Source: a virus. From it: a stretch of 64,000 nt of DNA. A program made the translations under genes and the position numbers. The stretch lies in IMG/VR virus record IMGVR_UViG_3300032224_000591, positions 103,757 through 167,756 of that record; one strand, 5' to 3'. Below are positions 1 to 64,000 of the stretch, in pieces (the stretch's first letter is position 1; every line of letters begins with the position of its first letter). The notes under the pieces were generated by a model. That model saw only the letters and a list, made by a program, of their open reading frames with translations. It was not told where the DNA came from and made no database searches.

Positions 1-326
1 AGTTGCAGCGCTACTCGGCTACTGGCAAGATCGATACTGGTATCCTTGTCAACCTTGATGAGGAAGCGTTCAATCAGTTGGTTGGTCTACTTAAGGACAA
101 GAACTTTACGAGCATGCGCAAGTGGGTAGATAGCAACACTATCGATCAGACTGCCATGTTCCGTAAGTTCTATGATACTGCAGCTAGCTATATGACGCCA
201 GGTGGCGTAGCACAACTCGTTATGCTACTTGGTAAGTATCAGTATCAAGCTGCATTTGCTGCTGATCCAGTGATCAACTTCACTGCCTTCCTGACTGAGG
301 TCATGACCAAGTGTGAGTTCGAGTAA
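1..326 (+). CDS. 44: Clamp-loader large subunit gp44, C-terminal part (cut by window start)
   Basis: The frame is open from the window edge and ends at TAA 324-326. The visible 107 residues begin with QRYSATGKIDTGIL, which resembles the C-terminal collar domain of T4 gp44 (QRYSSKGVLDAGIL). gp44 is the AAA+ ATPase that loads the sliding clamp gp45 for the replicative polymerase and late transcription. The ATPase domain lies outside the window. The stop overlaps the ATG of the next gene (TAATG), as expected for the 44-62-regA operon. The call rests on C-terminal similarity and gene order. Confidence 0.8.
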   Translation, partial: LQRYSATGKIDTGILVNLDEEAFNQLVGLLKDKNFTSMRKWVDSNTIDQTAMFRKFYDTAASYMTPGGVAQLVMLLGKYQYQAAFAADPVINFTAFLTEVMTKCEFE

Positions 327-703
327 TGGCATATGATTGGCGATACGAGAACAGCATCAACTCCACCAAGGACTATCAGGATCCGGATGGGAATGAGCAC
401 AAGTACTCCGCATGGCGTACAAACTCGTCCCTGTCATACTTCCCTGATACTGTACTCTATGCCAATGATATGAACATGCTTCATCATCTGGATGACAAGC
501 CACAATACGACTACCTCTTCTTCTCCATCCGCCAGAAGAAGAGGTTCTTTAAGAGGGACAAGAAGCAGGACAAAGACAGCAACTTCGCTTTAGTTCAGGA
601 CCACTATAAATATAATAATACGAGAGCAAGGGAAGCACTGCAGATTCTTACGGAGAAGCAGCTCGATATTATTCGACAAAAAGAAGAAAAAGGTGGAACA
701 TGA
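326..703 (+). CDS. 62: Clamp-loader small subunit gp62
   Basis: This is a 125-residue protein directly between gp44 and RegA, the position of gene 62 in T4-like phages. It begins MAYDWRYENS and ends in a charged Lys/Glu-rich helix. gp62 is the single non-ATPase subunit of the gp44/62 clamp loader. T4 gp62 is longer (about 187 aa), so this is a short version. Its ATG overlaps the gp44 stop and its own end overlaps the RegA start, indicating translational coupling. Identification is by synteny plus size; similarity is weak by eye. Confidence 0.75.
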   Translation: MAYDWRYENSINSTKDYQDPDGNEHKYSAWRTNSSLSYFPDTVLYANDMNMLHHLDDKPQYDYLFFSIRQKKRFFKRDKKQDKDSNFALVQDHYKYNNTRAREALQILTEKQLDIIRQKEEKGGT

Positions 704-1098
704 ACTTAATCGAATCACTGGTTGAAGTGAGAATCGCTGAGGAAGAGGACTTCCTAAAGATCAAGGAAACTCTGACACGTATTGGCGTTGCATCTCGTAA
801 GGATCAAAAGCTTTATCAGTCCTGTCATATCCTGCACAAACAGGGTAAGTACTATATCGTCCATTTCAAAGAGCTCTTTGCCCTAGATGGGAAGCCTTCG
901 GACTTCACACCTGAGGACAAGGGAAGACGTAACACTATTGCTTTGCTCCTAGAGGAGTGGGGGCTGGTGAAGGTTGTAGAACCAGAGAGAATCGCAGAGC
1001 CTAAGGCACCGATGAGTCAGGTGAAGATCCTGCCTCATAAGGAAAAGGATAACTGGATTCTGGAAGCAAAGTACAATATCGGCAGAAAGAAGAAATAG
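700..1098 (+). CDS. regA: RegA translational repressor
   Basis: The 132-residue protein begins MNLIESLVEVRIAEEEDF and contains FLKIKETLTRIG and LYQSCHILHKQGKYYIVHFKE, recognisable as RegA. RegA binds around the start codons of early mRNAs and represses their translation. Length matches T4 RegA (122 aa) with a basic C-terminal extension ending GRKKK. The start overlaps gp62 by 4 nt. Confidence 0.93.
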   Translation: MNLIESLVEVRIAEEEDFLKIKETLTRIGVASRKDQKLYQSCHILHKQGKYYIVHFKELFALDGKPSDFTPEDKGRRNTIALLLEEWGLVKVVEPERIAEPKAPMSQVKILPHKEKDNWILEAKYNIGRKKK

Positions 1099-1100
1099 GC

Positions 1101-1472
1101 ATGAAATTTTTTGGTATGAAGGGCAAACGCCCTGCAAAGCCGATCGTTACTAAAACGCCGGCTGAAGTGAAGTTGGATATGATCAGGGACATCCTGTTCC
1201 CGCCGAGCGAATCCCATATCGATAAAGACGGAAGAAAGTTTCTAGTCGACTTCTCAGCTGACTTGAATCTTGACTCCGCCTTGTCGGACCTAGAAGATGG
1301 TTACAATGACAAGGCTTGTCAGCAGACCATCAAGAAAATCTCTAATCGTATTTTCGAGGTCCGAAAGATCCTCGAGGCCCATCAAGAAATCACCGACGCA
1401 GAGTACCTGATCGTCGACGACCTTGCGGAGGAAGCTTATGAAAAAGTTCAGGCGTCAGATAGAGAGCATTGA
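1101..1472 (+). CDS. Conserved phage protein downstream of regA, unknown function
   Basis: A 123-residue soluble protein starting 2 nt after regA, so probably in the same operon. The N-terminus is basic (MKFFGMKGKRPAKP); the rest is charged and mostly helical with an acidic C-terminal half. No signal peptide or membrane segment is visible. I do not recognise the family. Its end overlaps the next gene by 35 nt. Confidence 0.7.
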   Translation: MKFFGMKGKRPAKPIVTKTPAEVKLDMIRDILFPPSESHIDKDGRKFLVDFSADLNLDSALSDLEDGYNDKACQQTIKKISNRIFEVRKILEAHQEITDAEYLIVDDLAEEAYEKVQASDREH

Positions 1473-1653
1473 CAAGTTCATCGAGTCTCTAGAGGAGATG
1501 ATCGATGCCCGCGATGATATGTGGCAGGAGGAGAAGTTCTGCAACTACAAGCAGGCCGAAAAGATCCGCGTGGCTCGATACGAACCAGCTAGAGCTAGGC
1601 TAAAGGAAGCACTCACCGACCACATTGTTGAGGTCGTGGAGGAAGAGGACTAG
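1438..1653 (+). CDS. Small charged helical protein, unknown
   Basis: 71 residues, starting at ATG 1438 behind a good ribosome site (GGAGG). An upstream in-frame start exists at 1423 but is less well placed. The protein is highly charged, likely one long helix or coiled coil (FRRQIESIDKFIESLEEMID), with an acidic C-terminus EVVEEED. It overlaps the preceding gene and is the last gene before the terminator at 1732-1766. Confidence 0.65.
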   Translation: MKKFRRQIESIDKFIESLEEMIDARDDMWQEEKFCNYKQAEKIRVARYEPARARLKEALTDHIVEVVEEED

Positions 1654-1731
1654 CCAGAACCACATCCACCGGCCATGCCCAGAGCGCGTGTGGTGGACGA
1701 TTGCCGATCGGATGCTGGATTCCATACCCCC

Positions 1732-1766
1732 GGGGACTGTGACAAAAAAGTCACAGTCCCCTTTTT
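1732..1766 (+). terminator. Strong intrinsic terminator after the 44-62-regA operon
   Basis: A perfect 12-bp stem GGGGACTGTGAC / GTCACAGTCCCC with an AAAAAA loop is followed by TTTTT at 1762-1766. This is a textbook rho-independent terminator closing the clamp-loader/RegA operon. A related GTGTGAC-A6-GTCACAC stem recurs at 2038-2057. Confidence 0.93.
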
Positions 1767-1791
1767 GTTAGCCCCGGGCCGCATTTTCTAG

Positions 1792-1819
1792 TGTACTCTG
1801 CCGCCGGTTGCTATATAAT
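1792..1819 (+). promoter_or_regulatory. Early/middle promoter, TGTACT-N16-TATAAT
   Basis: TGTACT 1792-1797 and TATAAT 1814-1819, separated by 16 nt. It is preceded by GCATTTT and followed by AGGCCTATCAAATG, elements repeated in the next cassette at 2093-2120. It lies just after the terminator at 1732-1766 and reads into the small gene at 1858. Confidence 0.8.
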
Positions 1820-1857
1820 AGGCCTATCAAATGGTAACCAACCACTGGAGCTTAGCA

Positions 1858-2043
1858 ATGACCAAGGTTCACCAATTCATCACCCGCTATCCCACCGTCG
1901 ATGGCTACGAACTCATCTGCTTCGTCGAGGCATACGGCCGGCTTCTCAGAACCTCTGTTGACCTGCTCCTATCCGAAGGGCTAGAGTCCGACCAGACTGC
2001 TCGATTCTATATCGAGTGCATCGGCCGCATGAAGGGTGTGTGA
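1858..2043 (+). CDS. Small early protein, unknown
   Basis: 61 residues from ATG 1858, chosen because GGAG at 1846-1849 sits 8 nt upstream; an in-frame ATG at 1831 lies too close to the promoter and lacks such a site. Predicted mostly helical (MTKVHQFITRYPTVDGYEL). No known domain. Its TGA stop lies inside the hairpin 2038-2057. It probably belongs to the host-takeover class of small early genes. Confidence 0.65.
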   Translation: MTKVHQFITRYPTVDGYELICFVEAYGRLLRTSVDLLLSEGLESDQTARFYIECIGRMKGV

Positions 2044-2057
2044 CAAAAAAGTCACAC
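2038..2057 (+). terminator. Terminator-like hairpin overlapping a stop codon
   Basis: A 7-bp stem GTGTGAC / GTCACAC with an A6 loop, nearly the inner part of the terminator at 1738-1755. The stop TGA of the upstream gene is part of the stem. There is no U-tract, so termination would be inefficient or the element may stabilise the mRNA end. Confidence 0.55.
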
Positions 2058-2092
2058 GGTACGGCAATCGAGTCTGAGGCCGCATTTTGCGG

Positions 2093-2120
2093 TGTACTTT
2101 CCGGCCAGCTGCTGTATAAT
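2093..2120 (+). promoter_or_regulatory. Early/middle promoter, TGTACT-N16-TATAAT
   Basis: TGTACT 2093-2098 and TATAAT 2115-2120 with a 16-nt spacer containing CCGGCCAGC. The flanks GCATTTTGCGG upstream and AGGCCTATCAAATG downstream repeat those of the promoter at 1792-1819, so the whole cassette is duplicated. It reads into the gene at 2166. Confidence 0.82.
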
Positions 2121-2165
2121 AGGCCTATCAAATGCAGATTGACTGCAGACAACTGGAGCTAGACT

Positions 2166-2417
2166 ATGAAGTTCAGCAAGGCTGATTTCGACTACCACGG
2201 TGGCTACCTGACCTACGGTGCAGACCGTAAGTTTGTTGCCCGGTTTAAGTATCGCGGTAGCGTCGGCAAAGCTGCCTTCGTCCGACTCTTGACGAAGTAC
2301 TACACCGTTGAGGACTACTTTGCTAAGCTTAAGCATAGTGCTCCTTTCAAGATCCTCATGGATGATGGTTTTGTGACTGTCGATACAGTCAACCATCGTA
2401 TTCTTGTGGCCAAGTAA
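2166..2417 (+). CDS. Small early protein, unknown
   Basis: 83 residues with a clear ribosome site (GGAG 2154-2157) copied from the upstream cassette. Basic and aromatic-rich (MKFSKADFDYHGGYLTYG), probably a small beta-rich domain. No recognised family. It sits alone between two promoter cassettes. Confidence 0.7.
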   Translation: MKFSKADFDYHGGYLTYGADRKFVARFKYRGSVGKAAFVRLLTKYYTVEDYFAKLKHSAPFKILMDDGFVTVDTVNHRILVAK

Positions 2418-2419
2418 GG

Positions 2420-2439
2420 GTGTGTCTTTTTTATCACAC
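2420..2439 (+). terminator. Weak hairpin in third terminator-promoter cassette
   Basis: GTGTG 2420-2424 and CACAC 2435-2439 form a short stem around a T-rich loop. It occupies the same place relative to the next promoter as the stems at 1732 and 2038, but is degenerate. Likely a decayed copy. Confidence 0.4.
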
Positions 2440-2474
2440 TGACCAGCTATCGAGTTTGACATCGCATTTTGTGA

Positions 2475-2502
2475 TGTACATAGCCGGCCAGCGTGATATA
2501 AT
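2475..2502 (+). promoter_or_regulatory. Early/middle promoter, TGTACA-N16-TATAAT
   Basis: TGTACA 2475-2480 and TATAAT 2497-2502, 16-nt spacer with GCCGGCCAGC, preceded by GCATTTTGTGA and followed by ATATCAAAT. Third copy of the cassette; it drives the run of small genes from 2538. Confidence 0.83.
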
Positions 2503-2537
2503 GGTCATATCAAATACGGAATGACAGGAACTTGACT

Positions 2538-2651
2538 ATGGACTACGTGATCTTTGGAATCGTCTTTGTTATCGGCTGCTCGATCGCTTGGGCTGTCGGT
2601 GTTCGTCAAGGTGCTGCTTATGCGGCACGTGCTATCATCGAGGGTATCTAA
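2538..2651 (+). CDS. 37-aa single-span membrane peptide
   Basis: ATG 2538 follows the promoter at 2475 and a GGAAC ribosome site. The peptide starts MDYVIFGIVFVIGCSIAWAV, one transmembrane helix near the N-terminus, then a short basic/Ala-rich tail. Its stop overlaps the next ATG (TAATG at 2649-2653). Function unknown; inner-membrane location inferred. Confidence 0.65.
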   Translation: MDYVIFGIVFVIGCSIAWAVGVRQGAAYAARAIIEGI

Positions 2652-2749
2652 TGTCTAGCTATGAAACGTTCCTTGTGTTCTCGCCCCTTCTTGCTCTTGT
2701 TGCGGTCATGCTGATTGGCCTCATCGCGGTTGACTATATCGGAGAATGA
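2651..2749 (+). CDS. 32-aa single-span membrane peptide
   Basis: Starts in the TAATG overlap with the preceding peptide. It reads MSSYETFLVF followed by a hydrophobic stretch SPLLALVAVMLIGLIAV and a short acidic tail. One transmembrane helix. The tight coupling with the 37-aa membrane peptide suggests the two act together, but no function is known. Confidence 0.6.
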   Translation: MSSYETFLVFSPLLALVAVMLIGLIAVDYIGE

Positions 2750-2751
2750 TC

Positions 2752-3081
2752 ATGCGCCGTTCGACTCAGTATCGTGCCACCGTCACGACTCTCAATGATC
2801 CGCTTGTCGGGATCCTTAAACACCTTACTAAGGTGCTGAATCATCGGCAGAAGATGCTCGAGCTTGACGGCAAGGGCAAGGTTAAGGACTACTTTGGTGA
2901 TACCTATGTGACTCGCTATCGGATGATCCCCCGTGGTCGTCTCGGCAAGCACAATGTCCATGCACCTCTCTACGCGGTTGATGGACCACTCCATCGTGAT
3001 GCTGCCCAGACCATTCGGCCTGAGCATGCAAGTCGATTTGATCTGTACGTGTCTGCCTACTCACAGAAGGTGAAGTCATAA
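2752..3081 (+). CDS. Basic early protein, unknown
   Basis: 109 residues. ATG 2752 is preferred over an in-frame ATG at 2746 because GGAG 2741-2744 is then 7 nt away. The protein is basic (MRRSTQYRATVTTLNDPLVG; many Lys/Arg/His), soluble, possibly nucleic-acid binding. No family recognised. Its stop overlaps the next start. Confidence 0.68.
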   Translation: MRRSTQYRATVTTLNDPLVGILKHLTKVLNHRQKMLELDGKGKVKDYFGDTYVTRYRMIPRGRLGKHNVHAPLYAVDGPLHRDAAQTIRPEHASRFDLYVSAYSQKVKS

Positions 3082-3248
3082 TGGATGCTTTGATCGAAGA
3101 ACTCCTCACCCGTGTCCAGCGCTCGTATGAGCTGCTCGAGGCTTATGAAGCTCAAGGTGCTGCTCTATCTGATCGTGAGATAGGCTATGCCCAAGGTATC
3201 CGCGAGGAGATCGGCTTCTTAGAGCGTATGCTAGAGCGTTTCGTATAA
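3081..3248 (+). CDS. 55-aa helical protein, unknown
   Basis: Starts in a TAATG overlap with the previous gene. MDALIEELLTRVQRSYELLE suggests two amphipathic helices, acidic overall. Last gene before the promoter at 3250. No known domain. Confidence 0.6.
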   Translation: MDALIEELLTRVQRSYELLEAYEAQGAALSDREIGYAQGIREEIGFLERMLERFV

Positions 3249-3249
3249 G

Positions 3250-3278
3250 TGTACAAGCGTCCGTGAATGTGGTATAAT
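3250..3278 (+). promoter_or_regulatory. Early/middle promoter, TGTACA-N17-TATAAT
   Basis: TGTACA 3250-3255, 17-nt spacer, TATAAT 3273-3278 preceded by GG. Reads into 3301. Confidence 0.85.
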
Positions 3279-3300
3279 ATTCCTACAGTGGAGATTGACT

Positions 3301-3492
3301 ATGAGCATCAACGAAGCCCTTGACTATGCCGAACGTTTCGACCTCATGATCATGCGCTCTGAGGCTGAGGGTTGGACTCCGTCTGACTTTCGCTCTGAGT
3401 TGCTGATTCTCAATCGTGAATTCCTTGAGGAGGCCGAACGTATCGATCGAATGTTCGAAGCCGAGCACCGCTATCAGCAGGCGACTGCCTAA
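3301..3492 (+). CDS. 63-aa acidic helical protein, unknown
   Basis: ATG 3301 with GGAG at 3290-3293. MSINEALDYAERFDLMIMRS; acidic, likely a helical bundle. Stop overlaps the following start (TAATG). No recognised family. Confidence 0.68.
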   Translation: MSINEALDYAERFDLMIMRSEAEGWTPSDFRSELLILNREFLEEAERIDRMFEAEHRYQQATA

Positions 3493-3854
3493 TGACGATG
3501 CATCTGCTGCCGGCGTTCGTCACCTCGACGAACATGAACCAGAGAAAGGTCAAGCCTAAACAGCTTGACCAGCATGACGTATGGCTGCTGAAGCGCGGGC
3601 TTCATCCAGAGCAGATCCGACTTAAGAAGATTGGTGATCCTAACTGGAAGCAGGCATACACAGAGTCTTTGCGTACCGACCGATCTAGTTATCATTCGGC
3701 AGGCATGGGTTCTGGCAAAACATCTAAAGCTGCACCCAAGGTGTATTCCGGCGAGCGCAAGCTTCTCGGCATCGCCACGATGCATAAGTCTAATATGGTA
3801 CCTGTTTTTGCTAAGCAGGATGCCGAGGATATTGCTAGGATGAGGAGAGGCTGA
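3492..3854 (+). CDS. Basic protein, unknown
   Basis: 120 residues in an operon with its neighbours (4-nt overlap upstream, 1-nt overlap downstream). The middle is basic and disordered; the C-terminal part (KVYSGERKLLGIATMHKSN) looks more conserved in composition. A GMGSGKTSK stretch resembles a Walker A loop superficially but no ATPase fold surrounds it. Function unknown. Confidence 0.68.
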   Translation: MTMHLLPAFVTSTNMNQRKVKPKQLDQHDVWLLKRGLHPEQIRLKKIGDPNWKQAYTESLRTDRSSYHSAGMGSGKTSKAAPKVYSGERKLLGIATMHKSNMVPVFAKQDAEDIARMRRG

Positions 3855-4027
3855 TGGATAGTGTTATGATACAGGCTCGGGATACGACAGGCAACTGGCG
3901 TACCTATCTGATCGTCATGAACGATCCTCAGCGAATTTTGAGTGAGATGCGTTCGTTGCAGTCTCGCTACCCGAGCTATCGCATTCGTGCGGTGGATGGG
4001 CATGATCGAGTGATTGACATGCTCTAA
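3854..4027 (+). CDS. 57-aa small protein, unknown
   Basis: Starts in the overlap with the previous stop (GGCTGATGG). MDSVMIQARDTTGNWRTYLI is followed by a probable alpha/beta mini-domain ending RVIDML. Short but continuous with the operon. Function unknown. Confidence 0.6.
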   Translation: MDSVMIQARDTTGNWRTYLIVMNDPQRILSEMRSLQSRYPSYRIRAVDGHDRVIDML

Positions 4028-4036
4028 AAATAGTGA

Positions 4037-4065
4037 TGTACAATGCCTGAAAAACAGTGTACTAT
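4037..4065 (+). promoter_or_regulatory. Early/middle promoter, TGTACA-N17-TACTAT
   Basis: TGTACA 4037-4042 with a weaker -10 TACTAT 4060-4065 at the standard 17-nt spacing. Located 46 nt before the gene at 4112. Confidence 0.65.
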
Positions 4066-4111
4066 ATACAAGATGACAAATTGTCGTCTACTCAACATGG
4101 AGATAGTGACT

Positions 4112-4360
4112 ATGACGAATAAGACCGCAGCTCTTGTCGAAGCCTTTAAGTCCGGCAAGGAGCTCACCGCTGATCAGATCGCCTCTAAGTATGGCCTCGT
4201 CAACCCGACCGCTTCGGTCACTGCGTTGCGCAAGGCAGGCTATCCGATCTATCTGAATACTCGCAAGGGTGTTTCCAAGTATCGCCTTGGTACTCCTACG
4301 CGTAAGATGATCGCCGCTGGTTATGCTGCGCTTGGCGCACAGGCCGCTGGCCTCGTCTGA
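4112..4360 (+). CDS. Helix-turn-helix DNA-binding protein
   Basis: 82 residues from ATG 4112 (GGAG 4099-4102). An in-frame ATG at 4043 lies inside the promoter and is rejected. The core GKELTADQIASKYGLVNPTASVTALRKAGYPIY fits a winged-helix fold in which residues about 17-45 form the recognition region, split here as GKELTADQIASKYG and NPTASVTALRKAG. The C-terminal tail is Ala-rich. A small phage transcription regulator is the likely role; the target is unknown. Confidence 0.75.
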   Translation: MTNKTAALVEAFKSGKELTADQIASKYGLVNPTASVTALRKAGYPIYLNTRKGVSKYRLGTPTRKMIAAGYAALGAQAAGLV

Positions 4361-4371
4361 AAATAATTTCG

Positions 4372-4398
4372 CTGGAGCGGGTTTATTGCTCGCTCCAG
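4372..4398 (+). terminator. Hairpin after HTH gene
   Basis: CTGGAGCG 4372-4379 pairs with CGCTCCAG 4391-4398 around an 11-nt loop. No U-tract follows; instead CATAAATA at 4401-4408 follows. May act as an end-of-message structure. Confidence 0.5.
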
Positions 4399-4400
4399 TG

Positions 4401-4408
4401 CATAAATA
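4401..4408 (+). promoter_or_regulatory. Late-promoter-like CATAAATA
   Basis: One base from the T4 late consensus TATAAATA. It faces the 400-nt gene-free stretch and the tRNA array, so it could drive late expression of that region. Confidence 0.4.
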
Positions 4409-4810
4409 GGTCGCTGTTTGAAATTGTTAATGGACGCTTCGGCGTCCACTTTAGTCTGCGCCACTTGTTGTCGCATTCTAATGTGGACTTGAAGTGTCTC
4501 TTCATGGATATACAGAGCGACGCAAGATACCTTAGTGGTTGTCGGCATAACATGCGATCTTGGTAGTGTTATGTACTGTAGGCATACAGGCTGTATATCT
4601 TTGTAGAGACAACTTATTAGGTGTGGTGTTATGGAAAACTCCAGTGTTCCTGGATAGCGCACAGTCAATGGGTCCACTGTCTGCAGGCACGGCCAATACT
4701 GAGTTGTAACTGAAAATTGGGGTTGCTCCCATGCATAAGGTTACAGAGTAAAGCGAACGGTATGGCGGTCTATCCATATCCATAACATGACATCACTCCT
4801 AATAGGTTAA
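4409..4810 (+). other. Gene-free leader of the tRNA array
   Basis: About 400 nt without a convincing coding gene. It contains a very stable UUCG hairpin (TGGACGC 4431-4437, loop TTCG, GCGTCCA 4442-4448) and, directly upstream, the late-like box 4401-4408. The rest shows only short inverted repeats. It may be the 5' leader of the tRNA precursor or contain a small RNA; I see no assigned function. Confidence 0.4.
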
Positions 4811-4885
4811 TGGCGCATAGCTCAGTGGTAGAGCACTGTCCTGATAAGACAGGGGTCGATGGATCGTAACCATCTGTGCCAACCA
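4811..4885 (+). tRNA. tRNA-Ile(GAT)
   Basis: Acceptor TGGCGCA/TGTGCCA, anticodon loop CTGATAA, encoded CCA. The T-loop is ATCGTAA instead of TTCRANN: the 54-58 pair is A/T swapped. First tRNA of the array. Confidence 0.88.
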
Positions 4886-5035
4886 GAGTGTGGTTGCTGG
4901 TGACTCGTTGTGGAACCAGCAAACTTATCAATAGTAGTGGTTCGAAACGCTGCTATCTGAGAATACACCGGTGCGCTACGTACTCGGCGAAACACCAAAA
5001 GGGTGGGGTAAGAGCCCCAATGAGTATGGAAATTC
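4886..5035 (+). ncRNA. Structured spacer between tRNA-Ile and tRNA-Lys
   Basis: 150 nt without coding potential. Contains an 8-bp hairpin TTGCTGGT 4894-4901 / ACCAGCAA 4915-4922, plus short stems around CACC-AAAAG-GGTG and GGGG-TAAGAG-CCCC near 5000. The opening GTGTGGTT.CTGGTGAC recurs at about 5310 in the next spacer. Possibly a stable RNA like T4 RNA C/D, or a processing element. Confidence 0.4.
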
Positions 5036-5111
5036 GGACCGTTAGCTCAGCTGGTAGAGCAGGAGACTCTTAATCTCTTTGTCGTAGGTTCGATCCCTAC
5101 ACGGTTCACCA
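5036..5111 (+). tRNA. tRNA-Lys(CTT)
   Basis: Acceptor GGACCGT/ACGGTTC, anticodon loop CTCTTAA, T-loop TTCGATC, encoded CCA. Confidence 0.93.
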
Positions 5112-5121
5112 AATAGAATAT

Positions 5122-5197
5122 GGGGACATAGCTCAGTTGGGAGAGCGTCTGATTTGCATTCAGAAGGTCTGCGGTTCGATCCCGCATGTCTCCACCA
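5122..5197 (+). tRNA. tRNA-Ala(TGC)
   Basis: Acceptor GGGGACA/TGTCTCC, anticodon loop TTTGCAT, T-arm TGCGG-TTCGATC-CCGCA, encoded CCA. The G3:U70 pair typical of Ala tRNA identity is present (third acceptor pair G.T). Confidence 0.95.
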
Positions 5198-5423
5198 AGT
5201 TCAGGACTAACAGAGGAAGCAAATGGTTACCCTCTGTGAATGACAATAAGATGCTGGGAAACCCGATAAATCCAACCATGGAGTGCATCTAGTCAAGATT
5301 CTGAAACAGTGTGTGGTTACTGGTGACACTCCTAAGCTGTAGGAACCTTACTAACTATAGAGTCGCGTACGGGATGGTGTGGCTTGGCGAGGCCTGTGTA
5401 CACAACATCATCCCAACTAATTC
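5198..5423 (+). ncRNA. Spacer with a three-way-junction RNA
   Basis: No coding gene. GACT 5205-5208 closes with AGTC 5291-5294; inside, ACAGAGG 5210-5216 pairs with CCTCTGT 5231-5237 and AGATGC 5249-5254 pairs with GCATCT 5285-5290. The second half carries a GGGATGGTGTG ... CATCATCCC arrangement near 5385-5413 and a GTGTGGTTACTGGTGAC motif shared with the previous spacer. The pattern of nested complementary arms suggests a folded stable RNA. Confidence 0.5.
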
Positions 5424-5499
<76 letters not shown>

Positions 5500-5511
5500 A
5501 AGGCAAATAGC

Positions 5512-5550
5512 ATCAGGTTCCAACCTGATCCAAGGGATTCGCGAGTCCCT
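5512..5550 (+). other. Two adjacent hairpins in tRNA spacer
   Basis: ATCAGGTT/AACCTGAT (5512-5529) and AGGGATT/AGTCCCT (5533-5550) stand side by side between tRNA-Thr and the initiator tRNA. Likely precursor-processing or stabilising structures. Confidence 0.45.
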
Positions 5551-5601
5551 GCTCAACGGTTGTCAGTGACGATGGGTGCTATCGGAACTGTCAAAGTTTA
5601 T

Positions 5602-5676
5602 CGCGGAGTGGAGAAGCAGAATCTCGTTTGGCTCATACCCAAAAGATCGTCGGTGCAATTCCGACCTCCGCAACCA
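5602..5676 (+). tRNA. Initiator-type tRNA-fMet(CAT), atypical elbow
   Basis: Begins CGCGGAG and ends CTCCGCA-ACCA, giving the unpaired C1xA72 that marks bacterial initiator tRNA. Anticodon loop CTCATAC. Odd points: only two of the three initiator G-C pairs in the anticodon stem (TTTGG/CCAAA); the 7-nt D-loop AGCAGAA lacks G18G19; the T-loop TGCAATT has G at position 55. Confidence 0.85.
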
Positions 5677-5698
5677 ATATAGAAGACAGGAGATTGAT

Positions 5699-5998
5699 AT
5701 GCTTAAAGTTGTAGTAGTAGCTACGGTGAGTGCAATTGCACTTGCTGGTTGTACAGCACGAGAGCAACAGCTGCTTGCAGCGGGCGCCGTAGGTGCAGTT
5801 GCTGGTGCGGTTGTTGCTAGCGAGGTGTCTCAGCCTCGTCCATACTATGTGCAGGAACGCCCATATTATGTACAGCCCCGTCCTGCATATTATGAAGAGC
5901 GTCGCCCAATCTATGTGCAACCTCATCGTCGTCCTCAATGTTTCTCCACATGGGAAAACACCCATCGTGGTATGGTAGAACGTCGCGTCTGCCGTTAA
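5699..5998 (+). CDS. Small lipoprotein with PYYVQ-type repeats
   Basis: 99 residues from ATG 5699 behind AGGAG (5688-5692). The first 20 residues are a lipoprotein signal (VVVVATVSAIALAGC; lipobox LAGC, Cys19). A Gly/Ala-rich helix (AAGAVGAVAGAVVASE) follows, then Tyr/Pro/Arg repeats PYYVQ, then a C-terminal part with two Cys. The arrangement resembles small bacterial outer-membrane glycine-zipper lipoproteins. It sits alone within the tRNA array, perhaps captured from a host. Role unknown; envelope location inferred. Confidence 0.75.
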   Translation: MLKVVVVATVSAIALAGCTAREQQLLAAGAVGAVAGAVVASEVSQPRPYYVQERPYYVQPRPAYYEERRPIYVQPHRRPQCFSTWENTHRGMVERRVCR

Positions 5999-6005
5999 GG
6001 TTTGA

Positions 6006-6081
6006 TTCCCGATAGCTCAGCTGGTAGAGCGTCTGACTGTTAATCAGAATGTCCGTGGTTCGAGCCCACGTCGGGGAGCCA
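6006..6081 (+). tRNA. tRNA-Asn(GTT)
   Basis: Acceptor TTCCCGA/TCGGGGA, anticodon loop CTGTTAA, discriminator G, encoded CCA. Confidence 0.95.
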
Positions 6082-6252
6082 ATTCGTAGGGGTTGAGATC
6101 CTACAAATCACCACCTGTTCCGGGTTCAAGCGGTCATGGTGGATATAGGCTAGGGCTGCCTGAAGTGTCCCTGTTTCTTGGACCGTCTTCATCTCGGAAC
6201 CTACTCCGCGTAAAGGGAGAATGCTGGATGGCAGTAACCAGCGGCGAAATTT
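6082..6252 (+). ncRNA. Structured spacer between tRNA-Asn and tRNA-Asp
   Basis: 171 nt without a gene. It opens with a GTAGG...CCTAC hairpin shortly after the Asn tRNA and contains CCACC...GGTGG complementarity. The fold is less clear than in the spacers at 5205 and 8344. Function unknown. Confidence 0.35.
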
Positions 6253-6327
6253 GATCCCATCGATTATCGGTTAAGTCACCTGCCTGTCACGCAGGAGTGA
6301 GGGGTTCGATTCCCCTTGGGATCGCCA
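6253..6327 (+). tRNA. tRNA-Asp(GTC)
   Basis: Acceptor GATCCCA/TGGGATC, anticodon loop CTGTCAC, discriminator G, encoded CCA. Confidence 0.95.
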
Positions 6328-6486
6328 TCTTTGTGGTAAGGAAAGCCTATGGAATACCACTCGCTGCAGCAGCGTGTATGATAGGATCGGAGTAATTGAC
6401 CGATAAAAGGAGAATGGGCAAGTCAAAGGCCTTGAAACCAATGACCAGATACCTCACCTGCCATAATTTAATATAGAGGATAGTAG
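6328..6486 (+). other. Leader of the radical SAM gene
   Basis: No gene. Two hairpins: GTGGTA 6333-6338 / TACCAC 6355-6360 and CGCTG 6362-6366 / CAGCG 6370-6374. AGAGGA at 6475-6480 serves as ribosome site for the following gene. Confidence 0.4.
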
Positions 6487-7434
6487 ATGAAACCTATTGC
6501 AGTATTTTGTAAAGATCCTGAACTATCTGTCTATTGGACTCTTACAGATTTCTGTAATTTTAGTTGTAACTACTGTCCAGCTTTTCTTCATAGTGGCGAA
6601 TATCATAAAGGTATATCCAAGGGTTTTCCAACAGATGAACAGATAATTTCTTTTGTTGATAAATTAGAAGAGTTGTCTAAAACTAGAAAGCTTGAGGTTA
6701 CACTAAGCGGTGGAGAGCCTACTCTTCATCCTATGTTACCCTATATCATAGATAGACTACGGGGCAAATGCATATTATGCATAACATCTAATGGTTCAAG
6801 AGGAAATAACTTTTGGAACACAATTCTTCCTGTGTCTACTGTTCAATTATCTCTTCATCCAGAGTTTACAAAAGCTAATAAAATCAATAGTCTCTCTAGA
6901 GTTATTATTGATAGTGGCACTGTTCTGAGATATAATTTATCATGTGATCCCAATAACTGGGAAAAAGTATTAGCTCTATATGATTCTATAGATGATGAGT
7001 TTAAACCTTTTATTACCCCAAGAGTTCTACAACATTGGGGTACTCAATCTGATGTAAAGCGTATATCTCTAACATATAGTCAAGAGCAATCTGCTTGGAT
7101 TAAAGAGACGTTATTTAAGCATAGGCCATTGAATCCAGTAAACAAGTCTGATTATAAGATGTTTTTCTCTGATGGTTCATCTATATCAGCCCATAAAATG
7201 GGTGTTATAATAGTGAATGAATGGAATGATTTCAAAGGATGGAAATGTTATGCTGGGTCACAATCTATCAATGCAACCTATTCAGGTGATGTGTTTGCTG
7301 GAGTGTGTGGATCAAAATTTCTAGGTAAGATTGATAATTTCGAATTATTCAATGATCACATTATTTGTGAGAGACACCGATGTGTCTGTCTACCAGATAT
7401 TAGAGCTAACAAACAATTAATCATTCCGGAATAG
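6487..7434 (+). CDS. Radical SAM enzyme, AT-rich insert in tRNA array
   Basis: 315 residues. The [4Fe-4S] SAM motif is C-x3-C-x2-C in FCNFSCNYCPAF at residues about 22-33, followed by the SAM-binding GGE motif in TLSGGEPTLHP (about 75-85). The rest fits a TIM-barrel radical SAM protein; C-terminal cysteines around CYAGSQ, GVCGSK and CERHRCVC may hold a second cluster as in SPASM/twitch proteins. The gene is clearly more AT-rich than its neighbours, suggesting transfer. Its TAG stop is formed by bases 8-10 of the tRNA-Gln at 7425. Substrate unknown. Confidence 0.88.
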   Translation: MKPIAVFCKDPELSVYWTLTDFCNFSCNYCPAFLHSGEYHKGISKGFPTDEQIISFVDKLEELSKTRKLEVTLSGGEPTLHPMLPYIIDRLRGKCILCITSNGSRGNNFWNTILPVSTVQLSLHPEFTKANKINSLSRVIIDSGTVLRYNLSCDPNNWEKVLALYDSIDDEFKPFITPRVLQHWGTQSDVKRISLTYSQEQSAWIKETLFKHRPLNPVNKSDYKMFFSDGSSISAHKMGVIIVNEWNDFKGWKCYAGSQSINATYSGDVFAGVCGSKFLGKIDNFELFNDHIICERHRCVCLPDIRANKQLIIPE

Positions 7435-7500
7435 TTCAGCTGGTAGAACATCAGACTCTGAATCTGAGTGTCGGTGGTTCGAGTCCATCTTCCGGATCCA
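7425..7500 (+). tRNA. tRNA-Gln(CTG), overlapped by upstream CDS
   Basis: Acceptor TCCGGAA/TTCCGGA, anticodon loop CTCTGAA, encoded CCA. The first 10 nt also encode the last residues and stop of the radical SAM gene. Confidence 0.93.
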
Positions 7501-7504
7501 ATAT

Positions 7505-7595
7505 GCGTGGGCTGCAGAGACGGTGGTTCTGCGACGGACTGTAAATCCGTTCCCTAAGGGTAACATTGTAGGTTCGAATCCTTCCCCACGCACCA
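7505..7595 (+). tRNA. tRNA-Tyr(GTA)
   Basis: Class II tRNA with a long variable arm. Acceptor GCGTGGG/CCCACGC, anticodon loop CTGTAAA, encoded CCA. T-stem has one mismatch. Confidence 0.93.
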
Positions 7596-7621
7596 CTACA
7601 GGCTAGTTTTATGGTTCTCGA

Positions 7622-7629
7622 GATAAATA
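7622..7629 (+). promoter_or_regulatory. Late-promoter-like GATAAATA
   Basis: One mismatch to TATAAATA, in the spacer between tRNA-Tyr and tRNA-Cys. May serve the downstream half of the array. Confidence 0.35.
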
Positions 7630-7728
7630 AAGCTAGGATTGTCATCGGACCGTGCCCTACTGTGCGGCTGCCGATGTAAAAGAAGCCGCGTGGCGAGTCA
7701 GGAGCCAGTTAACGGTGGGATAGTTTAA

Positions 7729-7803
7729 GTTGCCTGGGCTAGACGGTAAGGCGCGGGTCTGCAAAACCTTGAGAATCCGGTTCGACTCCGGAAGGTAACT
7801 CCA
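7729..7803 (+). tRNA. tRNA-Cys(GCA)
   Basis: Acceptor GTTGCCT/AGGTAAC, anticodon loop CTGCAAA, discriminator T (U73, the Cys identity base), T-arm TCCGG-TTCGACT-CCGGA, encoded CCA. Position 8 is G rather than T. Confidence 0.88.
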
Positions 7804-7820
7804 AACAAAAGGAATATAAT

Positions 7821-7934
7821 ATGCAAACAGAACATGGTGATTTTGTTTATAGGCTTTGTGGTTGGATGTATGTCTACATGAAACGTGTTGGTGAAGCATA
7901 TCACTATTACATTTCACACTCAAAGCTTCACTAA
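7821..7934 (+). CDS. 37-aa small protein in tRNA array
   Basis: ATG 7821 with AAGGA 7809-7813 upstream. The peptide MQTEHGDFVYRLCGWMYVYM and an aromatic, His-rich C-terminus are unlike spacer sequence. It fills the gap between tRNA-Cys and tRNA-Arg, ending 3 nt before the latter. Function unknown; could be membrane-associated. Confidence 0.5.
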   Translation: MQTEHGDFVYRLCGWMYVYMKRVGEAYHYYISHSKLH

Positions 7935-7937
7935 TAC

Positions 7938-8015
7938 GTTTCGGTAGCTCAACTGGATGAGAGCATCGCGCTACGAACGCGAAGGTTGGGGGTTCGAATC
8001 CCTCTCGGAACACCA
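7938..8015 (+). tRNA. tRNA-Arg(ACG)
   Basis: Acceptor GTTTCGG/TCGGAAC, anticodon loop CTACGAA, encoded CCA. A34 implies use of host TadA for inosine formation. Confidence 0.93.
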
Positions 8016-8019
8016 ATTC

Positions 8020-8094
8020 GCCGATGTAGCTCAGCGGTAGAGCACTCGCTTCATACGCGAAGGGTCGTAGGTTCAAGTCCTACTTTCGGCACCA
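8020..8094 (+). tRNA. tRNA-Met or tRNA-Ile2 (CAT)
   Basis: Acceptor GCCGATG/TTTCGGC with a mismatch at position 6, anticodon loop TTCATAC, encoded CCA. Not initiator-like (G1-C72 paired). Whether it is elongator Met or lysidine-modified Ile cannot be decided by eye. Confidence 0.88.
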
Positions 8095-8099
8095 ATAAT

Positions 8100-8176
8100 C
8101 GGAGATTAGCGCAGTCTGGTAGCGTGGCTGGTTTGGAACCAGTAGGTCGCAGGTTCGAACCCTGCATCTCCGACCA
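8100..8176 (+). tRNA. tRNA-Pro(TGG)
   Basis: Acceptor CGGAGAT/ATCTCCG, anticodon loop TTTGGAA, encoded CCA. Confidence 0.95.
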
Positions 8177-8182
8177 CCTCTT

Positions 8183-8257
8183 GCGGAGGTAGCTCAGTGG
8201 TAGAGCTTCTGCTTGCCAAGCAGACGGTCGTGGGTTCGATCCCCATTCTCCGCTCCA
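8183..8257 (+). tRNA. tRNA-Gly(GCC)
   Basis: Acceptor GCGGAGG/TCTCCGC, anticodon loop TTGCCAA, U73, encoded CCA. Confidence 0.95.
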
Positions 8258-8262
8258 TTAAT

Positions 8263-8339
8263 GCCCTCGTAGTCCAACTGGCAGAGGCGCCGGTCTTAGA
8301 AACCGGATGTTGTAAGTTCGAATCTTACCGGGGGCACCA
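8263..8339 (+). tRNA. tRNA-Leu(TAG) with short variable loop
   Basis: Acceptor GCCCTCG/CGGGGGC, anticodon stem CCGGT/ACCGG, loop CTTAGAA, variable loop only ATGTT, T-arm GTAAG-TTCGAAT-CTTAC, A73, encoded CCA. The D-arm is Leu-like, but the long class II variable arm expected for bacterial tRNA-Leu is missing. Confidence 0.9.
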
Positions 8340-8554
8340 TATTCGATGAGCAGAATCGCATCCGATCTGAGAGTAAGCCACTATGTGGACCGTCTTTTCT
8401 CAGGTGAGCTCGGGGTAAGACATCTTACATAAGCTTGGTAACCCGGATTCTGAAAAGAGGGTCGACACTCGTCCTCATCGGACCTAATAGCACGCAGGGA
8501 CCCTTGCTTTTATAGCATCGGTTCTTATTCCATAGTGAGTGTAATGCGTGTCTC
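8340..8554 (+). ncRNA. Structured RNA in spacer, about 8344-8480
   Basis: No coding gene. CGATGAG 8344-8350 pairs with CTCATCG 8474-8480, and the directly adjacent CAGAATC 8351-8357 pairs with GATTCTG 8446-8452. Enclosed are CCAC-TAT-GTGG, CTGAGA...TCTCAG and GTAAGA-CA-TCTTAC hairpins. Two long coaxial helices closing a 137-nt element are unlikely by chance. T4 likewise encodes stable RNAs of unknown function in its tRNA cluster. 8481-8554 shows nothing recognisable. Confidence 0.55.
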
Positions 8555-8629
8555 GCATCCTTAGCTTAGCGGTAGAGCGTTCCCTTGACATGGGAGAGGT
8601 CGTTGGTTCGATCCCAGCAGGATGCACCA
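8555..8629 (+). tRNA. tRNA-Val(GAC)
   Basis: Acceptor GCATCCT/AGGATGC, anticodon loop TTGACAT, encoded CCA. Confidence 0.94.
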
Positions 8630-8631
8630 TT

Positions 8632-8708
8632 GCCCATATAGCCAAACTGGTAAAGGCGGCAGTCTCAAAATCTGTAATCTGTAGGTTCAAATCCTACTGT
8701 GGGCACCA
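8632..8708 (+). tRNA. tRNA-Leu(CAA) with short variable loop
   Basis: Acceptor GCCCATA/TGTGGGC, anticodon loop CTCAAAA, variable loop AATCT, T-arm GTAGG-TTCAAAT-CCTAC, encoded CCA. T-T mismatch at 31-39. Leu-type D-loop but no long variable arm, as in the other two Leu tRNAs. Confidence 0.85.
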
Positions 8709-8709
8709 T

Positions 8710-8786
8710 GATTACGTAGCTCAGCAGGATAGAGCATCGGTTTCCTAAACCGAGGGTCGCATGTTCGAGTCATGCCGTGATCACCA
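8710..8786 (+). tRNA. tRNA-Arg(CCT)
   Basis: Acceptor GATTACG/CGTGATC, anticodon loop TTCCTAA, T-arm GCATG-TTCGAGT-CATGC, encoded CCA. Confidence 0.93.
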
Positions 8787-8787
8787 T

Positions 8788-8863
8788 GCTGTCTTAGTGT
8801 AACTGGTAAGCACGTGAGATTGTGAATCTCGAGGTTTTGGTTCGAACCCAGAAGGCAGTACCA
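8788..8863 (+). tRNA. tRNA-His(GTG) without G-1, A73
   Basis: Acceptor GCTGTCT/AGGCAGT, anticodon loop TTGTGAA, discriminator A, encoded CCA. The base before G1 is T, so no G-1 is encoded and position 73 is not C. This matches the derived alphaproteobacterial tRNA-His type and not the usual bacterial one. Confidence 0.92.
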
Positions 8864-8871
8864 TATAAATA
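8864..8871 (+). promoter_or_regulatory. Late-promoter box TATAAATA
   Basis: Exact T4 late consensus directly after tRNA-His. Transcription would start near 8878, at or after the ATG of the next gene, so it may serve tRNAs downstream or a leaderless message. Confidence 0.4.
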
Positions 8872-8875
8872 TGGC

Positions 8876-9523
8876 ATGAGGACAATTGCGCTATTCATCG
8901 ACGAGTCGTCTGACGCCGCCGCAGAGTGTGGCGATGGAATAGTTGAAGCCCTATCTCCTCATTTTCATATCAAAAGATTCACCGAGGAAGAGTGTACTGC
9001 ATCCACATTCAAGGGTGTGGATATGATTGCTTTTCCCGGTGGCGTTGGTGAGTCGGAAGACTATAACTATTTCTTTCGTCGAAAGAGAGAGATGGCTGTA
9101 GTCGAGTACCTTGCCAACGGTGGTAGTTATCTAGGAATCTGTGTCGGCGCTTATTGGGCCGGCTCGCATTATTTTGATGTACTTGATGGAGTGGATGCTG
9201 TACAATACATAAAGCGTCCAACAGCAGACATAAAACGAAGCTACAATAAAGCTATCCCAGTCACATGGAATAGCAAACCTGAGCGGATGTTTTTTAGAGA
9301 TGGCTGTGCCTTCATAGGAGATCAAACGAAGTTCGAAACTGTCGCTCGCTATGCAAATGGCGATCCGATGGCAATCATACAGGGCAAGATTGGCCTGATA
9401 GGTGCTTGTCCTGATTCATTACGTTCATGGTACATAGAACCATACAACAAACCATTTTGGCATGATGGTGCACATCATCAGTTGCTACTAGAGTTCGTAA
9501 ACAAAGTTGGAGCTTTCGTCTAG
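8876..9523 (+). CDS. Glutamine-amidotransferase-like protein (BPL_N type)
   Basis: 215 residues from ATG 8876; a GTG at 8822 lies inside tRNA-His and is rejected. The class I GATase-like fold is shown by MIAFPGGVGES (oxyanion strand, about 45-55) and the nucleophile elbow YLGICVGAYWAG (Cys near 85), with the late His in HDGAHHQLLLEF. This arrangement resembles the BPL_N family (N-terminal domain of biotin-protein ligase), which usually lacks glutaminase partners. Substrate unknown. The C-terminal residues and TAG stop come from the tRNA-Glu at 9509. No clear ribosome site. Confidence 0.8.
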   Translation: MRTIALFIDESSDAAAECGDGIVEALSPHFHIKRFTEEECTASTFKGVDMIAFPGGVGESEDYNYFFRRKREMAVVEYLANGGSYLGICVGAYWAGSHYFDVLDGVDAVQYIKRPTADIKRSYNKAIPVTWNSKPERMFFRDGCAFIGDQTKFETVARYANGDPMAIIQGKIGLIGACPDSLRSWYIEPYNKPFWHDGAHHQLLLEFVNKVGAFV

Positions 9524-9585
9524 CGGTTCAGGACATCGCCCTCTCACGGCGAAGATCACGGGTTCGAATCCCGTAAGCTCTACCA
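9509..9585 (+). tRNA. tRNA-Glu(CTC), overlapped by upstream CDS
   Basis: Acceptor GGAGCTT/AAGCTCT, anticodon loop CTCTCAC, T-arm ACGGG-TTCGAAT-CCCGT, encoded CCA. Its first 15 nt encode GAFV-stop-region codons of the preceding gene. Confidence 0.94.
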
Positions 9586-9590
9586 AATAA

Positions 9591-9667
9591 CCCGTGTTCT
9601 TCTAAAGGCCTAGGAAAACTCGCTTTCAATGAGTGTAATGTCGGTTCGACTCCGTCACACGGGACCA
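9591..9667 (+). tRNA. tRNA-Glu(TTC)
   Basis: Acceptor CCCGTGT/ACACGGG, anticodon loop CTTTCAA, encoded CCA. C1-G72 start and one T-stem mismatch. Confidence 0.88.
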
Positions 9668-9671
9668 ATTC

Positions 9672-9747
9672 GCCTTCTTTGTATAGCTGGTGCGTACGCT
9701 GGTCTGAAGAACCAGAGGACTCCGTTCGATTCTGAGAGAAGGCACCA
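9672..9747 (+). tRNA. tRNA-Phe(GAA)
   Basis: Acceptor GCCTTCT/AGAAGGC, anticodon stem CTGGT/ACCAG, loop CTGAAGA, encoded CCA; one T-stem mismatch. Confidence 0.92.
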
Positions 9748-9753
9748 TAAATA

Positions 9754-9843
9754 GGAGAGTTGGCCGAGAGGCTTAAGGCACACGTTTGCTAAATGTGCGA
9801 ACCCTAACCGGTTCCGTGAGTTCGAATCTCACACTCTCCGCCA
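9754..9843 (+). tRNA. tRNA-Ser(GCT)
   Basis: Class II with long variable arm. Acceptor GGAGAGT/ACTCTCC, anticodon loop TTGCTAA, G73, encoded CCA. Directly preceded by CATAAATA (9746-9753). Confidence 0.95.
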
Positions 9844-9847
9844 CTAT

Positions 9848-9921
9848 ATCGGTAAAGTGTTACGGTAGCACGATGGTCTCCAAAACCGCAAGCCTGGGTT
9901 CGACTCCTAGTACCGGTGCCA
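9848..9921 (+). tRNA. tRNA-Trp(CCA)
   Basis: Acceptor ATCGGTA/TACCGGT, anticodon loop CTCCAAA, G73, encoded CCA. Confidence 0.92.
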
Positions 9922-10124
9922 AACATATATAGTTCGTCTGCCACGGAATGTCAGTCGGAATAATAGTTAGTAGCTAGTCACTGCAACTACCGAGCCAACC
10001 GTGCCTCTAGATCTTGTTATATCAGACTGGTATAACTTAGGGAGTGACTTCCGAGATTGGCTGGATAGAGGGCGCTGCAGTGGGGCAGCAGGCAAGTAGC
10101 GGAGAGCTACACCCACAAGAATTA
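9922..10124 (+). ncRNA. Structured spacer between tRNA-Trp and tRNA-Ser
   Basis: 203 nt without a gene. Contains GTTATA 10016-10021 / TATAAC 10031-10036 and GTAGC-GGAGA-GCTAC just before the Ser tRNA. Fold only partly resolved by eye. Confidence 0.35.
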
Positions 10125-10208
10125 GGAGGGTAGCGTCTAAGGTAGACACACAGTCTTGAAAACTGCGCCACCTCACGGTTGATGGTTCGATTCCTTTACC
10201 CTCCGCCA
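10125..10208 (+). tRNA. tRNA-Ser(TGA)
   Basis: Class II with long variable arm. Acceptor GGAGGGT/ACCCTCC, anticodon loop CTTGAAA, G73, encoded CCA. Confidence 0.93.
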
Positions 10209-10239
10209 TTATACGGTTAGTCGCGCTAAATAGACTCGT

Positions 10240-10259
10240 GTGGGCCACGGTTAGCCCAC
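10240..10259 (+). promoter_or_regulatory. 5'-UTR hairpin before 2OG oxygenase gene
   Basis: GTGGGC 10240-10245 pairs with GCCCAC 10254-10259, 20 nt before the start codon. Similar in position to the longer hairpin at 12175-12217. Confidence 0.4.
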
Positions 10260-10279
10260 GACTTCAATTGGAGTTTATT

Positions 10280-10858
10280 ATGCAATTCATGAACTTATGG
10301 GCAACTCCTGTTGCCATCTTTCAAAATAGAGACTATAGAGATATTAACGCTGAGATCCTTAAGCACGAGGAACTTAGGGGTTGCACGTTTCTTAATAAGA
10401 AGGATGTGTGGGACTATAGAGATACTGTCCCAGCCTTACAAACACTATATGATTGGATGCTGGAATGCACGGCCAAGTACGCTGAAGAGTGTTTTGGTAT
10501 GGAGTATACGCCAGAGATTTTCTATCATGGCCATGGTTCAATGAACTTTCGTGGCAAGGGTGAAGAGGCACTTCTGCATACTCATCGCCTCACTACTGTG
10601 GTGATGACGTATTATATCGACGTCCATGACAATTGCGGCGACATCAGACTCCTAGACCCCAGGAGCACGCTAGGTTGGATCAGCCGTAATGACGGCAGAC
10701 CTTATAATCAGTACACACATAGTCCTAACAATGGTGAGCTTATCATGTTCCCTGGTTGGGTTACACATATGGTTGCTCAGAACCAAACTGACAAGGAGCG
10801 TGTCGCTCTTACGTCAAACGTATATCTTAAGGATGAGCACAAGGATAAAGTGTACTGA
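10280..10858 (+). CDS. 2OG-Fe(II) oxygenase (first of pair)
   Basis: 192 residues from ATG 10280 (GGAG 10270-10273); an upstream in-frame ATG at 10238 overlaps the leader hairpin. The C-terminal half shows the double-stranded beta-helix pattern: HTHRLTTVVMTYYIDVHD, then GDIRLLDPR, then NGELIMFPGWVTHMVAQNQT with the distal His, and KERVALTSNVYL with the 2OG-binding Arg. This resembles the putative 2OG-Fe(II) oxygenase family common in T4-like cyanophages. Substrate unknown. Overlaps the next oxygenase gene by 1 nt (TGATGG). Confidence 0.82.
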   Translation: MQFMNLWATPVAIFQNRDYRDINAEILKHEELRGCTFLNKKDVWDYRDTVPALQTLYDWMLECTAKYAEECFGMEYTPEIFYHGHGSMNFRGKGEEALLHTHRLTTVVMTYYIDVHDNCGDIRLLDPRSTLGWISRNDGRPYNQYTHSPNNGELIMFPGWVTHMVAQNQTDKERVALTSNVYLKDEHKDKVY

Positions 10859-11343
10859 TGGATAGATTCTATGTAATTGACGATGTCTTTGACGAGCGTA
10901 TTCGCCTCAAGATTCGTGACTTTGAATATGGTCCTGCATCACCACAGAAGTGGTATGACTTGGGTTCTAATCCAGATCATGAGAAGATCTTTGACATTGC
11001 GGTCGAGCTTGGGTTTGGATTTATTCATGGCGCCGGTATCATTGGCTATGAGATGTGGTGCAACACCAGGGCTGTTGGTTGGCATTACGATCATGATGAG
11101 GTAGCCTCGCGTGAGGCTGGTAAGCTCATCACTCCTATCTTTGCTGCTGTATACTATGCCGAGGTGGCAAACCTAGAGGGTGGTGACCTAGTGACAGAGT
11201 CACATCGTATCACACCAAAGACTAATCGTCTTGTCATCATGAGCGGTGGTTTGAAGCATGCTGTGTATCCGTATGCAGGTACACGTAAGGCCATCACAAT
11301 CAATCCATGGGATCATAAAATAATCAATGCGGGTGTGGTATAA
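10858..11343 (+). CDS. 2OG-Fe(II) oxygenase (second of pair)
   Basis: 161 residues, prolyl-4-hydroxylase-like. Iron ligands are visible: HYDHDE (HxD, near residue 80) and the distal His of MSGGLKHAVYPYAGTRKAI, with Arg for 2OG nine residues on. Coupled to the preceding oxygenase by overlap, so the two probably act in one process. The last residues and the TAA stop are formed by the 5' part of tRNA-Gly at 11329. Confidence 0.85.
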   Translation: MDRFYVIDDVFDERIRLKIRDFEYGPASPQKWYDLGSNPDHEKIFDIAVELGFGFIHGAGIIGYEMWCNTRAVGWHYDHDEVASREAGKLITPIFAAVYYAEVANLEGGDLVTESHRITPKTNRLVIMSGGLKHAVYPYAGTRKAITINPWDHKIINAGVV

Positions 11344-11403
11344 GGGTTGTGCCTTAGCCTTCCAAGCTAATGAAGACTGGTTCGAGTCCAGCCATCCGCT
11401 CCA
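11329..11403 (+). tRNA. tRNA-Gly(TCC), overlapped by upstream CDS
   Basis: Acceptor GCGGGTG/CATCCGC, anticodon stem TTAGC/GCTAA, loop CTTCCAA, U73, encoded CCA. First 15 nt are also coding. Confidence 0.92.
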
Positions 11404-11415
11404 TTAAGGTACATA

Positions 11416-12156
11416 ATGTTCACATTCTTCCATCGTAAAAAGAGAGTGACGGTCGATTGCTTCACCTGCATTCCGGCAGTTCACGAGTATACACCAATCG
11501 TAAGAGCGTCTAAGACGATTCCCGATTGGTGGAAGAACTTGCCTAAAGTTGGGCCTCTTAAACGTGACGATGATGGAATATTTCAACTAGACAATAACAT
11601 GCGTCGGTGCTATGGTTTTCTAGAGCTCTACAAGCGTGGAGCTATCATTGAATCATGGACCGATGCGCACTTTGAGATAGCACCCGATACATATAGGTTC
11701 CATGTTACAATTGGTGATAAGCCTACATGGCATCTGAAAGAACAGTTCAAAGGTGGTTTCGATAACTATCATCATATTAAGTTAATGAGTCCTTGGCATT
11801 TCCGTGAGAAATCCGGAATGCCCTTTTTATTCATGGGAGCCGAATGGTCTATTGAGTTTCCATTTAAGGTTCTACCCGGAGTTGTTGAGTACCAGAACGT
11901 ATCAGGTACTCACATCAATATGATGGCTCCTAAGTATACTGATCCATACGAGATGACAATCAAGCTTGGGCAACCTCTTGTACATGTTATCCCATTACAG
12001 GACGATGTGCATGTAGACTTTAAGTCACATCTACTGACAAAGCCTGAGTTTGATAAGGTTACTCTTCACGGAGGTATATCATACGACGGTCTTCGAGGTA
12101 TGGTAGGTATGCGTAAAAGGAATGCTGAGAGGAAGTGTCCGTTTGGCTTCGGATAA
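11416..12156 (+). CDS. Conserved phage protein, unknown (possible oxygenase-associated)
   Basis: 246 residues beginning MFTFFHRKKRVTVDCFTCIP. It is rich in aromatic residues and His/Asp, with IVRASKTIPDWWKNLPK near the N-terminus and a C-terminal MRKRNAERKCPFGFG. The pattern IPDWWK resembles uncharacterised proteins that accompany 2OG oxygenases in marine myoviruses, but I cannot name a family. No signal peptide. It starts 12 nt after tRNA-Gly with a weak ribosome site. Confidence 0.7.
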   Translation: MFTFFHRKKRVTVDCFTCIPAVHEYTPIVRASKTIPDWWKNLPKVGPLKRDDDGIFQLDNNMRRCYGFLELYKRGAIIESWTDAHFEIAPDTYRFHVTIGDKPTWHLKEQFKGGFDNYHHIKLMSPWHFREKSGMPFLFMGAEWSIEFPFKVLPGVVEYQNVSGTHINMMAPKYTDPYEMTIKLGQPLVHVIPLQDDVHVDFKSHLLTKPEFDKVTLHGGISYDGLRGMVGMRKRNAERKCPFGFG

Positions 12157-12159
12157 ATA
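12152..12159 (+). promoter_or_regulatory. Late-promoter-like GATAAATA
   Basis: One mismatch to TATAAATA, 67 nt before the start of the large envelope protein gene; it fits late expression of that gene. Confidence 0.5.
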
Positions 12160-12174
12160 AACACATGAACGCAT

Positions 12175-12217
12175 CGTTATGAAATCCTGATGATTGGTAA
12201 TCCTCAATTTCATAACG
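12175..12217 (+). promoter_or_regulatory. 11-bp hairpin abutting ribosome site of envelope protein gene
   Basis: CGTTATGAAAT 12175-12185 pairs perfectly with ATTTCATAACG 12207-12217. The 3' strand touches the ribosome site GGAG (12217-12220). The structure may tune translation or protect the 5' end of the late message. Confidence 0.65.
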
Positions 12218-12226
12218 GAGTTTCAG

Positions 12227-14053
12227 ATGAAGAGATTTTTAGTAGCCCTAATTGGGCTATGCGCATTTACGTGTGCAGCCGTAGCACAGAACCTACCAGC
12301 CGGTTCGTTAGGAATCGTCAATAACAATACGCCAAACACATGGCAGACATTTACCTACTCGTTCACACCATCGACAACAGGTGCTAATTTCGTAGGTTTT
12401 GCATTTCGTCAGGATCCAGCATTCTGGACTTTCGACAATGTCAGACTAACAGCAGCTGGTTCATCAACCAACCTGCTAACTAACGGTGCCTTTGATACAG
12501 GCGGACAGTTCAGTGTAACAACCACTAACGGTCCTTCCTCTATGCAGGCACCAACTAATTGGGGCGTATGGTATCAAAATGGAACATATCCTGCTGCCGC
12601 TGGCACTTGGACTAACGTTGGGGGGACTCATGGTGGCGTATGGTATGACGGAGCTGTTGGCTCGTTCGACGGTATCTATCAAGGCGTGGCTCTCCAGGCG
12701 GGCACCACTTACACAATTTCTTTTGAAGTTAGCGGGAATCACGCTGCTGACAATGGTGCTGTTCAGCTTGGCATTTATGGCGGCGCTTGCGCAACTGTAA
12801 GTATTGCACCTAATCAGTGCACGATCCCACCATCCGCCGGATTCACTACGCTTGCTACACCTGCTCAAGGTGCAGCTGCTGGTGGACCTGCAGTTCCTAC
12901 TATCGTAAGTGAATTGCCTGGAACTCCTAGTGTATCATCATCTAGCGCCCCTGGCACATTAGTAACCACAACAGCAAGCACAAGAGGCACTTCAACAACG
13001 GCAATCGCCCGTTCAGATGCTGCTGCTAGATCCGTTAACAATATCAATATAACAAGAACTACTGTGACCACAGTTACGACGCCGGTCACAACTGTTACCA
13101 CGCGTACAACTCCTATCGTCACAACGACAACGACTATACCTAGAACAGTCACAACGTGGAGCGATGGTACCACAACGACAACTGATGGAACACCGGTTGT
13201 CACACGCACAACAACCAATCAGATTGTCACATCATCAGCAATAGCTAACGATGTACAGTCGACAACGGGAACACAATCACAGTCTGTTAGCTCTAATGGT
13301 GCTAAGAGTGCTGTGTCTTATCGTAACAATAATCCATTCATTGTCGACACACTAAGTCAGAAAGATGGTGCATGGATCAGTCCATCGGCTAGCTACTACA
13401 AGTCAGTAGGTAGCATGTCATCAGGTGGCATCGCTGCTGGTTATCAATGGACTGTTGAGAATAACACGTTCGGTACTGCATTTGCATACAACAGTGCAAA
13501 GAGTGGTGGACTAGTTGGATCTGATGTTCAAGCTGTCACCTACGATGGTGTTGCATATGCACTTAGCAAGCAGGATGGTGTTTGGTTCAAGGGAACCATT
13601 GGCTATGGTTATGGTGACTACACAACCAACACATCGATCCCACTATTTGCCCTGTACAATACGGGTAAGATGAAGCAAAAGTCATACGTAGCTGACCTGA
13701 CTCTTTACAGTGCAGCAGACTACATAGGCTTCCGTCCACTGATTGGCGCTACGATCAATAAGAGCCAGATTGAGGCTTCTGCTGCTGGTAGTCCACTATT
13801 AGACACTACGGGTGACATCAAGTCTACAACTACGGTAAATCCATATGTAGGTGCTAGATATGACTTCACAGATAGTGTGGGTATCGAGATGAGAGCCACA
13901 CAGACTAAGGACTTCAAAACAGTCGGTGGAATCCGCGCTGTTGCCAAGACTGAGCTGTTTGATGGTGTGTTCCTGAATGCTACGGTAGGACTAGATAAGG
14001 GAACAGGCTATCAAGCAGCCTCCGGAACACTAGGTATCAAGGTCGCCTTTTAA
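12227..14053 (+). CDS. Exported passenger plus C-terminal beta-barrel protein (autotransporter-like)
   Basis: 608 residues from ATG 12227 (GGAG 12217-12220). A signal peptide (MKRFLVALIGLCAFTCAAVA-Q) is followed by a Gly/Asn/Thr-rich beta domain to about 215 with carbohydrate-binding-like features (FDNVRLTAAG, GTTYTISFEVSGN). A Thr/Val-rich low-complexity linker (about 240-350) follows, then a C-terminal domain of about 250 residues with alternating hydrophobic strands (WFKGTIGYGYGDY, VGIEMRATQTKDF) and terminal Phe (GIKVAF), as in autotransporter barrels. Likely inserted in the outer membrane of the infected host or exposed on its surface. Unusual for a phage. Alternative: host-derived adhesin. 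Confidence 0.75.
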   Translation: MKRFLVALIGLCAFTCAAVAQNLPAGSLGIVNNNTPNTWQTFTYSFTPSTTGANFVGFAFRQDPAFWTFDNVRLTAAGSSTNLLTNGAFDTGGQFSVTTTNGPSSMQAPTNWGVWYQNGTYPAAAGTWTNVGGTHGGVWYDGAVGSFDGIYQGVALQAGTTYTISFEVSGNHAADNGAVQLGIYGGACATVSIAPNQCTIPPSAGFTTLATPAQGAAAGGPAVPTIVSELPGTPSVSSSSAPGTLVTTTASTRGTSTTAIARSDAAARSVNNINITRTTVTTVTTPVTTVTTRTTPIVTTTTTIPRTVTTWSDGTTTTTDGTPVVTRTTTNQIVTSSAIANDVQSTTGTQSQSVSSNGAKSAVSYRNNNPFIVDTLSQKDGAWISPSASYYKSVGSMSSGGIAAGYQWTVENNTFGTAFAYNSAKSGGLVGSDVQAVTYDGVAYALSKQDGVWFKGTIGYGYGDYTTNTSIPLFALYNTGKMKQKSYVADLTLYSAADYIGFRPLIGATINKSQIEASAAGSPLLDTTGDIKSTTTVNPYVGARYDFTDSVGIEMRATQTKDFKTVGGIRAVAKTELFDGVFLNATVGLDKGTGYQAASGTLGIKVAF

Positions 14054-14055
14054 GG

Positions 14056-14084
14056 TGTACAAACTCTCTCCATCGTGGTATAAT
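14056..14084 (+). promoter_or_regulatory. Early/middle promoter, TGTACA-N17-TATAAT
   Basis: TGTACA 14056-14061, TATAAT 14079-14084 preceded by GG, starting right after the stop of the envelope protein gene. Confidence 0.85.
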
Positions 14085-14107
14085 ACTTAAATGATGGAGA
14101 GAGACAC

Positions 14108-14338
14108 ATGACTGAAGTTATCCAGTTCCCACTGCAATCTAGAGATGCTACGATTATCCAGGGAGTAGCAACTCAGCGGCCTTATAACAAGGCTAAGTAC
14201 GTTGCCCTCATCGAGAGGTTCTTGACTGAGGATGATTTCGATTTTGTGATGAGAGCCATTGAGGAACCATTCCTCTATGCTGCTCTTGAGCCTCAACTGC
14301 AAAAGATCGTTGACTGTTACTTTAGTTACGATTCTTGA
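14108..14338 (+). CDS. 76-aa early protein, unknown
   Basis: Starts 24 nt after the promoter at 14056-14084, with GGAGAGAGAC as ribosome site. Acidic, helical C-terminal half (FLTEDDFDFVMRAIEEPF). No recognised family. Confidence 0.68.
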   Translation: MTEVIQFPLQSRDATIIQGVATQRPYNKAKYVALIERFLTEDDFDFVMRAIEEPFLYAALEPQLQKIVDCYFSYDS

Positions 14339-14340
14339 TG

Positions 14341-14348
14341 TATAAATA
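14341..14348 (+). promoter_or_regulatory. Late-promoter box TATAAATA
   Basis: Exact consensus, 27 nt before the ATG of the ArfA-like peptide; spacing suits a short leader with AAAGGTG ribosome site. Confidence 0.65.
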
Positions 14349-14374
14349 AACTTACGAACACGCAAAGGTGCACC

Positions 14375-14503
14375 ATGACTAAGCAGATTACACATCGTAA
14401 TCCAGTTGCTAAGGCTCTGAAGAGCCAGTCTTGCCGTGCGCGTGTGGTCGCTGCTAAACGCGGCAAGGGTTCCTACAAACGTCAGAGCTTCAAAAAGTTC
14501 TGA
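14375..14503 (+). CDS. ArfA-like ribosome-rescue peptide
   Basis: 42 residues behind the late box at 14341. The sequence NPVAKALKSQSCRARVV then RGKGSYKRQSFKKF resembles bacterial ArfA, whose conserved core is a short helix ending RQRV followed by KKGKGSYxRK. ArfA recruits RF2 to ribosomes stalled on non-stop mRNAs. The phage copy ends soon after the GKGSY motif, as active truncated ArfA does. Followed 6 nt later by tRNA-Lys. The match is by eye; a chance basic peptide remains possible. Confidence 0.65.
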   Translation: MTKQITHRNPVAKALKSQSCRARVVAAKRGKGSYKRQSFKKF

Positions 14504-14509
14504 GGTCAC

Positions 14510-14586
14510 GGATCCTTAGCTCAGTAGGTTAGAGCAGCGGTCTTTTAAACCGACGGTCCCGGGTTCGAATCCCGGAGGATCCACCA
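14510..14586 (+). tRNA. tRNA-Lys(TTT)
   Basis: Acceptor GGATCCT/AGGATCC, anticodon loop CTTTTAA, T-arm CCGGG-TTCGAAT-CCCGG, encoded CCA. Confidence 0.95.
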
Positions 14587-14611
14587 TTATTCTTATTCAA
14601 AGTTTTATATC

Positions 14612-14710
14612 ATGTGCAATCTACGTGACTTTATTATGGTAGTGATTATGTGCAACTTGATTGCAATCTTAGCATCTTGTGTTATAATTGCATTGAGTTA
14701 TTGGAATTAG
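14612..14710 (+). CDS. Possible 32-aa membrane peptide
   Basis: ATG 14612 to TAG 14708-14710. The peptide MCNLRDFIMVVIMCNLIAIL is almost entirely hydrophobic, with three Cys. No ribosome site is seen and the region also contains a sigma70-like promoter, so this may be a chance frame. Confidence 0.25.
   Translation: MCNLRDFIMVVIMCNLIAILASCVIIALSYWN
14671..14698 (+). promoter_or_regulatory. Host-like sigma70 promoter before porin gene
   Basis: TTGCAA 14671-14676, 16-nt spacer, TATAAT 14693-14698, located 34 nt before the porin start codon. The -35 differs from the TGTACA phage class, suggesting the gene came with its own promoter. Confidence 0.5.
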
Positions 14711-14731
14711 AAACAAACAAGGAGCAATAAA

Positions 14732-15283
14732 ATGCAAAAGACTATCATTACGGCGCTTGTTCTTCTTGCGTCGACAGCAGTGGCTTCGGCTACTGATCTG
14801 CCAAGCAAGACGAAGGCACCGTCTCTACCCACTCTAGCTCAGTCAACAGACTTCTACGCTGGTGTGAATGCAGGCGGTAACTTCAACGATGCACGCGTCT
14901 ATTCTGGTGGTGCTGTTGCTGGCTGGAACGTCCTACCGTTCCTCGCAGTAGAAGGTACATACGACTTTTCTGTTCCACAGAATAAGATCAAGGGTGATTA
15001 CAACTACCAGAATACGGTTGCTGTAAACGCTGTACCGCAGTACAAGGTTCCCGCTCTTCCAGTCACTGTCTATGCACTAGGCGGCGCTGGCTATCGCTGG
15101 AACACTGCAGCTACCGTAGCGGATATTTCCGTTTATAACTTCGGTGCTGGTGCTAAGTATGAGTTTGCTAAGGGGATCGAAATCGATGGTCGCTACCGTC
15201 GTATTGATGCCATTGAGTCAAAGAACCGTACTTCGACTTCGGCCGAAGATCGTGCTACGATTGGTGTGAACGCAAAGTTCTAA
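14732..15283 (+). CDS. Omp25-like outer-membrane beta-barrel protein
   Basis: 183 residues with AAGGAG ribosome site. Signal peptide MQKTIITALVLLASTAVASA, mature start TDLPSKTKAPSLP, which resembles the ADLP...AP start of Rhizobiales Omp25/Omp31 porins. About eight amphipathic strands follow (DFYAGVNAGGNF, VYALGGAGYRW, FGAGAKYEFAKGIEIDGRY) and the chain ends in Phe (GVNAKF), the Bam recognition signal. It probably inserts in the host outer membrane during infection; roles could be receptor masking or envelope support. A terminator follows. Confidence 0.85.
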   Translation: MQKTIITALVLLASTAVASATDLPSKTKAPSLPTLAQSTDFYAGVNAGGNFNDARVYSGGAVAGWNVLPFLAVEGTYDFSVPQNKIKGDYNYQNTVAVNAVPQYKVPALPVTVYALGGAGYRWNTAATVADISVYNFGAGAKYEFAKGIEIDGRYRRIDAIESKNRTSTSAEDRATIGVNAKF

Positions 15284-15295
15284 TCTAGTACTAAG

Positions 15296-15333
15296 CTCAG
15301 GCGCAGTGATCACAGATACTGCGCCTGAGTTGT
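15296..15333 (+). terminator. Intrinsic terminator after porin gene
   Basis: CTCAGGCGCAGT 15296-15307 pairs perfectly with ACTGCGCCTGAG 15318-15329 (10-nt loop), followed by TTGT. A 12-bp GC-rich stem with a weak U-tract. Confidence 0.85.
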
Positions 15334-15346
15334 ATGCAAATAGCAG

Positions 15347-15374
15347 TGTACAAACCTGACCGGCGTGATATAAT
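15347..15374 (+). promoter_or_regulatory. Early/middle promoter, TGTACA-N16-TATAAT
   Basis: TGTACA 15347-15352 and TATAAT 15369-15374, spacer containing GACCGGCGTG. Heads the operon beginning at 15404. Confidence 0.85.
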
Positions 15375-15403
15375 ATACTAATGAATAAGACGAGGTTAAC
15401 ACT

Positions 15404-15760
15404 ATGAATGATTTCAACACAGCACTGACTAAAAACTATACGAAGTTGTCGCTCATCACGGTAGCTTCATTATCGAGTACCCTTGGTCTTCGTACCGAGT
15501 TAGCTATCATCCTGAATGATATGGCCATGGCTACGTGGATCTCTATCATGTGGGTTTTTATCATCATCGCCGTCTTGGCCTACTACAAGTCTAAAGCTGA
15601 TGTTGAGTTGGAAAAGTTTCGCGAGGGCGAGAAAAATCGCATCTTGATGGGTCTAAAACCACTCTCCACGTATACATACACAGGCCAGTCTGAACAGGTG
15701 ATTGGCAAGGAAACATTGGATCGCCTAAACTCAGTGGATACTAAAGTTAGGGAGAAGTGA
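15404..15760 (+). CDS. Small membrane protein, unknown
   Basis: 118 residues. Two hydrophobic segments, about 17-45 (LITVASLSSTLGLRTELAII, weak) and 46-64 (ATWISIMWVFIIIAVLAYY, strong), followed by a charged cytoplasmic helix. First gene of an operon of overlapping small genes running to 18707. Function unknown. Confidence 0.7.
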   Translation: MNDFNTALTKNYTKLSLITVASLSSTLGLRTELAIILNDMAMATWISIMWVFIIIAVLAYYKSKADVELEKFREGEKNRILMGLKPLSTYTYTGQSEQVIGKETLDRLNSVDTKVREK

Positions 15761-15761
15761 A

Positions 15762-15962
15762 ATGAACCGCTTTATCGTAAAGTACGACATTAAGCATACC
15801 GAGCGTTCGTCTCTTTTGAGTGGTGTGCTCATGCCTGAGCAGTGCAAGTTTGTTAATCTGCAGGATGCGATCAAGTTCGTTCGTGCGATGCGTGGTCATC
15901 GCACTCCTAAGTACGAGGTTGTTGGCATGCCTGTCATCGAGCACATCTCTAACTTCTCATGA
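15762..15962 (+). CDS. 66-aa protein, unknown
   Basis: MNRFIVKYDIKHTERSSLLS; alpha/beta mix, basic. One nt after the previous stop; its end overlaps the next gene (ATGA). No family recognised. Confidence 0.68.
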   Translation: MNRFIVKYDIKHTERSSLLSGVLMPEQCKFVNLQDAIKFVRAMRGHRTPKYEVVGMPVIEHISNFS

Positions 15963-16747
15963 GCGACTGGGAAACTAAAGAAAACCTCACTAGAATGCGT
16001 AGCGGTGAAGCTATCGCTGCTTTTGACTCTGATGTATATAGTGAACTTGAGAAAACGTATGGAAAATATCTCTATGTGCCATATGATGTGCCAAAGATAC
16101 TTCCATACGACATCAACAAGTTTGTAGACTTCTACTTCCGCAATGCTAAGTTCTCCCAGAAATTGAGAGAGGACATTGCGGAAGGTATCCCACCAAAGTA
16201 TGAGACTACACCCTATCTGTCTGTTGATGGCGATGAAACCAATAAGAACTCAGTGTGGAGTAAGAACAGGGTACCAGAGATCTTCACGGAATTTCCGGAA
16301 ATCTTTGAGCAGATAAATGAGTATATGCCATGGGTGAATGGTCCACAGAGTTTGTCGTGGACGATGTGGTCCAGCGCTAAGGACATACTACCTCATCGTG
16401 ACCTAAAGTCTATGTTGGATATGCCTATCAGGGTACGAATAAAGTTATTCGATAGTAATCCTGTGGAGACATTGAGTGTTCAACTTGCACCGGTCGAAAA
16501 GGATCAGGGTGAGTTCATTCCGCTAAGCATTCCAAGTGATACTAACTCGTTCGCCTGGAATAATCTGAGGACGCGTCATAGGAGTTTGTTTACTCCTCCA
16601 TATAGGAAAATACTGATGATCTTCTTTGCTAACTACAAAGGAGTGTCGATGAATAAGTACGTAGACATGCTTGATAGAAGTGTCCACAAATACAAGGATC
16701 ATCTGATTGTAGACAATCAGACAACAGCGAAGGATTATATATTATGA
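15959..16747 (+). CDS. Aspartyl/asparaginyl beta-hydroxylase-like 2OG oxygenase
   Basis: 262 residues. Near residue 140 the text WSSAKDILPHRDLKSMLDMP gives an HxD pair (His-Arg-Asp), followed by RVRIKLFD and SFAWNNLRTRHRSLF with the distal His and then an Arg-containing strand PPYRKILMIFF. This order fits the 2OG-Fe(II) beta-hydroxylase family. It is the third such enzyme in the window. Substrate unknown. Overlaps both neighbours by 4 nt. Confidence 0.68.
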   Translation: MSDWETKENLTRMRSGEAIAAFDSDVYSELEKTYGKYLYVPYDVPKILPYDINKFVDFYFRNAKFSQKLREDIAEGIPPKYETTPYLSVDGDETNKNSVWSKNRVPEIFTEFPEIFEQINEYMPWVNGPQSLSWTMWSSAKDILPHRDLKSMLDMPIRVRIKLFDSNPVETLSVQLAPVEKDQGEFIPLSIPSDTNSFAWNNLRTRHRSLFTPPYRKILMIFFANYKGVSMNKYVDMLDRSVHKYKDHLIVDNQTTAKDYIL

Positions 16748-17244
16748 TGAAGTTTGTGATCGTCCCAGCTATGGCTCTTGCTCTGGCTGGCTGCAACATG
16801 GAACCTTCTAGTGATCGCCAACAGCGTGAGCAGCAGGAAGCAATTTCGAAACAAAGCCATATGGCCGTAGGCATGCCTGCTATCACTCGCTTCTCTGAGA
16901 AGCGTATGATGAAAGACATCCTAGAGATGCGTGATCAGATGCATCCTACCTACACGTACCTTGTCGGTGAACAGGCCGGTGTGATTGGTGAGAAGGTTTG
17001 TGACTCACTTGGTTATGGCCTCAACGGCGCTACGCAGTATACTAATCCTCAGAAAATGACATACTCTGATGGTGGTGGACATGTGCTAGTTCTCCCTCAG
17101 GCTGATCCTAATGGTTTGTTCTCACCCGCTACCACCGAAGGTACGTGGGTGATGTGTAAGGTTCCTGGTACTGATAAGATCTTGCCTCAGTATATCGAGC
17201 CTCGTGTTATTGTGCTGACATTCCCCAAAGAAGCGAGGAAGTGA
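16744..17244 (+). CDS. Lipoprotein, unknown
   Basis: 166 residues. Signal peptide MMKFVIVPAMALALAGC with lipobox LAGC (Cys17), then a polar mature part with two further Cys. Targeted to the envelope. Overlaps both neighbours by 4 nt. A role in lysis or exclusion is possible but not shown. Confidence 0.78.
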   Translation: MMKFVIVPAMALALAGCNMEPSSDRQQREQQEAISKQSHMAVGMPAITRFSEKRMMKDILEMRDQMHPTYTYLVGEQAGVIGEKVCDSLGYGLNGATQYTNPQKMTYSDGGGHVLVLPQADPNGLFSPATTEGTWVMCKVPGTDKILPQYIEPRVIVLTFPKEARK

Positions 17245-17438
17245 TGAAAAAGCTGAGTGAATATAATAGAGATAAGGGCGAAAGTTCGAAACCCTCTATC
17301 GGTTATGCAAATGTGAAATGCGATGATTGTGATGTTGAAATGTACTATGACAATCCATATGTTGCTCTTGCAAGTTTGCCAATGCAGCAATCAGTTGTTT
17401 GTCCTAAATGCAACAAACGTGACTATAAGGTGCTGTGA
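17241..17438 (+). CDS. Zinc-ribbon-like small protein
   Basis: 65 residues with two CxxC pairs: KCDDCDVEMY and VCPKCNKRDY, about 28 residues apart. Likely binds one zinc ion. Could be a transcription or translation modulator; no specific family. Confidence 0.7.
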   Translation: MMKKLSEYNRDKGESSKPSIGYANVKCDDCDVEMYYDNPYVALASLPMQQSVVCPKCNKRDYKVL

Positions 17439-17794
17439 TGAGCTATAAGAATGATGCAAAAGAAGTCGCCCAGTTCTTTTCCCTGTTTGGGTTTGGTGTT
17501 TGGGGAATAGTGTTGGTACTCCTGCCGCTGATTGGTGGTCTTGGATATATTTCCTACCTTGCGTATTCGTTCTATGCTCCCAAGTATGAGCAGGTTCGCT
17601 ATGATACGTTCAAGCAGAGTCAGACGTACAATGATGGTATGCTCCGTGACCTGCAGGATCTGCAGATGGAGTACATGAAGGCTAACGACGAACAGAAGGC
17701 TGCTATGAAGGCAATCATCCTTCACCGCTTTGCTGTCTATGACGTTAATCGTCTGCCAATCGACCTTCGTTCATTCTATCAGAGTATCCGATAA
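17435..17794 (+). CDS. Membrane-anchored helical protein, unknown
   Basis: 119 residues with one strong transmembrane segment at about 18-45 (LFGFGVWGIVLVLLPLIGGL) followed by a long charged helix. Overlaps neighbours. Function unknown. Confidence 0.7.
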   Translation: MMSYKNDAKEVAQFFSLFGFGVWGIVLVLLPLIGGLGYISYLAYSFYAPKYEQVRYDTFKQSQTYNDGMLRDLQDLQMEYMKANDEQKAAMKAIILHRFAVYDVNRLPIDLRSFYQSIR

Positions 17795-18039
17795 TGAATC
17801 TCGAGGGTGGAGAGATTTATAAGAAGTTTATGGATGAGGGTAAGCTAATGCAGTTTATGGTTAAGCATCAGAAGTCACTGCAGTATGAGATTGACTATCT
17901 GAAGACTCAGCTAAAGGATCATGACACTGGTCATATCCGTACCGCTATCTCTGTGCTAGAGGAGCGTGTAGTTGAGATTCAGAAGTATATCGACAGTGTA
18001 CACGATATGATTATTAGAGCGCAGGCGGTGCTAGGATGA
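17794..18039 (+). CDS. Coiled-coil small protein, unknown
   Basis: 81 residues, predicted coiled coil (YEIDYLKTQLKDHDTGHIRT). Starts in a TAATG overlap with the membrane-anchored protein before it; the two may pair. No known domain. Confidence 0.66.
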   Translation: MNLEGGEIYKKFMDEGKLMQFMVKHQKSLQYEIDYLKTQLKDHDTGHIRTAISVLEERVVEIQKYIDSVHDMIIRAQAVLG

Positions 18040-18707
18040 AAGTAAACATTGGTCCCTATTTGACTTGGTACGGTCCTTATCAGATCGCTGATATGATTTT
18101 CTTTTGGATTAAGACCAGGGGCATTTATCTGAAGGATGATGACCCGCTCAATGAGCGTTGGGACTATGTAGCAAAAGAAAAGTTTGGTGACTGGCTGGCT
18201 GATACTTGGGTTGCTAATTTCTGTAACTGGATCCAGGATAAGCGTAAGCGCACAGAAAAGGTTGAGATTCATCATTATGACGTATGGTCCATGGATCACA
18301 CGCTCGCGCTTATCATTCATCCTATGCTGGTAAAGCTAAAGGAACAGAAACATGGGGCTCCCTTTACCGAGGATAAAGATGTTCCAGAGCATTTGCGCTC
18401 TACCTCTGCACCTCCGCTGACTGAAGATGAAAAAAACTGTGGTTCTACTGATAAGCTGTTCTTCGATCGCTGGGAATATATTCTTAATGAGATGATTTGG
18501 GCTTTCTATCAAGCTGCAAAAGACGATCCGGACGCGCCTGAACAACCTAAATTCTATACGCGCAAGCTGCTTGACAATGATTTCGATGATTCTCCTGATA
18601 ACGTTGAAGCTTGGAAAAACTATCAAGTGGAAAATGTCAAGTTTGAGAAGCGTAAAGAGAACGGTTATTTGCTATTTGGTAAATACTATCGTGGGCTGTG
18701 GGACTGA
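18036..18707 (+). CDS. Conserved phage protein, unknown
   Basis: 223 residues. Trp/Tyr-rich start (MKVNIGPYLTWYGPYQIADM), acidic centre (TEDKDVPEHLRST), ending YLLFGKYYRGLWD. It resembles an uncharacterised protein common in T4-like phages that reads GPYQIA near its start; I recall no function. Ends 4 nt before tRNA-Gln. Confidence 0.72.
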   Translation: MKVNIGPYLTWYGPYQIADMIFFWIKTRGIYLKDDDPLNERWDYVAKEKFGDWLADTWVANFCNWIQDKRKRTEKVEIHHYDVWSMDHTLALIIHPMLVKLKEQKHGAPFTEDKDVPEHLRSTSAPPLTEDEKNCGSTDKLFFDRWEYILNEMIWAFYQAAKDDPDAPEQPKFYTRKLLDNDFDDSPDNVEAWKNYQVENVKFEKRKENGYLLFGKYYRGLWD

Positions 18708-18711
18708 TTGA

Positions 18712-18786
18712 TCGGGGTTAGTTTAATAGGTAGAACGAAGGACTTTGAATCCTTTGGTCGAGGTTCGAGTCCTTGCCCCCGAGCCA
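18712..18786 (+). tRNA. tRNA-Gln(TTG)
   Basis: Acceptor TCGGGGT/CCCCCGA (one mismatch at 7-66), anticodon stem AAGGA/TCCTT, loop CTTTGAA, G73, encoded CCA. Confidence 0.92.
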
Positions 18787-18802
18787 ACGTTGGAGATATA
18801 TG

Positions 18803-18997
18803 ATGAACGATAAGTTGATAGCAGAGCTTGTCAATAAAGACAAAATTATTGATGATTTGAAGGCAACGATGCGGGACGCAATGTTTCAAATCAATTGTGA
18901 AGACCCTTGGCAAGCCTACGAAATTCTTGAAGAAGCGGTACAAAAAAACAACGGCGATTGGGAAAAATTAGATGTTGTTCTTCAGCAAGAATGTTGA
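18803..18997 (+). CDS. 64-aa acidic helical protein, unknown
   Basis: ATG 18803 is 7 nt from GGAG 18792-18795; ATG 18800 is possible. MNDKLIAELVNKDKIIDDLK is coiled-coil-like. Its 3' end overlaps the next gene by 26 nt. Confidence 0.6.
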   Translation: MNDKLIAELVNKDKIIDDLKATMRDAMFQINCEDPWQAYEILEEAVQKNNGDWEKLDVVLQQEC

Positions 18998-19181
18998 GAA
19001 ACGAATTGCTTGGAAGATTGAGATTGATGGTATTACCACAGAAGGTAAACCAATCTATCACGTTTACAAAGCAAGAGCACCTTATGGCATGGATTTAGTT
19101 TGTGAGTTCCATGACTATGATATGGCAAAACGATTTGTAGAAAAGCACATCGACTTTCCTGTCTATTTCTACGAGGATTAG
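18972..19181 (+). CDS. 69-aa protein, unknown
   Basis: MLFFSKNVEKRIAWKIEIDG then an alpha/beta pattern ending DFPVYFYED. Overlaps the previous gene by 26 nt in another frame. Function unknown. Confidence 0.62.
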   Translation: MLFFSKNVEKRIAWKIEIDGITTEGKPIYHVYKARAPYGMDLVCEFHDYDMAKRFVEKHIDFPVYFYED

Positions 19182-19184
19182 CAA

Positions 19185-19469
19185 ATGCCTTTTGGTGGAT
19201 ATAACCCATTAGATGATGGCGAGTATGAAGATTTTTCGCCATGGTTCAAACCTGAAAGAAAAGTGGAAAAAGTAGTGACAGAGACTTTAACATTCACCTG
19301 CAAAGAACTATACGACCTCTATAAGTGGATTGATGCTATGGATCCAAAGCCGCATCTTATTAAGATCTATAGCACGCAGACCGGCATCGGTCCATCTCTG
19401 CGTGCTGAGATTGATAACGGTGAAGGTGAAGGGATCTATAAGGACTTTACCGACTATGAGAGTTGGTAA
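19185..19469 (+). CDS. 94-aa acidic protein, unknown
   Basis: MPFGGYNPLDDGEYEDFSPW; acidic, mostly soluble, with central TLTFTCKELYDLYKWIDAMD. Ends 10 nt before tRNA-Val. Function unknown. Confidence 0.65.
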   Translation: MPFGGYNPLDDGEYEDFSPWFKPERKVEKVVTETLTFTCKELYDLYKWIDAMDPKPHLIKIYSTQTGIGPSLRAEIDNGEGEGIYKDFTDYESW

Positions 19470-19479
19470 ATAGAGTAAT

Positions 19480-19555
19480 GCCCGGTTAGCTCAGCGGTAG
19501 TAGCATTTCCTTTACACGGAAAATGTCGGCGGTTCGATCCCGTCACCGGGTACCA
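19480..19555 (+). tRNA. tRNA-Val(TAC)
   Basis: Acceptor GCCCGGT/ACCGGGT, anticodon stem TTTCC/GGAAA, loop TTTACAC, encoded CCA. Its CCA abuts the stop codon of the convergent o-spanin gene. Confidence 0.93.
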
Positions 19556-19846
19556 CTACTCTTTCTTAGAAGCCTCAGTGGTCTTCTTTGCACCATCCAA
19601 GAACTGATAGATCGAGTTGATGTTCTTCTGACACTGTGTATTATTGGTGTGCAGTTGAACAAGCAGCTTTGAAACTTCTACGTCCGTTAATGATTCCGGA
19701 TTCGGAAACTTGCGGACGTTTGGACAATTGAACAAGCTTTTGTCTGGCATGATCACAACCTGTTCAGTCTTGGTCAGTACCTGAGGAGGAAGTGGCTTAG
19801 CGCAACCGACTACGATGAATGGAAGGAGTAGTACTAGCTTCTTCAT
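19556..19846 (-). CDS. Outer-membrane spanin lipoprotein (Rz1-like)
   Basis: 96 residues on the minus strand. Signal MKKLVLLLPFIVVGCAKPLP with lipobox VVGC (Cys15), then a Pro-containing mature chain that ends in a charged helix. It overlaps the i-spanin gene by 4 nt, the classic paired spanin arrangement. With the inner-membrane subunit it would fuse the membranes at lysis. Larger than the shortest Rz1 proteins but in range. Confidence 0.82.
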   Translation of the reverse strand: MKKLVLLLPFIVVGCAKPLPPQVLTKTEQVVIMPDKSLFNCPNVRKFPNPESLTDVEVSKLLVQLHTNNTQCQKNINSIYQFLDGAKKTTEASKKE

Positions 19847-20190
19847 TTCGGTGCATCCTTTAGCTTGGTCACTGTCATCTTCAATACCTCAGAGGCAGGA
19901 CGATCTAGCTTCTTTGTCTCTGCTGCAGACAGATAATCATCTGCCGCTTTCATCTTAGCATCGAAAGCATCTTTCTCAGCCTTATTTTTCTTAATAATCT
20001 CTTCTTGAGAGGCTTGGATGGCTTCCATCTTGGCCTTAAACTCTTGCTGGTCCTTAATGGCCTGTTCGATTTGTTTTTGATTGTATTCCATAAGAGCTTC
20101 ACGTTCGATGCTTGAACGCCACCCATAATAGCCTGCAGTGAGTGCTCCGAAGAACATCAACCCACCGATAATGATAATGTACAGACGCAT
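19843..20190 (-). CDS. Inner-membrane spanin (Rz-like)
   Basis: 115 residues, minus strand. One N-terminal transmembrane helix (LYIIIIGGLMFFGALTAGYY) followed by a long coiled-coil periplasmic domain (KQIEQAIKDQQEFKAKMEAI). GGAGG lies upstream on the minus strand. Expressed from the divergent late box at 20212-20223. Confidence 0.85.
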   Translation of the reverse strand: MRLYIIIIGGLMFFGALTAGYYGWRSSIEREALMEYNQKQIEQAIKDQQEFKAKMEAIQASQEEIIKKNKAEKDAFDAKMKAADDYLSAAETKKLDRPASEVLKMTVTKLKDAPK

Positions 20191-20211
20191 GATAACCTCC
20201 GTGTTCTGGTC

Positions 20212-20223
20212 TATTTATAAATA
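20212..20223. promoter_or_regulatory. Palindromic, bidirectional late promoter box
   Basis: TATTTATAAATA is self-complementary and contains TATAAATA on both strands (plus 20216-20223, minus 20212-20219). The minus direction reaches the spanin genes, the plus direction the gene at 20244. Confidence 0.75.
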
Positions 20224-20243
20224 TGACGTATCAGGAGGTTTAT

Positions 20244-20468
20244 ATGAGACAAGTTCCACTAATAGGTAATATGCAAATCGTCCCTGAAGAGATTGTCGAG
20301 TACTGTGCCAATCAACTTCCAAAAGACGAGGATAATAACTTTTCAATGTTTCTAAAGGTTGCTAAGCAGCTTAGGCACGCCGGTCTGACACCGATATTCC
20401 TGTGTTCGCAGGACCTAAGGGATCTATACGTAACGTCAGAAGAGAAACTTCAAAAAAAGTTCCACTGA
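20244..20468 (+). CDS. 74-aa protein, unknown
   Basis: ATG 20244 with a full AGGAGG ribosome site (20233-20238); an upstream ATG at 20223 lies in the late box. MRQVPLIGNMQIVPEEIVEY; likely alpha/beta. Divergent from the spanins and under the shared late box. Function unknown. Confidence 0.68.
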   Translation: MRQVPLIGNMQIVPEEIVEYCANQLPKDEDNNFSMFLKVAKQLRHAGLTPIFLCSQDLRDLYVTSEEKLQKKFH

Positions 20469-20563
20469 CCATGTAAATTTTGTGCGTGAGCACATATATA
20501 GGATTGTGAGATGCCATCCGGGTCTTATGATAAACCAACTAACTCGCTTAATAGGAGATAGAC

Positions 20564-21076
20564 ATGACTACTACACCTTGGCCTACATATAAGTTCGATC
20601 ATACGTTCGCAGACTTTAACAAGTTTGACAAGTACTTCGTTGGAGCCGACAAGTTCTTCGATCGTCTCAAAGAGACACACGATCTGATCGCTAACACTGC
20701 TGCCGTAACATACCCTCCATTCAACCTCAAGAAGACAGATGATAACGTATATGTCCTTGAGATGGCTGTTGCAGGTTTTGCTAAGCAAGACATCGAGCTT
20801 ACACTCGAGGACAACAAGCTGAAGATTGCTGGTAAGGTTGAGGGTGACGATGCAGTGACTGATGAGTACCTGCATAAGGGTATCTCAGCCCGTCCGTTCC
20901 AGCGCTCATTCGTTCTGAATGATAATGTCGTTGTCAACAACGCACAATACTTTAATGGATTGCTGAAGATCTGGCTTGAGCATATCATCCCCGATGATAA
21001 GAAGCCTAAGAAGATTAATATCGAGGATACCGACTCTCCTGCTCCTAAGGGCAAGAAGCAGTTCCTCGCAGAGTAA
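20564..21076 (+). CDS. Small heat-shock protein (Hsp20/IbpA)
   Basis: 170 residues. The N-terminal arm (TFADFNKFDKYFVGADKFFD) is followed by an alpha-crystallin domain from about 50 (YPPFNLKKTDDNVYVLEMAV, AGFAKQDIELTLEDNKLKIA) with the end motif ARPFQRSFVLND. Binds unfolding proteins; such Hsp20 genes are frequent in T4-like phages. AGGAG ribosome site. A GC-rich hairpin follows. Confidence 0.93.
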   Translation: MTTTPWPTYKFDHTFADFNKFDKYFVGADKFFDRLKETHDLIANTAAVTYPPFNLKKTDDNVYVLEMAVAGFAKQDIELTLEDNKLKIAGKVEGDDAVTDEYLHKGISARPFQRSFVLNDNVVVNNAQYFNGLLKIWLEHIIPDDKKPKKINIEDTDSPAPKGKKQFLAE

Positions 21077-21106
21077 TTCCCCGCCAGTAGATACGTCGAT
21101 TGGCCC

Positions 21107-21135
21107 CTCCCGGCTCCGGCCGGGAGACTTCTATT
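21107..21135 (+). terminator. GC-rich hairpin after hsp20
   Basis: CTCCCGG 21107-21113 pairs with CCGGGAG 21120-21126, loop CTCCGG, followed by ACTTCTATT. Stem is strong, U-tract poor. Confidence 0.65.
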
Positions 21136-21149
21136 CAAGGAATAAGAAA

Positions 21150-21329
21150 ATGACAAATCTAATATCAACTTTCAGCAGCTGGCTGAAGGGTACATCATAC
21201 TATTATAATACAATTTACGAACTATCTAGATTGACGGATAGAGAGCTACAGGACATCGGGCTTACACGTAATGAAATCATCCATATTGCAAATGAGCAAT
21301 ATATCAAGCGGATGATAAATAATTCGTGA
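21150..21329 (+). CDS. DUF1127 (YjiS-like) small protein
   Basis: 59 residues from ATG 21150 with AAGGA upstream. The C-terminal motif YELSRLTDRELQDIGLTR-NEI is the DUF1127 signature. In Rhizobiales, DUF1127 proteins are abundant and linked to RNA and phosphate/carbon regulation. Presence in a phage suggests capture from, or mimicry of, an alphaproteobacterial host. Confidence 0.82.
   Translation: MTNLISTFSSWLKGTSYYYNTIYELSRLTDRELQDIGLTRNEIIHIANEQYIKRMINNS
21314..21321 (+). promoter_or_regulatory. Late-promoter-like GATAAATA
   Basis: One mismatch to consensus, 33 nt before the endolysin start; fits late lysis-gene expression. Confidence 0.55.
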
Positions 21330-21353
21330 TCCACTCACATTTATGGAGTTACA

Positions 21354-21968
21354 ATGTCGATTACACTAGAACAACTCATTAATTTCTTCGAAGACACTGA
21401 CGACTTCGTACTAGAGAAATATGTTGAGCCTCTCAACAAGACTTTCGAAAAGTTCGAAATCAATACACCAGATCGTATTGCTATGTTCCTTGCACAGGTT
21501 GGACATGAGTCCGGCGGTCTTACTAAGATTCAAGAGAACCTAAACTACAAGCCGGCTCGTCTGGCACAAATCTTTCCCAAATATTTTAGAGATGTTGATC
21601 CTGATGACTACGGTGGCAAGCCTGAAATGATTGCTAATCGTGTCTATGCCAGTCGCATGGGTAATGGTGATGAAGATTCTGGTGATGGTTATCGATTCCG
21701 TGGTCGTGGTTTGATTCAGCTGACTGGTCGTAATAACTATGAGTCATTTGCTGAGGACATGGAGATGGATCTAGATGCTGCTGTTGAGTATCTAGGTACA
21801 CCAGAGGGCGCGTGTATGTCTGCAGGTTGGTTCTGGGATCAGAATGACTTGAATGACCTGGCTGACAAGGGTGACATCACGCGATGCACTAAGAAGATCA
21901 ATGGTGGTACCATCGGTCTTGAAGAGCGTACTGAGCTCTTCGAAGAGGCAAAGACAATTTTTGCCTGA
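21354..21968 (+). CDS. Endolysin, glycoside hydrolase family 19
   Basis: 204 residues. RIAMFLAQVGHESGGLTKIQ holds the catalytic Glu (residue 52) and a second acidic residue near 61. FRGRGLIQLTGRNNYESFA (about 122-140) is the hallmark GH19 substrate segment, and GLEERTELF closes the domain. No signal peptide, so a holin is needed for release. Cleaves peptidoglycan glycan chains. Confidence 0.93.
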   Translation: MSITLEQLINFFEDTDDFVLEKYVEPLNKTFEKFEINTPDRIAMFLAQVGHESGGLTKIQENLNYKPARLAQIFPKYFRDVDPDDYGGKPEMIANRVYASRMGNGDEDSGDGYRFRGRGLIQLTGRNNYESFAEDMEMDLDAAVEYLGTPEGACMSAGWFWDQNDLNDLADKGDITRCTKKINGGTIGLEERTELFEEAKTIFA

Positions 21969-21984
21969 CTCTAGAACCGAGTCA

Positions 21985-22013
21985 TTTACTTTTACGTGAA
22001 ATTATTGTATAAT
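21985..22013 (+). promoter_or_regulatory. Promoter TTTACT-N17-TATAAT before gene 43
   Basis: TTTACT 21985-21990 and TATAAT 22008-22013, 17-nt spacer, 21 nt before the polymerase start. A variant of the TGTACA class. Confidence 0.7.
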
Positions 22014-22033
22014 GTACCTACAATGGAGGTCAG

Positions 22034-24541
22034 ATGACTCGGTTCTACACACACGTCTATATGCGCGGCAACAAGATCTACGTCCGCGGTTACCAGAATG
22101 GCAAGCCCTTCAAGGAAGAAGAGCACTATCAGCCGTATCTGTTTGAGTACGTTCCCAACCAGAACTCGAAGTACAAGTCACTCGATGGGCGTCCAGTCCG
22201 TCGACGTGACTTTCGTAGTATCAAAGAGGCGCGTGACTATGTGAAGTCGATGGAGGGTGTGTCCAACAAGCAGATGTTTGGCACTACTCTATATCAATAT
22301 GTGTACCTGAATGATGAGTTCTCAGGTGATGTTGAGTATGATCCATCTGTCATATCTGTAGTCAGCATCGACATCGAAACACCAACCGATCAAGGTTTCC
22401 CTGATCCTACAGTAGCTGAGACGCCTATTAGCAACATCACAATCAGCAAGAATGGCAAGATCGTTGTGTTCGGTTGTGAGTACTACAAGGTTAAGGAACC
22501 TAACGTCTACTACTTCCTCTGTAAGAACGAGGAAGAGATGCTGCGTAAGTTCCTCATGGTCTGGAATGATGAGGACTGGACACCTGATGTTCTGACTGGT
22601 TGGAATATCGATGGATTCGACGTGCCATACCTGTACAATCGTATCACTAAGCTACTTGGTGAGAATGAAGCACGTAAGCTCTCGCCGTGGCGTATGGTTG
22701 AGGCACGTGAGGTGAAGATGAAGTCAGGCGAGGTCAAGATCATCTACGATCTTGTCGGCATTGCCGTGCTTGACTATCTTGAGTTGTATAAGAAGTTCTC
22801 ATTCACCAATCAGGAAAGCTACAAGCTCGATCATATCGCTAATCTCGTTTTAGGTGAGAACAAACTGGACTACTCTGAGTACAACTCACTGTATGACTTC
22901 TACAAGAAGGACTATGAGCGATTCGTCGACTACAATATCCACGATACTGTTCTAGTTGAACGCCTTGAGGATAAGCTCGGCATGATCAAGCAGGTGTTTG
23001 CGCTTGCTTATGACGCGAAGGTTAACTATAACGACGTACTCACGACAACACGTCAGTGGGACATCATCATCCATAACTATCTAATGAAAGATAATATTGT
23101 TGTGCCATTCTTCTCTACCTTTAAGGAGGAGTTCACTCTTATCGGCGGTTATGTGAAGGAGGTACAGACTGGTATGCATAAGTGGGTTGTGTCGTTCGAC
23201 TTGAACTCGCTCTATCCTCATCTCATCATGCAGTACAATATCAGTCCCGAGACGTTTGTTAGTCGTCAACGTAATGTGCCATCAATCGACAATATCATTA
23301 AGGGTATGTATCGTGCGCCTGATGGTAATGAAGCTGTGGCTGCTAATGGCTGTACATATCGTAAGGACAAGCAAGGGTTTTTGCCAGCTCTTATGGAGAA
23401 GATGTATGATGATCGTGTGATCTACAAGAACATGATGCTTGATGCGAAGAAGCGTTATGAGCAGACGAAGAGCAAGGAGGATGAGAAGCTAATCTCTCGC
23501 TATCACAACCTACAGCTTGCCAAGAAGATCCAGTTGAACTCAGCTTACGGTGCTCTCGGCAATCGCTACTTCCGTTGGTTCTCATTCGATAATGCTGAGG
23601 CTATCACTACATCTGGCCAGCTCTCTATTCGTTGGATCGAGAGCCGTATGAATGAGTACATGAACAAGATCTGTAAGACGAAGGGTGTTGACTATGTTAT
23701 CGCGTCCGATACAGACTCTATCTATGTCACATTCAAGAACCTGATCCCTGTAGGTGCTGATGAGCTCGAGTCTGTTAAGCTTATCGATGAGTTCTGTGAG
23801 ACTAAGATCCAGTCGTACATCAATAGCTGCTATGATGAGCTGGCTGGCATGATGAACGCCTATCAGCAGAAGATGCAGATGAAGCGTGAGACAATCGCTA
23901 ATAAGGGTATCTGGAAAGAGAAGAAGATGTATATCCTCAACGCCTGGAACGTTGAAGGTGTGCAGTATGATAAGCCTAAGTTGAAGATGTCTGGTATCGA
24001 AGCTGTTCGTTCATCTACTCCTAAGAAGTGTCGTGAAGCTATTAAGACCGCCCTCGAGGTGCTTATGAATCAGACTGAACCTGAGTTTCAAAAGTTTATC
24101 GCTGACTTCAAACTTAAGTTCATGGAGATGCCGTTCGAGGAGGTTGCATTCCCACGTGGTGTCCGCCTGATGGGATATAAGACATCACCTACCGGTGGAT
24201 CATATAAGACCACTTATAAGCTTGGCGACAAGTCATTACCTATTCAAGTCCGTGGTGCTCTACTCTATAACGACATGATCAAGCGCATGGGACTAGAGAA
24301 AAAGTATGACATGATCAAGGAGGGTGACAAGATTAAGTTTGCGTATCTGACATCACCAAATCCATTACGCTCTAATGTGATAGCAGTACTAGATGTACTG
24401 CCACCAGAGTTCAAGCTTGATATGCATATCGATCGTGATATGCAGTTCGATAAGACATTCCTCGATCCACTCAAGTCCATCACTGAAGTTATCGGATGGC
24501 AGATCGAGAAGAAGGCAACGCTACAATCTTTCTTCTACTGA
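22034..24541 (+). CDS. 43: Replicative DNA polymerase, family B (gp43)
   Basis: 835 residues (T4 gp43 has 898). The 3'-5' exonuclease motif I is VSIDIETPT (Asp113, Glu115); Exo III includes DYNIHDT-VLVE. Polymerase motif A is DLNSLYPHLI near 388, motif B KKIQLNSAYGALGNRYFRW, motif C IASDTDSIYV near 557. The C-terminus is hydrophobic (LQSFFY), as in the clamp-binding tail of T4 gp43. No intein or split is seen. Preceded by its own promoter and GGAGG-type ribosome site. Confidence 0.97.
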   Translation: MTRFYTHVYMRGNKIYVRGYQNGKPFKEEEHYQPYLFEYVPNQNSKYKSLDGRPVRRRDFRSIKEARDYVKSMEGVSNKQMFGTTLYQYVYLNDEFSGDVEYDPSVISVVSIDIETPTDQGFPDPTVAETPISNITISKNGKIVVFGCEYYKVKEPNVYYFLCKNEEEMLRKFLMVWNDEDWTPDVLTGWNIDGFDVPYLYNRITKLLGENEARKLSPWRMVEAREVKMKSGEVKIIYDLVGIAVLDYLELYKKFSFTNQESYKLDHIANLVLGENKLDYSEYNSLYDFYKKDYERFVDYNIHDTVLVERLEDKLGMIKQVFALAYDAKVNYNDVLTTTRQWDIIIHNYLMKDNIVVPFFSTFKEEFTLIGGYVKEVQTGMHKWVVSFDLNSLYPHLIMQYNISPETFVSRQRNVPSIDNIIKGMYRAPDGNEAVAANGCTYRKDKQGFLPALMEKMYDDRVIYKNMMLDAKKRYEQTKSKEDEKLISRYHNLQLAKKIQLNSAYGALGNRYFRWFSFDNAEAITTSGQLSIRWIESRMNEYMNKICKTKGVDYVIASDTDSIYVTFKNLIPVGADELESVKLIDEFCETKIQSYINSCYDELAGMMNAYQQKMQMKRETIANKGIWKEKKMYILNAWNVEGVQYDKPKLKMSGIEAVRSSTPKKCREAIKTALEVLMNQTEPEFQKFIADFKLKFMEMPFEEVAFPRGVRLMGYKTSPTGGSYKTTYKLGDKSLPIQVRGALLYNDMIKRMGLEKKYDMIKEGDKIKFAYLTSPNPLRSNVIAVLDVLPPEFKLDMHIDRDMQFDKTFLDPLKSITEVIGWQIEKKATLQSFFY

Positions 24542-24570
24542 TGTACAAGCTTGCACGCTTGTGATATAAT
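24542..24570 (+). promoter_or_regulatory. Early/middle promoter, TGTACA-N17-TATAAT, before uvsX
   Basis: TGTACA 24542-24547 and TATAAT 24565-24570. The spacer includes an inverted repeat ACAAGC 24545-24550 / GCTTGT 24557-24562 that could be an operator. Confidence 0.87.
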
Positions 24571-24596
24571 AACTGAAGTAACCAAAAGGAGACTAC

Positions 24597-25652
24597 ATGT
24601 CGCTTAAGGACAAACTTATTAAGAACAGCACTATTAACTGGACGTCGACACTGACCGACAGTAAGATCTTTACTAAGAAGGACATTATCCAGACCCCTGT
24701 GCCTATGATCAACGTAGCTCTATCAGGTACTGTCGATGGTGGCTTGACGCCTGGTGTGACAATGCTTGCTGGACCTTCGAAGCACTTTAAGACTGGCTTC
24801 GCTCTTCTACTCGCATCCTCATTCTTGAAGAAGTACAAAGATGGCGTCATCCTTTTTTACGATTCTGAGTTCGGTACTCCTCAGTCTTATTTTCAGACCT
24901 TTGGTATACCTTTTGATTCTGTGGTTCACACGCCTATTACTGACATTGAGGAACTTAAGTTCGACATAATGCAACAGTTGAAGGAGCTCGGTCGTGATGA
25001 TCATGTCATGATCGTGATTGACTCTATCGGCAACATCGCTTCGAAGAAGGAAGTTGATGATGCTCTCGATGGTAAGTCTGTTGCTGACATGTCACGTGCT
25101 AAGCAGTTGAAGTCTCTGTTCCGTATGATTACACCACATCTGTCTCTCAAGGATATTCCTTTGGCAGTTATCAATCATACGTACAAGGAAATTACCATGT
25201 ATCCTAAGGACATTGTGTCTGGTGGGACTGGTTCGTACTATGGTGCAGATAATATCTGGATCCTTGGTCGTCAACAGGATAAGGATGCAGATGGCATTCA
25301 GGGTTATCACTTCGTCATTAACGTTGAGAAGTCGCGCTTCGTTCGTGAGAAGTCGAAGATACCTATTACAGTGTCATTTGAGGGTGGCATTAATCGTTGG
25401 TCTGGGTTGCTTGATGTGGCACTTGAAGGAGCCTACATCGTCAAGCCCAAAGCAGGTTGGTACGCGCTCGTCGATCGTGAGAGTGGAGAGGTAAAGCAAC
25501 CTTCAATGAGAGCTGCAGACATTGTTGATAACAAGGATTTCTGGATGAAGATGTTTTCAGAGACAGACTTTGCTAAGTTCATCGAGGCAAAGTATCGTAT
25601 GGCAACTACATCTATTATGGAGGACCAGGATGGCGTGGAAGGAAGTATCTGA
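24597..25652 (+). CDS. uvsX: UvsX recombinase (RecA-like)
   Basis: 351 residues. Walker A GPSKHFKTGF at 59-68, preceded by PMINVALSGTVDGGL; Walker B VMIVIDSIGNIAS near 140; SGGTGSYYGAD in the L2 region. UvsX forms filaments on ssDNA and drives strand exchange and recombination-dependent replication. AAGGAG ribosome site and own promoter. No uvsY is recognised nearby. Confidence 0.96.
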   Translation: MSLKDKLIKNSTINWTSTLTDSKIFTKKDIIQTPVPMINVALSGTVDGGLTPGVTMLAGPSKHFKTGFALLLASSFLKKYKDGVILFYDSEFGTPQSYFQTFGIPFDSVVHTPITDIEELKFDIMQQLKELGRDDHVMIVIDSIGNIASKKEVDDALDGKSVADMSRAKQLKSLFRMITPHLSLKDIPLAVINHTYKEITMYPKDIVSGGTGSYYGADNIWILGRQQDKDADGIQGYHFVINVEKSRFVREKSKIPITVSFEGGINRWSGLLDVALEGAYIVKPKAGWYALVDRESGEVKQPSMRAADIVDNKDFWMKMFSETDFAKFIEAKYRMATTSIMEDQDGVEGSI

Positions 25653-25845
25653 ACATGTTGGTGCATATCTGAAGAGACACGCGTATGTAAATTATGATAT
25701 GGATGAGGAGTGCTACTTCATTGACTTCTATCAGGATGACAATTATGTCACTAGTGAGCGTTACCCGGGTAAGAGCATTCACTTTGCAGAGGATGCTGCA
25801 GAGAACTATGCAATAGGTATCTTAAATGTACCACAAACAGCCTAG
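25630..25845 (+). CDS. 71-aa acidic protein overlapping uvsX end
   Basis: ATG 25630 lies inside the last codons of uvsX in another frame; this start avoids the non-coding N-terminal extension. MAWKEVSEHVGAYLKRHAYV then an acidic alpha/beta core. Position between uvsX and the helicase gene; function unknown. Confidence 0.65.
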   Translation: MAWKEVSEHVGAYLKRHAYVNYDMDEECYFIDFYQDDNYVTSERYPGKSIHFAEDAAENYAIGILNVPQTA

Positions 25846-25887
25846 TTCCATTAAGTATGACTACAACAAAGAGGAGACCGTACGCAA

Positions 25888-27294
25888 ATGTCCATTGAGC
25901 AAACCATTCTCAGCAATCTCGTCTATAATGAAGCGTACGGTCGTAAGGTTATCCCATTCCTCAAAGATGAATACTTTTCGGATGTTCCTATTCGAACAGT
26001 ATATCAACTCATTGATGCGTACGTTAAACAGTACAACGCATTTCCTTCCAAGGAGGCGCTGGCTATCGACTTATCCAATCGAGTTGGTACTCCAGAAAAC
26101 GTGTTCAAGTCTTCTAAAGATATTGTAGAGAGTTTAAGCTTTGACAAAGACACGCAAGTCGAATGGCTTGTCACCCAGACAGAGAAGTTCTGTCAAGAGA
26201 AGGCAGTATACAATGCGATCATGTCATCCATCCAAATATTGGATGACCGTGATGGGAAAATCTCTAAAGGCGCCATTCCGCAAATCCTATCGGACGCGCT
26301 CGGTGTATCATTCGATACTAACATCGGGCATGATTTCATTGAAGATGCGGATGCTCGCTATGAATTCTATCATACAAAAGAAAATCGCATCCCATTCGAT
26401 CTTGACTACCTCAACAAGATCACGGGTGGCGGGCTACCTAACAAGACGCTGAATATCATCCTTGCTGGTACTGGTGTCGGTAAGTCGTTGATGATGTGTC
26501 ATATGTCAGCTGCTAACCTTATGGTTGGTAAGAACGTTCTCTATATTACCATGGAGATGGCTGAGGAACGTATCTCTGAGCGTGTTGATGCTAACCTGCT
26601 TGATGTACCATTGGATCAACTCAAGGTTATTCCTAAAGACATCTACGATAAGAAGATGGACAAGATACGTAAGAAGACTCAGGGTAAGCTTATCGTTAAG
26701 GAATATCCTACTGCCTCTGTTGGGTCTGCAAACTTTCGTCATCTGCTTAATGAGTTGAAGCTTAAGAAGAAGTTTGTCCCTGACATCATCTATATCGACT
26801 ATCTGAATATCTGTACGTCTTCGAGGATTAAGCATGGAGCCCAAGTCAATTCTTATACCCTTATCAAGGCAATCGCAGAAGAGCTCAGGGGATTGGCAGT
26901 CGAGTTCAATGTACCTGTCGTCTCTGCGACTCAAACAACTCGAAGCGGATATTCGAGCAGCGACTTGGAACTGGGAGATACGTCAGAATCCTTCGGACTC
27001 CCAGCCACAGCTGATTTTATGTTTGGTATCTCCACATCAGAAAAGCTGGATGAACTCGGCCAGATCATGGTTAAGCAGCTCAAGAATCGCTATGGTGATC
27101 CCAGCACTAATCGTAGGTTCGTTGTTGGGGTGGATCGCAGCCGCATGCGTCTATATGATGTAGAGCAGTCTGCACAGGATGACATCATGGAGGATCGTCC
27201 TGTTATGGACAATGGTCACTTCATGACTGAGGATACTGAACGCAACAAGCCAAGGCAGAAGTTCACTAAGGACGTATTCGCGGGGTTCAAATGA
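25888..27294 (+). CDS. 41: Replicative DNA helicase gp41 (DnaB family)
   Basis: 468 residues. N-terminal helical domain, then the RecA-like core: Walker A LAGTGVGKSLMM near 192-203, Walker B DIIYIDYLNICTS near 305-317, and VVSATQTTRSGY (Q-loop) near 345. Hexameric 5'-3' helicase of the phage replisome, partner of primase gp61 (at 39559). Overlaps the next gene by 4 nt. Confidence 0.96.
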   Translation: MSIEQTILSNLVYNEAYGRKVIPFLKDEYFSDVPIRTVYQLIDAYVKQYNAFPSKEALAIDLSNRVGTPENVFKSSKDIVESLSFDKDTQVEWLVTQTEKFCQEKAVYNAIMSSIQILDDRDGKISKGAIPQILSDALGVSFDTNIGHDFIEDADARYEFYHTKENRIPFDLDYLNKITGGGLPNKTLNIILAGTGVGKSLMMCHMSAANLMVGKNVLYITMEMAEERISERVDANLLDVPLDQLKVIPKDIYDKKMDKIRKKTQGKLIVKEYPTASVGSANFRHLLNELKLKKKFVPDIIYIDYLNICTSSRIKHGAQVNSYTLIKAIAEELRGLAVEFNVPVVSATQTTRSGYSSSDLELGDTSESFGLPATADFMFGISTSEKLDELGQIMVKQLKNRYGDPSTNRRFVVGVDRSRMRLYDVEQSAQDDIMEDRPVMDNGHFMTEDTERNKPRQKFTKDVFAGFK

Positions 27295-27623
27295 AAGCTA
27301 TCTGGAAGTTCGGGCCACTTCATGTAGGTCAGCCTATGAAAGTTATGGGTCGACCGGTACATTTGAATATATCTGACGGCAACAATATACATGTTTGGTG
27401 TGAGGTAGATCCTGCTTGGCGTGATCTTCCTAACACAAAAGAGGGTCCTGCTTGGCGTGATCTTCCTAACACAAAAGAGGGTGAAAGTGAAGTTGAATGG
27501 CATACTGTAGTTCTTGTACCTACAGGCGAATCTTATGAAGGCAAGTACTTGTTTAGTACCTATGTAACTTACTATGATCGTGGTATGAAGTACTACTATC
27601 ATCTAATTGAGGTAGAGCGATGA
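27291..27623 (+). CDS. 110-aa protein with internal 12-residue tandem repeat
   Basis: Beta-rich protein of unknown function. PAWRDLPNTKEG occurs twice in direct succession, the result of a perfect 36-nt duplication. Without it the protein would be 98 residues. Overlaps neighbours by 4 nt. Confidence 0.7.
   Translation: MKAIWKFGPLHVGQPMKVMGRPVHLNISDGNNIHVWCEVDPAWRDLPNTKEGPAWRDLPNTKEGESEVEWHTVVLVPTGESYEGKYLFSTYVTYYDRGMKYYYHLIEVER
27411..27482 (+). repeat. Perfect 36-nt in-frame tandem duplication
   Basis: Two identical 36-nt units, 27411-27446 and 27447-27482, both beginning CCTGCTTGGCGTGATC and ending AGAGGGT. Zero differences indicate a very recent event. Confidence 0.95.
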
Positions 27624-27838
27624 AGGGTTTTGTAATATCACATCCAGATCCAAAGGCGCGGGAGCTTTGCTGGGGATACTGGACATTCGCACCTACTGCA
27701 TCGGAAGCGTGGTTCCGCTGGATGGGCCACGAGCATCATGATATTGATCGCCCATATCTAATCCAAAAGTGGCATGATAAGGGCTATCGTGTAAGAGAAG
27801 CAGAGCTAACTGTATTTAAGGGCGAAGACGAGAAATGA
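27620..27838 (+). CDS. 72-aa protein, unknown
   Basis: MKGFVISHPDPKARELCWGY with several Trp and His; alpha/beta. In an overlapping operon with the phosphoesterase gene. Function unknown. Confidence 0.68.
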   Translation: MKGFVISHPDPKARELCWGYWTFAPTASEAWFRWMGHEHHDIDRPYLIQKWHDKGYRVREAELTVFKGEDEK

Positions 27839-28338
27839 GAGACATCTACGTAATCAGCGACACACACTTTGGCCATGAGAACATCCTCAAGTTCGTTGAT
27901 ACTGAGGAGAAGCCTCTGCGTGAGTTCCATGATATTCATCACATGAATGAATTCATGATTGACCGTTGGAACAAGACGGTTAAGGACAATGATATTGTCT
28001 ATCATCTGGGTGATGTGTACTTCGGTAAGGGCTATGAAGTTCTGTCGAGATTACGTGGTCGTAAGCGTTTGATTCTTGGTAACCATGATGATGGTAAGTC
28101 AAAGTATCTTCAAGAGACGTTCGAGAAGATTCTGATGTGGAGGGAGTTCAAGGAGTTTGACTGTATCCTGACACACGTACCTATTCATGAGAGTGCACTG
28201 TACAAGCGTAAGTACAATCTGCATGGGCACGTGCATAAGGGCAGTCACCGTGGCCTAATTCAGGATGATAGATATATCAACTGTTGTGTTGAGGTCCGTG
28301 ACTATATGCCTGTTCATATTGAGGAGCTTGTGAAATGA
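27835..28338 (+). CDS. Calcineurin-like metallophosphoesterase
   Basis: 167 residues. The five metal-binding motifs are visible: SDTHFGHEN (9-16), HLGDVYFG, LGNHDD, THVPIHES and NLHGHVHKG. Small single-domain phosphoesterase of the YfcE/ligase-associated type; could act on nucleotides, RNA ends or phosphoproteins. Overlaps both neighbours by 4 nt. Confidence 0.92.
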   Translation: MRDIYVISDTHFGHENILKFVDTEEKPLREFHDIHHMNEFMIDRWNKTVKDNDIVYHLGDVYFGKGYEVLSRLRGRKRLILGNHDDGKSKYLQETFEKILMWREFKEFDCILTHVPIHESALYKRKYNLHGHVHKGSHRGLIQDDRYINCCVEVRDYMPVHIEELVK

Positions 28339-28784
28339 CTGATAAGAATGATATGTGGGAAGACTTCAAGGCCATTGGTGATGCTATGAAGTCACGTGAG
28401 GATGAACTCGATAAGCTTGCTGAAACTTGTGACTATGATATGAAGCTGGCGGTCACTCGCTGGGTGATGAAGCATATTGTTGAGCATGCTGAGGAATCTG
28501 GGTCTTATCGATACCTAATCTATGATCGTCTTGGCTTTGGCCCTGATGCATATGCACCTCTTTGTAGTTCTGGTCTTACTATCAGCAATGAGTTCGACCT
28601 TGGCTTAAAAGAAGAGATAACTAAAGCTCTTGTGGCCGAGGATTATAAGCAGGTTAAATCGATAGTTGGCTTATGTGATGTTGATGGTTGCTACGATCAT
28701 GTTAGTTGTGGTTGGCCTTCACCTGACGGTTACCGCATGACCTGTAGTAAGCACATGAGGGAGTTAGATAATGAACAGGCGTAA
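28335..28784 (+). CDS. 149-aa protein with C-terminal Cys cluster, unknown
   Basis: Acidic helical N-terminus (MWEDFKAIGDAMKSREDELD). The C-terminal 40 residues hold CDVDGCYDHVSCGWP and CSKH, probably a zinc site. Function unknown. Overlaps the next gene. Confidence 0.68.
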   Translation: MTDKNDMWEDFKAIGDAMKSREDELDKLAETCDYDMKLAVTRWVMKHIVEHAEESGSYRYLIYDRLGFGPDAYAPLCSSGLTISNEFDLGLKEEITKALVAEDYKQVKSIVGLCDVDGCYDHVSCGWPSPDGYRMTCSKHMRELDNEQA

Positions 28785-29178
28785 GTTCTTTGCATTCCTT
28801 CCTGCTGCTCCATTTGCAGCAGTAGCGGCTGCTGAAGCAATGGCTAAGACTCCTCCTGCATCGATGGCGCCAGAGAAAGCATTGATGACGTTGACTGCTC
28901 ACAAGCAACCTCCGCCTGTTATGCCTCGCGACCCATTTACGTTTGCACCCAAGTATCCTTCATGGGGTGAACATTATATCTCTAAGGCGAGTTTAGACAA
29001 TTTTAATTATGTTACTTCTGGTCAATACACCAATAATAAGCTGACAATTGGTAAAGGTATGGAAGTAGAGGCAGATCAACATTTTGACGAAGAAATAAGA
29101 GTAGCTATGTCTGTTGGTAAGGATGGACATCTGTGGTTGAAGATAAATGATGAATGGAAGAGGATTGTGACAGAATGA
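28771..29178 (+). CDS. Exported protein with Tat-like signal, unknown
   Basis: 135 residues. N-terminus MNRRKFFAFLPAAPFAAVAA has a twin-arginine motif (RRKFFAF) and an Ala-rich hydrophobic core, consistent with a Tat signal. The mature part is Pro-rich then beta-rich. Envelope target inferred; role unknown. Confidence 0.68.
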   Translation: MNRRKFFAFLPAAPFAAVAAAEAMAKTPPASMAPEKALMTLTAHKQPPPVMPRDPFTFAPKYPSWGEHYISKASLDNFNYVTSGQYTNNKLTIGKGMEVEADQHFDEEIRVAMSVGKDGHLWLKINDEWKRIVTE

Positions 29179-29405
29179 GTGACTCGCTAATTCAAGACAT
29201 TAGAGCTGTCAACTATTGGGAGTACATTGAACCACCGTGGGATGGTGTCACTATTCCTCGTCCAGAGAAGCAGCTAGTTGTTACCAACTATCAGCTACAG
29301 ATACGCAAGATTGTCGTAGATGCTCAGGGTCAGCCGACTCTAAGTGACTGGACTCCGATTCAAGTTCTCGATCATTATCCATCAACGATAAAGGTAACTC
29401 CATGA
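29175..29405 (+). CDS. 76-aa protein, unknown
   Basis: Start ATG 29175 overlaps the previous stop (ATGA). MSDSLIQDIRAVNYWEYIEP, beta-rich C-terminus. No family recognised. Confidence 0.62.
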   Translation: MSDSLIQDIRAVNYWEYIEPPWDGVTIPRPEKQLVVTNYQLQIRKIVVDAQGQPTLSDWTPIQVLDHYPSTIKVTP

Positions 29406-29611
29406 ACTACAAGATCGTATCTACAAGCGAGCTGCACCAGATCCTAGAGACTGCGACAGAGCAGGTGATCGAATCATTCCCAACTAAAGAAGAGGCACGT
29501 AAGATGCTGCGCCACTTCAACCTTGGTGGTGGGTTTGATGGGTACACACCAACCTTCATGGTAAAAAATTGTTCTAAACTTCTTCAAAAATTAGAATCCG
29601 CGTATAAATAG
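29402..29611 (+). CDS. 69-aa protein, unknown
   Basis: MNYKIVSTSELHQILETATE; helical with a Gly-rich turn GGGFDG. Its last codons and TAG coincide with the late box TATAAATA 29603-29610. Confidence 0.62.
   Translation: MNYKIVSTSELHQILETATEQVIESFPTKEEARKMLRHFNLGGGFDGYTPTFMVKNCSKLLQKLESAYK
29603..29610 (+). promoter_or_regulatory. Late-promoter box TATAAATA before ncRNA
   Basis: Exact consensus at the end of the upstream gene. Expected transcript start about 29616-29618, exactly where the closing helix of the structured RNA begins. Confidence 0.7.
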
Positions 29612-29616
29612 GTTCA

Positions 29617-29750
29617 CGAGCGAACTGTGTACTGTGTCTGCAGCACAAGTGGCAAGTTAGTAACGTTGGAATAGTCGGGAATAACGGTGGGGTTCCGCCT
29701 GACCACATTCGCTAGTGATACGAGGGGTGAGCGCAAGCTCACCCCTTTTT
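29617..29750 (+). ncRNA. Structured ncRNA with its own late promoter and terminator
   Basis: About 130 nt with no coding frame. AGCGAACTGTG 29619-29629 pairs with CACATTCGCT 29704-29713 (one bulge), closing the element. Inside are a GGTGG-GGTT-CCGCC hairpin near 29685 and a TGTG...CACA stem near 29633-29648. The molecule ends with an intrinsic terminator. Promoter, closed fold and terminator together argue for a discrete late small RNA. No known family recognised. Confidence 0.7.
29724..29750 (+). terminator. Intrinsic terminator
   Basis: GGGGTGAGC 29724-29732, GCAA loop, GCTCACCCC 29737-29745, TTTTT 29746-29750. Perfect 9-bp stem with a GNRA loop. Confidence 0.93.
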
Positions 29751-29756
29751 AGTTTG

Positions 29757-29764
29757 GATAAATA
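29757..29764 (+). promoter_or_regulatory. Late-promoter-like GATAAATA
   Basis: Immediately after the terminator and 28 nt before the start of the head-protein-like gene at 29792. One mismatch. Confidence 0.6.
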
Positions 29765-29791
29765 CTAAAAAACCTATTTTAGGGATCCAAC

Positions 29792-31063
29792 ATGCGCTCA
29801 TTTCTAGCTTTCTTAAGAGAAGACTTCCTGGTTGAAAGGGACACTAGTGCGGCTGCAGCCGCTAGTGCTAATAACAATGCACTTGGTGCTGCATATGAAA
29901 CAGCCACTGCATTAAGACTTCATTCGATGACGGGATCATCAAAGAATAAGGATGCAGCTCATAAGAAGCGTATTGAGAGAATGCAGACACTACACGATGC
30001 CTCTATGACTTCTCTCTCACCTGAGAAGCAAAAGCAGGTCCTAGAGTATGCCAATAACTCTGCTACGGCATATCTAGATAGCTTGAAGAAGAATAAGGGT
30101 ATTAAGCCTGAGGATATTCATGAGGTTCATCACACGTATGCTGGTATCGATGATCTGATGGGCAAGAAGGTTGATCGTGCCGGTAACCCACACGACATTG
30201 CTATTAAGACGAAGGACGGCACACTGCATGGTGCATCACTAAAGTTTAAGCCTGGCACATTAAGTAACTCAACAACTAATACATTCGATCAGGCATCTAA
30301 TGCAGCTGGTATCAAGACAGATATTACTGGAATTTGGAATGCTGCTAAGAAGAAGGCTGGTTTAGAAGGCCTATCAGGTAAAGAGATTAAAGCTAGACGT
30401 GAAGATCCACAAGTTCTAGCAGCCAATAAGGCTGCACAATTAGCAGCCGCTAAACATCACTCAGAGGCTTTTAATTCAGCAAAACCGGCTCAGAAGAAAG
30501 CAATGCTTCAAAGCCTGATGAAGACATCTCCTGACTTAGACTATGATTATGTTGTAGGTTCAAAGAAGACGTCTGAACCTATTATGGAGAAGAAGCATAC
30601 GCAGGTTGTTAACAACGCAAAAGACTTTAAGGCTACACATACGCCTGGCGGTGTTGTTCATATTCATGACCAAGATGGTAATCATGTTATGTCGTATGAG
30701 CATCGTCCAACTCATGGTGCATTCTCATCCATACAGGTTAATGGTAAGCTAGGTAATCTTGGTGGAAAGAAGCCAGCTGCACCAGCCGCAAAGCCTATTG
30801 CTAAACCACCAACTACAAAGCAAACTATTAAGAAGGTTATTGGCGGACGCGCGCGCAATCCATCCGCTCCTAAGCCAGTTAAGTCTGCAGCCGCTGCCGC
30901 CGTTCAAACAGCAGCACAACCTGCTCGAGCTGCACAGATGGCACCGCCACCTAAACCTGCTCCAGCACCTACACCGACGCCATCAACTGGTAATTATCTT
31001 CAGGCTCCACCACCACGCATGAAGATTCAGAATCATATTAACACGATAAAGAAAACAAACTAA
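29792..31063 (+). CDS. Putative internal head protein with capsid-targeting-like N-terminus
   Basis: 423 residues. It starts MRSFLAFLREDFLVE, similar in shape to the T4 capsid targeting sequence MKTYQEFIAEA, which the prohead protease removes. The middle (about 120-180) looks globular (AGIDDLMGKKVDRAGNPHDIAI, split here for length: DDLMGKKVDRAGNPHDIAI). The C-terminal 100 residues are Ala/Pro/Lys-rich and disordered. Likely packaged in the head and possibly injected. Enzymatic role unknown. Overlaps the next gene by 1 nt. Confidence 0.68.
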   Translation: MRSFLAFLREDFLVERDTSAAAAASANNNALGAAYETATALRLHSMTGSSKNKDAAHKKRIERMQTLHDASMTSLSPEKQKQVLEYANNSATAYLDSLKKNKGIKPEDIHEVHHTYAGIDDLMGKKVDRAGNPHDIAIKTKDGTLHGASLKFKPGTLSNSTTNTFDQASNAAGIKTDITGIWNAAKKKAGLEGLSGKEIKARREDPQVLAANKAAQLAAAKHHSEAFNSAKPAQKKAMLQSLMKTSPDLDYDYVVGSKKTSEPIMEKKHTQVVNNAKDFKATHTPGGVVHIHDQDGNHVMSYEHRPTHGAFSSIQVNGKLGNLGGKKPAAPAAKPIAKPPTTKQTIKKVIGGRARNPSAPKPVKSAAAAAVQTAAQPARAAQMAPPPKPAPAPTPTPSTGNYLQAPPPRMKIQNHINTIKKTN

Positions 31064-33180
31064 TGCTAGTTTTTAAGAACTATCTAATCGAGTCACTCGA
31101 CATCGAGAAGCTAAAGCATCTTGAGCATGCAGAGGATCATATTGTCAATGCTGGTAATGAAGGTGTTGCTCATGCCCATGACTCGATGATGGATGTGATT
31201 AAGATTATTGAAGGCATGCCTACAAAGAGCATCATTACAACAAAGTATGATGGTGCACCTTCTATTGTGTTTGGAATTAATCCAGAAAATGGTAAGTTCT
31301 TTGTAGCATCAAAGTCTGCATTCAATAAGAATCCAAAGCTAAACTATACACCTGAAGACTGTGAGACTAACCACGGCCATGCACCTGGACTTGTGGCTAA
31401 ACTTAAGGCTGCCCTTGAGGAACTGCCTAAGATTATGCCTAAGAAGGGTGGTGTGTTCCAGGGCGACCTAATGTACACCAAGGATGATGTTAAGGACGAT
31501 GGTGATAGCTATAGCTTTACACCTAACACAATCACATATAGTGCAAAGAAGGATGGTCCACGCGGGCGTAATATCACTGCCGCAAAGCTAGGTGTTGTTA
31601 TTCACTCGTATTATGAAGGTAAGACCCTAGCTGATGCTAAGGTTAGATTTGACCTAGACCATGGTCAGTTCCGTAAGGATGCAGACGTTGATGCGATCAA
31701 TCCTGAGATTGGTCCAACATCTATTAGCCCGATGGAGAAGAAGAAGTTTGAGAGAGAAATTGAAGAGGCCAATCAAGTATTTGCTGGCATGGACTCTGAC
31801 TGGTATAATGTTCTCTCTGGCCATGAGATTACAATCAAGACTTATATCAATGACCTGGTCCGTAAGGGCACATGGAAGAATGCAAGTGCTGATGGATATA
31901 TCAAATTCCTAGGTGATAGAACTACTAAGGATATTGATGCATATGCTAAGAAGGCAACAAAGCCTGAGTTGATTGCAAAGAAAAGAGAGAAGCTGCTAGC
32001 TGACTTCAAGCTTATCTCAGACCACATCAAGCTTCATAAGCAGCAGTTCAACTCAATCTTCAAGCTTCATAGTACGCTACAGAGAGCTAAGGATACATTA
32101 GTTGGTTCTCTATCACGTGCAGATAATGGGTTCACAACAACAAGCGGTGGTGAAGCTGTTAAACCTGAAGGATTTGTCATCATTCGTAATGGCAAGCCTA
32201 CAAAGCTCGTTGATCGTGCTGAGTTCTCACGTAATAACTTCCTTCGTGGTTCTTTCCAGAAGATGGGTGAGGATGAGCCGGCTGATAGCGCAATGCCAAA
32301 AAAGCCTATTGTTACTACCTTTGGTCGTATGAATCCACCTACATATGCCGGTCACGGTGCAGTTGTTGGTAGAGTTCAAGAGCTTGCTAAAGAGAATAAG
32401 GCTCAGGCTGATATTACACTTTCAAGATCACAGGATCCTGAAAAGAATCCATTGACACCAGAGCAGAAGCTGAAGCATGCAAAGCGTATGTTCCCCGGTG
32501 CTCCTATTCGTATCACTGATGAAGATGCACCTAGCATTATCGATCATGTCAAGAAGCTAGCAGCGGCGGGACATGATCATCTTATTATGGTCGTCGGTTC
32601 TGATCGTGTTGAGGGTATTAAGAAGCTTCTCGATAGCTATAATGGTAAAGAGTATAACTTCAAGAAGATTGATGTTGTATCTGCCGGTGAACGTGACCCC
32701 GATAGTGAGGCAGATGACGATGAGAAGCCACAGTCCGCTGATGATGTAAGACGTAAAATGTCTGCATCTAAAATGCGCCGTCACGCTCTAGCAGGTAAGA
32801 AGGCAGACTTCAGAGCTGGTATGCATCCAACTGCATCTGATGAGCATGTCGATGAGATGTACAATGAAGTACGTCAGGGCATGGATATTAAGATCGATGC
32901 TAATACTCCTATGAGGTCTCTATTAAACCACGCTCGTCGTAAGGACAAGATTGGTACACGTGCACGTAATGAGGTGAAGCGCCGCGAGCTTGCTAGAACT
33001 GTTGCAAAGCAGCAGACCGCAAGAGCAAAGGTAGCTAAGAAGGTTCAACCTAAAGTAGCAGCCCCGAAGCCTATCAAGGCGGCCCAACCAAAACCAGCAG
33101 TACCTAAACCACCTATGAAATCGATTCGTGAAGAGTTTATATCAAACCTATTGCAAACTATAAGAGAGCGAAATTGGTAA
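31063..33180 (+). CDS. Fusion of ligase-type and HxGH-type nucleotidyltransferase domains
   Basis: 705 residues in two enzyme domains. Residues about 50-390 resemble the ATP-dependent RNA/DNA ligase fold: motif I ITTKYDGAPS with Lys61, GGVFQGDLMY (motif III-like), KPEGFVIIRNG (motif IV) and KLVDRAEFSR (motif V). Residues about 415-600 are a nucleotidylyltransferase: TTFGRMNPPTYAGH (GxFxPxHxGH-like), VVGSDR, and SASKMRRHAL in place of ISSTxIR. A basic Lys/Pro-rich tail follows. The N-terminus MLVFKNYLIESLD resembles a capsid targeting sequence, so the enzyme may be packaged. Reaction unknown; NAD or end-repair chemistry is plausible. Confidence 0.75.
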   Translation: MLVFKNYLIESLDIEKLKHLEHAEDHIVNAGNEGVAHAHDSMMDVIKIIEGMPTKSIITTKYDGAPSIVFGINPENGKFFVASKSAFNKNPKLNYTPEDCETNHGHAPGLVAKLKAALEELPKIMPKKGGVFQGDLMYTKDDVKDDGDSYSFTPNTITYSAKKDGPRGRNITAAKLGVVIHSYYEGKTLADAKVRFDLDHGQFRKDADVDAINPEIGPTSISPMEKKKFEREIEEANQVFAGMDSDWYNVLSGHEITIKTYINDLVRKGTWKNASADGYIKFLGDRTTKDIDAYAKKATKPELIAKKREKLLADFKLISDHIKLHKQQFNSIFKLHSTLQRAKDTLVGSLSRADNGFTTTSGGEAVKPEGFVIIRNGKPTKLVDRAEFSRNNFLRGSFQKMGEDEPADSAMPKKPIVTTFGRMNPPTYAGHGAVVGRVQELAKENKAQADITLSRSQDPEKNPLTPEQKLKHAKRMFPGAPIRITDEDAPSIIDHVKKLAAAGHDHLIMVVGSDRVEGIKKLLDSYNGKEYNFKKIDVVSAGERDPDSEADDDEKPQSADDVRRKMSASKMRRHALAGKKADFRAGMHPTASDEHVDEMYNEVRQGMDIKIDANTPMRSLLNHARRKDKIGTRARNEVKRRELARTVAKQQTARAKVAKKVQPKVAAPKPIKAAQPKPAVPKPPMKSIREEFISNLLQTIRERNW

Positions 33181-33185
33181 ATACC

Positions 33186-33254
33186 ATGTCAGCAGAAAGC
33201 TACGGCAATCCTGCAAAATTCATGGTTAAGCCCACGGGAATCACCAATGTCTGA
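33186..33254 (+). CDS. Possible 22-aa leader peptide
   Basis: ATG 33186 to TGA 33252-33254, MSAESYGNPAKFMVKPTGIT, overlapping the next start by 8 nt (ATGTCTGA). The downstream gene has a poor ribosome site, so translational coupling through this peptide is plausible. Short; could be chance. Confidence 0.35.
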   Translation: MSAESYGNPAKFMVKPTGITNV

Positions 33255-34302
33255 AGAAACGAAGTCTCCTACTAGTCCTCAGCTAGCGTTCGACGAATCG
33301 AGCGGGCTTGCCGTAGTCCTGACACCTAAACAAACTGTCTCCCTATACAAGAAATCAAAGTCATCTGGAATCCCGTTTGATACACTGGAGGAAGTGTATC
33401 GCCGTGGGTATTCAGAGACATTATCAGAACAGGTTGCATACGACCGTATCAACTCATTCATCGCAGGCGGAGCAGCTATAATGATAGATAAAGACCTTTT
33501 AGAAGATGCTAAAGGATATAAAAATCCAACCGGTGGATTAACTCAAAAAGGGCGTGACCACTATAATAGAGAAACCGGTGGACATTTAAAGGCACCAGTA
33601 ACTACTTCCCCATCAAAATTAAAGGCTGGTTCAAAAGCAGCAGGCCGTCGTAAATCATTTTGTGCCCGTATGGGTGGTGTTGAAGGCCCAATGAAAAAGC
33701 CAAATGGTGAACCCACACGAAAGGCATTAGCATTGCGTAAATGGAATTGTCGTAGCGAAGAAACACAGATTGATGAAAAGACATGTAATTGCTGGGATGG
33801 TTATAAGCGTGTTCGAGGAACAAAACCGTGCGCTCCGGGCTCATGTGTCAAAGAATCTAATATTACTGAAAAGCGTGGGCTATGGGATAATATCCATGCC
33901 AAGCGCGAAAGAATTAAGCACGGATCAGGAGAGCATATGCGTAAGCCTGGATCTAAAGGTGCTCCTTCAGCCAAAGACTTGAAAGACTCACAGGTTACTG
34001 AAGTATCAGCCGAGTTAGTCGGTAAGGTTAATAAAGCCAGAACAATTGATAAGAGGCCGAGTAAAACCGAAGCTGGTGCAAAGACATTGCAGCTAGCCGT
34101 CAAGAAGGCGTTTATCGGTAAGAGTGTCAAGGAAGCCTATACCAACGGAGAGCCAATCTCTGCAAACAAGGATGATGCATCAAACCGTTTTACTGGCACA
34201 GACTCTCTAGTTCAGAACTACAAAGAAACTACACCAGGTCAATCTAGCCGACTAAGTATTATCAAGAAGGTGGTAAGGGAATCTAGATGTACAAATGATT
34301 AG
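33247..34302 (+). CDS. Basic protein with DUF6321-like segment, putative virion protein
   Basis: 351 residues, strongly basic. The segment from about 98 to 160 (GGLTQKGRDHYNRETGGHLK, SFCARMGGVEGP, RKALALRKWNC) is a conserved block I recall from many large phages, thought to be DNA/nucleoid associated but uncharacterised. Two Cys-rich turns follow (TCNCWDGY, CAPGSC). Located among putative head proteins. Confidence 0.68.
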   Translation: MSEETKSPTSPQLAFDESSGLAVVLTPKQTVSLYKKSKSSGIPFDTLEEVYRRGYSETLSEQVAYDRINSFIAGGAAIMIDKDLLEDAKGYKNPTGGLTQKGRDHYNRETGGHLKAPVTTSPSKLKAGSKAAGRRKSFCARMGGVEGPMKKPNGEPTRKALALRKWNCRSEETQIDEKTCNCWDGYKRVRGTKPCAPGSCVKESNITEKRGLWDNIHAKRERIKHGSGEHMRKPGSKGAPSAKDLKDSQVTEVSAELVGKVNKARTIDKRPSKTEAGAKTLQLAVKKAFIGKSVKEAYTNGEPISANKDDASNRFTGTDSLVQNYKETTPGQSSRLSIIKKVVRESRCTND

Positions 34303-34316
34303 GATTGTAGTACAAT
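34288..34316 (+). promoter_or_regulatory. Promoter TGTACA-N17-TACAAT
   Basis: TGTACA 34288-34293 and TACAAT 34311-34316 at 17-nt spacing, within the end of the previous gene; it serves the HAD gene at 34343. Confidence 0.7.
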
Positions 34317-34342
34317 AGACCAGAGATTGGAAAGGTACTACG

Positions 34343-34951
34343 ATGCTGAAGTTTAGAGATTATGTAACAGACAGGGCTACGCTGTTTGTGTTTGATATTG
34401 ATGATACGATGTTCCATACCACAGCCAAGGTTAAGGTTGTGAGGAATGGTAAGATTGTAAAGACTTTGGATACAAGTGAATTCAATACGTATACACTTGG
34501 ATCAGGTGAGCATTATGACTTTAGTGAGTTCCATGATGCTAAGAAGTTTCATGATGAGTCGGTACCTATTGAGAAGATGTTGGAGACTGTAAAGAAGATT
34601 CATGCTTTGGTCCGCAAGGACCCCAATAGTAGAGTTATCATAAATACAGCAAGAGCGGACTTCGATGACAAAGTTACGTTCTTGAACACGTTTCGAAAGT
34701 ACGGTATCAATATCGATGGTATTCATGTTGAGCGCGCCGGCAATATTCCTGGTAAGGAAGCGCCTGCCTCAAAGAAGGTATCGATCCTGAAGAGGTACAT
34801 CGATCTTTTGAAATTTAAGAAGGTAGTCATGTATGACGACAGTAAGTCGAACCTGAAGGCTTTATTGTCTATGAAGAATGAATTTCCAGACGTCAGGTTC
34901 GTCGCTTATCATGCACAACCCGATGGGTCTATTAAACACTATGGAGTATAA
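34343..34951 (+). CDS. HAD-superfamily phosphatase
   Basis: 202 residues. HAD motif I FDIDDTMF (Asp18, Asp20), motif II INTARAD near 100, motif IV VVMYDDSKSN near 165. Resembles the polynucleotide 3'-phosphatase / acid-phosphatase HAD type. The N-terminus MLKFRDYVTD also has the FxxYx(T/L)-like start of the head-targeted group. May process nucleic-acid ends together with the ligase-like protein upstream (inference). Confidence 0.82.
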   Translation: MLKFRDYVTDRATLFVFDIDDTMFHTTAKVKVVRNGKIVKTLDTSEFNTYTLGSGEHYDFSEFHDAKKFHDESVPIEKMLETVKKIHALVRKDPNSRVIINTARADFDDKVTFLNTFRKYGINIDGIHVERAGNIPGKEAPASKKVSILKRYIDLLKFKKVVMYDDSKSNLKALLSMKNEFPDVRFVAYHAQPDGSIKHYGV

Positions 34952-34954
34952 AAC

Positions 34955-35371
34955 ATGGAAACGTTAATTGGCATTGCATTTATTCTAGCGGTTGGTTTTG
35001 TTCTTTGGAAGGTCCTTGTTAAGAAGGAGACCGTTCAAGAGGCAGTTAATGAAACAGTGGCTGATGTGAAGAGCGCAGCTGATGTTAATAAGGATGGACA
35101 GATTAATACGGCAGACCTAGTAGCCGCTGTTCAAGAGATTAAGGCGGTTGAGGCTAAGGTTGAAGTGGTCGTTAATAAAGCTACAGAAGAAATCAAGGCT
35201 AATATCGATGCTAAGACAGAAGAAGCTTTTGTTAAGGCGATGGAAGAAGCCGCTAAAGTTGAAGTAGCTGTCGAGAAGGCAGTTGAAGAGGTTAAGGTTG
35301 TTGCTGAAAAAACCAAAGCGGTTGTTAAGAAGGCAACATCACGTAAGAAGAAAGTAAAGAAGAATGGATGA
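34955..35371 (+). CDS. Membrane-anchored Lys-rich coiled coil with EF-hand-like loop
   Basis: 138 residues: an N-terminal transmembrane helix (LIGIAFILAVGFVLWKVLV), then ADVNKDGQINTADLVAAV, a dockerin/EF-hand calcium loop (DxNxDGxI), then a long Val/Glu/Lys heptad-rich helix ending KKATSRKKKVKKNG. Overlaps the Dps gene by 8 nt. Role unknown. Confidence 0.7.
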   Translation: METLIGIAFILAVGFVLWKVLVKKETVQEAVNETVADVKSAADVNKDGQINTADLVAAVQEIKAVEAKVEVVVNKATEEIKANIDAKTEEAFVKAMEEAAKVEVAVEKAVEEVKVVAEKTKAVVKKATSRKKKVKKNG

Positions 35372-35801
35372 GCTTATTGAGCAAATGAAGGTGTCTCTTG
35401 CTAGCACCTTTGCTTTCTATTTGAAAGCCCACAATTTTCATTGGAATGTGGAAGGTCCAAACTTTCCACAGTACCACGAGTTTTTAGGCGATCTCTGGGA
35501 GGAAACATTTGCAGCTGTCGACGGAATTGCTGAGCACCTTCGTACTCTTAGGGCTTATGCTCCAGGCTCTCTTTCACGCTATACTGAGCTATCAATTGTT
35601 CACGATGAAGTAAATATCCCATCAGCTATGGCTATGTTTCAAAAGCTTAGCTCTGATAATGATATGCTTCTTGCGCAACTTACGAAGACACAAACTCTAG
35701 CCGAATCTAATAAGAAGATGGGTTTAGCTAATTACCTACAGGATCGCATCGACGCCCATGAGAAGCATGGCTGGATGATCCGTTCAACTATAAAGGGCTA
35801 A
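35364..35801 (+). CDS. Dps-family ferritin-like protein
   Basis: 145 residues. FYLKAHNFHWNVEGPNFPQY then HEFLGDLWEETFAAVDGIAE carries the Dps ferroxidase residues (His, Asp, Glu in HNFHWNV...D..E). Dps dodecamers oxidise iron and bind DNA. A phage copy could protect DNA in the cell or in the head, since neighbours look head-associated. AATGGATGA start overlaps the upstream gene. Confidence 0.9.
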   Translation: MDELIEQMKVSLASTFAFYLKAHNFHWNVEGPNFPQYHEFLGDLWEETFAAVDGIAEHLRTLRAYAPGSLSRYTELSIVHDEVNIPSAMAMFQKLSSDNDMLLAQLTKTQTLAESNKKMGLANYLQDRIDAHEKHGWMIRSTIKG

Positions 35802-35802
35802 C

Positions 35803-37002
35803 ATGAAAGACTTTCGCAGCTTAGAGCAAAAGATCAGAGCTATGTACGAGGCAAAGGTTCCCGATAATTGGGAAGAGAACTCTAAGTCAAAGCGTGCGGC
35901 TACTGCAAAGAAGGTAGCTAATGATGCTATGGATCATGATAAGACCGATAAGATTATTCCGCATGTTCCAAAGATCACTGAGGCTGCGAAGGACGATGAC
36001 AACGATGCAGACAATAAGCCTAAGGCTAAAAAGTCTGACAACGATGGCGATGCTGATAACATGGACGCCAAGGAAATTAAGGGCGGTAAGACCGACGTCG
36101 ATCTAAACCCAAAGACTGATGATAAGACTGAGGGCGAGAACGATGACGATAAAGCCTCAAAGTCTGCAAAGAATAAAGCTAACAAAGATATTGGACAAAA
36201 GGGAGTCAAGGAAATGCATAATCCTACAAAGAATTTTGGGCTCTCTGATAGCCTAGTTGAAGCAGTTCGCAAGGTCATGACCAGTCGTGTTGAAGAAGAG
36301 CTCAAGGGCGGCCAGAAGAAGCTTGATAAGAATCATAATGGTAAGCTTGATAAACAGGATTTCAAGATGCTTCGTAATGAAGAGGCAGTTGAAGAAGGCA
36401 ATGCAGACAATAAAGCTAAGAAAAATGCTGCAGTAGCCGCTGTTGGCGCTAAAAATAAAGATAGTCAGTATCTAAATAAAATGAATCCAGCCGTGGCTGA
36501 TAAGATTCGTGGTCGCGAAAAGATGTCAGGCAATGATCGTAAGCAGTTTGAAGAAGTCGAGCAGGTTGACGAGCTATCAAATAAGACACTCTATAGCTAT
36601 GGCGCTAAGGCACACAATCAAGTTATCAAGACTGGTATGGGCTTAACTAAAAAGCAGGGTGGTCTTAGAACTAAGGGTGTATCTTTAGAAGACGGTAAGA
36701 GAAAGATGGCCAATAGAAAAGCTGGTGTAGAACTAGCTCATAAGAAGGCACAGTCTAGGGCTAATGAAGAAGTAGTTGCCGAGGGTCCGACATCTCCTGT
36801 TGTTAAGAGCAAAGATAAGTACGACGTTTCTGACATGGTTGCAAAGTTTAAGGCTAAGGGTGGCGCTGTCACTCAGGGTAAGACTGGTGCTGCCTACGGT
36901 GCTAAGGTTCCGAAGCGCACTAAGGCTATGAGGGAAGAGGTCGAGCTATCAGCTGATGAGATGGCACGCATCGAGGCAATCATCGCCGAGATCAAGCTGT
37001 AA
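35803..37002 (+). CDS. Highly charged, disordered putative head/scaffold protein
   Basis: 399 residues rich in Asp, Lys, Asn and Ala. Starts MKDFRSLEQKIRAMYEAKV (targeting-like), has an EF-hand-like LDKNHNGKLDKQDFKML near 180, and VEQVDELSNKTLYSYGAKAH near 250, a motif I associate with internal or scaffold proteins in marine myoviruses. Low complexity elsewhere. Probably an internal head protein or scaffold element. Confidence 0.65.
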   Translation: MKDFRSLEQKIRAMYEAKVPDNWEENSKSKRAATAKKVANDAMDHDKTDKIIPHVPKITEAAKDDDNDADNKPKAKKSDNDGDADNMDAKEIKGGKTDVDLNPKTDDKTEGENDDDKASKSAKNKANKDIGQKGVKEMHNPTKNFGLSDSLVEAVRKVMTSRVEEELKGGQKKLDKNHNGKLDKQDFKMLRNEEAVEEGNADNKAKKNAAVAAVGAKNKDSQYLNKMNPAVADKIRGREKMSGNDRKQFEEVEQVDELSNKTLYSYGAKAHNQVIKTGMGLTKKQGGLRTKGVSLEDGKRKMANRKAGVELAHKKAQSRANEEVVAEGPTSPVVKSKDKYDVSDMVAKFKAKGGAVTQGKTGAAYGAKVPKRTKAMREEVELSADEMARIEAIIAEIKL

Positions 37003-37011
37003 GGTAAACTA

Positions 37012-37245
37012 ATGGCTATTACAATTAATGTGCCTCCGCCGCCTCCCGAACCAACCGGTCCTCCAGTTAACATGGCGATCAGTGACAGGTTGAGGATTAT
37101 TCAGAGAGAAAAGGAATTAGAGGCTTTAGAAGCCGCTAAACTTCCATTTTCAGCGGATCATCATCTTTTAGTCGTGGACGGTAAGGCTAAGAAGGTCAGT
37201 AAGCGATCTCAGTACCTCATCGACATGATGACCGTAGACGAATAA
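37012..37245 (+). CDS. 77-aa Pro-rich small protein, unknown
   Basis: MAITINVPPPPPEPTGPPVN followed by a charged helix. Fits with virion genes around it. Function unknown. Confidence 0.65.
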   Translation: MAITINVPPPPPEPTGPPVNMAISDRLRIIQREKELEALEAAKLPFSADHHLLVVDGKAKKVSKRSQYLIDMMTVDE

Positions 37246-37248
37246 ATA
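37241..37248 (+). promoter_or_regulatory. Late-promoter-like AATAAATA
   Basis: One mismatch, at the end of the preceding gene, 32 nt before the virion protein gene at 37280. Confidence 0.5.
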
Positions 37249-37279
37249 AGAATAACAAAGCTCTCTAGGAGGAAATCTA

Positions 37280-38314
37280 ATGGCACAATGGGGTAGAAAC
37301 GATCAGGCTGTTACAGCTAACAGCTCAACAACTAAGGAGTCCTCAAATGGAGCTCCGATTGGTACATACGCTCTCGTAAACGGCGGTAGCACATCTAACA
37401 TTGCAACAATCTCTGTAGCTCACACGCCGAACGGCCACTTTGGTAACACATCGTCTGGCTCTCGTGCATCAGTTGATGCTGCAATGTTTGGCAACACAAC
37501 TATCAATGCCTTCCGTCAGGGTCAAGCAGTTGGTGTCTTCGGCCTTGATACTACTGAGATGAGTGTTACTACCGGTACTTCAAACGGTATCTATCGTGTG
37601 ACTTCGGGTGGTACAGGTTACGGAGCTAATGCTTCTGTGACTCTAACCTTCTCGAACAGCACATCAACATATTCAAATGCTCTAGCTGTTAACTCAACTG
37701 CTGGTTCAACTGGCACAGATGCCGGTCGTATCACTGCGCTGACAGGAAACGCTACTGTTACCGGTATTATCGGTCAGGTCTCGCTGGCTATCGCTGCTCC
37801 TGCTGCAATTAATATCACTGCAAACTCAACAAGCTTTGCTAATGGTACAGTTGCTGGTGCTTCGAATAGCTCGTTCATTATTGCATCTGCTAACTCAAGA
37901 TGGCAGACAGGCGACCGTCTATACTACGGTGTTCCTGCAGCTAACACACCTATCGCGCCTCTAACTGGCAACACATACTACTATGTGTCATTTGCTAACA
38001 CAACTGTTATCAAGCTAGCAACTACTGCAACCGGTGCAAATATTGCTATCACTGATACACGTGTGCTTGGTGCTGCTGAGACTCATACGTTCGCCGGCGA
38101 TACTGCTACTGGCGTACTGATTCCATCGGGTGCTAAGCGCCATGCTGCTCACGCTGGTTGGGTTCTTCGTACAGAAGGAACTGGCGGACGTGCAGGTCGT
38201 GTACAGTATGAGACACTTGTAGCTATGGGTTCACTTGGTGCTCAGACTGCTGCTTATGGTACAGCTGCGCTGGTTGCTGACGCAGCTGATGATAACATCT
38301 TCCACGACGCCTAA
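37280..38314 (+). CDS. Putative virion structural protein
   Basis: 344 residues, Ser/Thr/Ala/Gly/Asn-rich and beta-like, no signal peptide. Begins MAQWGRNDQAVTANSSTTKE and ends ADAADDNIFHDA. The GxTGYGANASVTLTFS and GNTYYYVSFANTTVIKLATT segments resemble repeats in phage decoration or tail proteins. AGGAGG ribosome site and late box indicate abundant late expression. Exact virion place unknown. Confidence 0.72.
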   Translation: MAQWGRNDQAVTANSSTTKESSNGAPIGTYALVNGGSTSNIATISVAHTPNGHFGNTSSGSRASVDAAMFGNTTINAFRQGQAVGVFGLDTTEMSVTTGTSNGIYRVTSGGTGYGANASVTLTFSNSTSTYSNALAVNSTAGSTGTDAGRITALTGNATVTGIIGQVSLAIAAPAAINITANSTSFANGTVAGASNSSFIIASANSRWQTGDRLYYGVPAANTPIAPLTGNTYYYVSFANTTVIKLATTATGANIAITDTRVLGAAETHTFAGDTATGVLIPSGAKRHAAHAGWVLRTEGTGGRAGRVQYETLVAMGSLGAQTAAYGTAALVADAADDNIFHDA

Positions 38315-38332
38315 TAGTTAGGACTTTAGTTA

Positions 38333-38563
38333 ATGGCTAATAATGGTATAAAAATATCTGATTTGCCTATAGCAAATTCAGTAGCTACTGGAGATAGGCT
38401 TGTACTTTACAGGCCTAACTCTGGTACTTCTGTACGTACTATTGCATTTACTAATATAATTCCTGGACCGTTTGCTAACAATGCTGCAGCTAATACTGGT
38501 GGTGTTGCGCTTAAAGGTCTCTATTACGATTCCTCGGGAAATGTAAAAATTAGATTAACTTAA
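38333..38563 (+). CDS. 76-aa putative virion protein
   Basis: MANNGIKISDLPIANSVATG contains the KISDLP...GD..V motif common at the start of phage structural proteins, followed by a short beta-rich tail. Overlaps the next ATG by one base. Confidence 0.66.
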   Translation: MANNGIKISDLPIANSVATGDRLVLYRPNSGTSVRTIAFTNIIPGPFANNAAANTGGVALKGLYYDSSGNVKIRLT

Positions 38564-38964
38564 TGTATGAAAAACTGACTGATGATAATTTTCTGATCTA
38601 CTGTGCAAAATATTATGATAATCCACAATGCCACTCTACTGAAGAGTTCATCGAGGATCTGAAGCGAATCAAGTATATCAAGAAACTGATTACACGATAC
38701 ATTGAAACTGATGAACTGAAGGAACGATTGATCCTCAACCATTTGACGATCCTCTGTAATGTATTTGGCCCTGATCATCTGAACAGGATTTTATACCTGA
38801 AGATGAAGCCACAGTTTAAGTATATTAAGCCGTTTTTAGTATTACTAAATATATTACAACCTCGAATATTTGAGGTAAGAAACGAGAAGATAGTTGACAC
38901 CGACACCATTGAGATGGATGAAGGTGTCATTCAAGTATTAAGGACGATCAATGACGAAGCTTAA
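38563..38964 (+). CDS. Conserved T4-like phage protein, unknown
   Basis: 133 residues, helical. YYDNPQCHSTEEFIEDLKRI and LNHLTILCNVFGPDHLNRIL form a block widely seen in T4-like marine phages without assigned function. Followed by a short, overlapping gene. Confidence 0.72.
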   Translation: MYEKLTDDNFLIYCAKYYDNPQCHSTEEFIEDLKRIKYIKKLITRYIETDELKERLILNHLTILCNVFGPDHLNRILYLKMKPQFKYIKPFLVLLNILQPRIFEVRNEKIVDTDTIEMDEGVIQVLRTINDEA

Positions 38965-39124
38965 AGAAGATGGCGAGGGGGCTGCTCCAACAAACTCTGT
39001 AGCGGGTGTAGCCGGAACTGGTGACTCTCGTCTACCTGCTAGTCAGCGCGAACCAGGCGTCAATAAGAAGAAGAAACTTCGTACAATTTTACCTCCTAGT
39101 CCTCTAACACGTAAGTTACCATAG
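38951..39124 (+). CDS. 57-aa conserved phage peptide
   Basis: ATG 38951 inside the end of the previous gene. MTKLKEDGEGAAPTNSVAGV-AGTGD then Pro/Lys-rich tail with KKKKLRTILPP. The VAGVAGTGD...KKKK pattern is familiar from small virion-cluster genes of T4-like phages. Function unknown. Confidence 0.62.
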   Translation: MTKLKEDGEGAAPTNSVAGVAGTGDSRLPASQREPGVNKKKKLRTILPPSPLTRKLP

Positions 39125-39501
39125 TGGCCCCGGATCCGACACCAGCAATTATCGAGAGATTGACTCAGATCTCTATGGACATCAAGTCCATGCTGGCTGT
39201 CCACGAGCAGCGTCTCACACAACATGAGAAGGCTGTGGATAATATCGCAGTCTATATTGAAAAACGTAGAGATGAGTTGGATCAGAAATTAAAAGACGTC
39301 TACGAAACTATTCGAACACGTGACGATAGACTCCTGGAGGAGATTAAAGCATCACGTGAAGAGCACAACAAGCACTACAACTGTCTAAACGAAAAGTTCA
39401 ATACTATCCAGCGCTACGTATGGATGGCTATCGGTGGCGGAGTCGCCCTAGGCTATGGTTTCTCCTTCATAGCCAACTATTTTAAGGTACTAGGACATTA
39501 A
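39124..39501 (+). CDS. Coiled-coil protein with C-terminal membrane span
   Basis: 125 residues from GTG 39124 overlapping the previous stop. A long coiled coil (TQHEKAVDNIAVYIEKRRDE) is followed by one C-terminal hydrophobic segment (WMAIGGGVALGYGFSFIANY). Topology resembles XhlA-type haemolysin/holin accessory proteins. Function uncertain. Confidence 0.65.
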   Translation: MAPDPTPAIIERLTQISMDIKSMLAVHEQRLTQHEKAVDNIAVYIEKRRDELDQKLKDVYETIRTRDDRLLEEIKASREEHNKHYNCLNEKFNTIQRYVWMAIGGGVALGYGFSFIANYFKVLGH

Positions 39502-39504
39502 CAA

Positions 39505-39533
39505 TGTACATCTGAGTGTGTTGGTGGTATAAT
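39505..39533 (+). promoter_or_regulatory. Early/middle promoter, TGTACA-N17-TATAAT, before primase
   Basis: TGTACA 39505-39510, TATAAT 39528-39533 preceded by GG. Confidence 0.87.
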
Positions 39534-39558
39534 ACTATCAACGACTGGAGATATACAG

Positions 39559-40584
39559 ATGTGGCTAGAACGAAAGTACATCAGCCTGCTGTCTGGCAGA
39601 CTGCAGCAATTCAAACCACGTAATCATGGCTTCAACTTCCGCTGCCCCTTCTGCGGTGATAGCCAGACGTCTAAGTACAAGACACGTGGTTGGATCTACG
39701 AGAAGAAGGGCGACTACAAATTCCACTGCTTCAACTGCAATGCATCCAAGGGGTTTTCCTACTTCCTGAAGGAGCTTGATCAGCAGCTGTACAACGAGTA
39801 CCGTATGGAGGTCTTGAAAGATTCAAAGACTCTGGAGCAGGAAGAGCTTGAGGTCTTCATCAAGAAGATGGAGAAGCCTAAGTTCATGAAGGAAGGTGTT
39901 CTTAAGGGACTCAAGAAAGTCTCTCAGCTATCACCTGACCACAAAGTCAAGAAGCTTGTCGACTCTCGAAAGATCCCAACAGACGTACACTACAAACTAT
40001 TCTCATGCCCGAACTTCTTCAAGTTCTGCAACAGTGTGATCCCCGGCAAGTTCAGCGATAAGACTCTTGAGCACGATGAAACTAGGTTGTTGATACCGTT
40101 CTTTGATAAGGACAAAAATGTCCATGCCTTTCAGGGTCGTGCGCTAGGTGAGTCTAGAGTTAAATATGTGACGATCGTTATTGATGAGTCTGTTCCCAAG
40201 GTGTATGGACTTGATACGGCTAACTTTGATAAAACCGTGTATGTGACGGAGGGCCCAATTGATTCTATGTTTATCCCCAATAGTATTGCTACTGCTGGTG
40301 GTGATCTTGTTTCTGCTCTGGGTGCTTTTCAAGGCGAAGCCAAATCTTCCTTGGTGATCGTGTACGATAACGAGCCTAGAAGTAAGGACACTGTAAAGAA
40401 GCTTGACAAAGCTATCCTCCAGGGTTATCGTGTCTGCATCTGGCCCGATAACCTTGATCATAAGGACATCAATGACATGGTAATGGCTGGTCTTTCATCT
40501 GACTTCATCAAGCACATTATCGATACAAACACGTACAAAGATCTAGCTGCAAAGTTAGCACTAAACCGGTGGAGCAAAGTCTAA
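39559..40584 (+). CDS. 61: DNA primase gp61
   Basis: 341 residues. N-terminal zinc domain CPFCGDS (about 31-37) and CFNCNAS (about 59-65). Toprim core with VYVTEGPIDSMF near 225 and LVIVYDNEPRSKD near 270. Makes RNA primers with helicase gp41. Own promoter and GGAG ribosome site. Confidence 0.95.
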   Translation: MWLERKYISLLSGRLQQFKPRNHGFNFRCPFCGDSQTSKYKTRGWIYEKKGDYKFHCFNCNASKGFSYFLKELDQQLYNEYRMEVLKDSKTLEQEELEVFIKKMEKPKFMKEGVLKGLKKVSQLSPDHKVKKLVDSRKIPTDVHYKLFSCPNFFKFCNSVIPGKFSDKTLEHDETRLLIPFFDKDKNVHAFQGRALGESRVKYVTIVIDESVPKVYGLDTANFDKTVYVTEGPIDSMFIPNSIATAGGDLVSALGAFQGEAKSSLVIVYDNEPRSKDTVKKLDKAILQGYRVCIWPDNLDHKDINDMVMAGLSSDFIKHIIDTNTYKDLAAKLALNRWSKV

Positions 40585-40796
40585 TGAATGATAAAATTGA
40601 AAACCTGCTAAACGAACTTGGTTGGGGTATGGGTGATCCTGCAGATGACTGCATGCAGTGTAGCCCATTTGATCCCTATGAGTTTGCTATTAGGATTATC
40701 GAAGAGTGTATGGAAGTTGCTGATGATTCAGTAGAACATGGCATTCCGTCTGCACATATTGCTAAACATTTTGGCATGGAGGTTGAGTATGATTGA
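40584..40796 (+). CDS. 70-aa acidic protein, unknown
   Basis: ATG 40584 overlaps the primase stop (TAATG). MNDKIENLLNELGWGMGDPA with two Cys and a helical C-terminus. Function unknown. Confidence 0.65.
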   Translation: MNDKIENLLNELGWGMGDPADDCMQCSPFDPYEFAIRIIEECMEVADDSVEHGIPSAHIAKHFGMEVEYD

Positions 40797-41127
40797 ACCA
40801 TTAAAGCTTACAGACATTGGCTCTTTCGAAGAGTTTGCTACTATGGAGATGAGTCGTCTTCTTGAAGCACTTAGAATTGCATCCGAACGCATCGAGCAAC
40901 TGACTTCTGGCCCTGGCGGCATCATGGAAATGAAGCAGACCATTGCAGATAAAGAACAGCGCATCGAAAAACTAGAGACGGCATTGGAGCATACAATGGA
41001 GTGCTTCCTCGGTGCTAGAGAGGCGTTGAAGGAATGCGTCATTGAGCGGGATGAAGCCCGCAAAGCACTGGAGAGGACAGAGAACTATGGGCAAGGTTCA
41101 GAACCCTGGTTAGAGGACACAAAATAA
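40789..41127 (+). CDS. 112-aa coiled-coil protein, unknown
   Basis: ATG 40789 behind GGAGG; an earlier in-frame ATG at 40738 yields an implausible N-terminus. Contains long heptads (ADKEQRIEKLETALEHTMEC). Function unknown. Overlaps the next gene by one base. Confidence 0.65.
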   Translation: MIEPLKLTDIGSFEEFATMEMSRLLEALRIASERIEQLTSGPGGIMEMKQTIADKEQRIEKLETALEHTMECFLGAREALKECVIERDEARKALERTENYGQGSEPWLEDTK

Positions 41128-41426
41128 TGAGCGGATATATATCCAAGAAGATGATGGCCAGGAGCCGCGAGCCAGAGGAAGATGCAATTATGGGTTTCAT
41201 TAAGCTAACTAATAGGGCAGGTAAGCATGCTGGCATGCCACTGTTATTCAACGTTGATTGGATTACGACTGTCTATGAAGAGGCAGGCCCTGATGGTGGT
41301 AGCCTTAGTACTATGGTTTATTGTATTCAGGGTAATAAGTCATGGGTTGTTGAGGAGAGTATGAGTGAGGTCTTGAAGAAGATTGTTGCTGCATCGAGTC
41401 CAGTTAAAGCGTGTACATGTCCATAA
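41127..41426 (+). CDS. 99-aa protein, FlbD-like shape, unknown
   Basis: MSGYISKKMMARSREPEEDA then FIKLTNRAGKHAGMPLLFNV and DWITTVYEE, a beta pattern faintly like FlbD/SH3-type small domains, ending VKACTCP. Unassigned. Confidence 0.62.
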   Translation: MSGYISKKMMARSREPEEDAIMGFIKLTNRAGKHAGMPLLFNVDWITTVYEEAGPDGGSLSTMVYCIQGNKSWVVEESMSEVLKKIVAASSPVKACTCP

Positions 41427-41476
41427 CAGTCCCTGACGTTGATTATCACTATCGTGAATATGACGAGGTAAAGCGA

Positions 41477-42157
41477 ATGAATACTGCTAAAATTATTGCT
41501 ATGACACAACCTACTATTTGGACTGATGCACCCAGTGAACCACAGAAGCTTACTGTCGATGAGTTCATTGCATATGTTGCACGTGTATCTAATCCACAGA
41601 ACCAGAATAACACACTAACTGCGCCTAAGCTTCTCCGCTACCTCGCTAAACATAAGCATTGGTCACCATTCGAGATGGTCCATGTTGTAATGGAAATCAA
41701 TACCACTCGTGACATTGGCCGTCAGATCCTTCGTCACCGTTCCTTCAGCTTCCAGGAGTTTTCTCAACGCTATGCAGATCCAACCAAAAATATGGGGTTT
41801 ACCTTTCGCGAAGCCCGTTTACAAGATACAGCCAATCGACAAAATTCCATCGAAACTTCCGACAAAGAAACAAAATTTGAATGGCAAAAACTCCAATGTA
41901 TCGTCAGAGACACATCAAGAGGAGCCTACGAGCAAGCTATCAATATGGGCGTAGCAAAGGAGCAGGCACGTGCATTACTACCTGAAGGACTTATTCTTAG
42001 TCGCATGTATATGGCTGGCAGTCTTCGCTCTTGGATTCATTATTGCCAACTGAGAATGACTGAAGGTACGCAAAAAGAACATCGTGAGATTGCTCTTGAT
42101 GCATGGTATCAGATCACTGAGGCATTCCCATCTCTTAAGGATGCATTGGATATATGA
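41477..42157 (+). CDS. thyX: Flavin-dependent thymidylate synthase ThyX
   Basis: 226 residues from ATG 41477 (GAGG 41464-41467); an upstream in-frame ATG at 41411 would add 22 residues. The signature RHRSFSFQEFSQRY (RHRxxSxQxxSxRY) is at about 82-95, and SRMYMAGSLRSWIHY near 180 forms the dUMP site. Makes dTMP with FAD and methylene-THF. Works with NrdA/NrdB to supply dNTPs. Confidence 0.95.
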   Translation: MNTAKIIAMTQPTIWTDAPSEPQKLTVDEFIAYVARVSNPQNQNNTLTAPKLLRYLAKHKHWSPFEMVHVVMEINTTRDIGRQILRHRSFSFQEFSQRYADPTKNMGFTFREARLQDTANRQNSIETSDKETKFEWQKLQCIVRDTSRGAYEQAINMGVAKEQARALLPEGLILSRMYMAGSLRSWIHYCQLRMTEGTQKEHREIALDAWYQITEAFPSLKDALDI

Positions 42158-42372
42158 TTAAGAAGCCGGTAATTCCTGACCATGTCTGTCCATATGTCGA
42201 TTTAGCTATTGAGCTTATTGAAGGCATGGCTGATCAAGAAGATAAGGCCTGGAGAAAATCCCAGGCCACAATGGCAATTGCACTAATGGAACATGTTAGG
42301 GTTAGTGCTGAGAAGCTTAGGGCTAGCAGTCAATATTGGTATGATAAGAGTAAAAGGCTGCCTAAAGTATAA
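42154..42372 (+). CDS. 72-aa helical protein, unknown
   Basis: Overlaps ThyX by 4 nt. MIKKPVIPDHVCPYVDLAIE then helices. Its stop lies in the late box 42368-42375. Function unknown. Confidence 0.65.
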   Translation: MIKKPVIPDHVCPYVDLAIELIEGMADQEDKAWRKSQATMAIALMEHVRVSAEKLRASSQYWYDKSKRLPKV

Positions 42373-42375
42373 ATA
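42368..42375 (+). promoter_or_regulatory. Late-promoter box TATAAATA heading the curli-like operon
   Basis: Exact consensus, 24 nt before the CsgF-like start. No other strong promoter is seen before 48891, so the chain csgF to radical SAM is probably one late transcript. Confidence 0.72.
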
Positions 42376-42398
42376 GTCTGAGTACAGAGGATTAAAAG

Positions 42399-42845
42399 AT
42401 GAGAAGTTTTGCAGCCATCCTGGTAGTATATCTCGCGTCGACACTGGCGGTGGCTGCAGAACAACTTACCTTTCAGTTTAAGAATCCATCATTTAATGGT
42501 AATGGATGGTCATCTATGGCTCTGACTATCCAGCAACAAGAGTTTAGTAGAGAGCAACAGATTAAGGCCGATAAGAAGGCTGCAGCCGATGCTATCGAAG
42601 CTGCTAAGACAAATACGAACTTACAGAAGTTTCTTAATAACCTAGAATCACGTATCTATGCACAGATTAGTCAGCAAATGGCTAACAATATGTTTACCGG
42701 TACTGGTGGTTCTACGGGCACAATGAACTTTGAAGGCAACACAATCTTCTGGGTTAAGAGTACTGATAGCGTTATGTTACAGGTGACAGATACAACGGGC
42801 AGTGTGACAACGATCACTGTACCAATTGGGAGCTTTGTGTTCTAA
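42399..42845 (+). CDS. csgF: CsgF-like curli assembly protein
   Basis: 148 residues. Signal peptide MRSFAAILVVYLASTLAVAA, mature start EQLTFQFKNPSFNGNGWSS, matching the CsgF N-terminal peptide (TFQFRNPNFGGN in E. coli) that inserts in the CsgG pore. Helical middle, beta C-terminus VTTITVPIGSFVF. CsgF couples CsgG to the curlin nucleator at the cell surface. TAATG overlap with csgG. Confidence 0.9.
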   Translation: MRSFAAILVVYLASTLAVAAEQLTFQFKNPSFNGNGWSSMALTIQQQEFSREQQIKADKKAAADAIEAAKTNTNLQKFLNNLESRIYAQISQQMANNMFTGTGGSTGTMNFEGNTIFWVKSTDSVMLQVTDTTGSVTTITVPIGSFVF

Positions 42846-43657
42846 TGAAAATGATCTTCGCTATTGCTCTGGCGGCGGCCTTATCAGGCTGCGCTACGAT
42901 TGACTCTACAATGAAAGAACAAAGCGGCGCGATGGATGAGCCGCAGGTTATTACTAAGCAGCGTATCCCTGAAATTCTGACTGTTCCAATGAATGCTGGT
43001 GACCCGATTCCGATTGCGGTATATGCATTCAATGATAAGACTGGTCAGCGTAAGCCTAACGATAATGTTGCACTGTTAAGTAGTGCAGTGACACAAGGCG
43101 CTGAAGTATTCCTTATCAAGGCACTTAAAGATGCTGGTAGTGGTAAGTGGTTTAAGCCTATTGAAAGAGTTGGTCTTGATAATCTAGTTAAGGAACGTCA
43201 GCTTATTCGTTCACAGCGAGAGACGTATGAGGGTCAACAAGCAAAGCCTCTAGAACCTCTATTAGTTGCTGGTGTAATGATCGAAGGTGGTGTTGTTGGA
43301 TTTGATACCAACATTGCTAGCGGTGGTATAGGTGCAGCTTTCCTTGGCATTGGCGCTGATAAGCAGTACCGCGTTGATCAAGTAGTTATTGTTATGAGAC
43401 TTATATCCGTACAAACAGGAGAAGTTCTTCTGAGTGTTGGAACAAGTAAGACAATATATAGTACAGTTGGTAGTGTCAACCTTCTGAAGTTTGTAGACAG
43501 TGGGACTAAAGATGTCCAGTTCGAAGCTGGAAGCAGTATTAATGAACCTACAACATATGCCGTGCGAGTTGCTATTGAAGCAGCAGTAGTCGATATGATA
43601 CGTGAAGGACAAAAGGCAAAGCTCTGGTTCTATAAGCCAGTGCCAAAGAAAAAGTAG
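42845..43657 (+). CDS. csgG: CsgG-like outer-membrane secretion pore
   Basis: 270 residues. Lipoprotein signal with lipobox LSGC (Cys16). IPIAVYAFNDKTGQRKPNDN and RVGLDNLVKERQLIRSQRE are the conserved CsgG core; YRVDQVVIVMRLISVQTGEV and SVGTSKTIYST form the transmembrane strands. Nine copies form the curli export pore. In E. coli CsgG is 277 aa, so this is full length. Phage csgGF pairs have, to my recollection, been reported in marine phages. Confidence 0.94.
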   Translation: MKMIFAIALAAALSGCATIDSTMKEQSGAMDEPQVITKQRIPEILTVPMNAGDPIPIAVYAFNDKTGQRKPNDNVALLSSAVTQGAEVFLIKALKDAGSGKWFKPIERVGLDNLVKERQLIRSQRETYEGQQAKPLEPLLVAGVMIEGGVVGFDTNIASGGIGAAFLGIGADKQYRVDQVVIVMRLISVQTGEVLLSVGTSKTIYSTVGSVNLLKFVDSGTKDVQFEAGSSINEPTTYAVRVAIEAAVVDMIREGQKAKLWFYKPVPKKK

Positions 43658-43668
43658 GAGTAAAACAA

Positions 43669-44358
43669 ATGAGAAACATTATAGCTTTTGCTATGGTTTG
43701 TTTCTCACTTCTGTTAAGTAACGTATCTTATGGAGCTGGAAACTCGGTCTATATGGACCAGATAGGCGATAACTCAACATTGACTGTTACCCAAACAGGT
43801 AGTGGGAATGCATTAGGAACAAATATGGCTAGCGCCAAGTTTGGTGGTGATTCACAGACTGTGCTCATTACTCAAATTGGTATGAATAACATACATGATG
43901 TGGTTGTTGATGGTTCAAGAACGACTGTCAACAGCATTGTAACTGGTAACAATAACCGCACTACTATCGGATGTGGTACGGTTGGTGGTGGTCAGTGTGC
44001 TGATGCTAATATTGCTGCTAATGCTACAGGTGGTGGTAACATCATGAAGATTACTACACAAGGGATGTCTGATTCTCAGATTCAAATTGTTGGTGATCAA
44101 AACGAAGCGCAAATCAATAACACTTCTACGTCATTGCTCGGCGCTAAGGCTCTTATAGATATTTCTGGTGGTAATGGTAACTATGTCGGTATAGTCCAAG
44201 ATGGACCTGCCGGTGTCAATGGACACGATGCTTCTGTGACTGTGGTCGGTGCAACAAACACCGTGAACGTGGCACAAGGAGGCAGCGTTGACTCAATCGT
44301 ACGTGTTACGACTACCGGTAGTAGCAACACTATTAGCGTTAAGTCTAACCACCAGTAA
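43669..44358 (+). CDS. Curlin-repeat protein (CsgA/CsgB-like), larger
   Basis: 229 residues with AGGAG ribosome site. Signal peptide to about 23 (SYGA-GN), then curlin-type repeats with Gln/Asn ladders: NSVYMDQIGDNSTLTVTQTG, SQTVLITQIGMNNIHDV, TTVNSIVTGNNNRTTI, DASVTVVGATNTVNVAQGG, SIVRVTTTGSSNTISV. It carries a Cys pair (Cys102, Cys110) not found in E. coli CsgA. Predicted substrate of the CsgG pore and able to form amyloid. A ribosome site for the next gene lies inside its 3' end. Confidence 0.85.
   Translation: MRNIIAFAMVCFSLLLSNVSYGAGNSVYMDQIGDNSTLTVTQTGSGNALGTNMASAKFGGDSQTVLITQIGMNNIHDVVVDGSRTTVNSIVTGNNNRTTIGCGTVGGGQCADANIAANATGGGNIMKITTQGMSDSQIQIVGDQNEAQINNTSTSLLGAKALIDISGGNGNYVGIVQDGPAGVNGHDASVTVVGATNTVNVAQGGSVDSIVRVTTTGSSNTISVKSNHQ
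44275..44290 (+). promoter_or_regulatory. Internal ribosome site AAGGAGG with TTG start
   Basis: AAGGAGG 44275-44281, 6 nt before TTG 44288, inside the curlin gene. This is the strongest site for the FecR-domain protein and fixes its unusual start codon. Confidence 0.75.
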
Positions 44359-45418
44359 GGCCGAAGTTGGCAAAATAACGGAACAAACAGGTCCGACAGA
44401 GATTCAAAGACTAAGGGAAGTGATTCCTGGTTCTTTAACTGTCGGGCTTGAGATGAAAGATGCTATTGTTACTGCTAATGCTCGTGCTGGTATAACATTC
44501 AAAGATAACACCCGTGTTCAGATGACTGAGCAGTCTAAGCTTGTCATCGATACATTCGTGTATGACCCAGCTGCATCTGATGCAGGTAAGCTTTCAATGA
44601 AAGCAGCATTCGGCACTATTAAATACGCAAGTGGCCAGATAGCACGTTCGAACCCCCAAGAAGTAAAGATCGAGACACCCACCGCTTCTATCGGTGTTCG
44701 TGGAACCGACTTTACTATGACTGTCGATGAGTTAGGTCGTAGTCTTATCATCCTACTACCATCTTGTCCAACTGGATTCAGAAGTGTCGAGAGAGATTGT
44801 GTAACTGGCAAGATCATAGTCACGACTGATATGGGTGAGGAGATTCTTGATCGACCATTTCAATCGACTATCACTACATCGAGAGAGAAGAATCCATCTA
44901 AGTCTGTAATACTGAAGCTCGACCCATCAGACATCAGCAACATGTTAATTCTGACTCCACCTAGGACTGAAGAGCAACAAACTAAAGTAATGCAGAAGCA
45001 GATAAAGACCGCACTTGATATTAACTACCTAGATCAGAACTTCCTTGATACCAGCGGCATGCTTGATAACATGCTGACATATACAGTGCTTGATGTGAAT
45101 AGGTTGAACACAAACTTCCTATTCAATATGCTTGACCTACTCAATCAGATCCTACTTGATAATGCACTTGATGAGTTTTCAAAGACTGGCAACATGCTAC
45201 CGAACTATACGAAGATCAATAAGGTTCTCGGTCTACAGTATGCAGTTGATGGTGATACTCTCATGCTGTACAAGGAGAGTCCTATCTCTGATTATGTTGA
45301 ACTTAAGTTCAATAAGTATCGTGATGGCACATTAAACCTGACTCAGAACTCAATAGCCCTTACACAGAAAATAAATAGAGGATCTAGCACTAATATTACT
45401 ATCAAGCAGGGGCAATGA
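44288..45418 (+). CDS. FecR-domain exported protein
   Basis: 376 residues from TTG 44288. A signal peptide (VLRLPVVATLLALSLTTSKA) precedes a FecR domain: AIVTANARAGITFKDNTRVQ, SKLVIDTF, GTIKYASGQIA, VKIETPTASIGVRGTDFTM. The C-terminal half is helical with Leu/Asn-rich repeats (NYLDQNFLDTSG, NRLNTNFLF). Periplasmic; FecR proteins pair genetically with CHASE2 cyclases in bacteria. It overlaps the curlin gene by 71 nt in another frame. Confidence 0.88.
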   Translation: MTQSYVLRLPVVATLLALSLTTSKAEVGKITEQTGPTEIQRLREVIPGSLTVGLEMKDAIVTANARAGITFKDNTRVQMTEQSKLVIDTFVYDPAASDAGKLSMKAAFGTIKYASGQIARSNPQEVKIETPTASIGVRGTDFTMTVDELGRSLIILLPSCPTGFRSVERDCVTGKIIVTTDMGEEILDRPFQSTITTSREKNPSKSVILKLDPSDISNMLILTPPRTEEQQTKVMQKQIKTALDINYLDQNFLDTSGMLDNMLTYTVLDVNRLNTNFLFNMLDLLNQILLDNALDEFSKTGNMLPNYTKINKVLGLQYAVDGDTLMLYKESPISDYVELKFNKYRDGTLNLTQNSIALTQKINRGSSTNITIKQGQ

Positions 45419-45675
45419 TGAAAGCGCTAATCCTTCTACTCATGTCTACAACATTCGCCTTTGCTGGCAACTCTGTCACTGTGACCTCAACGGGGAATCG
45501 TCAAAATGTTACTATTACTCAGTCTGGCGGGAATCATTCTACTAATCTCAATCTGGTCGGGAATGATGTTTCCGTTATCGCAACCCAGTCTGGTTCTGTT
45601 TCTAAATCTTTCAGCATTGATATTAATTGTGGCAGCACTTGTCCTACTAGTCCCTATACCATCGACCAATACTGA
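45415..45675 (+). CDS. Short curlin-repeat protein (CsgB-like)
   Basis: 86 residues. Signal peptide MMKALILLLMSTTFAFA, mature start GNSVTVTSTGNRQNVTITQS, then NHSTNLNLVGNDVSVIATQS, two to three curlin repeats. C-terminal NCGSTCPTSPYTIDQY has a C-x3-C pair (Cys72, Cys76). Could be the nucleator. Overlaps both neighbours (ATGATG, TGATGG). Confidence 0.82.
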   Translation: MMKALILLLMSTTFAFAGNSVTVTSTGNRQNVTITQSGGNHSTNLNLVGNDVSVIATQSGSVSKSFSIDINCGSTCPTSPYTIDQY

Positions 45676-47750
45676 TGGAAACAATAGGAAAATATCTAAC
45701 TGGCACTTGGGCAGCTGTTATCAGCGTCTGTCTCCTGTTGACATTGTTTGTAATCAATCCAGGGTTTATGCAAACCCTACAGCTAAAGACATTTGACTAT
45801 CTAATCACATCGCTTGAGCAGAAGAAGTCTGATGAGATTGTCATAGTCAATATAGGTGAAAAGTCTGTTGAGAAGTTTGGTCAGTGGCCATTCAACAGAT
45901 CCGATCTATCAACTATTATCGAGAAGCTAAGAGATAATGGTGCCGGCGTCATAGCAGCACCTATACTGTTTTCAGAGAAAGATAGAGCTGGAGGCGATGA
46001 TGATTTTGCAAAGGTTCTCGATGGTGTGGTCCTCGCACAAATCCCAACTATTCAGAATAGTAAACCTGATTCGGTCCGCCGTGGTTTTTCTGCTATTGGG
46101 CCTATTAATCCTAGTACTAGTGTCTACGGTTGGCCTGGTGGATTACGCCCTCTTGATAAGTTCTCCGAAAATGCCTCAGGCGTTGGTGTGGTCGCAACAG
46201 TTCCTGAATTGGACGGTGTGGTTCGTCGTATTCCTTTACTGGTCAATATTGCATCTGGTCTTTATCCAAGCTTTCCTTTGGAAACCATTCGTGTCGCTGC
46301 TGGAGATATTAGTTTCCAAGTTAAAACAAATGATGAGGGCATTGAGGCGGTTAGAATCCCACAGTTCCCTGCTATATCGACCGACACACGAGGACGCATC
46401 TGGCTAGCATGGAACAATAAGTTCGAAACCCTAGAAGCATCCGAAATTGATGATAGGGTCAAAGATAAAGTAGTTGTACTTGGGCTTACGATTGAAGGTG
46501 TCGGTGGTATTATAGCCACACCAATCGGTGAAAAATGGGCGCACGAAATTCAAGCTCAGGCTCTCCAGACTCTTGTTGATGGTACTTCTATCTCTCGCCT
46601 ATCCGTAGCAAAACTATTAGAAGGAACATTACTAGCATTGCTACTAATGCTACTTCTGTATATAGTTCCAAGACTGACTGTAAGTTTGACAGTTCCATTT
46701 TACGCCCTCTGTATTGCATGCATATCATATGGATCCTATTACTTATTTAAGACACAACTTCAGTTATGGGATCCAAGCTATATCATATTGGCAACAACTG
46801 CTGTATATGGTCATCTTGTATTCAATAACTTTGCCCGTGAGTTCAGACTTAAGCAGCAGATTAAGAAGCAGTTTGGTACGTACCTATCACCAGCACTTGT
46901 TGAGAAGCTTCAGAAGAACCCTGAGCTACTACGTCTTGGTGGTGAAACACGAGAGCTATCGATTATGTTCACGGACGTCCGTGGCTTTACTACTATTAGT
47001 GAGCATTATGGCAGTGATGTTCAGGGTCTGACAAAGATCATGAATCGCTATATGACAGCGATGACTGCAAAGATTATTCAGAATGAAGGTACACTAGACA
47101 AGTATATTGGTGATGCTCAGATGGCTTTCTGGAATGCGCCATTAGATGATAAAGAACACGCTAAACATGCAGTTAAAACAGCATTGGAGATGTTGGATGA
47201 CCTCAAAAGATTTAACACCGAGATTTTGGCTGAAGGTGTGCCTCCCTTTGGTATGGGTCTTGGCATTAACACAGGTAGTGTCGTTGTGGGGAACATGGGA
47301 TCTTCTCAGCGTTTTGATTACACCTGTCTTGGCGATACTGTTAACTTGGCAAGTCGTTTGGAAGGACAGAGTAAACCGTACCATGTAAAGATGGTTATCG
47401 GTCCACTCACATACCAATATGTGAAGGACGAGTATCTATGCCTAGAGCTTGATTGCCTTGCAGTTAAGGGTAAGAGCGAGGGTGTTAAGATCTATACGAT
47501 CGTTAACAAGAATGCTATCAACAATGCCTACTCAAAGACACATGCTGACTTCCTACAACACTATCGCGATATGAACTGGGAGAAAGCACTTGAGTACATA
47601 CCCTACCTTGATAGTGCTTTCGAAGGCGATATGACCGAGTACTACCATATGATGGTAGAGAGAATTGAAGAGTATAAGAAGACACCACCTGGTGTATGGT
47701 ATGATGGGGAGCAGATCTGGGATGGTGTCTTTAGAACAAACAGCAAATAA
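45675..47750 (+). CDS. CHASE2-domain membrane adenylate cyclase
   Basis: 691 residues. N-terminal transmembrane helix (about 12-31), a periplasmic CHASE2 sensor (about 35-310: IVIVNIGEKSVEKFGQWPFN, GRIWLAWN), three transmembrane helices (about 315-390), then a class III cyclase domain. Catalytic features: first metal Asp in MFTDVRGFT (Asp434), adenine-selecting Lys476 and second metal Asp480 in DKYIGDAQMAFW, and CLGDTVNLASRLE with the transition-state Asn/Arg. All appear intact, so it should make cAMP in the host cytoplasm in response to an envelope signal. Confidence 0.93.
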   Translation: METIGKYLTGTWAAVISVCLLLTLFVINPGFMQTLQLKTFDYLITSLEQKKSDEIVIVNIGEKSVEKFGQWPFNRSDLSTIIEKLRDNGAGVIAAPILFSEKDRAGGDDDFAKVLDGVVLAQIPTIQNSKPDSVRRGFSAIGPINPSTSVYGWPGGLRPLDKFSENASGVGVVATVPELDGVVRRIPLLVNIASGLYPSFPLETIRVAAGDISFQVKTNDEGIEAVRIPQFPAISTDTRGRIWLAWNNKFETLEASEIDDRVKDKVVVLGLTIEGVGGIIATPIGEKWAHEIQAQALQTLVDGTSISRLSVAKLLEGTLLALLLMLLLYIVPRLTVSLTVPFYALCIACISYGSYYLFKTQLQLWDPSYIILATTAVYGHLVFNNFAREFRLKQQIKKQFGTYLSPALVEKLQKNPELLRLGGETRELSIMFTDVRGFTTISEHYGSDVQGLTKIMNRYMTAMTAKIIQNEGTLDKYIGDAQMAFWNAPLDDKEHAKHAVKTALEMLDDLKRFNTEILAEGVPPFGMGLGINTGSVVVGNMGSSQRFDYTCLGDTVNLASRLEGQSKPYHVKMVIGPLTYQYVKDEYLCLELDCLAVKGKSEGVKIYTIVNKNAINNAYSKTHADFLQHYRDMNWEKALEYIPYLDSAFEGDMTEYYHMMVERIEEYKKTPPGVWYDGEQIWDGVFRTNSK

Positions 47751-48891
47751 TTATTGTTCGTTGGCTTATGGTGGGTTATTTTATCAGAATGGCTCAGCAT
47801 CTTCTTGTTGTGCTATGAAAACACAACCAATGTCACCGGATGAATATCTAAATCATCCTGATACTATAAAGCTTCGACAAGATTTTACTAATGGGTTAAA
47901 ACCTGAAAAGTGTATTAACTGTTGGGATAAAGAAGATCGTGGTCATCGTAGCATTCGTAGCTATTTTCAGAAAGAACGTGATCCTTCTAAAATTACACAC
48001 ATGGAGCTCCGTGAAAGTAATCTATGCAATTATGGTTGTAGGATGTGTGATCGCTCGAGTAGTAGTGTAATAGAGCATGAGATGGATAATAATCCTCAGC
48101 TTGAAAAGTATTTTAATCGCGATAAGGATTCAGACACGCTAGAGACTGATACCGACACTTCACCGACTTCTAATAAAAATTGGAATGAAATACTAGTACT
48201 AGCCCATGGGTTAGAATCACTCATTCTAACCGGTGGTGAACCAATGTTAATGAAACGATACTATGATCTTTTAGATTATCTAGTTAAGATTGGAAAGCAA
48301 AATATAAAGTTAATCATATACACAAATGGTAGTGTGTATAATCCTATTATTGTTGATAAGCTTAAGAACTTTCCTAATCTAATCTTAAAGTTTAGTATTG
48401 ACGGTGTTGGAAAAGTTGGTGAGTATCAAAGACATAGGTCAGATTGGAATGTAGTAAGTTCTAACCTTTTACGATTTTCAGAATTACCATTGACAATCAA
48501 GATTCATACTACTATAACAGCATATAATATATTAGATATTTCTAATCTAGCAAAATATTTAGTTTCACTACAACTTCCACATTATAATAATGCTGCTACA
48601 ATAAGTGATGCTACAGCACATGTTGTCGCGCATCCAAGAAGTCTTGAATTTCTTAATCTAAATGTACCTCTAAAGATACGAGCTATACAAGAAATTAATA
48701 AAGCAGTTAAATTAATGGAAGGCTATAAATTCTTAGCATCATATTCAAATGATCTTATGGCAGTACAAAATATGCTAGTAGAAACTAAACACGAAGAAAC
48801 TAAGTTTCATAAATTTGTTGAGATGACTAAAGCATTAGATAAAGTTAGAAACGAGAGGTTTGAGGATGTCTTTGGCTACAAGCTATACTAG
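47722..48891 (+). CDS. Radical SAM enzyme coupled to the curli-like operon
   Basis: 389 residues from ATG 47722, 29 nt inside the cyclase gene; earlier in-frame starts lie in cyclase sequence. Radical SAM motif SNLCNYGCRMCDRS (Cx3Cx2C), GGE motif LILTGGEPMLM, and an N-terminal Cys group (CSLAYGG, SSCCAMKTQ, CINCWDKE) recalling twitch/SPASM cluster binding. AT-rich after 47750, unlike the upstream genes. Resembles twitch-domain radical SAM proteins found in phages. Possible peptide-modifying role on the Cys-containing curlins is inference. Confidence 0.88.
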   Translation: MVSLEQTANNYCSLAYGGLFYQNGSASSCCAMKTQPMSPDEYLNHPDTIKLRQDFTNGLKPEKCINCWDKEDRGHRSIRSYFQKERDPSKITHMELRESNLCNYGCRMCDRSSSSVIEHEMDNNPQLEKYFNRDKDSDTLETDTDTSPTSNKNWNEILVLAHGLESLILTGGEPMLMKRYYDLLDYLVKIGKQNIKLIIYTNGSVYNPIIVDKLKNFPNLILKFSIDGVGKVGEYQRHRSDWNVVSSNLLRFSELPLTIKIHTTITAYNILDISNLAKYLVSLQLPHYNNAATISDATAHVVAHPRSLEFLNLNVPLKIRAIQEINKAVKLMEGYKFLASYSNDLMAVQNMLVETKHEETKFHKFVEMTKALDKVRNERFEDVFGYKLY

Positions 48892-48922
48892 CCTAGGCAT
48901 CCCCATCTTCCTAGTGTGGACC

Positions 48923-49333
48923 TTACTTGGTCTTCTTCTCTGGTACCGGTACGGTACTATCATCTACTTTGACAGCCTCGTGGTTATGTTTAGCTGCTAG
49001 TTCTTCTGCCGCTTTGACCTGCTTATCGGCGGCTTCAAGCTCTCGTTTCTGAGCTTTAGCTGCTGTTTCCACGTCATGCAGGTGGCGCTCTGACTCAATC
49101 TCTTTACCACGTAGCTGAAGCACAATATTAATTTTTTGATTTAATCTAATTAAATCGTTATCCAGCATGCGGATGCGGTCTATCAGAGCGATAAGTACTG
49201 TGTTAGCATCTGAGAGGACGGGTTTGACCTCTTGTGTTGCCCATATCCAAACATAGTAAATAAGATACCCCATGCCGCCAGCAGCGATAATAGGAAAGCC
49301 ATATTTGTTAATCAGGTCTGCAATATCGCTCAT
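48923..49333 (-). CDS. Holin-like membrane protein with coiled coil
   Basis: 136 residues, minus strand. N-terminal NKYGFPIIAAGGMGYLIYYV is one transmembrane helix of the GFPI type, followed by a long charged coiled coil and acidic/Lys tail. Similar start to the next minus-strand gene (VGFPIAAACAGGYFVFL): they are tandem paralogues. Holin or antiholin role is inferred from topology and the opposite orientation shared with the spanins. Confidence 0.65.
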   Translation of the reverse strand: MSDIADLINKYGFPIIAAGGMGYLIYYVWIWATQEVKPVLSDANTVLIALIDRIRMLDNDLIRLNQKINIVLQLRGKEIESERHLHDVETAAKAQKRELEAADKQVKAAEELAAKHNHEAVKVDDSTVPVPEKKTK

Positions 49334-49336
49334 CTA

Positions 49337-49618
49337 TCAATCCCTTCTTGCGTCGTTCTTGCCATCAGCTCGTGCGATACGGTCTGTGTCAGGCTTAACA
49401 CCCAGAGCATTTGAGACTAGAGTATCGATACGGATGACGTCATGATTCATAGTTCTCACACGATTATCCAAAGCTGTAATGATGCCAGAAAGCCCTTTGA
49501 CAGAGCTCATAACACCAGCTAGAATAAACTTCATAGTGAGGAACACGAAGTACCCACCGGCACATGCTGCAGCTATTGGGAATCCAACCTCAGCAACTAA
49601 CTTAAACCATTGATCCAT
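49337..49618 (-). CDS. Holin-like small membrane protein
   Basis: 93 residues, minus strand. One or two hydrophobic segments (EVGFPIAAACAGGYFVFLTM, then KFILAGVMSSV) with a charged C-terminus. YvrJ/BhlA-like GFPI start. AGGTG ribosome site on the minus strand and a GATAAATA late-like box at 49665-49672. Three nt from the paralogue downstream. Confidence 0.68.
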   Translation of the reverse strand: MDQWFKLVAEVGFPIAAACAGGYFVFLTMKFILAGVMSSVKGLSGIITALDNRVRTMNHDVIRIDTLVSNALGVKPDTDRIARADGKNDARRD

Positions 49619-49633
49619 GTAACACCTTTTTGT

Positions 49634-49662
49634 TGTACATTGTTGATTGAGTGGTGTATAAT
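49634..49662 (+). promoter_or_regulatory. Early/middle promoter, TGTACA-N17-TATAAT, before nrdA
   Basis: TGTACA 49634-49639 and TATAAT 49657-49662, 28 nt before the nrdA start. Confidence 0.87.
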
Positions 49663-49664
49663 CA

Positions 49665-49672
49665 TATTTATC
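49665..49672 (-). promoter_or_regulatory. Minus-strand late-like GATAAATA
   Basis: Reverse complement of TATTTATC at 49665-49672, 46 nt before the minus-strand holin-like start. It overlaps the transcription start region of the plus-strand nrdA promoter. Confidence 0.5.
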
Positions 49673-49689
49673 GGTTCAGGAGAAGAAGA

Positions 49690-51981
49690 ATGATCAACAC
49701 AGTATTGGTAACTAAGCGTAGCGGTGATCGTGAACCACTAGATCTTAATAAGTTTCATAAGGTAGTTGCATGGGCATGTGAGGGTATTAACACAGTCTCT
49801 GCATCTGAAATCGAGCTCCGTTCACATATCCAGTTCTACGATGGTATCAAGACTTCTGACATTCAGGAAACACTTATCAAGGCAGCCGCCGACCTTATCA
49901 GCGAAGAAGCCCCGGGTTACCAGTACGTAGCTGGTCGCCTCATCAACTATCATCTGAGGAAGCAAGTATATGGTACCTACCGTGAGCCTCATCTCGCTAG
50001 TCATATTGATAATGTTATTGCAGCTGGATACTATGACAAGGATATTAAAGAATGGTATTCTTTTGCTGATATTAATACTCTTAATGGGTATATTGATCAC
50101 AAGCGAGACTTTTCAATTGCTTATGTTGGTATGGAGCAGTTCCGTGGCAAATATCTAATTCGTAATCGTGTGACAGGGCAGATCTTTGAGACACCTCAGA
50201 TGCTCTATATGCTTATCGCTATGGTGCTCTTCAGAAACTATCCGAAAGAGACACGACTGAAATGGGTAAAGGAACTATATGACGCAACATCTACTTTTGA
50301 AATTTCATTGCCGACTCCTATTATGGCGGGTCTCCGCTCGCCTCAGAAGCAATTCTCTTCGTGCGTCCTTATCGAGACGGATGACAGCCTTGATTCAATC
50401 AATGCTAGCGCTTCCGCAATTGTTAAGTATGTGTCTCAAAAAGCTGGCATTGGTATTAATGCTGGTCGTATTCGTGCTATCGGCTCTCCCATTCGCGCTG
50501 GTGACGCTAGCCATACTGGTGTTATCCCATTTTACAAGCACTTCCAATCCGCCGTTAAGAGTTGCAGCCAGGGCGGTGTACGAGGCGGTGCAGCGACTCT
50601 TTACTATCCTATCTGGCATCTGGAAGTTGAGGACCTACTAGTACTTAAGAACAATAAGGGTACAGAGGATAATCGTATTCGTGGGCTGGACTATGGTGTC
50701 CAATTCAATAAGGTGATGTATGAACGACTTCTTGTTGGCGGGAATATTACTCTTTTCAGCCCTAGTGATGTCCCTGGTCTATATGATAGCTTTTTTATTG
50801 ATGTTGATAAATTCAGATCGCTATATCAAAAATACGAGGCAGATCCGGCGATCAGAAAGAAGTCAATACCCGCTGTGGACCTATTCTCATCGTTCATGCA
50901 GGAAAGAAAAGATACCGGACGAATCTACCTCCAAAATGTCGACCACGCAAACGACCACGGATCGTTCATCAAAGAGCTAGCGCCTATTCATATGTCTAAT
51001 CTTTGTTGTGAAATTACTTTACCAACCAAACCACTCAATGATATTAATGATCCTGATGGAGAGATTTCACTATGTACTCTAGCCGCTATCAACTGGGGGA
51101 AGATTCGTGATCCTGCAGATTTCGAACGTCCTTGTACTCTTGCTGTGCGCGCTTTGGATGAGCTTCTTGATTATCAAGACTATCCTGTTCTTGCAGCTAA
51201 AAATTCTACCATGGCCAGACGCCCTCTTGGTGTTGGTATCATTAACCTCGCTTATTGGTTGGCTCGTAATGATCTTAGCTATCAGCACATTGATCACGAT
51301 GGGTTGAATAAGCTTCATGCATTTGCAGAGGCTTGGTCTTATTATTTAATTAAAGCATCTGTTGATCTAGCAGAGGAGAAGGGTGCCTGTGAGAAGAGTA
51401 ATGAAACAAAATACAGTCAAGGTGCGTTCCCCATACACACCTACAAGAGAGAATTGGACGAAATCGTATCGCCGGAATATCGGATGGACTGGGCTGCGTT
51501 GGGCGATAAGGTTCAGCTTCACGGCATCAGGAACTCAACGCTCATGGCTCTCATGCCATCAGAAACATCAGCACAGATTAGCAACGCAACGAATGGTATT
51601 GAGCCACCAAGATCGCTTGTCTCTGTTAAACAGTCTAAAGATGGCGTCCTTAAACAAGTTGTACCAGAAGTTCGTAAACTTAAAAAGAAATACGACCTAC
51701 TTTGGGACCAACAGTCCCCCGAAGGATATATTAAGATTTGCGGGGTATTGCAAAAGTTCATTGATCAAGGAATTTCCGTCAACACCTCGTACAACCCTAA
51801 ATTCTACGAAGATGAAAAGATACCGATGAGTGATATGATTGGGCATCTGTTGATGTTCTATAAGTATGGCGGAAAACAGCTATACTACTTCAACACCAAT
51901 GATGGTGCTGGAGAATATGAAGAAGCACCTTTGGCTGCTGGTGTTGTTGAAGATGAGGATTGTGAAAGCTGTAAGATATGA
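49690..51981 (+). CDS. nrdA: Ribonucleotide reductase class Ia large subunit NrdA
   Basis: 763 residues from ATG 49690 (AGGAG 49678-49682). An N-terminal ATP-cone (VLVTKRSGDREPLDLNKFHK) is present. Active-site segments: QFSSCVLIETDDSL (redox Cys), MSNLCCEITLPT (thiyl Cys), RNSTLMALMPSETSAQI. The C-terminus EDEDCESCKI carries the mobile CxxC pair that glutaredoxin (62744) reduces. Full length. No intron or intein visible. Confidence 0.97.
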   Translation: MINTVLVTKRSGDREPLDLNKFHKVVAWACEGINTVSASEIELRSHIQFYDGIKTSDIQETLIKAAADLISEEAPGYQYVAGRLINYHLRKQVYGTYREPHLASHIDNVIAAGYYDKDIKEWYSFADINTLNGYIDHKRDFSIAYVGMEQFRGKYLIRNRVTGQIFETPQMLYMLIAMVLFRNYPKETRLKWVKELYDATSTFEISLPTPIMAGLRSPQKQFSSCVLIETDDSLDSINASASAIVKYVSQKAGIGINAGRIRAIGSPIRAGDASHTGVIPFYKHFQSAVKSCSQGGVRGGAATLYYPIWHLEVEDLLVLKNNKGTEDNRIRGLDYGVQFNKVMYERLLVGGNITLFSPSDVPGLYDSFFIDVDKFRSLYQKYEADPAIRKKSIPAVDLFSSFMQERKDTGRIYLQNVDHANDHGSFIKELAPIHMSNLCCEITLPTKPLNDINDPDGEISLCTLAAINWGKIRDPADFERPCTLAVRALDELLDYQDYPVLAAKNSTMARRPLGVGIINLAYWLARNDLSYQHIDHDGLNKLHAFAEAWSYYLIKASVDLAEEKGACEKSNETKYSQGAFPIHTYKRELDEIVSPEYRMDWAALGDKVQLHGIRNSTLMALMPSETSAQISNATNGIEPPRSLVSVKQSKDGVLKQVVPEVRKLKKKYDLLWDQQSPEGYIKICGVLQKFIDQGISVNTSYNPKFYEDEKIPMSDMIGHLLMFYKYGGKQLYYFNTNDGAGEYEEAPLAAGVVEDEDCESCKI

Positions 51982-52190
51982 GATATTTCTGTTACTATGA
52001 GTGGGATGAAAATCGTAAATGGGTCGAAACAGTATCAGAGCAACAGATTCGTGATTGGGAATGGTACGCATGGCAACGTAGGAAGTCTTGGAAAGAAGGA
52101 ACAGATTATGTGAACAAAACCTACTGTTTCCAAGACTGTCTAGATGAATGGATCATTGTAAATCAAGCGTGGGAGAGCACTGATGAATGA
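51978..52190 (+). CDS. 70-aa Trp-rich protein, unknown
   Basis: Overlaps nrdA by 4 nt. MRYFCYYEWDENRKWVETVS; many Trp/Tyr. Small protein between nrdA and nrdB. Function unknown. Confidence 0.66.
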   Translation: MRYFCYYEWDENRKWVETVSEQQIRDWEWYAWQRRKSWKEGTDYVNKTYCFQDCLDEWIIVNQAWESTDE

Positions 52191-52392
52191 TTTAAGCTTC
52201 ACACTATATGAAAGACTAGAAAATAACGAATCAAAATTTGTTGGAAGATATTATAACGGATACTCAGAAAAACAAGTGATTGATATTGTTTGTAATCGCA
52301 CTAAAGCATTTGATAAAGGAAGAATGCTTTATGTGGTAGATGATCTAGTTGGAAATATTATCGCAGAAATTAAAGATGGGAAACGGCTATGA
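52183..52392 (+). CDS. 69-aa protein, unknown
   Basis: MNDLSFTLYERLENNESKFV; alpha/beta. Overlaps the previous gene by 8 nt and the next by 4 nt. Function unknown. Confidence 0.65.
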   Translation: MNDLSFTLYERLENNESKFVGRYYNGYSEKQVIDIVCNRTKAFDKGRMLYVVDDLVGNIIAEIKDGKRL

Positions 52393-53090
52393 CATATCAA
52401 AACGAATCACAAGCATATCCAGCACCAGTAGTTGATTGGGGTCTAAGAACATATCTCGTTGGTGTGTTCAATCACATGGGAATCGCATTGTTAATCAGTG
52501 CGATTGTCAGCGCATACATTGGTCTGTCACCTGAGATTGGTGCTGCTATCTGGGGGACACCGTTCAAGTGGGTTGCTATCTTTGCACCTCTTGCATTCGT
52601 GTTTCTGTTTGCATATATTGCAGATAAGATTTCATCAGGCACTGCAGCAATCATGCTCTATGTTTTTGCTGGCTTGATGGGCTTGAGTCTTAGTAGCATT
52701 TTTATGATATTCAAGTTGGGCAGTATTGCTAATGTGTTTTTCATTAGTGCTGCTACATTTGGTGCTACTGCATTGTATGGATACACAACCAAGCGTGACC
52801 TAAGTAGCATGGGATCATTCCTAATGATGGGTGCTATTGGTTTGATGATTGCTGGTGTTGTCAATCTGTTTCTACAGAGTAGTATTATGGCCTTTGTCAT
52901 CAGTGTTATTGGTGTACTTATCTTTGTTGGCTTCACCGCATATGATATGCAGGATATTAAGGAGAAGTACTACGAACTAAATGATGATGAAGAGATCCGT
53001 AAGGCTGGTATCTTTGGCGCTCTTAATCTTTACCTAGACTTTGTGAATATCTTTATCAATCTGCTACAGTTGTTAGGAGATAGGAAGTGA
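52389..53090 (+). CDS. Bax-inhibitor-1 family membrane protein (YbhL/YccA-like)
   Basis: 233 residues with seven hydrophobic segments; first near 30-45 (MGIALLISAIVSAYIGLS), last near 215-230. The block SSIFMIFKLGSIANVFFISA with TKRDLSSMGSFL and the late FTAYDMQDIKEKY acid motif identify the BI-1 family. In bacteria YccA-type members interact with the FtsH protease; a phage copy may protect proteins or membranes. Embedded in the nrd operon. Confidence 0.92.
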   Translation: MTYQNESQAYPAPVVDWGLRTYLVGVFNHMGIALLISAIVSAYIGLSPEIGAAIWGTPFKWVAIFAPLAFVFLFAYIADKISSGTAAIMLYVFAGLMGLSLSSIFMIFKLGSIANVFFISAATFGATALYGYTTKRDLSSMGSFLMMGAIGLMIAGVVNLFLQSSIMAFVISVIGVLIFVGFTAYDMQDIKEKYYELNDDEEIRKAGIFGALNLYLDFVNIFINLLQLLGDRK

Positions 53091-53269
53091 AAGTAAAGAA
53101 AACTAATGTGATGAATGAGCATGTAAATCACTATTATGCTATTATGATCGCTCGAAGAAATAAATGTTTTGGTCCAGTTTATCGTATTCATGATAGATGG
53201 GGTGGATACTGGCAAACCACTTCTCCAGAAGGTTATGCTTATAATTTTAGAACCTTGGTTAAAGGATGA
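53087..53269 (+). CDS. 60-aa basic protein, unknown
   Basis: GTG 53087 overlaps the previous stop; an in-frame ATG at 53111 is an alternative start. Aromatic and basic (HYYAIMIARRNKCFGPVYRI). Function unknown. Confidence 0.55.
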   Translation: MKVKKTNVMNEHVNHYYAIMIARRNKCFGPVYRIHDRWGGYWQTTSPEGYAYNFRTLVKG

Positions 53270-53275
53270 CAAGAA

Positions 53276-53521
53276 ATGAACGAGCGTATCACAGAACTTT
53301 CTATGGAAGCAGAAACTTATGCACGAAGTATATGTAATCCAGCTGGTAACTATCGAAACGAAGAAACTGATGAAGTAAAACCATTCTGGCGAGTTTCAAG
53401 AGAAAAGTTCGCTGAGTTGATTATTAAGGAAGTTTTGGCAGTTCAAGAACAACTGATTGCTGAAGGTCACAATGCTTGGCATGTGAATAAACCCACACGA
53501 GAACATTTTGGAGTTGAATGA
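53276..53521 (+). CDS. 81-aa acidic protein, unknown
   Basis: MNERITELSMEAETYARSIC; helical, acidic. Stop overlaps the next ATG (TGATG). Function unknown. Confidence 0.65.
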   Translation: MNERITELSMEAETYARSICNPAGNYRNEETDEVKPFWRVSREKFAELIIKEVLAVQEQLIAEGHNAWHVNKPTREHFGVE

Positions 53522-53661
53522 TGAAACTTGCTTGGTTATGTTATCTACACGATGAAGACGATTTGCTGCCAGTGATTCGTTTCGAAGAACCAGAGCGTTG
53601 GATATATCGCAAGATTGTTCCTATCGTCTATGCTGTGTTGGAGAGTAATGATGATAACTGA
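53521..53661 (+). CDS. 46-aa protein, unknown
   Basis: MKLAWLCYLHDEDDLLPVIR, then RWIYRKIVPIVYAVLESN. Overlaps neighbours at both ends. Small soluble protein; function unknown. Confidence 0.55.
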   Translation: MKLAWLCYLHDEDDLLPVIRFEEPERWIYRKIVPIVYAVLESNDDN

Positions 53662-53824
53662 AATCAAATGCATTGAGTGTGAGGAAGTTGCAACATGGAT
53701 ACGCCATACGCAATTTGCTGGCTCTCACCCTTTCTGCGAACATCATGCTAAGTTACAGACTGACTTCTATAATAGTGATAGCTATTTGGACTGGGAAGAG
53801 TTGACTGATGAAAGAGATGAATAA
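53651..53824 (+). CDS. 57-aa zinc-finger-like protein
   Basis: ATG 53651 is 7 nt from GGAG 53640-53643 (ATG 53648 possible). CIECEEVATW and PFCEHHAKL give a CxxC...CxxH pattern, likely one zinc site. Acidic C-terminus. Confidence 0.62.
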   Translation: MITEIKCIECEEVATWIRHTQFAGSHPFCEHHAKLQTDFYNSDSYLDWEELTDERDE

Positions 53825-53987
53825 AAACGATAGAATTTATCATGATATGTCAACTATGATTGATGTAAAGTATCATGATAAGTATTTTGTTCACAGAGTG
53901 ATAAGGTTTCTCCGCGATCACCCTGAAAGAGCGCCAGACTACGAAGATTTTGTGCCTGATTGGCAGACGAGGAAGTTAGATGAGTAG
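53808..53987 (+). CDS. 59-aa protein, unknown
   Basis: ATG 53808 (ATG 53817 possible), overlapping neighbours. NDRIYHDMSTMIDVKYHDKY; His/Tyr-rich, alpha/beta. Function unknown. Confidence 0.55.
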   Translation: MKEMNKNDRIYHDMSTMIDVKYHDKYFVHRVIRFLRDHPERAPDYEDFVPDWQTRKLDE

Positions 53988-54201
53988 CTCTGTTACACAA
54001 TTAAATCCACCTATTCCTTTAATGACACCAAAGGGTAGAGCTACGGCTCATTTCCTTATCGACTATGGTGTTGAAAATGATCTTATGTGGGTATGTTTTC
54101 AAGATGACACAGGTGAATCGTGGACTTGGGAAAATGCATATATAAGAGCCAGAGTTAATGAAACAATTGGCAGAAGAAAGATAAGCAAGATAAATGTTTG
54201 A
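53980..54201 (+). CDS. 73-aa protein, unknown
   Basis: MSSSVTQLNPPIPLMTPKGR then a beta-rich domain with WVCFQDDTGESWTWENAYIR, resembling small phage MuF-like or SH3 folds. Function unknown. Confidence 0.62.
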   Translation: MSSSVTQLNPPIPLMTPKGRATAHFLIDYGVENDLMWVCFQDDTGESWTWENAYIRARVNETIGRRKISKINV

Positions 54202-54367
54202 AGTAACAAAAGACAACTATCATACTTTTTTAACATTTCATGGTATGAATCCTGAAGTGGCTGAATATGTTATCAATCAATATGATAACACTGAAGGTTA
54301 TCATAATTTGATGAGTGTTCGTTTATGGGTTGAAGCCTCTAAGTTTGTAGTAGGGATTAATAAATGA
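54194..54367 (+). CDS. 57-aa protein, unknown
   Basis: ATG 54194 overlaps the previous gene; stop overlaps nrdB start. MFEVTKDNYHTFLTFHGMNP; helical. Function unknown. Confidence 0.58.
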   Translation: MFEVTKDNYHTFLTFHGMNPEVAEYVINQYDNTEGYHNLMSVRLWVEASKFVVGINK

Positions 54368-55464
54368 GCTATAGCGTATTCGATTCAAAAAATAAGAAAG
54401 ATGCAACACAGGTAAGAGCATTCTTCGATGATGCTCCTACCATTGCTCGTTACGATAAGCAAAAGTATCCATGGATCGAAAAGCTCACTAATCAACAGCT
54501 TGGATTCTTCTGGCGCCCAGAGGAAGTAGACATCTATAAAGATTCTAAAGACTTTAAGGATCTAACAGTTCATGAACAACATATTTTTACCTCAAATCTT
54601 AAGCGACAAATTCTCCTTGACTCAGTACAGGGTAGAGCACCAACAATGGCATTTGGACCTATTTGTAGTTTACCTGAACTCGAAACATGGATCACAACTT
54701 GGGCATTCTCAGAGACCATCCACTCACGCAGCTATACGCACATCATACGAAACATTTATCCAAACCCATCCAAGATATTCGATGAGATAATGGACATTCC
54801 TGAGATCGTTGAATGCGCAGGTGATATTAGTAAGTATTATGATAAGCTGATCATGTATAACTCATTTCCTATGTCGAACCCTAATAACACTGTTCATCCA
54901 ATGGCACATAAAAAAGCTCTTTGGTTGGCTCTTATGTCTGTTAACGTACTTGAAGGAGTTAGGTTCTATGTATCTTTTGCGTGCAGTTGGGCTTTCGCAG
55001 AAGTTAAAAGAATGGAGGGAAATGCCAAGATCATCAAGCTTATTGCCCGTGACGAGAACCTTCATCTTGCTGGAACACAACAGCTACTCAAGGCGCTTCA
55101 GAAAGAAGATGAGGACTTCGCCGCAATTGCTCAAGAAACGAAAGATGAATGCATCCAACTTTTCGTTAGTGCTGTTAACCAAGAGAAAGCTTGGGCGAGT
55201 TATCTATTCAGAGACGGGTCGATGGTTGGTTTGAATGAGGCTCTGCTGAACGAATATATAGAGTGGATTGCCAACAAGCGTATGACTGCGGTCGGTCTAC
55301 CGACACCTTATAAAGGTGGAAGCAATCCACTGCCATGGACGCAAAAGTGGATCAGTGGCAGCGAGGTGCAGGTTGCCCCACAAGAAACTGAGATCACAAG
55401 TTATATTAATGGTGGTGTGAAGAAGGACGTTAATGAGAACACATTTAAGGGTTTCAGTCTATGA
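54364..55464 (+). CDS. nrdB: Ribonucleotide reductase small subunit NrdB
   Basis: 366 residues. Di-iron ligands: FFWRPEEVD (Asp/Glu site), WAFSETIHSRSYTHI (Glu, His), and IKLIARDENLHLAGTQ (Glu, His). Radical Tyr expected in SKYYDKLIMY region context. C-terminal tail VNENTFKGFSL binds NrdA. Full length for class Ia. Confidence 0.96.
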   Translation: MSYSVFDSKNKKDATQVRAFFDDAPTIARYDKQKYPWIEKLTNQQLGFFWRPEEVDIYKDSKDFKDLTVHEQHIFTSNLKRQILLDSVQGRAPTMAFGPICSLPELETWITTWAFSETIHSRSYTHIIRNIYPNPSKIFDEIMDIPEIVECAGDISKYYDKLIMYNSFPMSNPNNTVHPMAHKKALWLALMSVNVLEGVRFYVSFACSWAFAEVKRMEGNAKIIKLIARDENLHLAGTQQLLKALQKEDEDFAAIAQETKDECIQLFVSAVNQEKAWASYLFRDGSMVGLNEALLNEYIEWIANKRMTAVGLPTPYKGGSNPLPWTQKWISGSEVQVAPQETEITSYINGGVKKDVNENTFKGFSL

Positions 55465-56162
55465 TTTCATTCATCATACCATGCTACAACGAGCAAGACT
55501 ATATTAAAGAATGCATTCAATCTATCAAGCGTGAAGCTAAATGGATTCCACACGAGATTATTGTGGTTGATAATAACTGTACTGATAACACAGTGTATAT
55601 TGCTATACAAGAAGGTGCGATTGTTGTCACTGAGAAGCAAAAGGGTGTGGTATTTGCACGTCAATCTGGGTATGAACACGCTAAATATAGTCTGATTGCA
55701 AATATCGATGCAGACTCCAGATTATTTCCAGGCTGGATCTGGATAGCAATGAAGCACATATCACAACCAGATGTTGTAGCTGTAACAGGACCAATCATAT
55801 ATGATGGTGCATCATTAGCGCTGCGTGTTCTCACGAGAATCTACTATTGGTTTGCCCTACAAAGCAATAAGTATATCGGTGTCTTTCTACAAGGTGGCAA
55901 CTGCTTAATAAGAAAGTCTGCCCTAGATTTGGTTGGTGGTTACGATCGATCAATAGCCTTCTATGGTGAGGATACGATGACAGCCAAACGACTTGAGCAA
56001 TCTGGTAAGATTGTATTTGAACCAGGTCTGTTTATCTACTCCTCTCCAAGGAGATTGAAAGACCAGGGCATTATCAGCACTACATGGTTATATCTAACGA
56101 ATTATTTCTCGGTGACTTTTAAGAACAAATCCACTACAGACGATTACAAGGATTTTAGATGA
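55461..56162 (+). CDS. Family 2 glycosyltransferase
   Basis: 233 residues, GT-A fold: SFIIPCYNEQDYIKECIQSI at the start, HEIIVVDNNCTDNT, NIDADSRLFPGW (DxD-like DAD motif), and GYDRSIAFYGEDTMTAKRLE (acceptor/base motif). Overlaps the LpxH-like gene by 4 nt, so both may act on one glycolipid or surface glycan. Confidence 0.92.
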   Translation: MISFIIPCYNEQDYIKECIQSIKREAKWIPHEIIVVDNNCTDNTVYIAIQEGAIVVTEKQKGVVFARQSGYEHAKYSLIANIDADSRLFPGWIWIAMKHISQPDVVAVTGPIIYDGASLALRVLTRIYYWFALQSNKYIGVFLQGGNCLIRKSALDLVGGYDRSIAFYGEDTMTAKRLEQSGKIVFEPGLFIYSSPRRLKDQGIISTTWLYLTNYFSVTFKNKSTTDDYKDFR

Positions 56163-56908
56163 AGTCATACAAAACCATTTTTGTTTCTGATATACATTTG
56201 GGAACAAAGATGAGTCAGGCAGACCAGCTGCTTGAGTTCCTAAAGACAGTTGAAACAGAGAAGATATATTTAGTTGGTGACATTATTGATTGTTGGGCCA
56301 TGTCGAAGAAAAAGATATGGTCACAATTTCATAGTGACGTAATTCAGAAGCTACTTCGTCGAGCAAGAAAGGGTGTAGAGATTGTCTACATTCCTGGTAA
56401 TCATGATGAGATGATGCGTGAGTATTGTGACGCAGAGTTTGGTCATATTATGCTCGTTGAGGAGTGCATACATATAGGTGTTGATGGCAAATTATATCTT
56501 GTTACTCATGGTGATCAGTTTGACATCGTTATGAGAAATAGCAAGTGGCTAGCACATCTAGGATCTTGGGCGTACGATGTTAGTATTGATTTAAGTCGTG
56601 TTGTCAATAAAATTCGTGGGATTCTTAAGTTGCCTCACTGGTCTCTATCGGCGTACTTAAAGTATAGAGTTAAAGAATCTGTAAACTTTATTGGTGACTA
56701 TGAAGAGACTCTTACTAAGTACGTGAAAGGTAAGAAGCTAGATGGTATTATTTGCGGTCACATTCACCATGCTAATATTCGTGATATTGGCGGCATTAGA
56801 TATATGAACTGTGGTGATTGGGTAGAGTCATGCACTGCTCTTGTAGAGAACCATGATGGATCATTTGAGATTGTCAAATGGAATTTAACTAAAGGATTAA
56901 TAAAATGA
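56159..56908 (+). CDS. LpxH-like metallophosphoesterase
   Basis: 249 residues. Motifs: VSDIHLGTKMSQ, LVGDIIDCW, PGNHDEMM, THGDQFD, ICGHIHHANI and NCGDWVES. The NCGDWV ending is typical of UDP-2,3-diacylglucosamine pyrophosphatase-like enzymes (LpxH family). Together with the glycosyltransferase it may modify lipid A or another envelope glycolipid. Overlaps both neighbours. Confidence 0.88.
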   Translation: MKSYKTIFVSDIHLGTKMSQADQLLEFLKTVETEKIYLVGDIIDCWAMSKKKIWSQFHSDVIQKLLRRARKGVEIVYIPGNHDEMMREYCDAEFGHIMLVEECIHIGVDGKLYLVTHGDQFDIVMRNSKWLAHLGSWAYDVSIDLSRVVNKIRGILKLPHWSLSAYLKYRVKESVNFIGDYEETLTKYVKGKKLDGIICGHIHHANIRDIGGIRYMNCGDWVESCTALVENHDGSFEIVKWNLTKGLIK

Positions 56909-57705
56909 AATTAACATCCTTGGTGGTTGCACTTTTAGCGACCACAGGATTTGCCTATGCGGCAGATCAAGCACCACCTAAGCCAGTTGCTGCATGTGCA
57001 GCGATGGTACCATATGGAATGCCAGGGTCAAAGCCTAATGAGCCAGTCATTTGCCGCGGTGGTTATATCCTAGAGCATAATAACACAGCCAAGATTCCAG
57101 GTTGGGTTGCATGGACACTAACGACTGAACACGCCATCAGCTGTCTTCCACGCGAGGATGCCTTCGCTGCAGATTTGTCGCTTGGTCCTAATTCAGCTAA
57201 GCCTTCTGATTACGTTGGTTCTGGTTATGACCAGGGCCATCTAGCACCAAATGCTGACATGTCTTACAATGCAACTATTGCTCGTGAGTCGTTCATCATG
57301 TCTAACATGAGCCCACAGCTCCCCGGTGTTAATCGTGGTACGTGGAAGAATCTTGAGTCTGCTGGTCGTGCATGGGCATACTCAAACAAAGCTTCCTATA
57401 CTATCTACGCTGGTAATATCTGGAAGCCGACTAGTAAGACGATTGGACCAGGTAAGGTTGTAGTCCCTGACTTCCTCTTTAAGATCTTGGTAAATAACAA
57501 CACTAAGCAGTCACTAGCATTCATCATGCCTAATATTCCCGGTACAGATCAGAACTTTACGCTTTATCAAGTGACAGTTGCTGATGTTGAGAAAGCGTCC
57601 GGCTATACATTCCCGGTTCCTGATGCTAAGACAGCTAAGAACAAAGTCCCGCCAGTTGATCTTAAGACGATCACTGCCGACAAGAAGAATAAATGTAAGG
57701 CTTAA
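56905..57705 (+). CDS. Secreted DNA/RNA non-specific endonuclease (NucA/EndoG type)
   Basis: 266 residues. Signal peptide MKLTSLVVALLATTGFAYA. Catalytic segment GYDQGHLAPNADMSYN is a DRGH-type motif (D-Q-G-H here, His as general base), followed by the metal-site Asn in QLPGVNRGTWKNLE. Several Cys (CAAMVPYG, ICRGG, CLPRED, KNKCKA) suggest disulfides. It should act in the periplasm, degrading nucleic acids there. Confidence 0.92.
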   Translation: MKLTSLVVALLATTGFAYAADQAPPKPVAACAAMVPYGMPGSKPNEPVICRGGYILEHNNTAKIPGWVAWTLTTEHAISCLPREDAFAADLSLGPNSAKPSDYVGSGYDQGHLAPNADMSYNATIARESFIMSNMSPQLPGVNRGTWKNLESAGRAWAYSNKASYTIYAGNIWKPTSKTIGPGKVVVPDFLFKILVNNNTKQSLAFIMPNIPGTDQNFTLYQVTVADVEKASGYTFPVPDAKTAKNKVPPVDLKTITADKKNKCKA

Positions 57706-57707
57706 TC

Positions 57708-57860
57708 ATGGGAACCGATTATCTATGTGAACAATGCGATGCAGAGTATCAAGTCATTCATCGCGAGAAAGATCCAGTGTCCTTTTGTCCCTTTTGTGGG
57801 TGGCAGAAGGATCTAGATGAAGAAACTGAGGAAGACGAAGAGCTCTGGGACGACGAGTAG
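57708..57860 (+). CDS. 50-aa zinc-ribbon protein
   Basis: ATG 57708 two nt after the nuclease stop. CEQCDAEYQV and CPFCGWQKD form a zinc ribbon; acidic tail EEDEELWDDE. The tail's stop overlaps the next GTG start. Possibly a transcription or nuclease accessory factor. Confidence 0.65.
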   Translation: MGTDYLCEQCDAEYQVIHREKDPVSFCPFCGWQKDLDEETEEDEELWDDE

Positions 57861-58270
57861 TGTCCTACGAAAATCCGTGGACCTATGAAGGTAACTTAGT
57901 AGATGAAGAATTAGTGTACAATCATGTTGGTTTTGTGTATAATATAACCAACATGACAACAGGTAGAAGCTACATTGGTAAGAAGCTTTTCACTAAGGCT
58001 AAGACTAGGCAAGTGAAGGGTAAGAAGAAGCGAACTAGAGTAGCGTCTGACTGGATGGATTACTACGGCTCGAATAAAGAGTTACAAGCTGATGTAGAGC
58101 AACTAGGTATCTACAACTTCAAAAGAGAGATACTAAGACTATGCAAAACCAAGGGCGAGTGCAACTATTGGGAGGCTCGATACCAATTCGATTATCGAGT
58201 TCTCGAGTCTAACGACTATTATAATTCGTGGATCATGGTTAAAGTCCACAAAGCGCATCTGCCCATGTAG
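57860..58270 (+). CDS. GIY-YIG-like homing-type endonuclease
   Basis: 136 residues from GTG 57860. HVGFVYNITNMTTGRSYIGK is the GIY-YIG core (GFVY for GIY, SYIG for YIG), then YYGSNKELQADVEQLGIYNF and a late Glu-containing helix (CNYWEARYQFDY). Similar to T4 Seg-type proteins. The TAG stop is formed by bases 8-10 of tRNA-Leu 58261, so the gene sits tightly against a tRNA, a common homing target. Confidence 0.82.
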   Translation: MSYENPWTYEGNLVDEELVYNHVGFVYNITNMTTGRSYIGKKLFTKAKTRQVKGKKKRTRVASDWMDYYGSNKELQADVEQLGIYNFKREILRLCKTKGECNYWEARYQFDYRVLESNDYYNSWIMVKVHKAHLPM

Positions 58271-58338
58271 GCCAACTGGTTAGAGTCAGCGGACTTAAAA
58301 TCCGCACAGTGTCGGTTCGAATCCGACCATGGGCACCA
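58261..58338 (+). tRNA. tRNA-Leu(TAA) with short variable loop, overlapped by upstream CDS
   Basis: Acceptor GCCCATG/CATGGGC, anticodon stem GCGGA/TCCGC, loop CTTAAAA, variable loop ACAGT, T-arm GTCGG-TTCGAAT-CCGAC, encoded CCA. No long variable arm. Confidence 0.92.
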
Positions 58339-58360
58339 AACTTCTAAAGGATGTACTTTC

Positions 58361-58690
58361 ATGAGTAGTATCATTATGCCGTCTCGAAGATTATTCCTTG
58401 GCGGGCTTATAGCTGCACCTGCTGTTATTGCAGCAAATAAGCTTATGCCTATCAAGTCCTTCGATTTACTGGATGTACCTCAGGAAGAATGGGTTTTGAT
58501 AAAGCACTTTGGTAATAATCCAACTTCTATGGCTTGGATGCCTAAGATTAAATTTGCTACTCAAAATACTGTTGATCTTTCTGAATATAGAATTGTTAGA
58601 ACAGAAAAAGTTCCCGCTCGTACTAATTATAAAACAATACATGCAGGAACTGAATTTTTAACAATTCACAATGCACCGATCATTACTTAA
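58361..58690 (+). CDS. Exported protein with Tat-like signal, unknown
   Basis: 109 residues. SRRLFLGGLIAAPAVIAANK is a twin-arginine signal (SRRLFLGG). The mature part is about 80 residues, basic and beta-rich (NTVDLSEYRIVRTEKVPA). Function unknown; similar export type to the protein at 28771. Confidence 0.7.
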   Translation: MSSIIMPSRRLFLGGLIAAPAVIAANKLMPIKSFDLLDVPQEEWVLIKHFGNNPTSMAWMPKIKFATQNTVDLSEYRIVRTEKVPARTNYKTIHAGTEFLTIHNAPIIT

Positions 58691-58697
58691 ACACTAA

Positions 58698-58774
58698 ACT
58701 CGCGTCGCCAAGTGGTCTAAGGCCAGTCGCTCATAACGGTTTCATCGGGGGTTCGAATCCCTCCGCGAGTACCA
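58698..58774 (+). tRNA. tRNA-Met or tRNA-Ile2 (CAT)
   Basis: Acceptor ACTCGCG/CGCGAGT, anticodon loop CTCATAA, T-arm GGGGG-TTCGAAT-CCCTC, encoded CCA. Elongator-type; Met or lysidine-Ile cannot be resolved by eye. Confidence 0.9.
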
Positions 58775-58794
58775 TTTCAACAAAGGAGTATACT

Positions 58795-58884
58795 ATGGCA
58801 CATCCTCATAAAAATCGTCCTCGTAAGGGCCGTCGTAAGATTGGCTCTAAGAAGCGTAAGCAGAGGAATAAGAGGAAGAGGTGA
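58795..58884 (+). CDS. 29-aa highly basic peptide
   Basis: ATG 58795 with AAGGAG upstream. MAHPHKNRPRKGRRKIGSKK then RKQRNKRKR: 18 of 29 residues are Lys/Arg/His. Could bind nucleic acid or ribosomes. Stop overlaps the next GTG start (GTGA). Confidence 0.62.
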   Translation: MAHPHKNRPRKGRRKIGSKKRKQRNKRKR

Positions 58885-59240
58885 AACTCTTCCTACTAGC
58901 TATGGCCATGGTATTCCCACTATCAGCATATTCCGCTGATATGAATGGGCAATACCATGGCACTGCTTCTTGGTACCAGAAAGGCACCAAGACGGCAAGT
59001 GGCCAAAAATTCAATCCTCATAAGTATTCAGTGGCACATAAAAATCTACCATTTGGTACGATGTTGCGTTTGACTAATATAAAGACTGGTGCTACGATCG
59101 ACGCGGTCGTTAATGATAGAGGACCGTTTAAGAAGGGCCGAGAGCTTGATGTGTCACGTGCTGGTGCAATCTCTCTTGGATTCTTCCATAGTGGTACGGC
59201 AAAGCTTCTAATTGAGGTGTTGACCGACCTAAAGAAATAA
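58881..59240 (+). CDS. RlpA-like exported lytic transglycosylase
   Basis: 119 residues from GTG 58881. Signal peptide (LFLLAMAMVFPLSAYSA), then the RlpA double-psi beta-barrel: YHGTASWYQKGTKTASGQKF, LPFGTMLRLTN, AVVNDRGPFKKGRELDVSRA. RlpA cleaves denuded glycan strands. Periplasmic; may weaken the wall late in infection. Confidence 0.92.
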   Translation: MKLFLLAMAMVFPLSAYSADMNGQYHGTASWYQKGTKTASGQKFNPHKYSVAHKNLPFGTMLRLTNIKTGATIDAVVNDRGPFKKGRELDVSRAGAISLGFFHSGTAKLLIEVLTDLKK

Positions 59241-59251
59241 TGGAGAATGAT

Positions 59252-60160
59252 ATGCACAAGACACTTCTAACTGTAGGGATTATGTTTGCAGCTATAACTG
59301 CCACCACACCAGTACGTGCTTGGTCTCTGTCTGACCTTTTTTCTAGTCCACAACCAGAGGTTCAGCAACCAGTACAGCAACCGAAGAAGGTTGTCAAGAA
59401 GCGTACTAAGAAGCCAGTAAAGCAGGTTAAGGCTCCTGTTAAAGTAGCACCTGAGAAGAACGCGTTCACAAAGTGTGATTCAGTGTTTGGTATTGGTTGT
59501 GGCATGGTAGCAGCGGCACCCACTGCAGCGGCTATCACATATGGTGTTGGTATGAATGCACCATCAATCTCAAGTGAAGATATGTCTGCCTCACAGTATT
59601 GGGCAGAAGAGGCTAAGCGCACTCAAAAGACTGTAGTTGCATCATTACCTAAACAGTCTATCGCTAAGAACTTAAAGACACGTGAAGAGCATCGTCGTGA
59701 GATGGTGATGAACTGCAGTTGGTTCACATGCACTCCTGGTTTTGCTGAACCGGTTATGGAAGCAAAGAAGTGGGAAGGCAAGACTGCTAAGGCAAATAAG
59801 AAAGAATTACAATCGTTGTTTGCTGATGGTAAGATTCCACCTATCGATCCATCACGTATCCCATGGTGTGCCGCATTTGCTAATGCGATCCTATCTAGAA
59901 CTGGTCATGCTACAACTGGTAGTTTGACTGCTAGAAGCTTCCTTCACTGGGGTACAAAGACTAAAGACCCTAAGGAGGGTGATATTGTAGTTCTTGCGCG
60001 CGGCCGTGATAGCTGGTCCGGACATGTTGGTTTCTTCCAAGGCTTTGAAGACTTTGAAGGAGTCAAATACGTTAAGGTGCTTGCTGGTAATACAGACAAG
60101 GCAGTTCAGGTTGGCTACTTCCCTGTGAGTAAAGTTCTTGGATACAGAACAGCAGCCTAA
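59252..60160 (+). CDS. Exported CHAP-like (TIGR02594 type) peptidoglycan hydrolase
   Basis: 302 residues from ATG 59252 (GGAG 59242-59245); ATG 59240 is less likely. Signal peptide MHKTLLTVGIMFAAITATTP, a Pro/Lys/Val-rich linker, then a catalytic domain from about 165: PWCAAFANAILSRTG holds the nucleophile Cys, GDIVVLARG and SWSGHVGFFQGF the His, and VLAGNTDKAV the third residue. Cleaves peptide crosslinks. Follows RlpA directly. Confidence 0.85.
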   Translation: MHKTLLTVGIMFAAITATTPVRAWSLSDLFSSPQPEVQQPVQQPKKVVKKRTKKPVKQVKAPVKVAPEKNAFTKCDSVFGIGCGMVAAAPTAAAITYGVGMNAPSISSEDMSASQYWAEEAKRTQKTVVASLPKQSIAKNLKTREEHRREMVMNCSWFTCTPGFAEPVMEAKKWEGKTAKANKKELQSLFADGKIPPIDPSRIPWCAAFANAILSRTGHATTGSLTARSFLHWGTKTKDPKEGDIVVLARGRDSWSGHVGFFQGFEDFEGVKYVKVLAGNTDKAVQVGYFPVSKVLGYRTAA

Positions 60161-60190
60161 CGATCGATATATAAGTTATAGAAAAATAAA

Positions 60191-60220
60191 CGGGCAGTAT
60201 GTTATTCTCGATACTGCCCG
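60191..60220 (+). terminator. Hairpin after cell-wall hydrolase operon
   Basis: CGGGCAGTAT 60191-60200 pairs perfectly with ATACTGCCCG 60211-60220. No U-tract on the plus strand, so termination strength is uncertain. AAATAAA precedes it. Confidence 0.6.
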
Positions 60221-60282
60221 TGATCAAATCTTACTATTAACAATTGAGAAAAAAGTTTGCTTGTTTATCATGGAGATTTTGA

Positions 60283-60444
60283 ATGGCAGAGGTCGACCTA
60301 GTAAAGGTTGAGCTCGAGTGGTATAAACAAATCCTCGAGCATATCAATAAAGTTCTATCTAATCCGCAAATGACCGATGATGAAAAGGTCAGTTCAGCCA
60401 CGTGGCTTGTCAAACAGTTGAAGAAGAGTGATCGTGATGATTGA
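60283..60444 (+). CDS. 53-aa helical protein, unknown
   Basis: ATG 60283 with GGAGATTTTGA upstream. MAEVDLVKVELEWYKQILEH; single long helix, acidic. Overlaps the protease gene by 8 nt. Function unknown. Confidence 0.58.
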   Translation: MAEVDLVKVELEWYKQILEHINKVLSNPQMTDDEKVSSATWLVKQLKKSDRDD

Positions 60445-60997
60445 TAAGGATGAGAAGAAGACCGAGATTCCTAACATCGAAGACCATCACTACTTTATGT
60501 TCACTAAAGAATTTGATGCCGATTCATCAGCCGACGCCATTGAGTTCATTATTGCTCGTAACCTGATGAAGATCAAGCCGAAGATGATGAAGATGATCAT
60601 TAATTCTCCAGGTGGAGAAGTGTCTGCTGCCTTTGCACTGATTGATACGATGAAGGGATCTCGTATCCCAATCTATACATATGGTCTTGGCGAGATTGCA
60701 TCTTGTGGCTTGATGACATTTATTGCAGGTGATCATGGTCATCGCTACATCACACGTAATACGGCAATCCTATCACATCAATATAGCTGGGGTCACTTTG
60801 GTAAAGACCATGAGCTTATGGCACGTGTGAAGGAATTCAATAATACCCATGCACGTATCCTTGATCACTATAAGAAGTGCACAGGCATGTCTGAGAAAGA
60901 TGTGAAGAAGTATCTACTTCCACCTGAAGATGTATGGCTTACGGCTAAAGAGGCTGTTAAGTATGGTATTGCTGATGAGATTGTGGACTTTTACTAA
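60437..60997 (+). CDS. ClpP-like serine protease
   Basis: 186 residues. KMIINSPGGEVSAAFALIDT (oxyanion strand), YGLGEIASCGLMTFIAGDHG with the nucleophile Ser in IASCG, TRNTAILSHQYSW with catalytic His, and the late Asp in YGIADEI. ClpP-fold; the usual GxASM is altered to EIASCG. Might degrade host proteins, alone or with host Clp ATPases. Confidence 0.88.
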   Translation: MIDKDEKKTEIPNIEDHHYFMFTKEFDADSSADAIEFIIARNLMKIKPKMMKMIINSPGGEVSAAFALIDTMKGSRIPIYTYGLGEIASCGLMTFIAGDHGHRYITRNTAILSHQYSWGHFGKDHELMARVKEFNNTHARILDHYKKCTGMSEKDVKKYLLPPEDVWLTAKEAVKYGIADEIVDFY

Positions 60998-61152
60998 TGT
61001 GGAAACTCTGGGCAAAAGCGCTTGGGGAAAAAGCGAGCGATGCGGATGGTGAGGCTGATAAGGTCGCTATCATCAGGACATTCATTATTATTAGCTACAT
61101 CATCACTAACATGTTCATCGTTGCAGGCGTAATTAGGCATTGGAATGGGTAA
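60997..61152 (+). CDS. 51-aa membrane peptide, unknown
   Basis: TAATG overlap with the protease gene. Charged N-terminal half then a transmembrane helix (FIIISYIITNMFIVAGVI). Function unknown; overlaps the next membrane gene by 8 nt. Confidence 0.62.
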   Translation: MWKLWAKALGEKASDADGEADKVAIIRTFIIISYIITNMFIVAGVIRHWNG

Positions 61153-61375
61153 ATACAATTGGGTATTTTGGGCCGAGTGGATTTCAACTGCGGTCCTCAT
61201 ATGTGGTTGTGTTCTAACAGCCTTCAATATCTACCCACTCAACATATATCTAAGTCTAGCTGGTAACTTTGGTTGGGCTATAGTTGCAGTTGAGTGGCGT
61301 AAATGGTCACTGTTAGTTATTCAAGGCGTAGTATCAATCATCTACATAGCTGGTGTTGTAAAGGTGCTGACATGA
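61145..61375 (+). CDS. 76-aa membrane protein with three spans, unknown
   Basis: MGKYNWVFWAEWISTAVLIC; three hydrophobic segments (STAVLICGCVLTAFNIY, YLSLAGNF-GWAIVA, LLVIQGVVSIIYIAG). Small integral membrane protein, PnuC-like in shape but too short. Function unknown. Confidence 0.68.
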   Translation: MGKYNWVFWAEWISTAVLICGCVLTAFNIYPLNIYLSLAGNFGWAIVAVEWRKWSLLVIQGVVSIIYIAGVVKVLT

Positions 61376-61788
61376 CAGATAAAATTAACATTAAAACGTA
61401 TCAAACAATTGTGCCGGAACCATTCTCACCAGAGGCGACAAGGTTCGAGTACTTCTGGCGTAATCAACTAGATGATGATAATAGGAAGGATCTTGAGTCA
61501 CTCTGCGATGGTGAGGAGCTCTATAGTACTTTCGATAAGTCTGCCTGGATCATTGTGTATGATGGTGATAAGGCTATCGCGTTTACTAAGTTCCTAGTGT
61601 ATCCTGACCGTTCAATCAGTGAGCTGACATACTCGCCTAATATTGAGATTGCCAATGAGTTGTTTTTCTATGAGATCATGATCATGAGTCAGATCATGTG
61701 GGAAGGACAATACCACTTTCTAGCTGATACGTACCAACCTCTCTTTGACAAAACAAAGATCCCAGGATTCGAGAAGGTCGATATATAA
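61372..61788 (+). CDS. 138-aa protein, unknown
   Basis: ATG 61372 overlaps the previous stop. MTDKINIKTYQTIVPEPFSP, acidic alpha/beta with DKSAWIIVYDGDKAIAFTKF, a pattern mildly like a GNAT acyltransferase core but without a clear acetyl-CoA loop. Function unknown. Confidence 0.65.
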   Translation: MTDKINIKTYQTIVPEPFSPEATRFEYFWRNQLDDDNRKDLESLCDGEELYSTFDKSAWIIVYDGDKAIAFTKFLVYPDRSISELTYSPNIEIANELFFYEIMIMSQIMWEGQYHFLADTYQPLFDKTKIPGFEKVDI

Positions 61789-61791
61789 ATA
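61784..61791 (+). promoter_or_regulatory. Late-promoter box TATAAATA
   Basis: Exact consensus, 20 nt before the nucleotidyltransferase gene at 61812. Confidence 0.68.
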
Positions 61792-61811
61792 CCCAAAAAC
61801 ATGGGTGTAAC

Positions 61812-62540
61812 ATGCAGAGCTTCACAGAATATCTGACCGAAACTAAAATCTCACTTGAGTATCATAGTGAGCTAAACCAGAAGCTCTGGAACGGAACTAA
61901 CCTAAAACCACAGGTTAGGGCTAAACTACTTCAGTTTGCGTACGCGTGGGCTGACTTTGCAAAGATTCCACGTAGCATGATTCAAGACATCATAATGATC
62001 GGTGGAAATGCAAACTATAACTATACACCCCAATCAGACATCGATGTACATCTAGTCATCAATAGAAATGCATTTGCTAGAGGTGCTAGCAGAGAAATCA
62101 TCGATGAGTACCTGCAGGATAAGAAGCTACTATGGACACTTACACACAAGGTGTCTATCCTAGGTTACTCAATTGAGCCGTATGCTCAACATAGTGAAGA
62201 TCGCGCTGCTGCTAATCAAGGTGTGTTCTCTCTGAAGAATAATAAATGGTTACAGTTCCCCAATCGCGGAAGTTATAATTGGAAGAACGATCCTTCGCTT
62301 AAGCGCAAGGTCATTTTTTATAAACGATCAATTGATGAAATTATTAAGAATAAGATGGATGGTGAAGCTGTTAGAGAGATGAAGCGTAAGATACGAGATA
62401 TGCGTAGTGCGGCTATCACAAAGGGTGGCGAGTTTAGTTTTGAGAATCTCGTCTTCAAAGAGTTGCGCAATCGTGGTTATCTAGACCGCATCAACCGCTA
62501 CGAGCAAACACTCAAAGATCAAACTTTGAGCTTAAAATAG
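61812..62540 (+). CDS. Pol-beta-type nucleotidyltransferase with capsid-targeting-like N-terminus
   Basis: 242 residues. MIGGNANYNYTPQSDIDVHL is the GS...DxD active site (Asp76, Asp78), followed by a helical domain. The N-terminus MQSFTEYLTETKISLE strongly resembles T4 capsid targeting MKTYQEFIAEA, so the protein may be packaged. It could add nucleotides to RNA, antibiotic-like molecules or proteins; substrate unknown. Late promoter 61784. Confidence 0.78.
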   Translation: MQSFTEYLTETKISLEYHSELNQKLWNGTNLKPQVRAKLLQFAYAWADFAKIPRSMIQDIIMIGGNANYNYTPQSDIDVHLVINRNAFARGASREIIDEYLQDKKLLWTLTHKVSILGYSIEPYAQHSEDRAAANQGVFSLKNNKWLQFPNRGSYNWKNDPSLKRKVIFYKRSIDEIIKNKMDGEAVREMKRKIRDMRSAAITKGGEFSFENLVFKELRNRGYLDRINRYEQTLKDQTLSLK

Positions 62541-62543
62541 TGG

Positions 62544-62572
62544 TGTACAAACCAGCTATTTGAATATATAAT
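62544..62572 (+). promoter_or_regulatory. Early/middle promoter, TGTACA-N17-TATAAT
   Basis: TGTACA 62544-62549 and TATAAT 62567-62572, 29 nt before 62601. Confidence 0.85.
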
Positions 62573-62600
62573 AGATCTACAATATGCAGAGGATCATGAC

Positions 62601-62756
62601 ATGAAGACTTTGAAATCAGTCCTTACTAAGTGGGAAACAATGACCGACTTCGAACGAATGGTCGCCGAAGATATGGTCAAGCAGGGATATGATTATCTAG
62701 ACCCTGCTGACATCCAAGAATTTTGGCGGGAGCTTATATCCACATGGACAGAGTAG
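62601..62756 (+). CDS. 51-aa protein, unknown
   Basis: ATG 62601 with AGAGGA upstream. MKTLKSVLTKWETMTDFERM; acidic helical. Overlaps the glutaredoxin gene by 13 nt. Function unknown. Confidence 0.6.
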   Translation: MKTLKSVLTKWETMTDFERMVAEDMVKQGYDYLDPADIQEFWRELISTWTE

Positions 62757-63004
62757 TAATATATAGTAGGGATAACTGTGCCTACTGCGCATACGCTAAG
62801 AACCTTTTAGAGTCTAAGGGAATTGACTACATGGAGCTTAAACTCGACGTAGACTTCTCGAGAGAAACTCTAGCAGAGAACTACCCAACAGCTAAGACTT
62901 TTCCTGTTATCACAGTCGACGGTTTCTACATTGGTGGTTACTCACAACTCGCAGAACGAATCAACTCAACAGCAAGTGAAAATACACAACTTCTAACTGA
63001 ATAG
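62744..63004 (+). CDS. Glutaredoxin
   Basis: 86 residues from ATG 62744. VVIYSRDNCAYCAYAKNLLE carries the CAYC redox motif; AKTFPVITVDGFYIGGYSQL has cis-Pro TFPVI and GG. It likely reduces NrdA, as T4 NrdC does. A TTG at 62723 would extend it by 7 residues, less likely. Confidence 0.94.
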   Translation: MDRVVIYSRDNCAYCAYAKNLLESKGIDYMELKLDVDFSRETLAENYPTAKTFPVITVDGFYIGGYSQLAERINSTASENTQLLTE

Positions 63005-63012
63005 GTGATGAT

Positions 63013-63288
63013 ATGAATGGTAAGTACCAGCGTGATGCAGTCCTTAAGGATCTGCATGAGAATGTTATTGAAGTGACATTCACTAAGGTCAATGGTGATC
63101 AGCGAGTTCTTCGTTGTACTCTTGATCCTAAGTATCTCCCTCCTAACTACGATGCGCAGCATCTTGATGAGCAGCATAAGAAGAAGGAAAATCTTTCTGT
63201 GATTGCTGCATGGGATTTGAACAACAACGGTTGGCGCTCCTTCCGTATTGAATCAATCCAGTATCTTCAGGTCATTGACGCAGGATAA
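63013..63288 (+). CDS. Small SH3/WYL-like beta protein (DUF2693-type)
   Basis: 91 residues. VIEVTFTKVNGDQRVLRCTL followed by DPKYLPPNY and a C-terminal WDLNNNGWRSFRIESIQYLQ match a small phage family I know as DUF2693-like, sharing a WYL/SH3-like fold. Possible regulator; function unproven. Confidence 0.72.
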   Translation: MNGKYQRDAVLKDLHENVIEVTFTKVNGDQRVLRCTLDPKYLPPNYDAQHLDEQHKKKENLSVIAAWDLNNNGWRSFRIESIQYLQVIDAG

Positions 63289-63292
63289 TATC

Positions 63293-63580
63293 ATGACTAA
63301 GTTGGTTATGGTTGAAACTCTATCACAGTTTCGACATAGATATGTCGTAGAACTGCCAGACAATGCTGAAAACAACTGGGCAGTTGAGGACGTCATTATC
63401 ACGGGTGGCGTTGAAGAGTTTAGTCAGACTCACTTGGGTGAGCTTGACTTCTCAAGTCGTGAAATCACAAAAGAAGAGTACCTACGCTTGTTCGATGAGG
63501 ATGTATCCTATTGTAGGGATTGGTCCGAAGAGCAGAAGCTTAAGTTCATCCATCAATCAACTGCACTAGAAGGAAAATAG
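63293..63580 (+). CDS. 95-aa acidic protein, unknown
   Basis: ATG 63293 chosen over an earlier in-frame ATG at 63248 that overlaps the previous gene. MTKLVMVETLSQFRHRYVVE then ELPDNAENNWAVEDVI; found near many phage nrd genes in similar form (a small beta-alpha protein). Function unknown. Confidence 0.65.
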   Translation: MTKLVMVETLSQFRHRYVVELPDNAENNWAVEDVIITGGVEEFSQTHLGELDFSSREITKEEYLRLFDEDVSYCRDWSEEQKLKFIHQSTALEGK

Positions 63581-63581
63581 T

Positions 63582-63950
63582 ATGTCACACTATTGGGGGT
63601 ATCACCTCATGCTGGATTGCGCTGAATTGGATCATGATTCAATCACAGACGCTGAAGTAATTTATAAGTTCGTCAAGCGTCTTGTCAGAGATATTGAGAT
63701 GGTCGCTTATGGCGAACCACAGATTGTAAACTTTGGCTCAGGTAATAAGGCTGGCTACACGTTGGTCCAGTTGATCGAGACATCTAACATCTGTGCACAC
63801 TTTGTGCCTGATGATGGTAATGGTGGCAACGCCATGTACCTCGATGTCTTCTCTTGCAAGTCGTATGATGATGAGGTTGTGATCGATCTTGTTCGCCAGT
63901 ACTTCGGCGCAAAGTATATTCGACCTAACTATCTGACGCGTCAAGCCTAA
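63582..63950 (+). CDS. S-adenosylmethionine-decarboxylase-like protein
   Basis: 122 residues. HYWGYHLMLDCAELD, GYTLVQLIETSNICAHFVPD and AMYLDVFSCKSYDD follow the prokaryotic AdoMetDC order (HLxxD, self-cleavage Glu-Ser region, YxDVFxC). In canonical enzymes the cleaved bond is Glu-Ser; here ETS is present, so processing is uncertain. Would make decarboxylated AdoMet for spermidine. Similar speD-like genes occur in marine T4-like phages. Confidence 0.68.
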   Translation: MSHYWGYHLMLDCAELDHDSITDAEVIYKFVKRLVRDIEMVAYGEPQIVNFGSGNKAGYTLVQLIETSNICAHFVPDDGNGGNAMYLDVFSCKSYDDEVVIDLVRQYFGAKYIRPNYLTRQA

Positions 63951-63960
63951 GGAATTTATA

Positions 63961-64000
63961 ATGAGTTTGATTTTCTCTGATTTCGATCAGAATTCTGAAA
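63961..64000 (+). CDS. Start of an unknown gene cut by window end
   Basis: ATG 63961 with AAGGAATTT upstream; only MSLIFSDFDQNSE is visible. Confidence 0.5.
   Translation, partial: MSLIFSDFDQNSE

Follow-up and report, generated by a model that had tools for sequence, protein, structure and literature searches.

Comparison of homologous loci makes it almost certain that a family of structured RNAs is encoded beside the replication genes of a group of T4-superfamily phages. The member described here lies in a 64,000-nt window, the whole stretch of DNA that we analysed (IMGVR_UViG_3300032224_000591, positions 103,757–167,756; coordinates below are the window's own). The comparison shows a predicted fold, a putative late promoter and a terminator at each copy, the presence of a single copy, and linkage to the locus of gp41 and a small protein. 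Taken as a whole, this is probably a single-copy, late, free-standing RNA that acts in trans through an invariant core, to which a protein or RNP of the phage or host binds. A sequence-only reading of the region had proposed a discrete late small RNA with a promoter, a closed fold and a terminator. That proposal is borne out across the family, and the four-way junction, the invariant core, the linked small protein and the size of the family described below go beyond it.

A late promoter, a closed element and a terminator next to the replication genes

The gene order at the locus is DNA polymerase, UvsX, gp41, a small gene, the RNA and then late genes. The gp41-type replicative helicase gene (25888–27294, + strand; phrog_19, E = 5e-127) is the upstream landmark, and it is kept as a neighbour at 65 loci. 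The late promoter box, TATAAATA, is at 29603–29610 (+ strand). The closed element spans 95 nt (29619–29713) and is followed by an intrinsic terminator, GAGGGGTGAGC-GCAA-GCTCACCCCTT plus a U-tract (29722–29750, + strand), whose GCAA loop is a GNRA loop. When the sequence was checked, box, element and terminator were all found in the positions that the sequence-only reading had given them. The next late box, GATAAATA (29757–29764, + strand), serves the downstream gene, and another TAAATA is found no more than 120 nt away at most of the homologues.

The predicted RNA runs from 29617 to 29750 on the + strand, its start being placed by the T4 late-promoter spacing and its end by the U-tract of the terminator, a geometry that recurs throughout the family. 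Both the exact start near 29617 and the length of ∼130 nt are predictions. The late timing is supported by a gp55-type late sigma factor encoded in the window's genome (phrog_234, E = 5e-56); such a gene is present in five of the seven records searched, this genome among them. The late-type boxes in the window are split 15:4 in favour of the + strand. From these signals we infer that the RNA is transcribed and that it is made late.

The small gene between gp41 and the RNA (29402–29611, + strand) encodes a conserved protein of 69 amino acids. Its stop codon is contained in the last bases of the late box (TATAAATAG), so the final residues of the protein are dictated by the promoter sequence. A confident model of the protein has a beta-beta-beta-alpha-alpha fold. 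Structure comparison of this model gave no significant match in the PDB and matched only uncharacterised phage proteins, which offer no clue to its function. By BLAST, a relative of the protein from contig L053 had no match in 50,697 GenBank phages. Pelagibacter phage HTVC008M has gp41 followed by an unannotated small frame (L274:3887–4085) that ends in GGLPKFFYD just before a CTAAATA box; judged by eye, the protein linked to the RNA might have a distant counterpart here.

Two sets of homologues

The first relatives came from a query with a downstream protein, namely L001, which is identical over 161 bp and has an adjoining gene 92% identical, and L002, which is 89% identical. A 21-base core pattern matched contigs with different surroundings, and two looser patterns matched 40 stretches (some of them by chance) and at least 119 stretches, respectively. 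The pattern scans gave more than 100 homologous contigs in IMG/VR, the true members sharing the core and having a TAAATA box just 5′ of the element, helices that vary and a terminator. The pattern-found set (A3) consists of 80 distinct rows, in which the search patterns fixed part of the core.

A second set, which avoids selection for the RNA core, was obtained by searching with the small upstream protein alone (window 29402–29611). This protein has 384 relatives in IMG/VR, and the best 80 of them were fetched. A model built on the first set, and so possibly blind to highly divergent cores, detected the RNA in 72 of these 80, in the position that the layout of the window predicts. Among the remaining eight, two contigs stop at or shortly past the gene, and the RNA is missing from the other six. 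Of these, L195, L249, L250 and L268 look like genuine absences, and in L265 and L266 the matched region enters another gene. The RNA can be lost, since L195, L249/L250 and L268 have the small gene without it. L195 is a natural absence in which a terminator and a late box come straight after the small gene, the RNA being missing (L195:1894–1990). Contig L019 likewise has a relative of the small gene, and the RNA is absent from it.

The RNA is probably encoded as a free-standing gene

In the protein-found set, a TAAATA box was present upstream of all 51 distinct copies (1.4% at random sites), and a terminator was found downstream of 50 of them (1.9% at random sites), the exception being a copy at a contig end. 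In 49 of the 51 copies, no more than a few bases separate the box from the modelled 5′ end, which would place a T4-spaced start at or beside the closing helix, as had been proposed from the sequence. Each RNA-bearing record searched, up to 195 kb in length, has one copy of the RNA. The late genes downstream of it belong to several unrelated families and usually have a late box of their own. In one lineage, represented by L056, L072, L081, L130 and related contigs, the RNA has a long form, in which a further hairpin is inserted between P4 and P5, and its orientation with respect to gp41 and the small gene is reversed. The varied downstream genes with their own late boxes, together with the inverted lineage, argue that this is a free-standing gene and not a leader. 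A promoter and a terminator of its own at the copies, as well as compensatory change in the helices, are what a free-standing RNA gene should have; the fixed sense association with a downstream gene that would mark a riboswitch or a cis leader was not found.

Relatives of the element show no sign of protein coding, in agreement with the earlier statement that no coding frame fits; they gather paired compensatory changes, as well as insertions and deletions of any length.

The element is predicted to fold into a four-way junction with an invariant core

The modelled fold is a four-way junction that is closed by P1, with P2 and P3 as variable arms and with P4 capped by P5. The arms of P1 are AGCGAACTGTG (29619–29629, + strand) and CACATTCGCT (29704–29713, + strand); they form 10 pairs in the window, with C29625 bulged. 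All eight modelled P1 pairs change on both sides in relatives. The native arms of P1 pair at −12.2 kcal/mol, compared to −6.7 ± 0.3 kcal/mol when arms are swapped among members. The P2 hairpin, TGTGT-CTGCA-GCACA (29633–29647, + strand), covaries at all four modelled pairs, and its loop is often self-complementary in relatives. P3, GTT-AGT-AAC (29656–29664, + strand), is short and weak in the window, where it has three pairs only; across the family its halves pair better in their native combination (−4.1 kcal/mol) than when swapped (−2.1 ± 0.2 kcal/mol), which suggests that P3 is weaker but real. P4 is formed by GTCGGG (29674–29679, + strand) and CCTGAC (29698–29703, + strand), and in the protein-found set it covaries, with five of its six pairs changing on both sides. 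P5 is the hairpin CGG-TGGGGTT-CCG (29685–29697, + strand). Its closing pair is C-G, U-A, A-U or G-C in different relatives and its 7-nt loop, UGGGGUU, is constant in 52 of 52.

Apart from this loop, the invariant letters are on the two junction strands, GNGGC within AGTGGCAA (29648–29655, + strand) and GGAA within GGAATA (29668–29673, + strand), each found in 53 of 53 distinct rows. The three motifs did not vary in the 52–53 distinct rows of the protein-found set. The most conserved letters are those that are unpaired or within the P5 hairpin, and most of the helices vary freely while they go on pairing.

We observed strong covariation in both sets. In A3, 95% of the cells pair; there are 380 double-change cells with pairing kept, compared to 89.7 ± 11.9 after shuffling, and the covariation score is 0.63, compared to 0.04–0.11 with partners slid. 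The protein-found set has 269 such cells, compared to 71 ± 9.7 after shuffling and 10–31 after sliding, where the cells in both sets count sequences and not independent events. Covariation in homologues is one of the signs that the sequence-only reading had asked for, and it is present in both sets. The stability of the single sequence was rejected as evidence for the fold. Without the terminator it was no better than that of shuffled sequence (z = +0.28, not significant); the z of −2.77 obtained with the terminator is due to the terminator. It is only through the homologues that the fold can be told from chance, by the covariation, by the fit of the P1 arms, and by the box and terminator at nearly every copy.

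The RNA marks one clade of uncultured phages

In a gp41 tree, all the RNA carriers are in one well-supported clade (100/98), and the long form is one lineage inside it (L116, labelled as short in the tree, belongs to the long form). The only members of this clade without the RNA are Stenotrophomonas phage DLP6 and contig L019, both of which are on long branches. The nearest cultured phages have only ∼60% identity in gp41. The RNA marks one clade of T4-superfamily phages, and it appears to be carried next to the helicase gene by hundreds of uncultured T4 relatives. The model had no significant match in T4, Melnitz, DSL-LC02, DLP6, HTVC008M, S-SSM5, Syn30 or the single-cell genome AG-345-E15. 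BLAST, which is less sensitive than a covariance model, gave only chance matches for five element sequences against the 50,697 GenBank phages. In 85,000 bacterial and archaeal genomes, a pattern scan found 12 matches, and none had a significant full-length match to the model; among them L170 (partial, 24 bits) and L178 (E = 0.79) were judged chance-like. The weak model matches L188 and L017 (E = 0.2) were also set aside, the L188 sequence being without the core.

Scanning with Rfam 15, which the sequence-only reading had suggested as a check, matched no family at the gathering cut-off over the element, either in the window or at seven homologous loci. With thresholds relaxed, the four members scanned had no match or, at most, one of 20.3 bits to BjrC68 over the terminator, for which the cut-off is 39. 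The relaxed matches to BjrC68, MicX and DnaX were rejected, as they are far under their cut-offs and lie over the terminator or on the opposite strand. A description of the RNA was not found in the literature searched, the coverage of which was partial. Fremin and co-workers reportedly published a large-scale list of candidate viral RNAs in 2023, and the RNA may be present there, unnamed. We regard it as a new RNA family that has no relation to those already known. Orphan phage RNAs in the broad sense are not new, and no new biochemistry is shown here. Despite decades of work on T4 and related phages, neither Rfam nor the papers that we found contain a conserved late structured RNA like this one.

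Comparison with known structured RNAs

The pRNA of phi29 (Rfam Phage_pRNA) is also a phage-encoded structured RNA of similar size, and possible loop-loop self-pairing is a further likeness, which we treat as a lead only. However, Rfam gives no match, phi29-like phages are podoviruses unrelated to these, and the present RNA differs in its invariant sequence core, its gp55-type late promoter and its intrinsic terminator. T4 itself makes the small stable RNAs C and D (species 1 and 2), which are of 120–140 nt and have no function assigned in the record. These two adjoin the tRNA cluster in T4, and they had no core in common with the present RNA when the sequences were inspected by eye; the whole T4 record, rnaC and rnaD included, had no match to the model.

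The motifs manA, wcaG and PhotoRC-II of cyanophages and marine metagenomes are structured RNAs that were found by comparison in T4-like aquatic phages (Weinberg 2010, PMC2864571). manA is located in 5′ UTRs, wcaG is a proposed cis regulator and PhotoRC-II is tied to probable psbA genes, manA and wcaG being proposed regulators of the genes that they accompany (PMC2864571). In contrast, the RNA described here comes with a promoter and a terminator of its own, and the Rfam models of these three motifs do not match it.

A four-way junction is also typical of tRNA and tmRNA, and here too about two unpaired bases usually separate P1 from P2, and P4 usually adjoins P1 directly. But P1 is longer than an acceptor stem, and there is neither a CCA end nor a T-loop. 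Neither ARAGORN nor Rfam identified a tRNA or tmRNA at the element, although 31 tRNAs were called elsewhere in the window.

Possible functions of the RNA

The RNA is kept as a single copy across a large uncultured clade, with a constant core and rewritten helices, and so it must do something specific. According to the reading that we favour, the phage late sigma factor would switch on a noncoding RNA of ∼130 nt that consists of the folded domain of ∼95 nt and the terminator. The RNA would fold into the four-way junction, in which P5 would present the invariant UGGGGUU loop and the junction strands would carry GNGGC and GGAA. A phage or host protein or an RNP would then bind this core in trans late in infection, and the helices would be a scaffold, free to change in sequence. 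A scaffold that presents a binding site is favoured by the location of the invariant letters, which are unpaired or in P5, and by the freedom of most helices to vary. Action in trans by binding of a protein or RNP, as opposed to antisense pairing, is the weaker, inferred part of this reading. A more specific version, in which the RNA is the core of a late phage RNP with a job that is new for phage RNAs, for instance as a head or packaging RNA of T4-superfamily phages, perhaps dimerised through the P2 loop, or in the takeover of a host machine via UGGGGUU, appears improbable to us.

Bacterial trans-acting sRNAs pair with mRNAs, and the present RNA could do the same with phage or host mRNAs through the UGGGGUU loop or another single strand. 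Its size, its promoter and its rho-independent terminator are typical of a bacterial sRNA, and the G-rich invariant loop could serve as a seed. However, the complement of the loop, AACCCCA, is not enriched in the window (3 occurrences, 4.3 expected), whose 64 kb are a limited sample of antisense targets. The invariant letters are distributed over the loop and two junction strands instead of forming one accessible seed, and a four-way junction with so much covariation exceeds what a seed carrier needs, so we hold an antisense function to be unlikely. Still less probable is that the RNA is produced together with the head genes and becomes a component of the capsid, portal or motor, like the phi29 pRNA, possibly dimerised through P2. 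The late promoter speaks for it, as do adjoining genes whose products have N-termini resembling the T4 capsid-targeting leaders. In the window, the proteins at 29792, 31063 and ∼61822 begin with MRSFLAFLRED, MLVFKNYLIES and MQSFTEYLTET, respectively, like such a leader, and the one at 31063 carries DUF6267 and a cytidylyltransferase region. In addition, 23 of 55 distinct P2 hairpins contain a palindrome of 6 nt in the loop plus closing pair, compared to 6.9 expected, an excess that is overstated as the rows are related. On the other hand, the P2 loops are not self-complementary in many lineages, the pRNA family of Rfam is unmatched, and T4, which has a comparable packaging motor, has no match to the model.

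The location upstream of late genes and the terminator at the end of the RNA would also suit a cis element, that is, a leader or attenuator controlling the next late gene via the terminator. The downstream families differ, though, and most have their own late box past the terminator; in the long-form lineage the gene that comes next has the opposite orientation, and L195 keeps the terminator and late box without the RNA, all of which makes control in cis very unlikely. Finally, the locus is where replication genes meet the late gene block, and promoter and terminator might simply set a boundary between early and late transcription, with the body of the RNA as a by-product. A by-product would not retain covarying helices and an invariant core, and given the covariation we attach hardly any credence to this explanation. 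The preferred reading, a free-standing RNA bound in trans through its core, is open to direct testing, as the alignment and the model name the letters of the loop and junction strands to mutate and the locus to inspect in metatranscriptomes.

tRNA genes and other late-type boxes in the window

The 31 tRNA genes called by ARAGORN, at 4811–19555 and 58261–58774 of the window, are a large set for a phage. Two late-type boxes, TATAAATA at 8864 and CATAAATA at 9746, abut the 3′ CCA ends of tRNAs. At 4401–4460 of the window, the hairpin GGACGC-TTCG-GCGTCC and a T-rich stretch lie within ∼45 nt downstream of CATAAATA, an arrangement that possibly yields another very short late transcript.

Follow-up and report, generated by a model that had tools for sequence, protein, structure and literature searches.

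A candidate injected end-sealing enzyme: a virus-encoded fusion of a putative ligase-fold DUF6267 domain and a HUP nucleotidylyltransferase behind a capsid-targeting-like leader

Within the window, the whole 64,000-nt stretch of viral DNA that was analysed, one gene encodes a 705-aa protein in which a DUF6267 domain is fused to a second, nucleotidylyltransferase-type domain behind a leader that resembles the capsid-targeting sequence (CTS) of T4. The conservation, linkage and CTS match of this fusion protein are established computationally, together with a probable fold class; as it starts with what looks like a tag for head loading, a repair enzyme may enter the cell ready-made alongside the DNA that this T4-like phage injects. 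Our preferred reading, to which we assign a probability of about 0.4, is that the fusion is an injected enzyme that would seal the ends of nucleic acids as infection begins, as part of a heal-and-seal kit. The gene is laid out as follows:

31063..33180, + strand: 705-aa fusion gene (ATG start, 705 aa and stop), its product running from a CTS-like leader through the DUF6267 domain (predicted ligase fold) and the HUP nucleotidylyltransferase domain to a basic tail
31063..31092, + strand: MLVFKNYLIE, a CTS-like leader with aromatic residues 4 and 7, L8 and E10, and with a predicted prohead-protease cut after E10 (L-I-E)
31114..32247, + strand: DUF6267 domain, residues 18–395, predicted covalent-nucleotidyltransferase (ligase) fold (AF2, Foldseek, conservation)
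31243..31254, + strand: motif I, K61-Y-D-G, invariant in 74 aligned rows and, wherever it is covered, in members from cyano-, Pelagibacter and Vibrio phages
31312..31314, + strand: K84, motif Ia-like (FFVASK; compare T4 Rnl1 ILFKSK), invariant
31459..31467, + strand: motif III-like Q133-G-D135, D135 invariant
31729..32112, + strand: insertion of helices separating motif IIIa from motif IV, residues 223–350 (AF2)
32167..32217, + strand: motifs IV (E369-G-F-V) and V-like (K381-L-V-D-R385), with E369, G370 and K381 invariant (also hhalign against T4 Rnl1)
32296..32913, + strand: HUP/HIGH nucleotidylyltransferase domain, residues ~412–617 (CTP_transf_like, AF2, Foldseek)
32323..32355, + strand: GRMNPPTYAGH, a (T/H)xGH-type motif, with R, P, G and H invariant
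32761..32778, + strand: SASKMR, counterpart of the NMNAT ISSTxxR motif, with S and R invariant and K at least 90% conserved
32914..33177, + strand: basic tail of Ala/Pro/Lys type that includes a short C-terminal helix (AF2 model of the second domain, residue count)

The single reading frame carrying both motif sets and the basic tail (the protein's final 133 residues hold 31 K+R versus 14 D+E) agree with a preliminary description of this DNA, which had also built on the joining of the two chemistries. That joining is not unique to this protein, as DUF6267 and the second domain are widespread in T4-like phages, usually as neighbours and sometimes fused; this DUF6267/PHROG 455 pair, with no function assigned, recurs in the genomes of hundreds of T4-like phages, most marine cyanophages among them. 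The fusion protein matches the Pfam model DUF6267 (PF19782, a family without assigned function) with an E-value of 2.7e-86 and 290.7 bits against a cut-off of 27, over model positions 2–373 of 376 (protein residues 18–394), and has further matches to PHROG 455, 3041 and 395. In nearly every locus the two domains are either next to each other or fused, and in cyanophages they occur together (469 and 554 records); DUF6267 sits in the gp43-uvsX-gp41 cluster with its gene order next to gp41 conserved.

Across 74 diverse DUF6267 homologues K61, D63, G64, K84, D135, E369 and K381 are invariant, and K61, K84, D135, E369 and K381 are kept in every aligned homologue that covers them, down to ~25% identity; for K61, E369 and K381 such strict conservation is what catalysis would lead one to expect. 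The preliminary description had proposed motif I (KYDG) together with motifs III–V of the ligase type; these are present and in order, EGFV being motif IV (in the 74-row alignment E369 and G370 never vary and V372 is kept in at least 90%), but motifs III and V deviate from the usual form. Motif III reads GGVFQGD, the invariant D135 standing where ligases have E, and motif V reads PTKLVDR, a K...R rather than KxK arrangement in which K381 is invariant, the second KxK position is not basic and R385 is nearly invariant. In addition, H19, H22, E24 and D25 are conserved N-terminal of motif I, and the helical insertion shrinks to 58–69 residues in some cyanophages. The string K.DG...EG.[VIL]...K is weak in one sequence alone, being matched by 4.7% of shuffles of the fusion protein; across the family it was found in 101 of 102 ORFs, versus one of 216 unrelated ORFs that were 300 aa or longer.

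The AF2 model of DUF6267 (pLDDT 91.5, pTM 0.88) was compared by Foldseek with the PDB, where 35 of the top 50 matches were DNA/RNA ligases or capping enzymes, none at E<0.001 and with low TM-scores (0.1–0.2); NAD+-ligase matches ranked below those to ATP-type ligases. Against BFVD, RNA ligases, DNA ligases and a capping domain recurred beyond DUF6267's own members. The best local hhalign match to T4 Rnl1 placed motifs IV–V in register (weak, E=0.077), while PDB searches for a sequence link to solved ligases, by phmmer and with two profiles, returned nothing beyond chance matches for the N-terminal domain. The model has no C-terminal OB fold, there being only a helix between motif V and the linker. 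The AlphaFold and Foldseek comparison that the preliminary description had called for thus supports a ligase-type fold through converging weak evidence, with no single significant match, and on this evidence we propose here that DUF6267 groups with the covalent lysyl-nucleotidyltransferases (DNA/RNA ligases and capping enzymes).

A mixed full-length alignment (A6) was rejected for folding because it misplaced the C-termini of rows with the N-terminal domain only, and the second domain was therefore modelled alone (pLDDT 88). By its predicted structure this domain is firmly a HUP/HIGH nucleotidylyltransferase: CTP_transf_like was found in 61 of 68 members, and Foldseek returned NadD (top), PPAT, NMNAT and FAD synthetase folds at probability 1.00. 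Both the GRMNPPxxxGH and SASKMR motifs noted earlier lie in it. The NMNAT identity suggested with them stands as to fold, but NMNAT is just one candidate substrate class, as PPAT and FAD synthetase score alike; human NMNAT is among the matches, and the fit of PPAT structures is no worse. Among relatives, 39 ORFs have a P-loop following the second domain and three loci have it as a separate gene, and by model matches this attached kinase is Zeta_toxin/AAA_33/PNK/PSTK-like. A NadR-like reading of the kinase was unsupported, with no match to a nicotinamide-riboside kinase model.

The leader MLVFKNYLIE agrees with MKTYQEFIAE of T4 ipII/ipIII at every mapped position, residues 4 and 7 of the T4 CTS serving targeting and residues 8 and 10 processing (PMC9026906); residues 1–11 of the fusion protein are disordered in the AF2 model. 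A loose CTS pattern took in six of the virus's own 221 genes, likely chance matches included, and position-exact patterns were used for this reason. The strict pattern with E10 matched three of 221 genes versus 0.04 expected from shuffled N-termini, and with E/D10 four of 221 versus 0.10, as compared with none of 1028 internal methionines; three of the four E/D10 genes fall in the 5-kb cluster to which the fusion gene belongs. The same genome encodes a gp21-type prohead protease (PF03420, E=1.7e-40). The capsid-targeting-like N-terminus described earlier is thus confirmed as a match above chance. As to the accompanying claim of packaging, CTS-tagged second-domain proteins occur in published virion proteomes (S-SZBM1_140, S-CREM2 gp154 and S-SCSM1 ORF91), but DUF6267 proteins without a CTS (S-SZBM1_141 and S-CREM2 gp87) are not among the proteins detected there. 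A further second-domain homologue, T4-GC190, is in the S-SM1 virion proteome. Among fused members, that of S-PM2 lacks a CTS, and we found no CTS-bearing one with a published virion proteome; the 705-aa protein is probably packaged in the head.

Three further genes lie in the neighbourhood of the fusion:

29792..31063, + strand: 423-aa ORF upstream of the fusion, CTS-like start MRSFLAFLRE (ORF call, CTS pattern)
33247..34302, + strand: DUF6321-domain ORF between the fusion and HAD genes (Pfam E=4e-25)
34343..34951, + strand: HAD phosphatase, PNK-phosphatase-like, CTS-like start MLKFRDYVTD (PHROG 415, strict E/D CTS pattern)

The HAD gene, one of the clustered CTS-like genes, lies 1.16 kb downstream of the fusion and matches PHROG 415 'polynucleotide kinase' (E=7e-8), in keeping with the end-healing-type phosphatase that had been placed about 1 kb downstream. 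A similar HAD stands beside DUF6267 in 21 of 104 loci, counted by a motif filter that replaced an iterated search which had drifted into unrelated proteins. The 423-aa ORF, compared with S-SCSM1_90, S-SZBM1_142 and others, gave no match at E<1e-4 except L001 and L002. The window also holds 31 tRNA genes, which fits a tRNA-conflict setting.

In our preferred reading the fusion probably belongs to the internal proteins of the head and would reach the cell together with the phage DNA, its first ~10 residues targeting it to the prohead core before a gp21-type protease would remove them. DUF6267, as a divergent covalent lysyl-nucleotidyltransferase, is predicted to load AMP onto Lys61 and then to seal ends, and the HUP domain would move AMP from ATP to a phosphate-bearing partner; Lys61 adenylylation, sealing and the substrates are what we infer here. 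The kit at time zero would comprise the fusion and the PNK-phosphatase-like HAD protein with its CTS-like start, joined in relatives by the PNK/PSTK-like P-loop kinase fused to or beside the second domain. The likeliest task would be RNA repair (e.g., of host-cut tRNAs) or repair of broken genome ends.

A somewhat unlikely alternative sees in the second domain a genuine NMN/NaMN adenylyltransferase, which the phage would inject to replenish NAD+ where host defences deplete it, with DUF6267 using NAD+ or acting as a regulatory partner; for instance, DUF6267 could be a ligase that depends on NAD+, and the fused NMNAT would recycle the NMN that it releases. NAD+-dependent ligases have their NMN-binding domain Ia on the side preceding motif I, and the conserved H19, H22, E24 and D25 ahead of motif I favour this idea. 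So do the NadD and human NMNAT matches and the established NARP pathways. In jumbo phages, NMNATs fused to P-loop kinases are read as NAD+ synthesis (PMC7824862), which also speaks for it. However, the at least equally good fit of PPAT, the kinase matches to Zeta/AAA_33/PNK/PSTK models instead of the nicotinamide-riboside kinase model, and the lower rank of NAD+-ligases in Foldseek all tell against it, and neither NAPRTase nor another phosphoribosyltransferase was found in the virus's own genome. We regard as very improbable a combined scheme in which the HUP domain adenylylates 5'-phosphate ends or makes NAD+ and hands the product to the fused ligase fold, such that activation and sealing would be split between two unrelated folds in one virion-delivered protein, also the unrecognised ligase of T4-like cyanophages. 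Adenylylation of a 5'-phosphate end is the chemistry of NMN to NAD+.

That DUF6267 is the DNA ligase whose absence from T4-like cyanophages has long been remarked on, placed in the gp43-uvsX-gp41 cluster because of a replication role and only secondarily loaded into virions, also seems unlikely to us. Cyanomyoviruses have no g30 homologue and a 2010 review allowed for an unrecognised distant one (PMC2984593); we identified no ATP- or NAD-dependent DNA ligase in the virus's own genome or in any of 11 tested Kyanoviridae records with DUF6267, and the conserved order beside gp41 agrees with such a role. Strict mutual exclusion of DUF6267 and DNA ligase was nonetheless rejected, as four DUF6267 records (DLP6, EniLVp02, and the L011 and L021 contigs) also encode an ATP-dependent DNA ligase; moreover host LigA could substitute, and the CTS argues for delivery ahead of replication. 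Quite improbable, in our estimation, is a reuse of the ligase-like fold for modifying or binding proteins (e.g., AMPylation of a host target) or as a non-catalytic component of the head core. The deviant motifs III and V, the lack of a significant sequence link to an active ligase, and the roles of other T4 internal proteins as inhibitors or protein modifiers (IPI, Alt) would suit it, but strictly conserved K61, E369 and K381 and linkage to kinase and phosphatase partners would not.

If the preferred reading is correct, a head-carried ligase-type enzyme would be a new kind of injected effector and may explain the apparent lack of a ligase in cyanophages left open in 2010 (PMC2984593), and the CTS would offer a simple sequence rule for finding further injected proteins in environmental phages.

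Compared with known systems, the fusion is a member of the DUF6267 (PF19782)/PHROG 455 family of T4-like cyanophages and Pelagibacter and Methylophilales phages, alike in domains, conserved residues and neighbourhood. Fused forms are known there (591 aa in S-PM2), and the PHROG 455 profile spans the second domain and P-loop too; the CTS-like leader and basic tail are additions here. With T4 RNA ligase 1 (RnlA) and the covalent nucleotidyltransferase superfamily DUF6267 shares KxDG, the TK/SK motif Ia, the EGhV motif IV and the motif-V lysine in the same order, and weak Foldseek matches liken its predicted fold to ligases and capping enzymes; it differs in GD for GE (III), K..R for KxK (V), a long helical insertion before motif IV, an N-terminal HLEHxED helix and the absence of an OB fold, and sequence similarity is not significant. 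The second domain resembles NadD/NMNAT, PPAT (CoaD) and FAD synthetase in its HUP fold (Foldseek probability 1.00) and its (T/H)xGH and SxxKxR motifs, but has DUF6267 as its fusion or pairing partner and, among relatives, is also fused to or paired with a PNK-like P-loop. Phage NAD+ pathways (NARP1 Namat, and the NadR-like NMNAT-kinase fusions of jumbo phages) have a HUP adenylyltransferase in common with it, often with a P-loop kinase, whereas here there are a putative ligase-fold partner and a CTS-like leader, and no phosphoribosyltransferase was found in the genome. Finally, like the T4 internal head proteins IPI–III and Alt, the fusion has a CTS-like leader that keeps residues 4, 7, 8 and 10, and a gp21-type protease in the same genome, but its payload would be a pair of nucleotidyltransferases.

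The preliminary description's observation of a two-domain fusion stands: the 705-aa protein matches DUF6267 over residues 18–394 (Pfam, E=2.7e-86; residues 4–395 are PHROG 455, function label unknown) and cytidyltransferase PHROGs over residues 410–650. The relevant features of the window, which covers bases 103,757–167,756 of a virus record 167,756 bases long, are:

4811–19555 and 58261–58774: 31 tRNA genes for nearly all amino acids, 25 of them within 4.8–10.2 kb
29792–31063 (+): upstream ORF, 423 aa
31063–33180 (+): fusion ORF, 705 aa
33247–34302: DUF6321 ORF with a CWxGYxxxGTK..C string
34343–34951 (+): HAD phosphatase, PNK-phosphatase-like
35364–35801: ORF for a protein of the Ferritin-like/Dps type (Pfam Ferritin, 2.7e-20; PHROG "DNA binding protein"), part of the fusion's gene cluster
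61812–62540: 242-aa ORF, PHROG 36119 (unknown), distant from the fusion

The AlphaFold2 model of DUF6267 (74 homologues) had a pLDDT of 91.5; in Foldseek no PDB entry matched it below E=0.001, and by our count 35 of the top 50 matches were covalent nucleotidyltransferases, including SsoLig (probability 0.72), LigI, LigIII, LigIV, TbREL1, Naegleria Rnl, T4 Rnl2, capping enzymes and LigA. Against a viral structure library the model matched its own family first, then RNA and DNA ligases. The proposed motif I (KYDG, Lys61) was borne out, with K61, D63 and G64 invariant across the 74-row alignment together with K84, D135, N155, Y159, E369, G370 and K381, residues kept in cyanophage, Pelagibacter and Vibrio members to about 25% identity (the P-TIM68 protein as annotated begins downstream of K61). 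The proposed motifs III–V hold as to order, since the series I, Ia, III, IIIa, IV, V is consistent with that of ligases (counterpart in T4 Rnl1, KEDG...FKSK...EGYV...FKIK); however, unlike in ligases, motif III carries D, motif V has no second lysine and an OB fold is absent. The best local hhalign match to T4 Rnl1 was weak (E=0.077), with motifs IV–V in register, and a helical insertion (residues 223–350) is shorter in some cyanophages. We put the probability that DUF6267 has a ligase-type, covalent nucleotidyltransferase fold at roughly 85%.

For the second domain (pLDDT 88, AF2; CTP_transf_like in 61/68 members; conserved motifs GRxNPPTxxGH, GxDR and SxxKxR) the predicted HUP/HIGH-type nucleotidylyltransferase class is almost certain; NadD, PPAT, NMNAT and FAD synthetase all matched at probability 1.00 in Foldseek and fold and motifs do not set the substrate, so the NMNAT reading first offered survives as a fold class but is not singled out. 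By tblastn the fusion protein matched 547 phage records, 203 of them with at least 80% covered at one place, among them T4-like cyanophages, Pelagibacter HTVC008M, Methylophilales Melnitz and Stenotrophomonas DLP6. Searched alone, DUF6267 was found in 469 phage records versus 554 for the second domain, the surplus being mostly phages of enterobacteria and Pseudomonas, several jumbo-sized. Across 104 DUF6267 loci (window included) the second domain nearly always follows DUF6267, adjoining or nearby, so that the fusion, seen in 13 loci, is a variant of a conserved gene pair, whose position beside gp43-uvsX-gp41 is also conserved. The fused form recurs in re-sequenced S-PM2 (LN828717) as a single 591-aa ORF, and the split into p141 and p142 in the original record (NC_006820, locus L023, 5986–7765) may therefore be a sequencing error. 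Vibrio phage EniLVp02 (L191, 2456–3538), of the Straboviridae, has a distant DUF6267 with no annotated cytidyltransferase beside it, and also encodes a DNA ligase and an RNA ligase.

The capsid-targeting-like N-terminus was upheld. T4 IPII and IPIII begin MKTYQEFIAE; packaging needs no more than the first ten residues, of which 4 and 7 direct targeting and 8 and 10 processing, gp21 cleaves after L/I-x-E, and Asp at position 10 leaves targeting intact while preventing processing (PMC9026906). The fusion (MLVFKNYLIE), the upstream ORF (MRSFLAFLRE) and the HAD phosphatase (MLKFRDYVTD) begin similarly; a strict E/D pattern was found in 4/221 own-genome genes, namely these three and the distant 242-aa ORF, versus 0.10 expected by shuffling, and at 0/1028 internal methionines. 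With a looser pattern we counted 80/90 separate DUF6267 ORFs, 11/11 fused ORFs and 30/82 separate second-domain ORFs versus 38/505 other ORFs, and at least one partner carried it in 68/73 loci with the domains separate. A gp21-type protease gene is present in the same genome.

Second-domain proteins have been found in virion proteomes of the cyanophages S-SM1 (T4-GC190; PMC3037559), S-SZBM1 (S-SZBM1_140; PMC9146016), S-CREM2 (gp154; PMC10665884) and S-SCSM1 (ORF91; PMC9602691), the last three with CTS-like starts (MRFRQFIIEA, MKNFSSFLTEA and MKSFLQFLKEA, respectively), with the authors' caveat that these proteins might be CsCl-purification contaminants. The DUF6267 proteins S-SZBM1_141 (MAKNTHLEHLED) and S-CREM2 gp87 have no CTS-like start and are absent among the proteins detected in the published proteomes. 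By our estimate, the fusion protein is probably packaged in the head.

The 242-aa ORF, which opens with the exact CTS-like sequence MQSFTEYLTE, is a candidate further injected protein. The upstream ORF, whose CTS-like start is likewise exact, had no family match, and homologues were found only in loci L001 and L002; with D135 and "GASLK" it has residues reminiscent of a nuclease-like D...SxK pattern, and a similar string occurs in S-SCSM1_90, which is annotated as a virion protein, and in S-SZBM1_142, likewise upstream of the second domain, with no significant similarity to it. By eye, the CWxGYxxxGTK..C string is also in the virion-detected S-SZBM1_139 and S-CREM2 gp160 and in proteins of L010 and L079.

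Others have already reported the second domain from virions and read it as an NMNAT; we found no mention of DUF6267 by name in the literature searched, and as far as searched the new elements are the ligase fold of DUF6267, the match to the CTS and a HAD phosphatase that is tagged as well. A T4 g30 homologue is absent from cyanomyoviruses (PMC2984593); a profile search of the window's own genome found no DNA_ligase_A_M, DNA_ligase_aden or RNA_ligase match, and none of 11 tested Kyanoviridae records with DUF6267 (S-PM2, HTVC008M, S-CREM2, S-SZBM1, Melnitz-3, C48C1, P-RSM6, S-PRM1, P-TIM40, S-RIM2 and P-TIM68) gave a DNA ligase match. DUF6267 is a possible replacement for the missing enzyme, though not an exclusive one, as four records (DLP6, EniLVp02 and two metagenomic contigs) hold an ATP-dependent DNA ligase alongside it.

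In 39 ORFs the second domain is followed by a P-loop domain, which another 3 loci encode as a gene of its own; that of HTVC008M matches Zeta_toxin (3e-13), AAA_33 (4e-11), L-seryl-tRNA kinase (2.5e-10) and PHROG polynucleotide kinase (8.5e-8). HAD phosphatases of the window's type lie near DUF6267 in 21 loci, frequently CTS-tagged, and full CTS-like leaders on HAD genes near DUF6267 (L002, L008, L009, L010, L012, L013 and L040; e.g., MKTFKSFLTESGLHMFDIDD) suggest that the phosphatase is packaged too. A putative role of the fusion in end sealing is a tentative proposal that we hold at somewhat less than even odds. The standard phage RNA-repair set comprises a kinase, a 3'-phosphatase and a ligase (PMC7824862), of which the PNK-like P-loop domain, the HAD phosphatase and the ligase-fold domain of the DUF6267 loci would be putative counterparts.
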